IMG/VR virus record: IMGVR_UViG_3300035698_010335 | Coordinates: 1 to 21,106 of that record | Length of the DNA stretch: 21,106 nucleotides | Strand: one strand, 5' to 3' | Source of the DNA: a virus | Part shown: positions 1 to 21,106 of the stretch, piece after piece | How positions within the stretch are numbered: position 1 is the first letter of the stretch | Layout of the letters: every line of letters begins with the position of its first letter | The notes under the pieces: model-generated | Databases searched by the model: none | What the model saw: the letters and a program-made list of their open reading frames with translations, nothing else | Told to the model about the DNA's origin: nothing | Program-made: the position numbers and the translations under genes

Positions 1-535
1 CGGCCGGGGCGTCCGGGTGTTCCGCCATCGTGGAGAGGACGCCTTCCTGCACCTTGATGTCGCGGTTGATCGCCGTCCGCTCGTTGTAGTGCTGGTTGCG
101 GTTCGCGTCGAGCTGCGACAGGTCGAGGCCGACGAGCTCCTTGAGAAGCGTGAGTTGATCGGCGGGTTTCATTCTCTGGAAGGCCAGGGGGTCGAACGTC
201 AATCTCCCGAACAGCGTGTCCAGGAGCTTCTGCGGCGAGGCCGTCACGCCGTCCGCGTCCGTCACGGCCAGCGTACCGCCACCGCCCGCCGTGAAGGTCC
301 GCGTCACGACCACGCCATCGTCGAGCTTGCAGGTGATCTTGCCCTTCTTCTGCCCGGCCCTCACCGGCTTGTCACAGACGCCGCGAGCGCCGCCCAGGGC
401 GTACATGATGGAATCGAGGACGGAAGTCTTGCCCTCGCCGTTCTGCCCGCCGATCACGACGACGTTGCCCTTGGGCGTGATCGAGACGGCCTTTAACCGC
501 TTGATGTTCTGGCTTTCCAACTTGATGATCTTCAT
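1..535 (-). CDS. SMC/RecF/SbcC-type AAA ATPase, partial (C-terminus beyond left edge)
   Basis: I read this directly on the minus strand: ATG at 533-535, and the frame stays open for 178 codons to the window edge. The N-terminus has a beta strand, then a Walker A motif GGQNGEGKTS (residues 29-38) followed by VLDSIMYALGG, which is typical of RecF/SbcC/RecN-like ATPases that begin with a DNA-repair type ATP-binding head. The downstream part (about 120-178) becomes charged and helical, as expected for the start of a coiled-coil arm. Phage members of this group work with an SbcD/gp47-like nuclease in recombination or DNA processing; no such partner is visible because the operon continues outside the window. 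The SD AGAAGGA lies 5' of the start. The family is secure from Walker A and context; the exact subfamily is not. Confidence 0.85.
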   Translation of the reverse strand, partial: MKIIKLESQNIKRLKAVSITPKGNVVVIGGQNGEGKTSVLDSIMYALGGARGVCDKPVRAGQKKGKITCKLDDGVVVTRTFTAGGGGTLAVTDADGVTASPQKLLDTLFGRLTFDPLAFQRMKPADQLTLLKELVGLDLSQLDANRNQHYNERTAINRDIKVQEGVLSTMAEHPDAPA

Positions 536-580
536 GGTTTCTCGTCCTTCTGAGGCTAGGGGCCTTCGTCTCGCACAGGG

Positions 581-883
581 CTACTCCTTGAACTGCTCGT
601 CCAGGGCGTTCCGTTCCTCGAAGCGTTCCATCCGGCCCTGCGCACCTTCGTCGCGGATCGCGTCGCCGGCCAGGTCGTCAGCCGCCTCGCTCTTGGCCGT
701 GGCAATGACGGCGCGGGCGGCGTGCTCACAGGAACTCATCACGCTTCGGGCCAGCACCGACGATAGATCATCGACGCCGAGATTCCGCACGGTACTAAGG
801 ACCGGGTTGCCCAAGAGGGTGTGGAAGTCGGCTGTCAGCTCGACGCCGCCCACCGTGATCGTGATGCTGCTCGGGACTGGCAT
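581..883 (-). CDS. hypothetical phage protein, 100 aa
   Basis: This is a soluble 100-residue protein that I do not recognise. The N-terminal half is beta-like (SITITVGGVELTADF) and the C-terminal half is acidic and helical, rich in Ala, Glu and Asp. The start ATG (881-883) overlaps the stop of the upstream gene as TGATG, so translation is probably coupled. It ends 45 bases before the ATPase gene, in the same direction, so it likely shares a transcript with it. The tight coupling supports its being a real gene. No catalytic motif is visible. Confidence 0.65.
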   Translation of the reverse strand: MPVPSSITITVGGVELTADFHTLLGNPVLSTVRNLGVDDLSSVLARSVMSSCEHAARAVIATAKSEAADDLAGDAIRDEGAQGRMERFEERNALDEQFKE

Positions 884-1104
884 CAGGTCAGGGTCACCTT
901 CGGAGTGTTCTCCACCTTCGCTGTGACGATGCCCTTGACGGCCACGATGCGGTACATCCCCGCCGTCCCCTCCGCGCGGATGGCCTTGATGCAGTCGGCC
1001 TTGCTCTTGGGGGGCTGGTCGGTGACGCCGATCTCAGTGTCGATCCACTGGCTCTCGCTGTCGCCGGGCTTCTGAACGATGAACTTGCTCTTGACGCCTG
1101 CCAT
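883..1104 (-). CDS. hypothetical phage protein, 73 aa
   Basis: This small basic protein starts MAGVKSKFIVQKPG and appears to be mainly beta strands (FIVQKPG, YRIVAVKGIVTAKVE). The ATG at 1102-1104 is chosen because the SD AGAAAGGA lies just upstream; the same open frame extends further upstream through the tRNA-like element, which is unlikely to be coding. A short hairpin (1122-1134) sits immediately 5' of the SD. The stop overlaps the start of the next gene by one base. Function is unknown. The beta-rich composition and position could suit a small nucleic-acid-binding or inhibitor protein, but nothing proves this. Confidence 0.65.
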   Translation of the reverse strand: MAGVKSKFIVQKPGDSESQWIDTEIGVTDQPPKSKADCIKAIRAEGTAGMYRIVAVKGIVTAKVENTPKVTLT

Positions 1105-1121
1105 GATGCGATTCCTTTCTT

Positions 1122-1134
1122 CCGGCTGTGCCGG
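1122..1134 (-). other. short GC hairpin just 5' of a ribosome binding site
   Basis: CCGGC / GCCGG form a perfect 5-bp stem with a 3-base loop. It sits directly upstream of the AGAAAGGA ribosome binding site of the 73-aa gene. It could shield the SD or protect a processed 5' end. A similar arrangement is present at 1664-1678. Confidence 0.5.
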
Positions 1135-1145
1135 GGTTGGTTGAC

Positions 1146-1225
1146 ATCGACGTGCGGGATTCGAACCCGCATCCCGGGGGAGGGGCGAACCCCGGTGCTC
1201 TGCCACACAGTTGAGCTACCGCCGA
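1146..1225 (-). tRNA. tRNA-like element with abnormal anticodon arm
   Basis: On the minus strand there is a canonical T arm (GCGGG-TTCGAAT-CCCGC), a D arm with GCTC/GAGC stem and GG-containing loop preceded by TA at positions 8-9, and an acceptor stem with 6 of 7 pairs (TCGGCGG with ACGTCGA, including one G-U). The anticodon arm does not fit: the segment between D and T arms is about 25 bases instead of 21-22. It pairs as CCGGGG/CCCCGG around a loop of about 10 bases, or alternatively as GGGG-TTCG-CCCC. No 7-base anticodon loop can be drawn, so no amino acid is assigned. There is no encoded CCA. It lies between two same-strand genes and is either a degenerate tRNA or a tRNA mimic. Confidence 0.5.
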
Positions 1226-1248
1226 TTCCTGCCTTGCACGAGGCAGTA

Positions 1249-1647
1249 CTACTCGTCGTCGCCGGCGTCGTCGGCCTTGCCCTTGCTCGAATCGCCGATC
1301 CGCTCGACCGTGATCTCGCCCCTGGCGTTGGCGAAGTCGCCCAGCACCGCGAGATCGACCTCGGACTTCTTGAGCGACAGCCGGACGTCCACGCCTTCGG
1401 CGTCGACGCCCATCTTGCCCGTGTCGGCGACCGTCTCGATGGTCGGATGCGCCGCCCCCTCGATGAGCTCGCCCTGATCCGGGTCGTCGACCGCCACCAT
1501 GCGGACCTTGAGACGGGCCCGCATCAGCAGGTCGCGGAGGGCGCCGATGTCGGCATTCGCGGCCACCGGCAGCACCACCGCGACACTCGCGGCATCCTTG
1601 CCGATTCCGACCTGCCTGAAATGCACTTCCTTGAACGTTTGCGACAT
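1249..1647 (-). CDS. hypothetical phage protein, 132 aa
   Basis: This is an unrecognised protein of 132 residues beginning MSQTFKEVHFRQVGIG. It has alternating hydrophobic strands and helices (SVAVVLPVAANADIGALRDLLMRARLKVRMVAVD) and an acidic tail (SSKGKADDAGDDE). The start is supported by AGAAAGGA seven bases upstream, itself preceded by a GCGGC/GCCGC hairpin. It lies in the leftward operon between the lysozyme-like gene and the tRNA-like element. The alpha/beta pattern with an acidic tail resembles small phage single-strand-binding or regulator proteins only superficially, so no function is assigned. Confidence 0.65.
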   Translation of the reverse strand: MSQTFKEVHFRQVGIGKDAASVAVVLPVAANADIGALRDLLMRARLKVRMVAVDDPDQGELIEGAAHPTIETVADTGKMGVDAEGVDVRLSLKKSEVDLAVLGDFANARGEITVERIGDSSKGKADDAGDDE

Positions 1648-1663
1648 GATCCGGTTCCTTTCT

Positions 1664-1678
1664 GCGGCTTGTCGCCGC
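1664..1678 (-). other. short GC hairpin just 5' of a ribosome binding site
   Basis: GCGGC (1664-1668) and GCCGC (1674-1678) form a 5-bp stem with a 5-base loop. On the transcript it immediately precedes AGAAAGGA and the ATG at 1645-1647. It could modulate or protect initiation of the 132-aa gene. Confidence 0.5.
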
Positions 1679-1686
1679 GCTGTCTG

Positions 1687-2298
1687 CTAATCGGCCCGGG
1701 GCTTGTTCTGGACGCTGTTAGCGCCGGGCCGGGTGTGCGGGTCACGCGCCCGCTTGGCGTATCGAATCTCGATGAGATTGAGGCACCGCTGGAGATAGCT
1801 CGCCCGACTCTGGCCGGCGTGGAACCCAACGATGCGGGCCACGTCGGTCCGAAGGCCATATCTCTCCCACCACCAGAGAATGACCTGCTCGGCGCAGGCC
1901 GGCGAGTTCCGGTAGGCGAGCGGCCATTCGGCACCGCTGTATTCGCAAGCGTCCAGCCAGAACGCCTCGGTGATCTGATAGGGATTCTCGGCCGGGCCGC
2001 CTTCCTGGGCGAGCACCGCCTCCAGCACCCACCTTGCCGGACTGTGGCGGTGGATCTCGGGCGGGACCGGCAGCGGGGCCGGGATGACGTCGGCCGGCAC
2101 CAGCACGTCGTCAGGCTCGCTCAGAGGCAGTTCCGACTCCGGGAGCAGCGGCGGCGTGGCATCGCGGCGTTTCACCCCCAAGGCGATGATGACGGCGATC
2201 ACCAGGACGCCGATAAAGACCACCCACACCGAACCGACAGCGCTGCGGGCCAATGACTTTGCTGTACGTCCCTGTCCGCCCTTGACGAGATCGTCCAT
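1687..2298 (-). CDS. membrane-anchored lysozyme/transglycosylase-like protein (candidate endolysin)
   Basis: This 203-aa protein has one N-terminal membrane segment (about residues 22-42), a Pro-rich linker (48-80) and a C-terminal domain. The domain contains LEAVLAQEGGPAENPYQIT (about 92-110), which matches the lysozyme/transglycosylase pattern of a catalytic Glu (E99) followed by a Gly-rich turn and YQI. Aromatic and Cys-rich helices follow. That layout suggests a signal-anchor endolysin or another cell-wall hydrolase acting in the periplasm. Start ATG 2296-2298 is preferred over an upstream ATG (2325) because of the AAAGGG ribosome site and its position just after the preceding stop (2303). 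The enzymatic assignment rests on one motif; it could be a non-catalytic membrane protein. Confidence 0.5.
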   Translation of the reverse strand: MDDLVKGGQGRTAKSLARSAVGSVWVVFIGVLVIAVIIALGVKRRDATPPLLPESELPLSEPDDVLVPADVIPAPLPVPPEIHRHSPARWVLEAVLAQEGGPAENPYQITEAFWLDACEYSGAEWPLAYRNSPACAEQVILWWWERYGLRTDVARIVGFHAGQSRASYLQRCLNLIEIRYAKRARDPHTRPGANSVQNKPRAD

Positions 2299-2302
2299 TC
2301 GT

Positions 2303-2479
2303 CTACCCTTTCCGCTTGGTGCCACGCTGACGCGCCCTGATGGCCTCGCCGACGAGCACTTGCACCATGTTCGAGAAGGGACGCTTCTCCACGACCGCCA
2401 GGTCCACCACGATCTGCGCCAACTCGGGATCCGCGATCGAGGCGGTGCGGTAACGGGGTTGCTCGGGTGCCTTGGCCAT
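2303..2479 (-). CDS. small ribbon-helix-helix-like protein
   Basis: This 58-aa protein starts MAKAPEQPRYRTASI. Residues about 10-50 follow a ribbon-helix-helix pattern: a short strand (YRTASI), helix 1 (DPELAQIVVDLAVVEKR), a turn with PFSNM, and helix 2 (VQVLVGEAIRARQ), ending in a basic tail. Such CopG/Arc-type proteins bind operator DNA as dimers, so a regulatory role in the leftward operon is plausible. The ATG at 2477-2479 has AGAAAGGGAC upstream. Its stop lies four bases before the next start. The fold is judged by eye only. Confidence 0.6.
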   Translation of the reverse strand: MAKAPEQPRYRTASIADPELAQIVVDLAVVEKRPFSNMVQVLVGEAIRARQRGTKRKG

Positions 2480-2504
2480 TCGTCGTCCCTTTCTGATTCG
2501 TCGT

Positions 2505-2516
2505 GCGGCAGTCTGA
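2505..2516 (-). repeat. leader repeat AGACTGCCGCAC, copy 1
   Basis: The minus-strand 12-mer AGACTGCCGCAC occurs here and at 2944-2955. Both copies lie about 15-20 bases 5' of an AGAAAGGGAC ribosome site, in the leaders of two successive genes. In copy 2 the repeat starts inside the -10 box of a sigma70-like promoter. Copy 1 has no recognisable -35. Confidence 0.55.
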
Positions 2517-2520
2517 AACC

Positions 2521-2919
2521 TCAGTTGTCGAACCAAAAGACGAAACGCACGTCCTCGATCCCATCAGTGCGCTGCTCCGCAATCGCCTCGAACGGAGAGC
2601 CGAGGAAATAACCGAAGTAGTCACTTGACACAAGCCCTTTCGTTTTCATCCAGGCACAGAGGGCTACGATGTCCACGCGGCCAAGCCAACTCGAGCTATG
2701 CGCGTCGGGCACCCACGACTCGTAATCAATCTGTGTGATCACAGATGAGTCTGAGGGTACGCCGCGTGGGCCGGAGATGGGCGCGATCTCAGCGGTCGTG
2801 GCGCGAACACCAGCCATTTTTGTGAAGAGCTCATACCAGCGAGTAACCGATGGATTGTCGCAGTGTTCCCATCGGTCGTTGATCTTTGCTTCGACGTGCA
2901 GGTGAATATCACAACCCAT
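2521..2919 (-). CDS. conserved 'MGCDIH' phage-family protein
   Basis: This 132-aa protein begins MGCDIHLHVEAKINDRWE, the hallmark start of a widespread phage and prophage family of unknown function. Family features seen further on are a segment with FTKMAGVRA, then SGPRGVPSDSS, then a WVPDAHSSSWLG stretch. The conserved Cys, Asp and His residues near the N-terminus and the DAHS motif suggest a metal-binding or enzymatic pocket, but the activity is not established. Start ATG 2917-2919 is fixed by AGAAAGGGAC upstream and the conserved N-terminus. A sigma70-like promoter (2951-2978) lies about 30 bases upstream. Confidence 0.75.
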   Translation of the reverse strand: MGCDIHLHVEAKINDRWEHCDNPSVTRWYELFTKMAGVRATTAEIAPISGPRGVPSDSSVITQIDYESWVPDAHSSSWLGRVDIVALCAWMKTKGLVSSDYFGYFLGSPFEAIAEQRTDGIEDVRFVFWFDN

Positions 2920-2943
2920 AGGTGTCCCTTTCTTCGATGCGAT

Positions 2944-2955
2944 GTGCGGCAGTCT
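2944..2955 (-). repeat. leader repeat AGACTGCCGCAC, copy 2
   Basis: Second copy of the 12-mer found at 2505-2516, here overlapping the -10 region of the promoter at 2951-2978 and continuing into the presumed transcript start. It could be an operator or a start-site element. Confidence 0.55.
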
Positions 2956-2978
2956 ACCACATCTTATCGGCTTGTCAA
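2951..2978 (-). promoter_or_regulatory. sigma70-like promoter for the MGCDIH-family gene
   Basis: On the minus strand a perfect -35 TTGACA (2973-2978) is followed, after 16 bases, by TAGACT (2951-2956) as -10. The surrounding stretch is markedly AT-rich compared with the rest of the arm. It lies between the RNase H stop (3008) and the next ATG (2919). It would let host RNA polymerase transcribe the left-arm genes. Confidence 0.7.
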
Positions 2979-3007
2979 GAGTAAATCTTGAGAGATTTGT
3001 AAGTTTT

Positions 3008-3454
3008 TTACCGGACGGGTAGGCCCTTGTCCCGCCCCGCGAACAGCGGCGACCCACTGGCCCGCTGGATAGCATCCGCGGCGAGCTCGTGGCAAACCCC
3101 GTTCTCCTCGCCGGGGATGTGCTCCCACCGGATCGAGCGGAAACCCACCCGCAGCATCGCCGCCATGTTGTAGAGCCATCTCAGGTTGTGGGCTTTGCAC
3201 TTGGCCACCCCCTCACCGCATCGCAGCGCCAGCGTTGAGTCACCGCGGACCACGAGATCGCTGACGCCCCGGCTGGAGGCCAGTAGAAGGCCGTAGACCA
3301 TGCCCGCATATTCGGCCTCGTTGCAGGTGGCGGTTCCTATGAAGTGCCCCACGTTGTCCTGTCCGCTCCCGTGGACCAGCAGGCTCACCCCGAAGCTGGA
3401 CGGGCCGGGGTTTCCGTGCGAGCCCCCGTCGAACCACAGATTGCCTTTCATCAT
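3008..3454 (-). CDS. RNase H type I
   Basis: This 148-aa protein has the RNase HI fold. The first strand carries the catalytic Asp in LWFDGGSHGNPGP (D9), then the Glu in CNEAEYAG (E48), then the Asp in VRGDSTLAL (D72), then EHIPGEENGVCHELAADA near the C-terminus. The enzyme cuts RNA in RNA-DNA hybrids, for example primer removal in phage replication. The fourth acidic residue (D134 of the E. coli enzyme, in CDELA) is His here (H122). The ATG at 3452-3454 has AGAAAGGGAC upstream; a second ATG follows after one codon. The gene is the first on the leftward arm after the control region. Confidence 0.88.
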   Translation of the reverse strand: MMKGNLWFDGGSHGNPGPSSFGVSLLVHGSGQDNVGHFIGTATCNEAEYAGMVYGLLLASSRGVSDLVVRGDSTLALRCGEGVAKCKAHNLRWLYNMAAMLRVGFRSIRWEHIPGEENGVCHELAADAIQRASGSPLFAGRDKGLPVR

Positions 3455-3627
3455 CGTCCCTTTCTGCGTGTGCTACATGCGCTTGAGAACGAATGCGCAA
3501 CGGCTCCCTTGCTCGGCCTCGCCCATCCGTGTTCCCTCCCTCTGTCAGTGGGGGTGGGTGCCGGTCTCTCCTTCTTGTCTACTGTGGTTCTTAGTAGCGC
3601 AAGCTAGAAAGGGGTTGCCCAACGACC

Positions 3628-3651
3628 GCGCGCCTCAAGAATCGGGCGCGC
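3628..3651 (-). other. strong hairpin in the leftward leader
   Basis: GCGCGCC (3628-3634) and GGCGCGC (3645-3651) form a perfect 7-bp GC stem with a 10-base loop. It lies in the transcribed leader between the tRNA-like element and the RNase H gene. There is no U tract after it in either direction, so it is not a standard terminator. Confidence 0.5.
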
Positions 3652-3824
3652 ACTTCTGACATCAGGTGTAGGTTTCCGGTGGTGCATCGGCGGCTTGGGC
3701 TGGCTTACCCTTTCGGGGCGAGGTTGCCCTAACCATACCGACGACGACTTCCCGCGTGCGAAAGGTCCGGGTCCGAACAGGCTGCCCGGTTCCCGCCGTG
3801 GTATTGGAGCGTCGTGTCGGCTCG

Positions 3825-3846
3825 GCGCGTCATAACCCCGACGCGC
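3825..3846 (-). other. hairpin just 3' of the tRNA-like element
   Basis: GCGCGTC (3825-3831) and GACGCGC (3840-3846) make a perfect 7-bp stem with an 8-base loop. It starts nine bases beyond the 3' end of the tRNA-like element on the minus strand, where a processing or trailer hairpin would lie. No U tract follows. Confidence 0.5.
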
Positions 3847-3854
3847 TGGGGGAT

Positions 3855-3927
3855 AGAGGGGGGCGGGATTCGAACCCGCGAAGCCGGCCGATTCGGGCCG
3901 GAGGGCTACCAACAGCCCAACCCCGTC
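3855..3927 (-). tRNA. tRNA-like element, anticodon uncertain
   Basis: The 73-base cloverleaf on the minus strand has acceptor GACGGGG/CCCCCTC (6 of 7 pairs, one C-C mismatch), D stem GGGC/GCCC with TGTTGGTA loop, anticodon stem CCGGC/GCCGG, a 4-base variable loop and a canonical T arm GCGGG-TTCGAAT-CCCGC. The anticodon loop has eight bases (CCGAATCG) and no U at the position before the anticodon, so no identity can be given (GAA or CGA would be guesses). There is no encoded CCA. It is the first element after the leftward promoter at 4011-4039. It may be a decayed or atypical tRNA, or a tRNA-shaped processing signal. Confidence 0.55.
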
Positions 3928-4010
3928 AATGAGAACGGGCCGCCTTTCGGCGACCCGATTCCCAGCATGAACAACATGGACCGTTGAGGCCCGTTGATGT
4001 GCGAGGTCAT

Positions 4011-4039
4011 ATTGTACGGCTAGATTGTTCATGCGCCAA
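4011..4039 (-). promoter_or_regulatory. sigma70-like leftward promoter
   Basis: On the minus strand TTGGCG (4034-4039) is separated by exactly 17 bases from TACAAT (4011-4016), one mismatch from the consensus -10. Transcription would start near 4004 and read through the tRNA-like element into RNase H and the left arm. It sits just downstream of a leftward terminator, as expected for an insulated start. Confidence 0.6.
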
Positions 4040-4072
4040 GCATCATGGAGCAGGAATCCCACCGACCGCAAG

Positions 4073-4106
4073 AAAAAAATCCAGAATGCCGCAAGTTTTT
4101 TCTGGA
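4073..4106 (-). terminator. intrinsic terminator, leftward
   Basis: Read on the minus strand, TCCAGAA and TTCTGGA form a perfect 7-bp stem (4100-4106 with 4080-4086) followed directly by seven U residues (4073-4079). It would stop leftward transcription entering from the rightward gene block and insulate the promoter at 4011-4039. Confidence 0.65.
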
Positions 4107-4160
4107 CGCCAGCCGATGAGAGGCTATCGTGGAGATCGTTCTGGATGCGGGAGTGTCACC

Positions 4161-4664
4161 ATGAAAGGGACGTTGGCCATATTCGCCGTCGCGTGTCTGC
4201 TGTTGGCCCCCCTTGCCGGATGCGGCTCCGAGACGATCACCGCATGGGCAGCCCGGGGCTCGGGAGGTACGTTCAACCAAGAGCACAACATCGACGAGTG
4301 GCACGCCCTCGCGCTGAGCTTCCTGGCCGAGCAGCGGCAAGCCGCGGTCGACGCCGCGTACTCGGACCTGCGGGCCGTCGTTGGCGGGGCGCTCAAGAAC
4401 GCCGATGGCACCCCGATCCCGCTGGACAGCCAGTATCTCATGGAGAGCCAAGTTGCCCTTCACATGAGCCTCAACGCGGTAGAGCAGAAGGTCAAGGCCA
4501 TCCGGGCGATGCGCGAGGACGACTACGCGAACGTCCGATCCACCCGCGAGGTTTTCGATAAGATCGCGCAACTCAACAAGCTATGGGTCGGCGCCGCCGA
4601 TGAATTGGGCCCGCAACTGGCCCGGATCGCCGCCGAACTCGCAGAACTTCGGAATGGAGACTGA
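4161..4664 (+). CDS. phage lipoprotein, 167 aa
   Basis: The N-terminus MKGTLAIFAVACLLLAPLAGC is a lipoprotein signal peptide with lipobox LAGC (Cys21). The mature part is soluble, mostly helical and heptad-like (DEWHALALSFLAEQRQAAVDAAYSDLRAVV, later LNAVEQKVKAIRAMREDD and ARIAAELAELRNGD), so a coiled coil is likely. ATG 4161 is chosen over upstream in-frame ATGs because of the signal peptide and GGGAG seven bases upstream. It is the first rightward gene, two bases before the next ATG. An outer-membrane spanin subunit or a superinfection-exclusion lipoprotein would fit; neither is proven. Confidence 0.7.
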   Translation: MKGTLAIFAVACLLLAPLAGCGSETITAWAARGSGGTFNQEHNIDEWHALALSFLAEQRQAAVDAAYSDLRAVVGGALKNADGTPIPLDSQYLMESQVALHMSLNAVEQKVKAIRAMREDDYANVRSTREVFDKIAQLNKLWVGAADELGPQLARIAAELAELRNGD

Positions 4665-4666
4665 CC

Positions 4667-4993
4667 ATGAGCGACGACACCACCACGGGCCAGCCGGATG
4701 CCCCTGATGAGCCGGACACGGCCCCAACCGTAGCCGTTACGGCCCAAGAGCAGCGGGACACCCTCACCGCGGCAATCGGCATCTCCTGGACCGACTTCGA
4801 GCGTCGGCACCCGGCGCAGGCAATGGCCTTCCAGAGAATCGTCAGGACGCCCGTGTCGGCGCTGATGAAAAAGCTCGAAGAAGGCCCCGAGTACGAGCAA
4901 CTGCTCGCCCAGACGGAGCAGTCGGCCAACCTCGGCAACCTCGTCACGGCCATAGACCCGATGATCATATCGATCATCGGCGCGGTCATATAG
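4667..4993 (+). CDS. hypothetical phage protein with hydrophobic C-terminus, 108 aa
   Basis: This 108-aa protein begins with an acidic, Thr/Pro/Asp-rich tail (about residues 1-25). A helical middle part follows (QRDTLTAAIGISWTDFERR and MKKLEEGPEYEQLLAQTEQ), and it ends in a hydrophobic stretch IDPMIISIIGAVI that could touch the membrane. The ATG lies two bases after the lipoprotein stop, with GGAGA upstream. It is not recognised. The trio of lipoprotein, this gene and the next small membrane gene looks like one transcription unit and could be lysis- or envelope-related. Confidence 0.6.
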   Translation: MSDDTTTGQPDAPDEPDTAPTVAVTAQEQRDTLTAAIGISWTDFERRHPAQAMAFQRIVRTPVSALMKKLEEGPEYEQLLAQTEQSANLGNLVTAIDPMIISIIGAVI

Positions 4994-5006
4994 AAAGGTC
5001 GGCACT

Positions 5007-5192
5007 ATGGATTGGCTGACTCAGAACATGAACGCCATCGTGGCGATCCTGCTCGCCCTGCACGGCCTCGCGGTCGTCATCGTGAATCTGACGCCCACGC
5101 CGGCCGACGACAAGGTTCTCGGCAAGGTCTACAAGCTGATCGAACTCATCGGTGGGCTCTGGACCAAGCGAGCCAAGGATCCGCCGCAGTAG
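5007..5192 (+). CDS. small membrane protein, 61 aa (holin-like?)
   Basis: A membrane segment spans about residues 8-27 (MNAIVAILLALHGLAVVIVN). The short NLTPTPADDKVLGKVYKLIELIGGLW region and a basic end follow. The LTPTPxDDxxxGKVYKxIE pattern resembles small one-helix proteins common in phages, some lying near lysis genes. The start is fixed by AGAAAGG eight bases upstream. Position after a lipoprotein gene makes a holin or pinholin role possible. Experimental or family evidence is lacking, so this remains a guess. Confidence 0.6.
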   Translation: MDWLTQNMNAIVAILLALHGLAVVIVNLTPTPADDKVLGKVYKLIELIGGLWTKRAKDPPQ

Positions 5193-5203
5193 CCGGACCC
5201 GTA

Positions 5204-5254
5204 GCGCCCGGGCGGGGTTCTCTCGTCCCCTTCCTCGTCCGGGCGCGAACTTTT
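5204..5254 (+). terminator. GC-rich hairpin with short T-rich tail
   Basis: GCGCCCGG (5204-5211) pairs perfectly with CCGGGCGC (5239-5246), and an inner GGGG/CCCC stem (5214-5217 with 5227-5230) closes a 9-base loop. TTTTCTTC follows from 5251. This could be a leaky terminator between the small membrane gene and the ASCH locus, or an RNase III-type processing site. Confidence 0.5.
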
Positions 5255-5270
5255 CTTCGAGGGGAGCACC

Positions 5271-5300
5271 ATGAGCGAGAGCGAGAACCGCCAGCCATGA
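5271..5300 (+). CDS. 9-codon minicistron (leader peptide MSESENRQP)
   Basis: ATG at 5271 follows a strong SD (GAGGGGAG, 5259-5266) at normal spacing. The frame is nine codons long and its stop (5298-5300) overlaps the ASCH-gene start (5297-5299) as ATGA. The ASCH gene has no other SD, and there is no alternative in-frame start near this SD. The minicistron therefore probably exists to feed ribosomes to the ASCH gene by coupling. Confidence 0.55.
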   Translation: MSESENRQP

Positions 5301-6331
5301 AAGACCATCCGATCTTATTCTCCGGCCCGATGGTTCGGTCCCTCTTGGATGGCAGAAAATCTCAGACGCGGCGCGTGATAAAAACCCAACCAGATGCCTT
5401 TTACCGCTTGACACCTGACCGGCTTATGGTATGCTATAGCCATGATAACCCTACCGAATGGCACGAAATTGAAACGGATACCGGAGTCTCCCAACGACGA
5501 CTACATGGCGGGCGACGATGGGAAGGTTTACTCTCGGACGCGGTACAAGGGCTTTGGGCGGAAGGACTACGTGGACTGGTATCCGCTCAAAGGATACATC
5601 ACGGCGAAGGGCTACAGGACGATCAGCTTGTCTCACAACAATCGGAAGGTGACGCGGCACATCCATCGTCTGATATGCTCAGCCTTCCACGGCCGCCCGC
5701 CGAAGAAGTCGATGCAGGTGCGGCATCTGGACGGCAATCCGAACAACAACAAGCCGGAGAACCTGCGGTGGGGGACGCGGGAAGAAAACTGGCTGGACCG
5801 GAAGCGTCACGGACGGGGCATCGAGGGAGAGAAGCATCCGATGTCAAAACTGACGGATGCCGAAGCGGAACATCTGCGGTGGGCGATCTCGACGGGCCTG
5901 TGCAGCCAACGCCACGCGGCCCGAATGCTTGGGATGTCGCAGGCGGGCGTCTATCACGTTGTCCATTTTCGGAAGGGCAACGCCTCTGGGTGAGGGAGGC
6001 TTTTCGTGGCCCGATCGGCGGCTATGTATACCGCGCTGACAATGACCCGCAATTTGAGGGCTGTAGATGGAAGCCCTCGATCCACATGCCCAAGTGGGCC
6101 GCTCGCATCTGGCTGGAAGTGACGGGCGTTCGCGTCGAGCGCGTGCAGGACATCAGCGAGGAAGATGCGATTGCGGAGGGTATCCCACGGGGCGCTGTCC
6201 AGTATTGCGGACACGCGATCCGGTTGTTTCGTGACCTGTGGGATTCCATCAACGCCAAGCGCGGCTACCCGTGGGAAGTCAACCCCTGGGTCTGGGTAGT
6301 GGAGTTCAAGCGAACGGAGACAATGACATGA
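5297..6331 (+). CDS. ASCH-domain phage protein, interrupted by a nested HNH gene
   Basis: The N-terminus (MKDHPILFSGPMVRSLLDGR, then KSQTRRVIKTQPD) and the C-terminal part, from RCPFSEGQRLWVREAF through KPSIHMPKWAARIWLEVTGV, DISEEDAIAEGI and WDSINAKRGYPW to NPWVWVVEFKR, match a common phage ASCH-family protein that normally has no large gap between these parts. Here about 170 extra codons lie between them, and the HNH gene 5442-5993 is read from the same DNA in another frame. The frame stays open through the insert, so a 344-aa product is formally possible, but its middle is Gly/Arg/Ser-rich and not protein-like. ASCH domains are PUA-like folds thought to bind RNA or modified nucleotides. It is translationally coupled to the leader peptide and to DUF5131. 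Confidence 0.7.
   Translation: MKDHPILFSGPMVRSLLDGRKSQTRRVIKTQPDAFYRLTPDRLMVCYSHDNPTEWHEIETDTGVSQRRLHGGRRWEGLLSDAVQGLWAEGLRGLVSAQRIHHGEGLQDDQLVSQQSEGDAAHPSSDMLSLPRPPAEEVDAGAASGRQSEQQQAGEPAVGDAGRKLAGPEASRTGHRGREASDVKTDGCRSGTSAVGDLDGPVQPTPRGPNAWDVAGGRLSRCPFSEGQRLWVREAFRGPIGGYVYRADNDPQFEGCRWKPSIHMPKWAARIWLEVTGVRVERVQDISEEDAIAEGIPRGAVQYCGHAIRLFRDLWDSINAKRGYPWEVNPWVWVVEFKRTETMT
5408..5435 (+). promoter_or_regulatory. sigma70-like promoter in front of the nested HNH gene
   Basis: Perfect -35 TTGACA (5408-5413), a 16-base spacer ending in an extended -10 TGG, and -10 TATGCT (5430-5435). The predicted start point (about 5442) coincides with the ATG of the HNH gene, so the transcript would be leaderless. 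The element lies inside the ASCH coding sequence. Confidence 0.6.
5442..5993 (+). CDS. HNH homing-type endonuclease (NUMOD4-HNH-HTH)
   Basis: Three parts are seen in 183 residues. The first is an N-terminal NUMOD4-like segment (KRIPESPNDDYMAGDDGKVYS, about 10-30). The second is an HNH core with HIHRLICSAFHG (about 74-85) and VRHLDGNPNNNKPENLRWGT (about 95-114). The third is a C-terminal DNA-binding helix-turn-helix (SKLTDAEAEHLRWAISTG, then SQRHAARMLGMSQAGVYHV). Such enzymes nick or cut specific DNA and spread their own gene. It lies in a different frame inside the ASCH gene, with its 3' end overlapping conserved ASCH codons. No SD precedes the ATG; a promoter at 5408-5435 would give a leaderless message. 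Base composition is visibly less GC-rich than its neighbours, consistent with transfer. Confidence 0.85.
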   Translation: MITLPNGTKLKRIPESPNDDYMAGDDGKVYSRTRYKGFGRKDYVDWYPLKGYITAKGYRTISLSHNNRKVTRHIHRLICSAFHGRPPKKSMQVRHLDGNPNNNKPENLRWGTREENWLDRKRHGRGIEGEKHPMSKLTDAEAEHLRWAISTGLCSQRHAARMLGMSQAGVYHVVHFRKGNASG

Positions 6332-7284
6332 GCCGAACACACATCGAATGGGTACAGGGCACCGGACGCGTCGGCGAGACGTGGAACCCGTATATCGGAT
6401 GCAGGCCGATCAGCGAGGGCTGCGAGAACTGCTGGGCCCGACGCGAGGAGGATGGCCGCTTCCGGCATCTGGCGCGATGCGTCCCGGTGATCGAGGGCAC
6501 GGGCGGAAAGCCCGGGGCCTGTGGATGGATCCTCGAGCCGCCGGGGGCTTACTTCGCACGCGGGCCGGTCTTTCAGGGCGAGGAGGTCCTCACGGCGCCG
6601 CTGCGGTGGAAAAAGCCGCGCGTGGCGTTCGTGTGCGCGCGGAGCGACCTGTTCCACGCCGACATCAGCGACGACGACCGCGACCGCATCTGGACCGTGA
6701 TGGCGCTGTGCCCGGATCACATCTTCATTGTGCTGACGAAGCGCGCCGAGCGGATGTGCGCGTATTTGGACGAGCTCCGAGGCAGTCGGCGCATAGGCCG
6801 CGCGTTTGGTTTCCTCTACGACCCAGGCAGGAATCTCTCGAATCAGGTTCTCGATGCAGTGCCAACTGCTCGGTTCGCGCTGGAGGGTATCCACAGGGGC
6901 GAGCCGCTGCCCAACGTCGTGCTGATGGTCACTGCGGAGAATCAGGCCCGGGCGGATGAGCGGATCCCGCGGCTGCTGGAAACGCCCGCCGCCTGCCGCG
7001 GCGTGTCCATCGAGCCCATGCTCGGCCCGGTGGACGCGACGCCGTGGCTCGACCGCCTCGACTGGGTCATCGTTGGCGGAGAGAGCGGCCCCGGCGCGCG
7101 GCGCATGCACCCCGTCTGGGTTGGCGCTGTGGTCGATCAATCCGCCTTCGCCGACATCGCCTTCTTCTTCAAGCAGTGGGGGCGCTTCGACGAGAACGGC
7201 CGACCTGTCGGGAAGAAAAAGGCCGGGCGTACGCTCGACGGACGAAACCACGACGGACTGCCGGCACTGCTGGCCAAGGAATAA
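6328..7284 (+). CDS. DUF5131 protein (phage Gp37/Gp68 family), three-Cys motif
   Basis: This 318-aa protein has the family's N-terminal TWNPYIGCRPISEGCENCWA with Cys25, Cys32 and Cys35. It is followed by PLRWKKPRVAFVCARSDLFH, VLTKRAERM, PNVVLMVTAENQ, RGVSIEPMLGPVD, DWVIVGGESGPGARRMHP and FFFKQWG, all in the expected order. The family is linked to radical-SAM-like chemistry by its Cys triad and is named as the partner of TcmP in other genomes. Its substrate is unknown. Here it overlaps the ASCH gene as ATGA and no TcmP is adjacent. The length is normal for the family and all visible motifs are intact. Confidence 0.88.
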   Translation: MSRTHIEWVQGTGRVGETWNPYIGCRPISEGCENCWARREEDGRFRHLARCVPVIEGTGGKPGACGWILEPPGAYFARGPVFQGEEVLTAPLRWKKPRVAFVCARSDLFHADISDDDRDRIWTVMALCPDHIFIVLTKRAERMCAYLDELRGSRRIGRAFGFLYDPGRNLSNQVLDAVPTARFALEGIHRGEPLPNVVLMVTAENQARADERIPRLLETPAACRGVSIEPMLGPVDATPWLDRLDWVIVGGESGPGARRMHPVWVGAVVDQSAFADIAFFFKQWGRFDENGRPVGKKKAGRTLDGRNHDGLPALLAKE

Positions 7285-7287
7285 CTT

Positions 7288-9726
7288 ATGCCGCAGCGCG
7301 TCATGGATGACAGCCTCTACACCGACGAGGAGGCCCTGGAACGCGAGGCCCAGTCCGAGGGCATCGCACGCTACCGGATGCTGGTGGACAAGGCCGTCGA
7401 GCGGGGCGACGGGCCGCAACTCAAGGCCGTCGAACGACTGATCCTCCACTGGTTCGAGCCCCTGCGCCGCCTCATCGCCGCCGAGAAGCGGTCCATCCGA
7501 AAGGGCATCCCCGGCGTGGGGCGGATGCACGCCGGCCCGGTCATCCTCCAGTTCAACTCCTCGCACCTGGCGCTGGCCACGCTCCACGAGACGATGAACC
7601 TGATGCTCACCGAACCCGATGGCGTGACCCCCGTGCGGCTGTCAATGGCCATCGCCCGGGCCCTGAACGCCCAAGCCAACTACAAAGAGATGCGCGGCAA
7701 GCACAACGCCGCGAAGCGGAAGTGGAAAAGGGCGGGCTGCCCGGGCCGGTTCTACGAGGAGACCTGGGATGCACTGGTCCACACCGACAGGCGACGGATC
7801 ACGGTCGAGAACACCAACCGCGTTGCTGCCCGCTTCATGCCCGACTCCCGCTGGTCCCCGCAGGCCCAGGCCGCCGTCGGCGGAACGCTGCTGCATCTCT
7901 TGGATCGGGTCGCCACCGTCGAGGACTACGACAAGCCGCGGGAGCCCGCGTTCTACAAGTTCAAGCGGATCATCACCAAGCATGCGGCCTGGATATGGAA
8001 GCTCTCCTACACCGCACAGAAGGTCATCCACGACGGCCACGAGTTCCGCAAGCTGCTGAATCCCCGCTACCTGCCGATGGTTGTGCCGCCTCTGCAGTGG
8101 ACGCCGAAGGACATCGGGGGGTATCTCATCATCCCGACGCACCTGTACAAGCGGACGGAACGCCACGAGATCGGAGCCGAGGAAAACCCCGTGCTGCTCG
8201 AAGCCGTCAACGCGATCAACTCGACGCCCTGGCGAATCAACCGCTTCGTGTTCGACATCGTGCAGGAGCTCGGCGCCGCCGGCGGCAACATCGCGGGCAT
8301 CCCGCAACTTCACCCGCTGGAGTTCCCGGACCGGCCGAAGGAATGGTACAAGGGCAGTCCCGAACGGGCCAATTGGAAGAAGAAGGCGAGCTACATCATC
8401 CGCCGCAACCGCGAGATCGCCAGCGGCGCCAAGAGTTTCAGCATCCGCCAGTACATCGCAGAGCGGATGGAGGGCTACGGGCGGTTCTGGTTCCCGCACC
8501 AGCTCGACTTCCGGTGCCGGATCTACCCGGTCCCCGTGCTGTTCCACCAGCAGGGCGACGACGCGAGCCGTGGGATGCTCGAGTTCGCCGATCCCGTCGA
8601 TGCGTCCGGGCCCGATGCCAAGCGATGGCTGCGGATTCACATGGCGAACCGCTGCGGGCAGGACAAGCTCACCTTCGACGAGCGGATCGAGTGGGTCGAC
8701 GACAACATGGAGATTTTTGCTGGGTGGATCGAGAAACCCCTTGAAAACACTGGATGGATGGAGGTCGACGACCCCTTCCAGTCTCTCGCCGCCGCGCAGG
8801 CCCTTCTGGACCCCGAGGCCGCGGCCCACCTTCCCACGCAGATCGACGGGACCAACAACGCCCTGCAGCACTACGCGGCCATGCTGCGCTGCGAGGACGC
8901 CGCGGCAAAGGTCAACGTCATCCCCACGGATCGGCCACACGACTTCTACGCGGACGTGGCCGGCCGAACGGAGGGCTTGGTGGGTCGAGACGCCGACGCC
9001 GCCAAGAAGCTCGCACAGAGCCTTGAGGGCTTCATCACACGCAAGCTCGTCAAGCATACGGCGATGACGAACTACTACGGCGTCACCCGCGTCGGGGCCC
9101 GCCGGCAGATGTACGCGAATCTCCAGGAGGCGGGATTCCTTCTCGATGAACTCTACCCGGCGTCGAAGTACATGGCCCGGGTGGTCATGGAGGCGACCGC
9201 CCACGAATGCCCGAGCGTGGACGCGGCGCTGCAGTGGATCAAGAACTGCACCCGCAAGATCGTCCGCAAGGGGAACATCCTCGCATGGCGGAACCCGTTG
9301 GGCGTGACGATCGAGCAGCCCTACCGGAACCAGCGGTCCATCCGTGTCTACACGCCCTTTGGAAGCCTGAGCCTTGGCTGGCAGGACAAGACGTGCCCTC
9401 CGGCCAACATCAAGCAGACGAACGCCAGCGCCCCGAACTTCGTGCATTCGGTGGACTCGGCCCATCTGCTCTGCGTGGCGCTGGCCTGTCACGACGAGGG
9501 CATCAGATTCGGCGGGATCCACGACGCGATCATGGCTCATGCGGCCAACATGAGCCGCACCGCCCAGATCGTCCGCGATCAATTCTGCTACATCCACGAG
9601 ACCCCGCTGCTGGACCGCCTCGCCGCCGACTGGAACGAGCGCTACGGCATCAAGCTCCCTCCCCCGCCGCCGACTGGGAATCTGGACGTTGGCCGAGCCG
9701 CGAAGTCGGAATACCTGTTTCAATGA
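7288..9726 (+). CDS. T7-type single-subunit DNA-directed RNA polymerase
   Basis: This 812-aa enzyme transcribes phage promoters without host subunits. Catalytic Asp520 lies in QIDGTNNALQHYAAMLR. Arg585, Lys589 and Tyr597 are in RKLVKHTAMTNYYG with the same spacing as T7 R627/K631/Y639. The second catalytic Asp is D745 in FGGIHDAIMAHAAN, preceded by SAPNFVHSVDSAHL (714-727). DFRCRIYPV (407-415) and the region around 665-695 correspond to the template-binding and promoter-specificity parts. The C-terminus SEYLFQ plays the part of the T7 'foot'. It is shorter than T7 (883 aa) and close to phiKMV-type enzymes. An AAGGA site precedes ATG 7288. It lies immediately upstream of the virion genes. Confidence 0.97.
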   Translation: MPQRVMDDSLYTDEEALEREAQSEGIARYRMLVDKAVERGDGPQLKAVERLILHWFEPLRRLIAAEKRSIRKGIPGVGRMHAGPVILQFNSSHLALATLHETMNLMLTEPDGVTPVRLSMAIARALNAQANYKEMRGKHNAAKRKWKRAGCPGRFYEETWDALVHTDRRRITVENTNRVAARFMPDSRWSPQAQAAVGGTLLHLLDRVATVEDYDKPREPAFYKFKRIITKHAAWIWKLSYTAQKVIHDGHEFRKLLNPRYLPMVVPPLQWTPKDIGGYLIIPTHLYKRTERHEIGAEENPVLLEAVNAINSTPWRINRFVFDIVQELGAAGGNIAGIPQLHPLEFPDRPKEWYKGSPERANWKKKASYIIRRNREIASGAKSFSIRQYIAERMEGYGRFWFPHQLDFRCRIYPVPVLFHQQGDDASRGMLEFADPVDASGPDAKRWLRIHMANRCGQDKLTFDERIEWVDDNMEIFAGWIEKPLENTGWMEVDDPFQSLAAAQALLDPEAAAHLPTQIDGTNNALQHYAAMLRCEDAAAKVNVIPTDRPHDFYADVAGRTEGLVGRDADAAKKLAQSLEGFITRKLVKHTAMTNYYGVTRVGARRQMYANLQEAGFLLDELYPASKYMARVVMEATAHECPSVDAALQWIKNCTRKIVRKGNILAWRNPLGVTIEQPYRNQRSIRVYTPFGSLSLGWQDKTCPPANIKQTNASAPNFVHSVDSAHLLCVALACHDEGIRFGGIHDAIMAHAANMSRTAQIVRDQFCYIHETPLLDRLAADWNERYGIKLPPPPPTGNLDVGRAAKSEYLFQ

Positions 9727-9745
9727 GAGACAGGAGAGACGCAAC

Positions 9746-9761
9746 TGGGTAATATTACCCA
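9746..9761. promoter_or_regulatory. perfect 16-bp palindrome downstream of the RNA polymerase
   Basis: TGGGTAATATTACCCA is a perfect inverted repeat with an AT-rich centre, 20 bases after the polymerase stop and in a 145-bp gap before the next gene. It is too short-looped for an RNA hairpin and looks like a dimer-binding operator. It may regulate the virion block. Confidence 0.5.
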
Positions 9762-9841
9762 CCCTCAGAACAGTGTAGCGAGAAATCAACATCGCGCAAG
9801 TTACGCAAATGCGATACGTTGTGACGTTTGCCGATCTCCCG

Positions 9842-9859
9842 TGTTGTTTTTTTGCAACA
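9842..9859 (+). other. small hairpin with T-rich loop before the NlpC-like gene
   Basis: TGTTG and CAACA form a 5-bp stem around an eight-base T-rich loop (TTTTTTTG), directly 5' of the SD GGAAGG (9861-9866). It may influence access to that ribosome site. It is not a classical terminator because the T run is in the loop. Confidence 0.4.
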
Positions 9860-9871
9860 TGGAAGGCGGTC

Positions 9872-10306
9872 ATGCTCTGGGTCATCCGCATCCTCTCGCT
9901 GTCGAGGATCGTACACTGTTCCTTCGGCGACGAGAACGTGATCCTGAACGTAACCTTTGAGGGCAACAGCTTTTGGCCTCGCCTGGCGTTCCTCCAATCC
10001 TATCCGGGGCTCATTTCCGCCGTGGAGGTCATCGGTAAACCCATACCACTCCGTTACTTCGAGTACGGTGTGGGCGTGAAGCTGCGCTACTGGCCCAGCT
10101 TCGCCCGATGGCTCCGCATGGGAACCGGACCCTGGAACGAGGACTGCCTCTGTACGACGCTCATGTGCCTGCAGGCCGCTGGAATCCCCGTGCCCTACGA
10201 CATCGCAACACCTGTCGGGCTCCAGCGCTGGCTTCTGAGGAGTGGCTATGGCAGACGAATCGAGCTTCCAAGAAGCCGACGTCGGAAGCGACGAAAGCCT
10301 GCCTGA
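9872..10306 (+). CDS. phage protein with Cys/His pattern (NlpC/P60-like?), 144 aa
   Basis: The protein from MLWVIRILSLSRIVHCSFGD resembles phage proteins found near portal genes. It has a His in a strand start (IVHCSFGD), TFEGNSFWP, YPGLISAVEV, a WPSFARWLRMG segment, then NEDCLCTTLMCLQAAGIPVP and a closing GLQRWLLRSGY. The His, followed much later by Cys at a helix start, suggests a permuted NlpC/P60/papain-like fold, possibly a structural or cell-wall-acting peptidase. ATG 9872 is preferred over 9809 because GGAAGG lies five bases upstream while 9809 has no SD. The tail is very basic. It overlaps the next gene by about 60 bases. The peptidase idea is tentative. Confidence 0.6.
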   Translation: MLWVIRILSLSRIVHCSFGDENVILNVTFEGNSFWPRLAFLQSYPGLISAVEVIGKPIPLRYFEYGVGVKLRYWPSFARWLRMGTGPWNEDCLCTTLMCLQAAGIPVPYDIATPVGLQRWLLRSGYGRRIELPRSRRRKRRKPA

Positions 10307-10472
10307 TGCCGCGGTCGGCCTGATCAAATGGCTCGACACCCGCTACCCCGCCCTTGACGCCCTTCCCGTCCTTCGCCGAATCTCAGATGAAGCCCTCCGG
10401 CTGGAACTCGCGGCCGACCTGGGCCGCCGGACCCTCATCGACGAGCTCAAGCAGAGGTACAAGCTACAGTAG
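10248..10472 (+). CDS. small acidic phage protein, 74 aa
   Basis: The product has an acidic, Ser-rich start (MADESSFQEADVGSDES) and a helical C-terminus with a leucine-rich pattern (LPVLRRISDEALRLELAADL, then GRRTLIDELKQRYKLQ). ATG 10248 is supported by GAGGAG five bases upstream, rather than the GTG at 10242. It begins inside the preceding gene. The position between polymerase and portal fits small virion-assembly or packaging accessory proteins of T7-like phages. The family is not recognised. Confidence 0.65.
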   Translation: MADESSFQEADVGSDESLPDAAVGLIKWLDTRYPALDALPVLRRISDEALRLELAADLGRRTLIDELKQRYKLQ

Positions 10473-10483
10473 GAGCAGCGCTT

Positions 10484-10672
10484 ATGGCCGGACTGTTCTC
10501 GAAGCCGCCTGGTGCGCCCGACCCACTCCCCCCGCCCCCACCGGAGGAGCTCGAGGATGACGCAGCCCTGACCGAACTCGCCCGGCAGCGAAAGGGCCTG
10601 GAGTCAAAGCGTAGGGGCCGTTCGTCCCTGGTCATCCCACGAGACACCGGCGGATTGAGGATTCCCGACTGA
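10484..10672 (+). CDS. small protein preceding the portal, 62 aa
   Basis: The sequence has a conserved-looking start (MAGLFSKPPGAPDPLPPPPP), an acidic stretch EELEDDAALTEL, a basic helix ARQRKGLESKRRGRSS and the end LVIPRDTGGLRIPD. Small proteins with a 'MAGLFSKP' start and a GRSS-type tail commonly lie directly before the portal gene in podoviruses; their role is undetermined. AGGAG precedes the ATG. The stop is one base before the portal ATG, so translation is coupled. Confidence 0.75.
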   Translation: MAGLFSKPPGAPDPLPPPPPEELEDDAALTELARQRKGLESKRRGRSSLVIPRDTGGLRIPD

Positions 10673-10673
10673 T

Positions 10674-12233
10674 ATGGCAGATCCTACCCTCAAAGACGGG
10701 TTCGACGCGGCCGACGCCGAAAGGACAACCTTTCTGGAGCGGGCCCGCGACTACGCCTCGCTGACGATCGCGGACGTACTTCCGCCGCATAACCAGCAGG
10801 CCAATGAGGAACTTCCCAACTCCTGGCGCAACATCGGCGGCGTCGGCGTGGAGAATATGACCGGCCGGCTGATGACCAGCCTGTTCCCCGTGGGGGTCCC
10901 GTGGTTCGAGTTCGCCGCCACGGCCGAGCTGCGCGCTTCCCAGGAGCTTTCCGCCGAGCAGAAGAACGAGTGGATCGCGCTGCTCTACGCCCGGGAACTC
11001 GTGGTCGCGTCCAAGATGGAGGCCAGCAACTACCGCCTGGCGAACCGCGCGGCCCTCGAGTCGCTGATGATCTGCGGCAACACCCTGACGCGGCTGGCGC
11101 CCGACTACGATTTGCGGTACTACCGCTTCGACAACTGGGTCTGCAAGCGGTCCGGCTCCGGCACGCTGCTGTGGACCATCACGCGGGAAAAGAAGCACGC
11201 AATGGAGTTCGAGGACGATCTTCGACAGCGTGCAAAGCTCAAACCGGACGAGGAATACGCGCTCTACACCAAATGCGAGCGTGTCGGCGGCGTGGGCAAC
11301 TACCGATGGCGCGTCCGCCAGGAAGTCAATGAGCTCGTGTTCTTCGACAACGCCAGCGAGCCATACCCGCTGAACCCCTACAACTGCGCGACCTATCGCC
11401 TGTGCCCGGGCGAGAACTACGCCCGAGGATTCATCGCGACACGCTTCCCGGACATCCAGAGCGTCAACGAACTCTGGAAGGCGCTGATCTTCGGCATGGC
11501 CAACGCGGCAAAGATGGTCCCGGTCTTGGACCCCACCGAGCCCAACGTCCGCAAGACGGACCTGACGAAAGCCAACGGCCAGCCGATCTCCGGCCGCGTA
11601 GTCGGAGGGCAGGTGCAGGGCATCGCCTTCCTGCAGACCAACAAGACGGCCGACTTCGGCATCGCCTTCCAGGGCGCGCAGGCCCTGGAGCAAGCACTCG
11701 GCCAGGATATGCTCCTCAAGGCCCGGAGCATCCCCAGTGGCGACCGAGTGACCGCTACGGCCGTCATGGAGATCACACGCGAGCTCGAGGGGGCTCTGGG
11801 CGGGCCCTACGCCCACATCTCCGATGAACTGCAGAAGCCGCTGGTCGAGGGCTTCGTCCACCAACTCGAAGTCGACCTTGTGATCCCACCGCTCAGTGAC
11901 GAGGCCCGCAAGAAGGCCATGCAGGTCGCGGTACTCACCGGCCCGGCGGCGTTGAGCCGACAACTGGAACTCGACAAGATGCTGTCGGCCCTCCAGATGA
12001 TCTCGGCCATTCCCGGGGCGCTGGAGAGTCTGAATCTCGACGTCGTGGTGGACCGCATCTTCCAATATCAGGGCGTGGACACCGCTGGGCTCAAAAAGAC
12101 GCCGGAGCAAGTCAACGCCGAACTCCAGGCCCGCGCCGCGGCCACGCTCCAAGAGGAGGCCGCGAAACAGGCCGTCAAGACCATCGGGACGCTCGTCGAG
12201 CAGCGTGGCGCGGCGGGTGCCCCGGCAGCGTAG
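10674..12233 (+). CDS. portal protein (head-tail connector, T7 gp8-like)
   Basis: The 519-aa length is close to T7 gp8 (536). The N-terminal region carries ERARDYASLTIADVLPP, then NSWRNIGGVGVENMTGRLMT and SLFPVGVPWFEF, characteristic of the T7-type head-to-tail connector. Middle regions include LMICGNTLTRL and NPYNCATYRLCPGENYARGF. Near the C-terminus are SGDRVTATAVMEITRELEGA and LGGPYAHISDELQKPLVEGF. The dodecameric ring forms the DNA entry channel at the head vertex and binds the terminase and tail. The start is one base after the preceding stop and has no strong SD, so it is probably coupled. Confidence 0.95.
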   Translation: MADPTLKDGFDAADAERTTFLERARDYASLTIADVLPPHNQQANEELPNSWRNIGGVGVENMTGRLMTSLFPVGVPWFEFAATAELRASQELSAEQKNEWIALLYARELVVASKMEASNYRLANRAALESLMICGNTLTRLAPDYDLRYYRFDNWVCKRSGSGTLLWTITREKKHAMEFEDDLRQRAKLKPDEEYALYTKCERVGGVGNYRWRVRQEVNELVFFDNASEPYPLNPYNCATYRLCPGENYARGFIATRFPDIQSVNELWKALIFGMANAAKMVPVLDPTEPNVRKTDLTKANGQPISGRVVGGQVQGIAFLQTNKTADFGIAFQGAQALEQALGQDMLLKARSIPSGDRVTATAVMEITRELEGALGGPYAHISDELQKPLVEGFVHQLEVDLVIPPLSDEARKKAMQVAVLTGPAALSRQLELDKMLSALQMISAIPGALESLNLDVVVDRIFQYQGVDTAGLKKTPEQVNAELQARAAATLQEEAAKQAVKTIGTLVEQRGAAGAPAA

Positions 12234-12254
12234 AACACCAGAGGAACCGGAATC

Positions 12255-13034
12255 ATGGCGGAACCAGCCCCGAACGCAGACCCCAAGGGAGGCGATCCCA
12301 ATGTCAAAGGCAAAGAAGGCGAAGAAGGCTTCAAGCTCCCCGAAGGCTTCCCCGAAAAGTTCAACTCCGACACCCCCTCAGAAGCCGTCGGGAAGCTCCT
12401 CGGCAGCTACCGAGACCTCGAAGCCAAGCAGTCCCGAGCCAATGAAGGCATCCAGATACCCAAAGATTCCCCGCTCGCCGACCCGAAGGCGGATTTCAAC
12501 GCCCTCCTAGCCGCGATCGGAACGACTTGGGAGGAAATCGCCGCGCAGGTCAGCGAAACCGGCGATCTGACCGAGGAGGTCTACGTAGGCTTCGAGAAGA
12601 TGGGACTGTCCCGTGGCATTGTCGGCGACATGGTTCCCCGCGTGGCGCTGGCGCAGCAGATGGCTGTTGATAATTCGCGCCAAGCCGTTGTTGAATACGC
12701 CGGGGGCGAGGACAAGCTCCAGACGCTTCTTGACTTCGCCAAGGGCTTGCCGCAGAACCTCAAAGATAAACTGAACACGGACCTAGCCAGTCCGACCACG
12801 GCCGTCAGCGCACTCATGGTCATCAAGGGCCACTACGATCAGGCGGTCAAGGCCGGCACGCAGCAGGCCTTGCAGGAGGGCGGCCCCGCCGATAGCGGGA
12901 CGAAGCCCTACAGCACGCAGACCGAGTACCTGGCCGACCGCCGCGATCCGAAGTACAAGACCGACCCCGCGTTCCGCAGCCAGGTGGACACCCGGGCCGT
13001 CGGATCCGACATTCAGAACCTTCCGCTGCACTAG
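12255..13034 (+). CDS. capsid assembly scaffolding protein (T7 gp9-like)
   Basis: The 259-aa protein is acidic and highly helical. Its N-terminus is disordered (AEPAPNADPKGGDPNVKGKE), followed by FKLPEGFPEKF, LLGSYRDLEAKQS, long helices, and the terminal DRRDPKYKTDPAFRSQVDTR found in T7-type scaffolds. It directs major capsid protein into procapsids and leaves before maturation. GAGGA precedes the ATG. It sits between portal and capsid as in T7. A GC hairpin follows its stop. Confidence 0.92.
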   Translation: MAEPAPNADPKGGDPNVKGKEGEEGFKLPEGFPEKFNSDTPSEAVGKLLGSYRDLEAKQSRANEGIQIPKDSPLADPKADFNALLAAIGTTWEEIAAQVSETGDLTEEVYVGFEKMGLSRGIVGDMVPRVALAQQMAVDNSRQAVVEYAGGEDKLQTLLDFAKGLPQNLKDKLNTDLASPTTAVSALMVIKGHYDQAVKAGTQQALQEGGPADSGTKPYSTQTEYLADRRDPKYKTDPAFRSQVDTRAVGSDIQNLPLH

Positions 13035-13045
13035 CCGGTTCCTTG

Positions 13046-13073
13046 GGCGGGTGGGCGCGTCGCCCCCCGCCTT
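13046..13073 (+). terminator. GC-rich hairpin between scaffold and capsid
   Basis: GGCGGG (13046-13051) pairs with CCCGCC (13066-13071), extended after a one-base bulge by GGGCG/CGCCC with a 3-base loop. Only three T residues follow, so termination would be partial. It lies 12 bases after the scaffold stop. Confidence 0.45.
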
Positions 13074-13142
13074 TGCCACGACGCATCCCAAGCCTCACCG
13101 AACCGACGGACAATCCCTTTCGGACCCGCAGGTTGGCGAGAG

Positions 13143-13190
13143 AACTCGGACCATGCGAGTTTCCGTTTAACCGTAGTTACAGAAAGGGAT
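13143..13190 (+). promoter_or_regulatory. capsid mRNA leader: hairpin plus strong ribosome site
   Basis: AACTCG (13143-13148) and CGAGTT (13156-13161) form a hairpin with a 7-base loop. An unpaired A/T-rich stretch and the SD AGAAAGGGA (13181-13189) follow, five bases before the capsid ATG. A 5' stabilising hairpin plus an open, strong SD suits a highly expressed capsid gene. No phage promoter consensus could be confirmed. Confidence 0.45.
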
Positions 13191-13194
13191 TATC

Positions 13195-14211
13195 ATGGCA
13201 GACGCAGTTCTACACCGAACCCTACAGGAGTACGGAACGGGCGATGAGGTCGCCCTCGCGCTGACGCAATACGGCGGCACCGTGCTCCAGAGCTTCTACG
13301 ACGCGGCGACCATCGTGCGCCACGTCTGGAAGCACCCGATCGTCGGCGGCCGGTCGTTCCAATTCCCGGCCACCGCCAAGGCGACTTCCGAGGAACTGAC
13401 CGAAGGCCAGGTCCGCGTGGGCGCCAACCAGCCCGAACTCGAAGAGCGCCTGGTCACGCTGAACACCAAGCAGATCATCAGCGACCACTACGAGGGCGAG
13501 CTCGACTCGTTCATCCGCCACTTCGACGTCCGAATGGCCACGGCCCGCGCCGACGGCGAGGCGTGCGTGGCGGATGTGGAGAAGGAACTGTTCGCCGCAC
13601 TGGCCCTGGGCGCCCGAGCGTCCGACGTGGGCTCCAGCGACGACACCTTCTACGGCGGCAAGCAGGTCACCGGCACCAACGACGACCTGGGCAACGAGTA
13701 CCCGCGCAGCCTCCAGGGCAGTCTGACCCTGCAGGACGACCTCGCCGAGATCGCCGTCTACTTCGACGAGCGGAACTGCCCGGATGGCGGCCGCATTGCA
13801 TTCCTGTCGCCGTACCTGACGGATGTTCTGCTGCAGGACAAGACCCTGACCAGCCGCGACTACGCCGATGTCAACGGGCTCATCACCCGAAGGATGGTCG
13901 AGGTTCAGGGGTTCATGGTCGAAAAGACCAACCGCCTGCGGCACACGTCCACCGCTTCGGCGACGTGCTGGCTCGGCAATATGTCGAGCTACCGGCAGAG
14001 CGCCTACCAGGGCGACTTCCGCAAGACGGTCGCCCTGTGCATCGGCGACATGGAAGCGGTCGGCCAGATCACGGCCGGCGGCGACATCCGAACGTTCGGT
14101 CCGACGTGGATCGACAACGCCCATTCGTGGTACTACGGTGCCAAGACGCTGCACGGCGCCAAGTACCTCCGCGCCGAGGCGTGCGGCGAGATCATCCTCG
14201 GCTCCAGCTAA
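13195..14211 (+). CDS. major capsid protein (T7 gp10-like, HK97 fold)
   Basis: This 338-aa protein matches T7-type major capsid proteins. It starts with MADAVLHRTLQEYGTGDEVA, then has YDAATIVRHVWKHPIVGGRS, NTKQIISDHYEGELDSF (E-loop and spine-helix region), VYFDERNCPDGGRIAFLSPY, DYADVNGLITRRMVEVQGFM, and ends in GAKYLRAEACGEIILGSS. T7 gp10A is 345 aa, so the size fits. It assembles the icosahedral head. The ribosome site is one of the best in the window and strong hairpins flank the gene. There is no sign of the frameshift product seen in T7. Confidence 0.95.
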   Translation: MADAVLHRTLQEYGTGDEVALALTQYGGTVLQSFYDAATIVRHVWKHPIVGGRSFQFPATAKATSEELTEGQVRVGANQPELEERLVTLNTKQIISDHYEGELDSFIRHFDVRMATARADGEACVADVEKELFAALALGARASDVGSSDDTFYGGKQVTGTNDDLGNEYPRSLQGSLTLQDDLAEIAVYFDERNCPDGGRIAFLSPYLTDVLLQDKTLTSRDYADVNGLITRRMVEVQGFMVEKTNRLRHTSTASATCWLGNMSSYRQSAYQGDFRKTVALCIGDMEAVGQITAGGDIRTFGPTWIDNAHSWYYGAKTLHGAKYLRAEACGEIILGSS

Positions 14212-14226
14212 GACTCAGGGAGCACC

Positions 14227-14261
14227 GGGCGGGTGGGGTTTCGGTCCTTCCCCACCCGCCC
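14227..14261 (+). terminator. strong hairpin after the capsid gene
   Basis: A perfect 12-bp stem of GGGCGGGTGGGG (14227-14238) with CCCCACCCGCCC (14250-14261) encloses an 11-base loop, 16 bases after the capsid stop. The T content after the stem is low (AAGCTCTTTGG). The position equals that of the T7 terminator after gene 10, but its efficiency cannot be judged from sequence. Confidence 0.55.
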
Positions 14262-14288
14262 AAGCTCTTTGGCTCATGGGAGATCATT

Positions 14289-14486
14289 ATGGCCCACTCG
14301 ACAACCGCACTGGCGACGAAGCACCCGAACTATGCGTCCAAGGACGCCATGATTCGGTCGATTCGCCAGCACATCCACCCCAACTGCCCACAGGCCGTCG
14401 AGATTCTGCTGCGCATCGCGCATTCGGACCTCAACCTGTGGACATCGGACAAGAGCACCGTGACGCCGACGACCTTTGGACTGTGA
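14289..14486 (+). CDS. small hypothetical protein, 65 aa
   Basis: This begins MAHSTTALATKHPNYASKDA and has a helical middle (MIRSIRQHIHPNCPQAVEILLRIAHSD) rich in His and Ile, ending in NLWTSDKSTVTPTTFGL. The ATG at 14289 follows GGGAG. It sits between the capsid hairpin and the next structural gene. The product is not recognised. Its small size and position suggest a capsid accessory or assembly factor, but there is no motif to confirm it. Confidence 0.6.
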   Translation: MAHSTTALATKHPNYASKDAMIRSIRQHIHPNCPQAVEILLRIAHSDLNLWTSDKSTVTPTTFGL

Positions 14487-14535
14487 GCCGAAGGCGTCGT
14501 CGTCCATTCACCATCGAGAGACATAGGAGACTACC

Positions 14536-15096
14536 ATGCCTCGACCCAGCGTACTCAATGCCGTCGGTTCCGTCCCCACGGCCGCCACGGCCTACGTCCA
14601 GGCGACGGAGCTCGGCACCGGCAACCTTCGCCGCGTCATCCTGGACATCGTTGCGCTGCCGATCCCCACGGTGGATTACACCACGGACGGCAACCAGGGC
14701 GGCGTCCAGATCTACGACTTCCCGAAGGGATACCTGCACATCCTGTCCGGCGTGATGAAGCTGGACACCCTCACCGTCGATGGGGCCGGCCTGATGAACG
14801 ATCAGGTCCTCGACATCGGCGTCGGGTCGGCTGTGCCGGCCACGAACGTCGGGGTGCTCGGCGGGACGGCCGAGAACATCATCAACAAGGATGACATCAC
14901 CATGTCCGCCGCCGTGACGGCGACGGACCAACTCGTCGCCGAAGTCGCCGGTGGAGGGCTGGATGGCAGCACCACCGCCATCAACGCCTTCCTGAACGTG
15001 GCCGCCGAGGCTGCGACGGCGGAGGGCGACGGCGTATGCACGGTCACCGGCAAGATCGAGATCGTCTACCTGAACCTCGGCTTCATCGACGACTGA
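14536..15096 (+). CDS. putative virion structural protein, 186 aa
   Basis: The protein starts MPRPSVLNAVGSVPTAATAY and is rich in Ala, Gly, Thr and Val with alternating strands (RRVILDIVALPIP, GVQIYDFPKGYLHILSG, CTVTGKIEIVYLNLGFIDD). That composition is typical of phage decoration or head-associated beta proteins. GGAGA precedes the ATG. Its place directly after the capsid gene supports a head decoration role. No enzymatic motif is visible and the family is not identified with certainty. Confidence 0.65.
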   Translation: MPRPSVLNAVGSVPTAATAYVQATELGTGNLRRVILDIVALPIPTVDYTTDGNQGGVQIYDFPKGYLHILSGVMKLDTLTVDGAGLMNDQVLDIGVGSAVPATNVGVLGGTAENIINKDDITMSAAVTATDQLVAEVAGGGLDGSTTAINAFLNVAAEAATAEGDGVCTVTGKIEIVYLNLGFIDD

Positions 15097-15100
15097 GCCG

Positions 15101-15922
15101 ATGTTTGACAGGGTTCTTGTAGTCAACCTGGACCGGCGGCCTGACCGGCTCGAAGCGTTCAATGAGCGTTTCGGCCGGTCGGGCTGGCCGTTCCTGACAC
15201 CGGAACGTGTCCGAGCCGTCGATGCCACGAACATGGGCAAGCCCAAGTGGTTTCGGCAGGCTCTCGGCGCGTGGGCCTGCTCGCAGACGTACATCCGCAT
15301 TTTCGAGGACGCGATGCAGGATGGCATAGACAGTCTTTTCGTTTTCGAGGACGATGCGCTGTTCTGCAACGACTTTGCGGACAGGCTGGACGACTTCACC
15401 GAGGAGCTACCCGACGATTGGGATGCGATCTACCTCGGCGGGATTCTTCGCGGCTTCAAGGACAACCCGCCCATCCGGCTCGGCAAGTCGTGTCACCGCA
15501 TCCCTCAGATCACCGGCACCTATGCAACGGCCTACCGGCTGGGGTTCCTCAAGCGGTTCTACGAGTGGTACTGGAGCCTCCCGCGGAACGACCTTTTGGG
15601 TGTCTTTGATGCTTCTTTGGCGAGCTTCCAGGCGCACAGGGACTGCAACATCTACGGGCCGATGCCCTGGCTGTGCGGCCACGCCAGCGGAACGAGCGAC
15701 ATCAATGATCGCTCCTACACACGGGACCACTTCTTCAACTACGACGGAAAGACGGTGGAGTGTCAGGCCGACATCGGGGCCATCGTCAACGGGCGAATCG
15801 TCCGTCCCCTGATGAAGATCAAGGTCGTCGGCGGCAAGCATCCCGGCGAGGTACGCTTCGGCAAGGAACCGACAGCACAAGAACTGATTGGAGTTGCACA
15901 TGGCGCGGAAGCCGAGGAGTGA
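15101..15922 (+). CDS. family-25-like glycosyltransferase
   Basis: This 273-aa protein has the start FDRVLVVNLDRRPDRLEAF and the acidic metal-binding strand SLFVFEDDALFCND (EDD at 83-85), with AIYLGGI and GTYATAYRLGFLKRFY further on. These match glycosyltransferase family 25 enzymes, which transfer sugars to LPS or proteins using a divalent metal. The gene lies among virion genes, so it may glycosylate a capsid, decoration or tail protein, or modify host surface sugars. The ATG is four bases after the previous stop and lacks a strong SD, so it is probably coupled. Its 3' end overlaps the next gene by 23 bases. Confidence 0.8.
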   Translation: MFDRVLVVNLDRRPDRLEAFNERFGRSGWPFLTPERVRAVDATNMGKPKWFRQALGAWACSQTYIRIFEDAMQDGIDSLFVFEDDALFCNDFADRLDDFTEELPDDWDAIYLGGILRGFKDNPPIRLGKSCHRIPQITGTYATAYRLGFLKRFYEWYWSLPRNDLLGVFDASLASFQAHRDCNIYGPMPWLCGHASGTSDINDRSYTRDHFFNYDGKTVECQADIGAIVNGRIVRPLMKIKVVGGKHPGEVRFGKEPTAQELIGVAHGAEAEE

Positions 15923-16175
15923 CGAGGAGAGCATCTACCAGGTCGTCGACCGATGCCAACGGAAGCGATGGCAGATCTTCGGCGTGCTTGCGATGATCTC
16001 CGTCGCCATCGCCGGGGGTATGCTGACCCTACTTCTGACCATCCGCGGTGACGTATCCTACACCAAGGGCCGCGTCGATACGCTGGTGGAGATGGAACGG
16101 AAACCCGAGAACGCAGTCGACTATCCACACGGCCCGGACTTCGGCGAAGAACTGGCCGCAGAGAGCGAGGACTGA
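15900..16175 (+). CDS. one-helix membrane protein, 91 aa
   Basis: The sequence has a basic N-terminus (MARKPRSDEESIYQVVDRCQ), one membrane segment (about residues 27-49, IFGVLAMISVAIAGGMLTLL) and a charged, helical outer part (RGDVSYTKGRVDTLVEMERK) with an acidic tail. ATG 15900 is preferred over 15888 because a GGAG site lies upstream. It overlaps the glycosyltransferase gene. Membrane helix plus coiled segment resembles an inner-membrane spanin or holin, though the location inside virion genes is unusual for these. Anchoring of the neighbouring glycosyltransferase at the membrane is another possibility. Confidence 0.6.
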   Translation: MARKPRSDEESIYQVVDRCQRKRWQIFGVLAMISVAIAGGMLTLLLTIRGDVSYTKGRVDTLVEMERKPENAVDYPHGPDFGEELAAESED

Positions 16176-16178
16176 ACC

Positions 16179-16616
16179 ATGCCTGACGCGGTACAGGGCT
16201 TCAACGACACGGACAAGACGACCGATCGGCTGGCGACGCAGACCACGCTGGCGGCCATTCTCGACGCCGTAGGCGGCGATGCGGACCTCACCTACGCCCA
16301 CGTCAACATCAACCAGAGCGGAGCCAACTACGTCGTGCTCGGCGCGGTGGCGACGGGCAAGGTCTGGCGCCTGCACGAGTACACCGTGCAGTCCGAGGGC
16401 GGAACCGCCACGATCCAGATCGGGTATGCCAACGACGACGCGGGCACGAGCTTCGTGGCCGTCCGCACGCACTACGCCGCCAGCGCGGCCGATGGCGTGG
16501 CCTGTGGGCCCGACAACTCGAAGGAGCCCTACGTCGTGACGCCTGCCGGAAAGTCGCTGCTGCTGTACTGCACGGCGCAGGACGTCCGCGGCGGCGCCAA
16601 GGTCAGTTCCGAGTAG
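16179..16616 (+). CDS. putative virion structural protein, 145 aa
   Basis: The N-terminus (MPDAVQGFNDTDKTTDRLAT, then QTTLAAILDAVGG) is helical and could be an attachment segment. The rest consists of beta strands (YVVLGAVATGKVWRLHEYTV, GTATIQIGYANDDAGTSFVA, SLLLYCTAQDVRGGAKVSSE), a jelly-roll-like pattern found in phage appendage proteins. GAGGA precedes the ATG, three bases after the previous stop. It is probably a head or tail decoration component. The function is inferred only from fold pattern and context. Confidence 0.6.
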   Translation: MPDAVQGFNDTDKTTDRLATQTTLAAILDAVGGDADLTYAHVNINQSGANYVVLGAVATGKVWRLHEYTVQSEGGTATIQIGYANDDAGTSFVAVRTHYAASAADGVACGPDNSKEPYVVTPAGKSLLLYCTAQDVRGGAKVSSE

Positions 16617-16633
16617 GGATAGGAAGGTCACTC

Positions 16634-17338
16634 ATGGCACAGCCAGTAATCGAGACGCTTCCGTTCACGATCTGGAACGACAACGGCTCCTTTCCCGGGA
16701 GCGAATGGAATCTGTCCGAGGCGAACGCCCCGACGAGCACCATGACCTACGCCGCCGCTGCCGCCAAGACGGGCCGCTTCGGTATCCGCTGCACCCTGGG
16801 CGGTGCCGACGTGACCTTCGTATTTCGGAGGTATACCTATGTGCCGGATGTGGGCGGCTCGATCTACCTCGGGGCGTGGGTGACGCCGACGACCTACCCG
16901 GCCGTTGCCGGGCAGCACGTCATCCGCCTGGGGAGCGACACGCCAGTCAAGGGCCACGTTGCCCTGATCGACGCCGGTAGCGGCCAGATGCAGGGCTACT
17001 ACATGGACAACGCCGGTTCGGGCAGCACCTTTGGCAGCGCAGTCAACATGACCGAAGGCACGGCCTATTGGGTTGCCATGCGGATCACGCGCGGCGACGG
17101 CGACGGCTCGGTCGAGTGGTGGCTCAACGGCGTGTCCCAGGCCAGCCAGGGCAGCCTCGACAACGACGCGGATTGGGGCAACGATCACCATATCTGGCTC
17201 GGGGCCTTCCAAGACCCCAAGAGCGGTTCCGTGTTCGACTTCGACAACATCATCCTGCACAGCAACCCCGTCATCATCGACCCGGCTCACGCGCCCGTCC
17301 CGGGTCCGCGAAGCCGGCTCTGCGGCGCGGGGAGGTAG
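16634..17338 (+). CDS. lectin-like (LamG/concanavalin-type) virion protein, 234 aa
   Basis: The protein has a beta-sandwich pattern like LamG/ConA-like domains: SIYLGAWVTPTTYPA, HVIRLGSDTPVKGHVALID, AYWVAMRITRGDGDGSVEWW, NGVSQASQGSLDNDADWGND, HHIWLGAFQDPKSGSVFDFD and NIILHSN, followed by a short Pro-rich tail. Such domains bind sugars or mediate protein contacts and are frequent in phage adhesins or decorations. GGAAGG precedes the ATG. It resembles the protein at 17702-18427 in organisation, suggesting two related surface proteins. There is no enzymatic site. Confidence 0.65.
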   Translation: MAQPVIETLPFTIWNDNGSFPGSEWNLSEANAPTSTMTYAAAAAKTGRFGIRCTLGGADVTFVFRRYTYVPDVGGSIYLGAWVTPTTYPAVAGQHVIRLGSDTPVKGHVALIDAGSGQMQGYYMDNAGSGSTFGSAVNMTEGTAYWVAMRITRGDGDGSVEWWLNGVSQASQGSLDNDADWGNDHHIWLGAFQDPKSGSVFDFDNIILHSNPVIIDPAHAPVPGPRSRLCGAGR

Positions 17339-17342
17339 GCTT

Positions 17343-17705
17343 ATGTCAATTCTCCGCACGGTCGCCGATGCGGTCACGGGCGCGGCGAGATTTGTTGCCG
17401 GAGCCCTCACGGGCTCGCTTGCGATTTCGGAGGTTACGCCGCGCGCGGAGCGGATCGCGGTCAGGCATCTTGTCGATGGTCGCGCGCCCGTCGTGCAGAC
17501 AAGTCCGGGCTCGAAACGGCACAGCTTCGTGATGGACGTGCCGGGCAAGGGTGCTGTGACGGTAAGGTTTTCGTCCCGTGTTCCGTATGACCGTCGTGTG
17601 CTACACCTTCGCCGCGTGGTCGAGCATCTTTTATCGTTGCCCACGGAGAAGGAGATCGAGGCAGAGGTTGCGGCGGAGCGCACGGCAGGGACGGTGATTG
17701 CATGA
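17343..17705 (+). CDS. hypothetical protein, 120 aa
   Basis: It begins MSILRTVADAVTGAARFVAG, an Ala/Gly-rich amphipathic segment that could contact membrane or capsid. The middle contains VDGRAPVVQTSPGSKRHSFV and GAVTVRFSSRVPYDRR; the end is helical (LLSLPTEKEIEAEVAAERTA). GGGGAGGT precedes the ATG. The stop overlaps the next start as ATGA. Base composition in this and the next gene is visibly less GC-rich than in the portal or capsid genes. It is not recognised; the coupling to a lectin-like gene suggests a joint role. Confidence 0.6.
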   Translation: MSILRTVADAVTGAARFVAGALTGSLAISEVTPRAERIAVRHLVDGRAPVVQTSPGSKRHSFVMDVPGKGAVTVRFSSRVPYDRRVLHLRRVVEHLLSLPTEKEIEAEVAAERTAGTVIA

Positions 17706-18427
17706 CCTTGTACGCACACCTTACCACGCCCCACGGCACTAACCTTCTCAAAAGCGACGTGCCAGCCGGTGACTACGATCTCGTTACGATCACGAATCCG
17801 GCCACCACCCTGACTGCCGAGGTTGCGGCGGCGTACAACGGCGTGAGTGCCTACGGAATCGAGACTGACACCGACAGCTACCATGAAGCGTGGGCCACGT
17901 CGGAGGTCACTGTCGTTCCCCCGGCTGCCGGCGCGGCGATCTATGTTGGTTTCGGCATGAACATTTTCGACGACACGGCATCCGATCTGCGCCAACTTGG
18001 GGTGAAGGTGGACACCTTCGCAGACCCCGGTGATGTGGTCCTGCGGCGTAGAACTGCCATTCCGAGAACCGACGCTTATCTGGTCGATGATGCCGGGGCC
18101 AACTTTTCACTCGCCGGTCTGACGCAGAATGTAGGGACATGGTACTGGATGATCTACAAGATGGTTCGTGCCAGTGCTCCTGGGCAGTACGACGGCGAGT
18201 TCCATCTGTATCAGAACAACGCGAACGAGGGTTCGCCCGATGTGTCCAAGGTCAACTGGCGGAATAACTTGTTCATGGCCCCGAACCAATACGATCTCCA
18301 TGTTGGAGTGATGTTTGCGTCGGATGAAACAGTTTGGGTTGATGAGATAAAGGTCGCTACCACGTTTGCCGAAGTGTTGGCGCCTAGCGGCGCCCGCAAC
18401 AGGCTCCCCCTTCTTGGAGTAGGATAG
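17702..18427 (+). CDS. second lectin-like virion protein, 241 aa
   Basis: The beta-rich protein contains AAIYVGFGMNIFDD, DLRQLGVKVDTFADPGDVVL, NVGTWYWMIYKMVRASAPGQ, YDGEFHLYQNNANEGSPD, DLHVGVMFASDETVWVDEIK and a short end ARNRLPLLGVG. The order of strands (uptake of WYWMIYKM, then a gap, then a strand pair with VDEIKVA) parallels the 16634-17338 protein (AYWVAMRIT, FDFDNIILHS), and both end in a short basic tail. A concanavalin-like jelly roll is likely. Start ATGA overlaps the preceding stop. A paralogue by divergence, or a second independent acquisition, are both possible. Confidence 0.6.
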   Translation: MTLYAHLTTPHGTNLLKSDVPAGDYDLVTITNPATTLTAEVAAAYNGVSAYGIETDTDSYHEAWATSEVTVVPPAAGAAIYVGFGMNIFDDTASDLRQLGVKVDTFADPGDVVLRRRTAIPRTDAYLVDDAGANFSLAGLTQNVGTWYWMIYKMVRASAPGQYDGEFHLYQNNANEGSPDVSKVNWRNNLFMAPNQYDLHVGVMFASDETVWVDEIKVATTFAEVLAPSGARNRLPLLGVG

Positions 18428-18433
18428 GAACTC

Positions 18434-19249
18434 ATGACCAAACTCGAAGCCGTGAATGAGATGATCCGTGGCCTCGGCCTCGCGGCCGTGGCGTCCATCG
18501 CCAGCGGGATCGGCCTCGACGCCAAGACGTACCTCGAACGCTGGACCATCAAGATAGTTACCGAGGGCTGGCATATCAACACCGAGAACGAGGTCGAACT
18601 CGAAGCGGCCGACATCGCCTTCACCTTTACCGGATCGCCCAGCGGCACCTTCACCTACGACGAGACCCTGACGGGCACAACGAGCTCGGCCACCGCAACC
18701 TACAAGGGCGAGATCACCACGGCCGCCGGGACTATCGTGTACGCGGTCGTGCTCACCGGCACCTTCACCGCCTTGGGTGAGACGATCACGGGTGGCACGT
18801 CCACGACCGAGCGCGCCGCCGCCGTACCCGATGCCGCCACCGACGACACGTTCATCTTCGTCGACCCGGATATGCTGCACGCCGATCCGACCAACAACGG
18901 CACCTACCCCGACGTGACCCTGCGGAAGTGCGAGGAAGGGGCCCAGCAGCGGTTCTACGACCGCGACGACAACACCTACGCATTCAGCAGTTCCGTCAAG
19001 GTCACGCAGATCCGGGACATGGACTTCCTGGTGTTGCCGGATTGTATGCAGGAGCTCATCGCCGTGGAGTCCATGATCGACTACACGCAGAAGGTGAAAC
19101 TGCCCGTCCCCCAGGACGCCCCGAAGAGGCTGGCCCGCGCCCGCATGAACGCCAGCCAGGACGACGATGACCGACGCGACCTGAATCTCCAGAACTCGTC
19201 CTTCTTCCGCAACGTCGCCGGAATCGGCAGCGTCCCCCGGAGGTATTGA
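18434..19249 (+). CDS. tail tubular protein A (T7 gp11-like) with an inserted domain
   Basis: The core matches T7 gp11. It starts TKLEAVNEMIRGLGLAAVAS with ERWTIKIVTEGWHINTENEV, resumes at FIFVDPDMLHADP, and continues through RFYDRDDNTYAFSSSVKVTQ, DFLVLPDCMQELI and ARARMNASQDDDDRRDLNLQ. Gp11 forms the ring below the portal and joins the nozzle protein gp12. Length is 271 aa against 196 in T7. The excess is almost exactly residues about 61-137, a Thr/Gly-rich beta insert with two similar motifs (SGTFTYDETLTGTTSSATAT and TGTFTALGETITGGTS). AGGA precedes the ATG. Confidence 0.93.
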   Translation: MTKLEAVNEMIRGLGLAAVASIASGIGLDAKTYLERWTIKIVTEGWHINTENEVELEAADIAFTFTGSPSGTFTYDETLTGTTSSATATYKGEITTAAGTIVYAVVLTGTFTALGETITGGTSTTERAAAVPDAATDDTFIFVDPDMLHADPTNNGTYPDVTLRKCEEGAQQRFYDRDDNTYAFSSSVKVTQIRDMDFLVLPDCMQELIAVESMIDYTQKVKLPVPQDAPKRLARARMNASQDDDDRRDLNLQNSSFFRNVAGIGSVPRRY

Positions 19250-21106
19250 TGACGAATCGACGCATCACCGTTCCCGCGCTGTTCGGCGGGGTCTCGACCC
19301 AACCGCCGGCCATTCGGCGCTCGAATCAGGTCCAGAGCGCCGACAATGCGCTGTTCAGCGTGCGGGACGCGGTTTCCAAGCGGCCCGGGGCTGCACTCCT
19401 GTTCGAGATGGACAGGGACACCGCCGTCACGGCGCGCCTTCACGCGATCCACCGCGACGAGATCGAACAGTACCTGATGCTCTACGGGGAGGGCTACGAG
19501 ACCCTGCAAATCTGGGATCTGGACGGCAACGAGGCGACGGTCAACATCTCGGCCGACGCACAGGCCTACATCGACGCCAACAGCGCCACCGCGGACGAGC
19601 TTCGCCCCGTCACCGTCGCCGACTACACTTTGCTCGTCAACACGACCGTCGCCCTCACCATGAGCGCTTCGGGCGCCTACGCGTCCGTGACGCCGCACCG
19701 CGACTTCGACGTGATGTCCTCTTACTCGCCGGCGGATGCCAGCTACCACGAGACGGAGGACGACACGGGAGCACGGCTCGCGGGGTTCTACCAGTACGAC
19801 GTCGAGGCGGCGACGTGGGCGTACTGGACCTATGCGACCGCCCCCTCCGCTACCGTTGCGTACTACTCCGAGGCCACGGGGCGCAGCCCCGGCGGCTTCC
19901 GCATCTTCTTCGGCCACACGGCGATGACCAAGACGAGCGTGTCGTGGGACCAGTCCGAGAAGGAACTCAGCCACGCAGATTTCGCGGCCTACACCTACGC
20001 GGCCGGCGACAGCATCAACGTCACGGGAGGAACCGGCGTGGCGGCCGAATGGTACACCATCGCCTCGAAGCCCAATGCCACGACGATTGAGTTGGACGAT
20101 GAAATCTATGCCGGGGATAACGCCAACACAACGGTCGCCGGGATCGGTAAGCAGTACGAGCCCGTCGTCGATTTGTACCGACGCCAGGGCAGCATCGCGG
20201 ACATGTACGACGTGGCCCTGGAGTTCCAGCGGGCGTTGCAGAACGCCGGGGCCGGCGACGCGCTGATCTACTGGTCCGACCCGCCCAGCGGGCATTTCGT
20301 GGTCGTCTCGCCCTACCGCGGCTCCAGCGCCTTCGTGCTGGCCTGTAGAGCCCCAAGCTCCGGCTACGACTGGAGGCAGCAGGACGAGGCTTTCTATAAC
20401 GGGTCGCCGACGGCAGGGACCGGCAGCCCGGCGACGAACACGCTGGCCGTGCTGGACCGCTGGGATCGCGTCCCCCCACCCAGCCAGGACGACGCGATCC
20501 TCGACGCGACGACCCTTCCCATCCAGATCGTCCGCACGACGGTTTCGCCGCTGGAGTTCACGGTGAGCACTGTGGACTGGAAGCCCCGCTACACCGGCAA
20601 CGAGGATACGAACCCCGCGCCGAGCCTTTGGGAGAACGGGGCCACGATCAGCGACATCAGCTTTCACCGCAACCGGCTGGTCCTCGCCGGCGGCGAGAAC
20701 GTCGTCTTTTCTCAGGCCGGCGACTACTTCAACTTCTTCCTCGACGACGACGACAATATCGTCGATTCCGACCCGATCGACGTGGGGCTATCCTCCGACA
20801 GCGTGACCCTCATCGAGTACGTCGTCCCGTTCCGCAAGTCGCTGGTCATCTTCACCAAGGCGGGAATGCAGTTCGAGCTGAATGCCCCGGAGGCGCTGAC
20901 GCCCAACACGGCGGCGATCACTGCGGCCACCGCATACCAGACCATGGAGAACGTTCGCCCGGTGGTCATGCAGAACCGACTCTACTTCGTCTCCTCGGAC
21001 GCGAGCGGGGCGCGGCTGTACGAATACTACTACGCCGAGAGCAGTGCGGCCAACGCCGCGGCAGACGTTTCCGCCCACGTCGAAGGCTACATTCCGGCCG
21101 ACATCA
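19249..21106 (+). CDS. tail tubular protein B (T7 gp12-like), partial at right edge
   Basis: ATG 19249 overlaps the gp11-like stop as TGATG, with CCGGAGG upstream. The frame is open for 619 codons to the window end, without a stop. Gp12 features are GGVSTQPPAIRRSNQVQSAD, NALFSVRDAVSKRPGAALLF, ADYTLLVNTTVALTMS and, at the end, DVSAHVEGYIPADI. This protein builds the tubular tail nozzle through which DNA leaves. The C-terminal part is missing here; T7 gp12 has 794 residues. Confidence 0.93.
   Translation, partial: MTNRRITVPALFGGVSTQPPAIRRSNQVQSADNALFSVRDAVSKRPGAALLFEMDRDTAVTARLHAIHRDEIEQYLMLYGEGYETLQIWDLDGNEATVNISADAQAYIDANSATADELRPVTVADYTLLVNTTVALTMSASGAYASVTPHRDFDVMSSYSPADASYHETEDDTGARLAGFYQYDVEAATWAYWTYATAPSATVAYYSEATGRSPGGFRIFFGHTAMTKTSVSWDQSEKELSHADFAAYTYAAGDSINVTGGTGVAAEWYTIASKPNATTIELDDEIYAGDNANTTVAGIGKQYEPVVDLYRRQGSIADMYDVALEFQRALQNAGAGDALIYWSDPPSGHFVVVSPYRGSSAFVLACRAPSSGYDWRQQDEAFYNGSPTAGTGSPATNTLAVLDRWDRVPPPSQDDAILDATTLPIQIVRTTVSPLEFTVSTVDWKPRYTGNEDTNPAPSLWENGATISDISFHRNRLVLAGGENVVFSQAGDYFNFFLDDDDNIVDSDPIDVGLSSDSVTLIEYVVPFRKSLVIFTKAGMQFELNAPEALTPNTAAITAATAYQTMENVRPVVMQNRLYFVSSDASGARLYEYYYAESSAANAAADVSAHVEGYIPADI

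Follow-up and report, generated by a model that had tools for sequence, protein, structure and literature searches.

The window, that is, the whole stretch of DNA analysed here, is the virus record of 21106 bases and carries a T7-like gene set. Besides an RNA polymerase gene, this set includes genes for a head-tail connector, a capsid assembly protein and a major head protein as well as tail genes; the head genes are separated from the tail genes by a gene resembling glycosyltransferase family 25 (15101-15922; Pfam 5e-8). The locus described below consists of an ORF encoding an ASCH-fold protein and, nested within it in another reading frame, a second ORF encoding an HNH homing-type endonuclease (Table 1). 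A 9-codon mini-ORF, MSESENRQP, preceded by GAGGGGAG, is present at 5271-5300, and its TGA overlaps the ASCH start codon, so that translation of the ASCH gene may be coupled at both ends, through the mini-ORF upstream and the ATGA overlap downstream.

Table 1. Features of the interrupted ASCH locus and its surroundings in the window.
Feature	Position	Strand	Basis or remark
ASCH-fold protein, outer ORF (344 aa if read through)	5297..6331	+	phrog_874 match, AlphaFold2 model, VIA-align
ASCH gene, left conserved part (MKDHPILFSGPMVRSLLDGRKSQTRRVIKTQP)	5297..5392	+	Alignment with uninterrupted relatives
Probable moved segment (promoter and HNH gene)	5402..5980 (borders approximate)	+	TACCGCTTGAC common to L023/L101; host resumes at RLWVREA
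Sigma-70-like promoter, TTGACA-16-TATGCT with TG extension	5408..5435	+	Promoter scoring; ends 6 bp before the HNH start codon
HNH homing-type endonuclease gene (183 aa)	5442..5993	+	+1 offset relative to the ASCH frame; Pfam HNH_3
ASCH gene, right part (RLWVREA to stop)	5981..6331	+	Alignment with uninterrupted relatives
ATGA overlap (ASCH stop/start of next gene)	6328..6331	+	Next gene is DUF5131 (6328-7284)
RNA polymerase gene	7288-9726		T7-like context

As a whole, the 344-aa product of the outer ORF matched the PHROG family phrog_874 with E 8e-60; the match falls into two stretches, the better one covering residues 218-342. A Pfam search with the same protein gave no ASCH match by sequence. 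An AlphaFold2 model of this product, built from 47 proteins, had block-mean pLDDT values of 88-93 for residues 1-30 and 76-97 for residues 221-344, and the part in the middle was modelled with low confidence (32-66). VIA-align superposed the model on the ASCH domain 3s9x (Z 12.2, 116 residues, rmsd 2.3) and on E. coli YqfB (Z 11.8), in the latter case aligning 101 of 102 residues across the insert. A Foldseek search with the model returned no PDB match at E <= 0.001 (best 1.6e-3), with 3s9x and YqfB among the first three entries. According to the model, the two ends of the outer ORF fold as an ASCH protein (YqfB fold, ASCH/PUA-like), and the predicted ASCH core still folds despite the insert. 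One phage relative (H130) is annotated as an ASCH domain-containing N4-acetylcytidine amidohydrolase. The host protein of the window is thus alike in fold to YqfB and the ASCH domain proteins, but the phage family phrog_874 differs from them in having long loops, and its ASCH activity is putative.

As the preliminary description had proposed, we aligned the protein with uninterrupted relatives. Those with a recognised start were 196-259 aa long (n = 49; 34 of 115 loci were left unparsed) and had no counterpart of the middle part of the window protein; at its insert position, uninterrupted relatives from viral contigs carried, by eye, about 20-50 variable residues. An alignment of 47 proteins, 6 of them interrupted, contained fifteen residues without any variation, including K21, T24, R25, R26 and W333, so that ASCH itself is probably still under selection. 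One phage contig (L008) contains two different ASCH-like genes nearly in tandem, at 2197-2940 and 3311-4048 (the first judged by eye).

The inner ORF matched Pfam HNH_3 with an E value of 2e-15, and H95, N102 and N107, which we take to include catalytic residues, were invariant in the 8 aligned HNH members. A profile of this HNH family found one PDB match at E <= 0.01, the homing endonuclease 1u3e (E 1.3e-9), with profile positions 52-177 matching residues 32-158 of the 1u3e chain. This enzyme is I-HmuI, an HNH homing endonuclease (name from PMC11855218).

We then collected relatives of the locus. Among the best 80 of 598 relatives considered in a scan with the ASCH alignment, the ASCH match spanned about 1.2 kb in L021, L022 and L023; L021 and L023 carry an out-of-frame homolog of the window HNH gene, and L022 is identical to L021 there. 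Scans with the HNH alignment added L099, L100, L101, L107 and L108, then L112, L114, L115 and L116, as well as L118 from a Syntrophaceae MAG contig. These alignment queries did better than the single-sequence HNH scan of viral contigs and the first genome-contig scan, neither of which found a relative. Redundant loci were dropped, namely L102 (contig of L023), L103 (contig of L021) and L104 (contig of L022), together with L022, L105, L106 and L113, which did not differ over the compared stretch from L021, L103, L107 and L112, respectively. The copies of L021, L023, L107 and L112, considered as near-identical pairs for a selection test, proved to be fully identical and are therefore uninformative. 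This left 13 distinct lineages with close HNH homologs, the window and 12 others. In HNH identity to the window, the 7 aligned lineages range from 54 to 70%, and the five added later from 61 to 67% over the best segment. ASCH sequence was found around or beside the HNH gene in all 13. In 12 of them, that is, in the window and 11 further lineages, it matched on both sides, and L114 retained a C-terminal remnant of about 27 residues only. Together with the uninterrupted relatives, these loci bear out the initial view of an HNH gene nested out of frame in an ASCH gene. Weaker HNH matches (L109, L110, L111 and L117; 31-37% identity) had no ASCH match.

Several carriers depart from the common layout. 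L108, the most divergent of the 8 aligned HNH members, has an ASCH gene that is simply split. In L101, the ASCH start region (2743-2922) is in a different frame from the remainder, so that a frameshift, either true damage or an assembly error, separates the ASCH start from the HNH gene. L114 (2739-3623) is an eroded carrier that has retained the HNH gene and the open frame, with ATGA overlaps at both ends, and the inner start of L116 is uncertain, so this gene was analysed from a CTG. The interrupted ASCH ORF of L099 (2763-4370) spans at least 536 aa and has another long C-terminal loop region besides the HNH gene.

The borders of the insert had initially been placed near 5440 and 5959. That conserved ASCH sequence lies on both sides was upheld, but the positions were not: on the left, conservation extends to 5392 (..TRRVIKTQP), and the safe host restart is RLWVREA at 5981-6001. 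RCPFSEG is doubtful as the right-hand border, and, judged by eye, its 'RCPF' may consist of HNH codons read in the other frame, since 'CP' is also present in L101, where the insert is located elsewhere. In agreement with the preliminary description, the last HNH codons re-use ASCH DNA, positions 5982-5993 serving both as the end of the HNH gene (ASG) plus its stop codon (TGA, 5991-5993) and as host codons for LWVR; in L021 and L107, too, the HNH gene ends in ..SG and a stop on the host LWVR codons. A terminator-like site occurs at 5982-6000, but 13 such sites were found against 9.5 in shuffles, and we claim no terminator. On the left side, TACCGCTTGAC near 5402 recurs at another insertion site in L023 and L101, and the moved segment probably starts there.

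By eye, the insertions fall into three configurations. In the window, L099, L100, L112, L115, L116 and L118, the insert begins a short way past the TRR block and ends at LWVRE; in L021 and L107, the interruption is near CPYGxPGDRL/LWVRE; and in L023 and L101, which form a supported clade on the HNH tree (99/99), it lies between LYR and RPSI. The uninterrupted relatives are many but distant, and the insert borders fall in a variable loop. A near-identical empty allele was not found; the uninterrupted gene nearest to that of the window, in L004, is 72% identical over 83 C-terminal columns.

Could the HNH gene be carried by a self-splicing intron that escaped recognition? I-HmuI, the PDB relative of the HNH protein, is an intron-encoded enzyme, in contrast to the situation at the window locus, where no intron was found. 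The HNH gene fills nearly the whole insert and leaves little room for an intron core, as had been noted from the sequence for a group I core, and a search of 4900-6900 against Rfam gave no match (E <= 1), to a group I or II intron core RNA or otherwise. Moreover, an open host frame, which would be needless under splicing, is present in 12 of 13 lineages. An intron is thus very unlikely.

An inner promoter had also been proposed for the HNH gene. The sequence TTGACA-16-TG.TATGCT stands 6 bp upstream of the inner ATG of the window; as generic scanning of 15 kb for promoters gave 4 sites against 2.1 expected, this site alone proves little. Comparison across the family strengthened the proposal. 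A promoter-like score of at least 9 was reached upstream of the HNH gene in 9 of the 13 HNH loci (the window, L099, L101, L023, L108, L114, L115, L116 and L118) but at the matching place in only 1 of 60 uninterrupted ASCH genes (Fisher P 7e-8, base composition being unmatched), and a score of at least 10 in 6/13 and 0/60, respectively. Eight of these nine scores were reached by <= 0.6% of shuffles of the locus's own sequence, whereas the 9 of L118 was reached by 17.6%; the remaining carriers (L100, L021, L107 and L112) scored 6 to 8. Shine-Dalgarno matches before the inner start were poor, with at most 4 of 6 positions matching in 10 of 13 lineages and 5 or 6 only in L023, L101 and L108, suggesting that the inner starts of the other carriers are likely leaderless or translationally coupled. 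With its promoter so close to the start codon, the HNH mRNA of the window may be nearly leaderless.

The ASCH frame, which begins at the third base of the HNH codons, is free of stop codons through the HNH gene in 12 of the 13 lineages, and its frame relation to the HNH gene is the same in all 12. We compared this with a synonymous null in which the HNH protein was fixed and codons were drawn from the gene's own usage (20000 draws). The expected number of host-frame stops was 4.5-10.3 per open lineage, and for the window 4.2-6.9 were expected across three nulls. The share of draws lacking a stop was 0 in L099, L114 and L118, 5e-5 in L100, 1.5e-4 in L101, 2e-4 in L023, 4.5e-4 in L112, 0.0018 in L116, 0.002 in the window, 0.0068 in L115, 0.0071 in L021 and 0.0073 in L107. 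When codon usage was taken instead from the locus's other ORFs, as was done for 8 of the 13 lineages (7 of them open), the P values were equal or smaller (7.5e-4 for the window), and permutation of codons within the gene gave P(0) <= 0.019. Conversely, the second alternative frame contained stops as expected in 13 of 13 lineages (P(<= observed) 0.11 to 0.96), and five HNH genes that are not nested in this way had 2-28 stops per alternative frame, again as expected (lowest P 0.15). L108, with its split host gene, has 26 stops in the frame that is open elsewhere and 13 in the frame used by its ASCH pieces. The lineages share ancestry, and their probabilities are therefore not to be freely multiplied; at HNH identities of 54-70%, synonymous sites should nevertheless be largely scrambled. 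The frame had been described as one that merely happens to remain open. It is open indeed, but stop avoidance across lineages indicates selection on the open frame, not mere chance.

It is extremely unlikely, then, that the ASCH gene is dead and its open frame an accident of GC-rich DNA. The window is indeed GC-rich, and some carriers (L101, L114 and L108) are damaged; yet the synonymous nulls reject chance openness in 12 lineages, HNH genes of 42-51% GC among them, and the other frame and the five other HNH genes behave ordinarily. Selection might instead act on the peptide that the insert encodes in the host frame, as a functional domain. Host-frame identity among the 12 open carriers was 0.315, against 0.284 in codon shuffles with stops excluded, a value that none of 200 shuffles reached; but the control frame, that is, the other alternative frame, showed a comparable excess (0.331 against 0.292), which shared ancestry explains, and the poorly modelled insert also argues against a domain, which we regard as quite improbable. 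The host-frame peptides look like filler, no more conserved than the control frame, and it seems to be the absence of stops that is selected. For the same reasons, removal of the insert by intein-like protein splicing is hardly conceivable: the open frame does run continuously through both sides, but the insert lacks confident structure and its peptides exceed the control frame in no way, and no intein or Hint family appeared among the Pfam matches at E <= 1.

A more substantial alternative, itself compatible with a homing gene, is that openness preserves translation through the operon rather than ASCH activity. Since the ASCH stop overlaps the start of the next gene, ribosomes would have to reach it, and polarity would follow if a stretch were left untranslated. 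Of the 11 open carriers whose data include the host stop (those of L099 do not), 9 have a 4-base overlap of this stop with the start of an ORF of at least 60 aa, against 26 of 61 uninterrupted genes (Fisher P 0.018, or 0.031 without L118, whose ASCH end contains Ns). L114 fits this explanation as well: although its ASCH gene is nearly gone, the frame through its HNH gene is open (0 stops against 9.1 expected), beginning, by eye, at an ATG that overlaps the stop of the upstream gene and ending in ATGA at the next ORF. Against it stand the 15 residues that interrupted and uninterrupted proteins share, the open frames of L100 and L101, which have no overlap, and the shortness of 4 of the 9 next ORFs (68-79 aa), which may not be genes. 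On balance, we consider operon translation a possible but rather doubtful sole cause; ASCH activity and operon translation may both act in keeping the frame open.

The analysis thus establishes that the HNH gene is nested, in which frame relation, that it avoids host-frame stops, that promoter-like sites are enriched, that it recurs in ASCH genes and that the predicted ASCH core still folds. Together, these results make it likely that the nested gene is a homing gene whose host frame can be read through. In the scenario that we favour, a homing endonuclease gene comprising a promoter and an HNH ORF related to I-HmuI would have moved into phage ASCH genes, into variable loops adjoining conserved ASCH blocks, and would owe its persistence to codons that create no stop in the frame of the host gene. 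Ribosomes starting at the ASCH start codon would read through to give a long ASCH protein, its fold interrupted by ~170-190 low-confidence residues, and ribosomes starting at the inner start codon, on mRNA from the inner promoter or on ASCH mRNA, would produce the nuclease. ASCH genes without an insert would presumably be cut by the nuclease, and their repair, with the interrupted copy as template, would spread the element; the long protein may retain ASCH activity. The three insertion configurations, the promoter-like sites and the similarity to I-HmuI suggest a homing gene that is transparent to host-gene translation.

HNH base composition differs from that of the locus in some carriers (0.57 against 0.45 in L112; 0.51 against 0.62 in L114), and carriers are scattered on the ASCH tree, with 9 changes against a shuffled mean of 10.4, at least 3 of them forced by starred branches (few columns, unsettled bootstrap). 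L099, whose end did not fit the search pattern, and L114 were in neither ASCH tree, and L108 and L118 were in the first only. Because an AU test did not reject a single carrier clade (p 0.14), the trees do not prove repeated invasion.

A parasite gene can thus probably live inside a host gene without breaking it. What had been reported as a curiosity of mycobacteriophages becomes a principle open to testing: stop avoidance over many lineages indicates selection on two overlapping frames in a mobile element. With one split carrier and 12 open ones, of which one is eroded, the 13 lineages form a natural series in which to ask how a parasite gene spares its host gene, and whether it is the read-through protein or the operon coupling that is preserved. 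They also carry a warning for annotation, since a single long protein is readily called at such loci and the nuclease overlooked. We lean towards regarding the element as a third lifestyle of homing genes besides introns and inteins: a translationally transparent element in which selection on synonymous codons maintains an open host frame. Its family would have specialised on the ASCH genes of phages and would bring along a host-type promoter of its own, written into both frames.

Free-standing homing endonucleases are known to split genes, as mobE does in Aeh1 nrdA and mobA in T4 gene 60 (PMC2988022). There, too, a homing endonuclease gene lies within a coding region, and L108 has that layout; but the host gene of those systems becomes two polypeptides, whereas the frame through the HNH gene is open in 12 of 13 lineages here. 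The closest parallel is the ShiLan domain, described in 2025 (PMC11855218, which has a predecessor in PMC9957025) as an HNH hidden inside the methylase of a mycobacteriophage; another out-of-frame HNH in a methylase is reported in a genome note (PMC12613952). In phage ShiLan (L119, JN020143.1), an annotated HNH gene, gp64 (4433-4789), lies directly before the methylase gene that holds the hidden HNH. In both systems, an HNH gene sits in another frame inside a phage gene, the host frame stays open through the insert and, on the ShiLan side according to PMC11855218, there is no intron or intein signature and the insert is modelled with poor confidence. Our stop test, applied to the ShiLan region, gave 0 stops against 2.5-3.2 expected (P 0.025-0.042). 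By its nesting and by the stop-free host frame, the window thus holds a hidden HNH of the ShiLan kind, but not the ShiLan HNH itself: the two HNH sequences are weakly related by BLASTP (28.7% over 87 aa, E 7e-6), the ShiLan HNH has flanking zinc fingers whereas that of the window holds only two cysteines, each single, and the HNH offset is 2 there, with a GTG start, and 1 here. The words ASCH and promoter do not occur in the main text of PMC11855218, and our literature search did not find the ASCH family, its frame relation, its promoter or the strength of its stop avoidance. The kind of arrangement is therefore already known from ShiLan, while the host gene (ASCH instead of a methylase), the HNH subfamily and the frame relation differ and the statistics are far stronger.

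Follow-up and report, generated by a model that had tools for sequence, protein, structure and literature searches.

Syn5, a T7-like cyanophage, bears a knob and a horn as extra head proteins (PMC10575957), and the phage considered here, with its predicted head-surface protein, can be likened to it by description. Cement or decoration proteins are described for the phages Pam1, KHP30 and GP4 (PMC9698820), whereas such proteins are absent from T7 and from the cyanophage P-SCSP1u (PMC10575957). The phage glycosyltransferases gp110 of Che8 and gp38 of Corndog are reported to be needed for capsid glycosylation in these mycobacteriophages (PMC12363180, PMC11256854), and mycobacteriophage virion glycosylation has been linked to antibody recognition (PMC12363180). 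A putative collagen glycosyltransferase, R655, is encoded by mimivirus (PMC9546862). The window analyzed here, a stretch of 21,106 nucleotides that makes up positions 1 to 21,106 of IMG/VR record IMGVR_UViG_3300035698_010335, comes from an uncultured, deep-branching T7-like phage in which a decoration-type gene and a glycosyltransferase gene stand one behind the other between the capsid and tail genes. We consider it about an even chance that this interval is a lineage-typical accessory site holding a stable decoration protein together with an acquired GT25 glycosyltransferase, and that the heads of the phage are glycosylated; the new part is the pairing of GT25 with a decoration gene.

The window fits the T7-like (Autographiviridae-type) pattern, which is marked by a single-subunit RNA polymerase and by a T7-type portal, scaffold, major capsid protein (MCP) and tail tubes in order; portal, MCP and tail tube were matched in family searches, and a single-subunit RNA polymerase (phrog_414) was matched by blastp in the close kin of the window. 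All features described below lie on the plus strand. The left border is the T7-type MCP (13195..14211; phrog_267, E 5.1e-29), which aligns with those of LUZ100, RHEph01 and other T7-like phages. It is followed at the position of the T7 Tphi terminator by a strong hairpin (14227..14261) with a 12-bp stem and without a good T-run, a candidate terminator whose surrounding region (14205-14285) folds with a z of -4.42 against shuffles. Directly 3′ of this hairpin begin the eight genes, A to H, that a sequence-only reading had placed between capsid and tail tube, and all eight are indeed present as open, closely spaced ORFs at 14289-18427. The right border is tail tubular protein A (18434..19249; PF17212, 1.7e-15; phrog_446, 3.7e-19), in which the alignment reveals an insertion of ~80 aa. 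The host is probably a member of the Planctomycetota. A portal search of 392 Planctomycetota genomes gave a match in 8, and among the contigs fetched from 5 of these, L274 alone, which may be a co-binned phage contig, falls into the clade of the window.

How unusual such an occupied site is can be judged from 51 other T7-like loci with an identified MCP ORF and an identified tail-tube ORF. The gap between the two genes, 4.2 kb in the window, is at most ~700 bp in 44 of the 51 and 1.2-3.3 kb in the remaining 7, which makes the insertion unusual; a relative found after this count, L112, has a gap of ~5.0 kb. Cargo at the site varies across T7-like phages and includes an esterase, an HNH-like ORF and a tail-fibre-type protein, the last in L072 (phrog_24754), and L112 has there a 661-aa protein with a weak tail-fibre match. 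Single queries of IMG/VR with MCP, RNA polymerase, F or the glycosyltransferase found no close kin of the window. By portal, it belongs to a clade (support 100/99) that includes L100, L112 and L274, and in all three, the own-clade relatives that span the site, a homologue of gene B follows the MCP; the contig of another member, L010, stops just past the MCP and does not cover the site. The other cargo differs among the three, leaving B alone common to the clade, and codon adaptation across the cassette runs from 0.41 to 0.74, with B and E core-like and C, G and H foreign-like. The capsid-tail interval is composite: the site is typical of the lineage, and its cargo changes fast. The proposal of a particle-surface module survives in part: B is a likely particle-surface component and glycan display is plausible, but there is no single coherent module, because only B is common to the clade and because codon adaptation splits the genes. 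A competing account, to which we assign a serious though less than even chance, takes everything apart from B as loose, recent acquisitions without a shared surface function, among them a lysis-type D and unrelated cargo. The different neighbors in L100, L112 and L274, the spread in codon adaptation and the single transmembrane segment of D would all fit this account; however, at least parts of the interval are organized, given that F is paralogous to H and that C lies directly 3′ of B.

The stable element of the proposed decoration-plus-glycosyltransferase site is gene B (14536..15096; 186 aa; phrog_11997, 2e-9), which is predicted to encode a head-decoration-type beta-sandwich protein and is preceded by gene A (14289..14486; 65 aa), for which family searches gave no match. 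B has at least 38 homologues in IMG/VR. In each of the 11 loci tested, the large gene upstream of the homologue codes for a major head protein; these proteins fall into 7 PHROG families, and one of the matches (L108) is marginal. One small gene separates head protein and B homologue in L108, L109 and L124. Because the family sits behind major head proteins in all tested loci, the B product is likely a particle-surface component, a function class thereby suggested for B and its homologues, whose PHROG is listed with unknown function. An AF2 model of B is a confident beta-sandwich (pLDDT 80.6, pTM 0.81), and a fold search with it returned weak PDB matches that include the Pam1 and KHP30/40 cement proteins, none with an E below 0.001; the B sequence itself had no match among solved structures. 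The earlier label of decoration-like proteins, in the plural, is well supported for B only. Gene E was rejected on comparison as a paralogue of B.

Gene C (15101..15922; 273 aa) carries the glycosyltransferase label with good reason, as it matches PF01755 (5.1e-8; 33.4 bits against a cut-off of 24) over residues 4-114 and retains an EDD motif (E83 D84 D85) that is invariant across 7 aligned sequences. C can be classed as a divergent member of GT25, with its EDD intact and with predicted activity, a single-domain protein whose place among glycosyltransferases was not resolved by the tree computed. Relatives of C recur beside head genes in other phages. Among its best IMG/VR relatives, L131, L132 and L133 have the order MCP, small protein, GT25, adaptor; in L136, the MCP is followed by a 0.5-kb gap, GT25 and Hc1; in L138, the order is MCP, small protein, adaptor, GT25; and in L126, a B homologue is followed by GT25, with the MCP further down. 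The small proteins near these GT25 genes are of several unrelated sequence types, and those of the L132 type were rejected on comparison as B homologues. It is important to stress that the search profile was made from two head-module copies and that the sample is biased toward that lineage; head position is not a rule, since other GT25 relatives of C adjoin tail genes, a helicase or a methyltransferase. Nor is linkage of B and GT25 a general rule, as the two genes co-occur in only one other contig (L126, the same contig as L157) among the early-fetched viral loci. A PF01755 scan of B-containing records gave no match even in L126, whose GT25 matches C directly, and is thus uninformative. Codon adaptation is weaker in C (0.57) than in B (0.74), so the two genes need not have moved together.

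The capsid-tail site may alternatively be a moron hot spot at which C, like many GT25 enzymes, alters the glycans of the host envelope and blocks superinfection or re-adsorption of progeny, with no relation to the particle. PF01755 is named for LPS biosynthesis and the phage glycosyltransferase PHROGs that C matches belong to the moron/host takeover class, site cargo differs widely among T7-like phages, some relatives of C are encoded away from structural modules and C has foreign-like codon use. This account nevertheless appears less likely: it does not predict that in several unrelated phages the closest relatives of C come after an MCP and a small protein, and C has no membrane anchor. Because GT25 relatives of C recur behind decoration-like genes in head modules, glycan display, as first proposed from the sequence, is plausible, and the occurrence of the enzyme beside unrelated decoration-like genes elsewhere suggests that some phages may glycosylate their own heads. 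The broader proposal that GT25 behind a decoration gene, kin to collagen galactosyltransferase, is a horizontally spread unit that glycosylates the heads of unrelated tailed phages, many of them probably on Planctomycetota, is one that we hold tentatively, at somewhat below even.

Among the right-hand genes, D (15900..16175; 91 aa) overlaps C and has one transmembrane segment (hydropathy maximum 2.26, residues 30-48), confirming its label as a membrane protein; a polar C-terminal tail and a sub-threshold match to the phage P21 holin (E 0.034) are consistent with D being probably a lysis-type membrane protein and not a part of the particle. Family searches gave no match for E (16179..16616; 145 aa; codon adaptation 0.734) or G (17343..17705; 120 aa; codon adaptation 0.414), and a PDB match of E to TolB was short or weak and judged spurious, as were matches of F and H to TAO kinase. 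F (16634..17338; 234 aa) and H (17702..18427; 241 aa; codon adaptation 0.438), the latter joined to G by an ATGA overlap, are paralogues by phmmer (2.8e-8 for F to H, 1.2e-7 for H to F). No match was found for either in Pfam or in 50,697 phage records, a search of IMG/VR with their two-row alignment found no relatives, and comparing their profile with that of the L126 LamG protein gave nothing significant; F matches choice_anch_R below the cut-off (0.0029). The F model is poor (pLDDT 37), and a fold search run on such a model can mislead, so its weak PDB matches, mostly ConA-like (pentraxin, galectins, glucanases) but with the CBA120 tailspike TSP2 also among them, are a hint only. Of the two lectin-like proteins proposed earlier, what stands is a tentative prediction, at the level of fold, of F and H as ConA-like beta-sandwich paralogues. 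That F and H are tail-associated adhesins of fibre or tailspike type and not head-surface proteins, making the right half of the cassette part of the adsorption apparatus, is less likely than not: they lie directly 5′ of the tail-tube gene, TSP2 is among the weak matches of F, a tail-fibre-type protein occurs at the site in L072 and the L112 protein has its weak tail-fibre match, but the usual tail-fibre position is beyond the end of the contig and the F matches come from a low-confidence model.

Several steps can be envisioned for the decoration-plus-GT25 reading. The B protein would probably form a beta-sandwich oligomer that covers the MCP shell, and the GT25 gene would have been acquired at the site, where it is encoded 4 bp behind B. 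Most likely made late, alongside the structural proteins, C would then attach sugars to side chains in the decoration protein or in the capsid, so that progeny heads would show glycans; F and H may likewise serve at the surface or in adhesion. If this is true, a recurrent GT25 gene near decoration-type genes would be a genomic signature predicting glycosylated heads, B and C would form a small two-gene system, and the question would arise of what role a sugar coat plays outside animals.

Overall, the locus resembles several described systems, each in part. The same site is occupied in the Paadamvirus RHEph01 / TRX32-1, by ~2 kb encoding one small and one large accessory protein, although the larger of the two is, in RHEph01, an esterase similar to lysophospholipase L1 (phrog_8480, 6e-171), and a search of the interval for B and GT25 homologues detected none. 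B, a predicted beta-sandwich encoded beside the MCP, invites comparison with the cement and decoration proteins of Pam1, KHP30 and GP4; there is, however, no sequence match to a solved structure, and the fold matches to Pam1 and KHP30/40 are not individually significant. The GT25 family profile of C matches procollagen galactosyltransferase 1 (COLGALT1; 1.6e-14) and mimivirus R655 (9.5e-10) and scores a bacterial GT25 protein worse than either, so the three share a family by profile, whereas C, unlike the other two, is a single-domain phage protein. Virion glycosylation of the Che8 and Corndog type serves as a working analogy for C, with no membership claimed: other glycosyltransferases are named there, and in Maravista, of cluster F1 as is Che8, the genes for them are located toward the 3′ end of the genome (PMC11256854), whereas C is situated among the head genes and follows a decoration-type gene.

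All eight genes (A to H, 14289-18427, plus strand) that the sequence-only reading had placed between the capsid and tail-tube genes are present as open reading frames and are tightly packed, with an overlap between C and D and an ATGA overlap shared by G and H. A strong hairpin (14227-14261, z -4.4) lies directly 3′ of the major capsid protein (MCP) gene, at the position that Tphi occupies in T7; because it has no good T-run, it is called a candidate terminator only. Among 51 other loci, each holding both border genes, the gap between MCP and tail tube is at most about 700 bp in 44 and 1.2-3.3 kb in seven, compared with 4.2 kb in the window. The interval is about 5.0 kb in L112, a contig of the window's clade, and no tail-tube ORF was found in the 3.6 kb from the MCP gene to the contig end of L100, another member; a large capsid-tail interval may be the rule within this clade.

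The 21,106 bp of the window are an entire IMG/VR virus record, and its core is, judged by sequence, a T7-like gene set: RNA polymerase (7288-9726), portal (10674-12233), scaffold (12255-13034), MCP (13195-14211), tail tube A (18434-19249) and tail tube B (19249 to the window end). The portal is about 32% identical to the best phage-collection records, and in the portal tree the window, on a long branch of its own, joins L100, L010, L112 and L274 in one clade (support 100/99) that stands apart from the remaining sampled T7-like sequences. In this distinct, deep T7-like clade the window (7288-12233), L100, L112 and L274 all have the RNA polymerase gene immediately 5′ of the portal gene. The window MCP is a better match to LUZ100/RHEph-type MCPs than to the MCPs of its portal relatives, a hint of capsid exchange or rapid divergence. 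After residue ~55, tail tubular protein A carries a beta-repeat-like insertion of approximately 80 aa, which is absent from other T7-like homologues; the clade relative L112 (12920-13381) has an insertion at the same place. Elsewhere, most genes in a leftward block of small genes (883-3454, minus strand) have no family match; one of the block encodes an RNase H-like protein (3008-3454; phrog_531). An HNH endonuclease gene lies at 5442-5993 (plus strand).

Gene B (14536-15096) matches phrog_11997, a PHROG of unknown function, and an alignment of B with one phage homologue retrieved 38 loci from IMG/VR. In each of the 11 loci tested, the large gene 5′ of B encodes a major head protein, and these proteins span seven PHROG families (the L108 match being marginal); one small gene separates MCP and B in L108, L109 and L124. 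In L100, L112 and L274, the three clade members whose contigs span the site, B sits right behind the MCP gene. Its codon adaptation (0.743) is similar to that of core genes, and its model is a confident beta-sandwich (AF2, 25 sequences; pLDDT 80.6, pTM 0.81) with weak and mixed PDB matches: viral jelly rolls, the BC2L-C lectin domain, and the Pam1 and KHP30/40 cement proteins. B is very probably head-associated, and we conclude that it is probably a resident head-decoration protein of the window's lineage. In L121 a B-type gene occurs as a tandem duplicate (6807-7481 and 7484-7960).

Gene C (15101-15922) matches PF01755 above the curated cut-off with an intact EDD motif and is, by these sequence features, a GT25 enzyme; the tree did not settle where in the family it branches. 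A seven-sequence profile best matched the structures of procollagen galactosyltransferase 1 (1.6e-14) and mimivirus R655 (9.5e-10), with a bacterial GT25 protein behind both (1.5e-4); R655, formerly labelled an LPS enzyme, is currently regarded as a putative collagen glycosyltransferase (PMC9546862). When IMG/VR was searched with C and the L126 copy, and the best 80 of 114 relatives were kept, the best-scoring lay in head modules, where MCP, adaptor and Hc1 identities were assigned from PHROGs. The order is MCP, small protein, GT25 and head-tail adaptor in L131, L132 and L133; MCP, a 0.5-kb gap, GT25 and Hc1 in L136; MCP, small protein, adaptor and GT25 in L138; and B homologue, GT25, scaffold-like gene and MCP in L126, the starting locus. 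The small proteins preceding GT25 are of several types with no similarity detected between them: B in the window and L126, 61% identical proteins in L132 and L133, phrog_5707 in L138, and a weak phrog_28483 match in L131. Other GT25 relatives lie near tail genes (L134, L142, L151, L155), a DnaB-type helicase (L154) or a methyltransferase (L143). C could act on host glycans instead, but our reading is that it would glycosylate the decoration or capsid protein, and the recurrent GT25-behind-decoration arrangement is the part worth following.

Codon adaptation is 0.57 for C, 0.41 for G (17343-17705) and 0.44 for H (17702-18427), against 0.64-0.77 for B, E and the core genes (slightly inflated for the core genes, since these set the reference); this difference suggests that C, G and H were acquired separately and more recently. 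D (15900-16175) has one clear TM segment. Small 1-TM-like proteins occur at the site in L010, L100 and L112, and ORFs with lipoprotein-like signal sequences, judged by eye, in L100 and L274; these make a function in lysis likelier for D than one in the particle, although no sequence similarity backs it. F (16634-17338) and H are paralogues (2.8e-8), and most of the best PDB matches to the poor F model are nonetheless ConA-like folds, a mere hint of such a fold. Our searches found no relatives of A (14289-14486), E (16179-16616) or G.

The host is likely a member of the Planctomycetota: most of the closest GT25 relatives from the genome collection belong to Planctomycetota MAGs, Phycisphaerae among them, and the clade member L274 is a 10-kb contig in a Planctomycetota-binned genome that came out of a search of that phylum. 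In several MAGs labelled Planctomycetota and Nevskiales (L212-L216, L227), GT25 relatives with long extensions occupy related gene neighbourhoods, and these loci may be prophages, since a tape-measure-like gene was seen by eye nearby in L215 and L227.

Other T7-like phages hold different cargo at this site. RHEph01 and TRX32-1 carry a small protein and a ~540-aa protein, an esterase in RHEph01 (phrog_8480, 6e-171); L072 has a tail-fibre-type protein (phrog_24754); L022 has large ORFs and L013 one, without family matches; by eye, L038 has an HNH-like ORF, and L026 and L044 small basic ORFs; L100 and L112 have further proteins beside B, in some of which a GDS-like motif was seen by eye. The cargo of this accessory site therefore turns over, and the interval is not a single fixed module. 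The earlier proposal of a particle-surface module for binding or glycan display is partly supported, with B probably head-associated. The set would count among accessory head genes, and phage virion glycosylation may serve as its working analogy.
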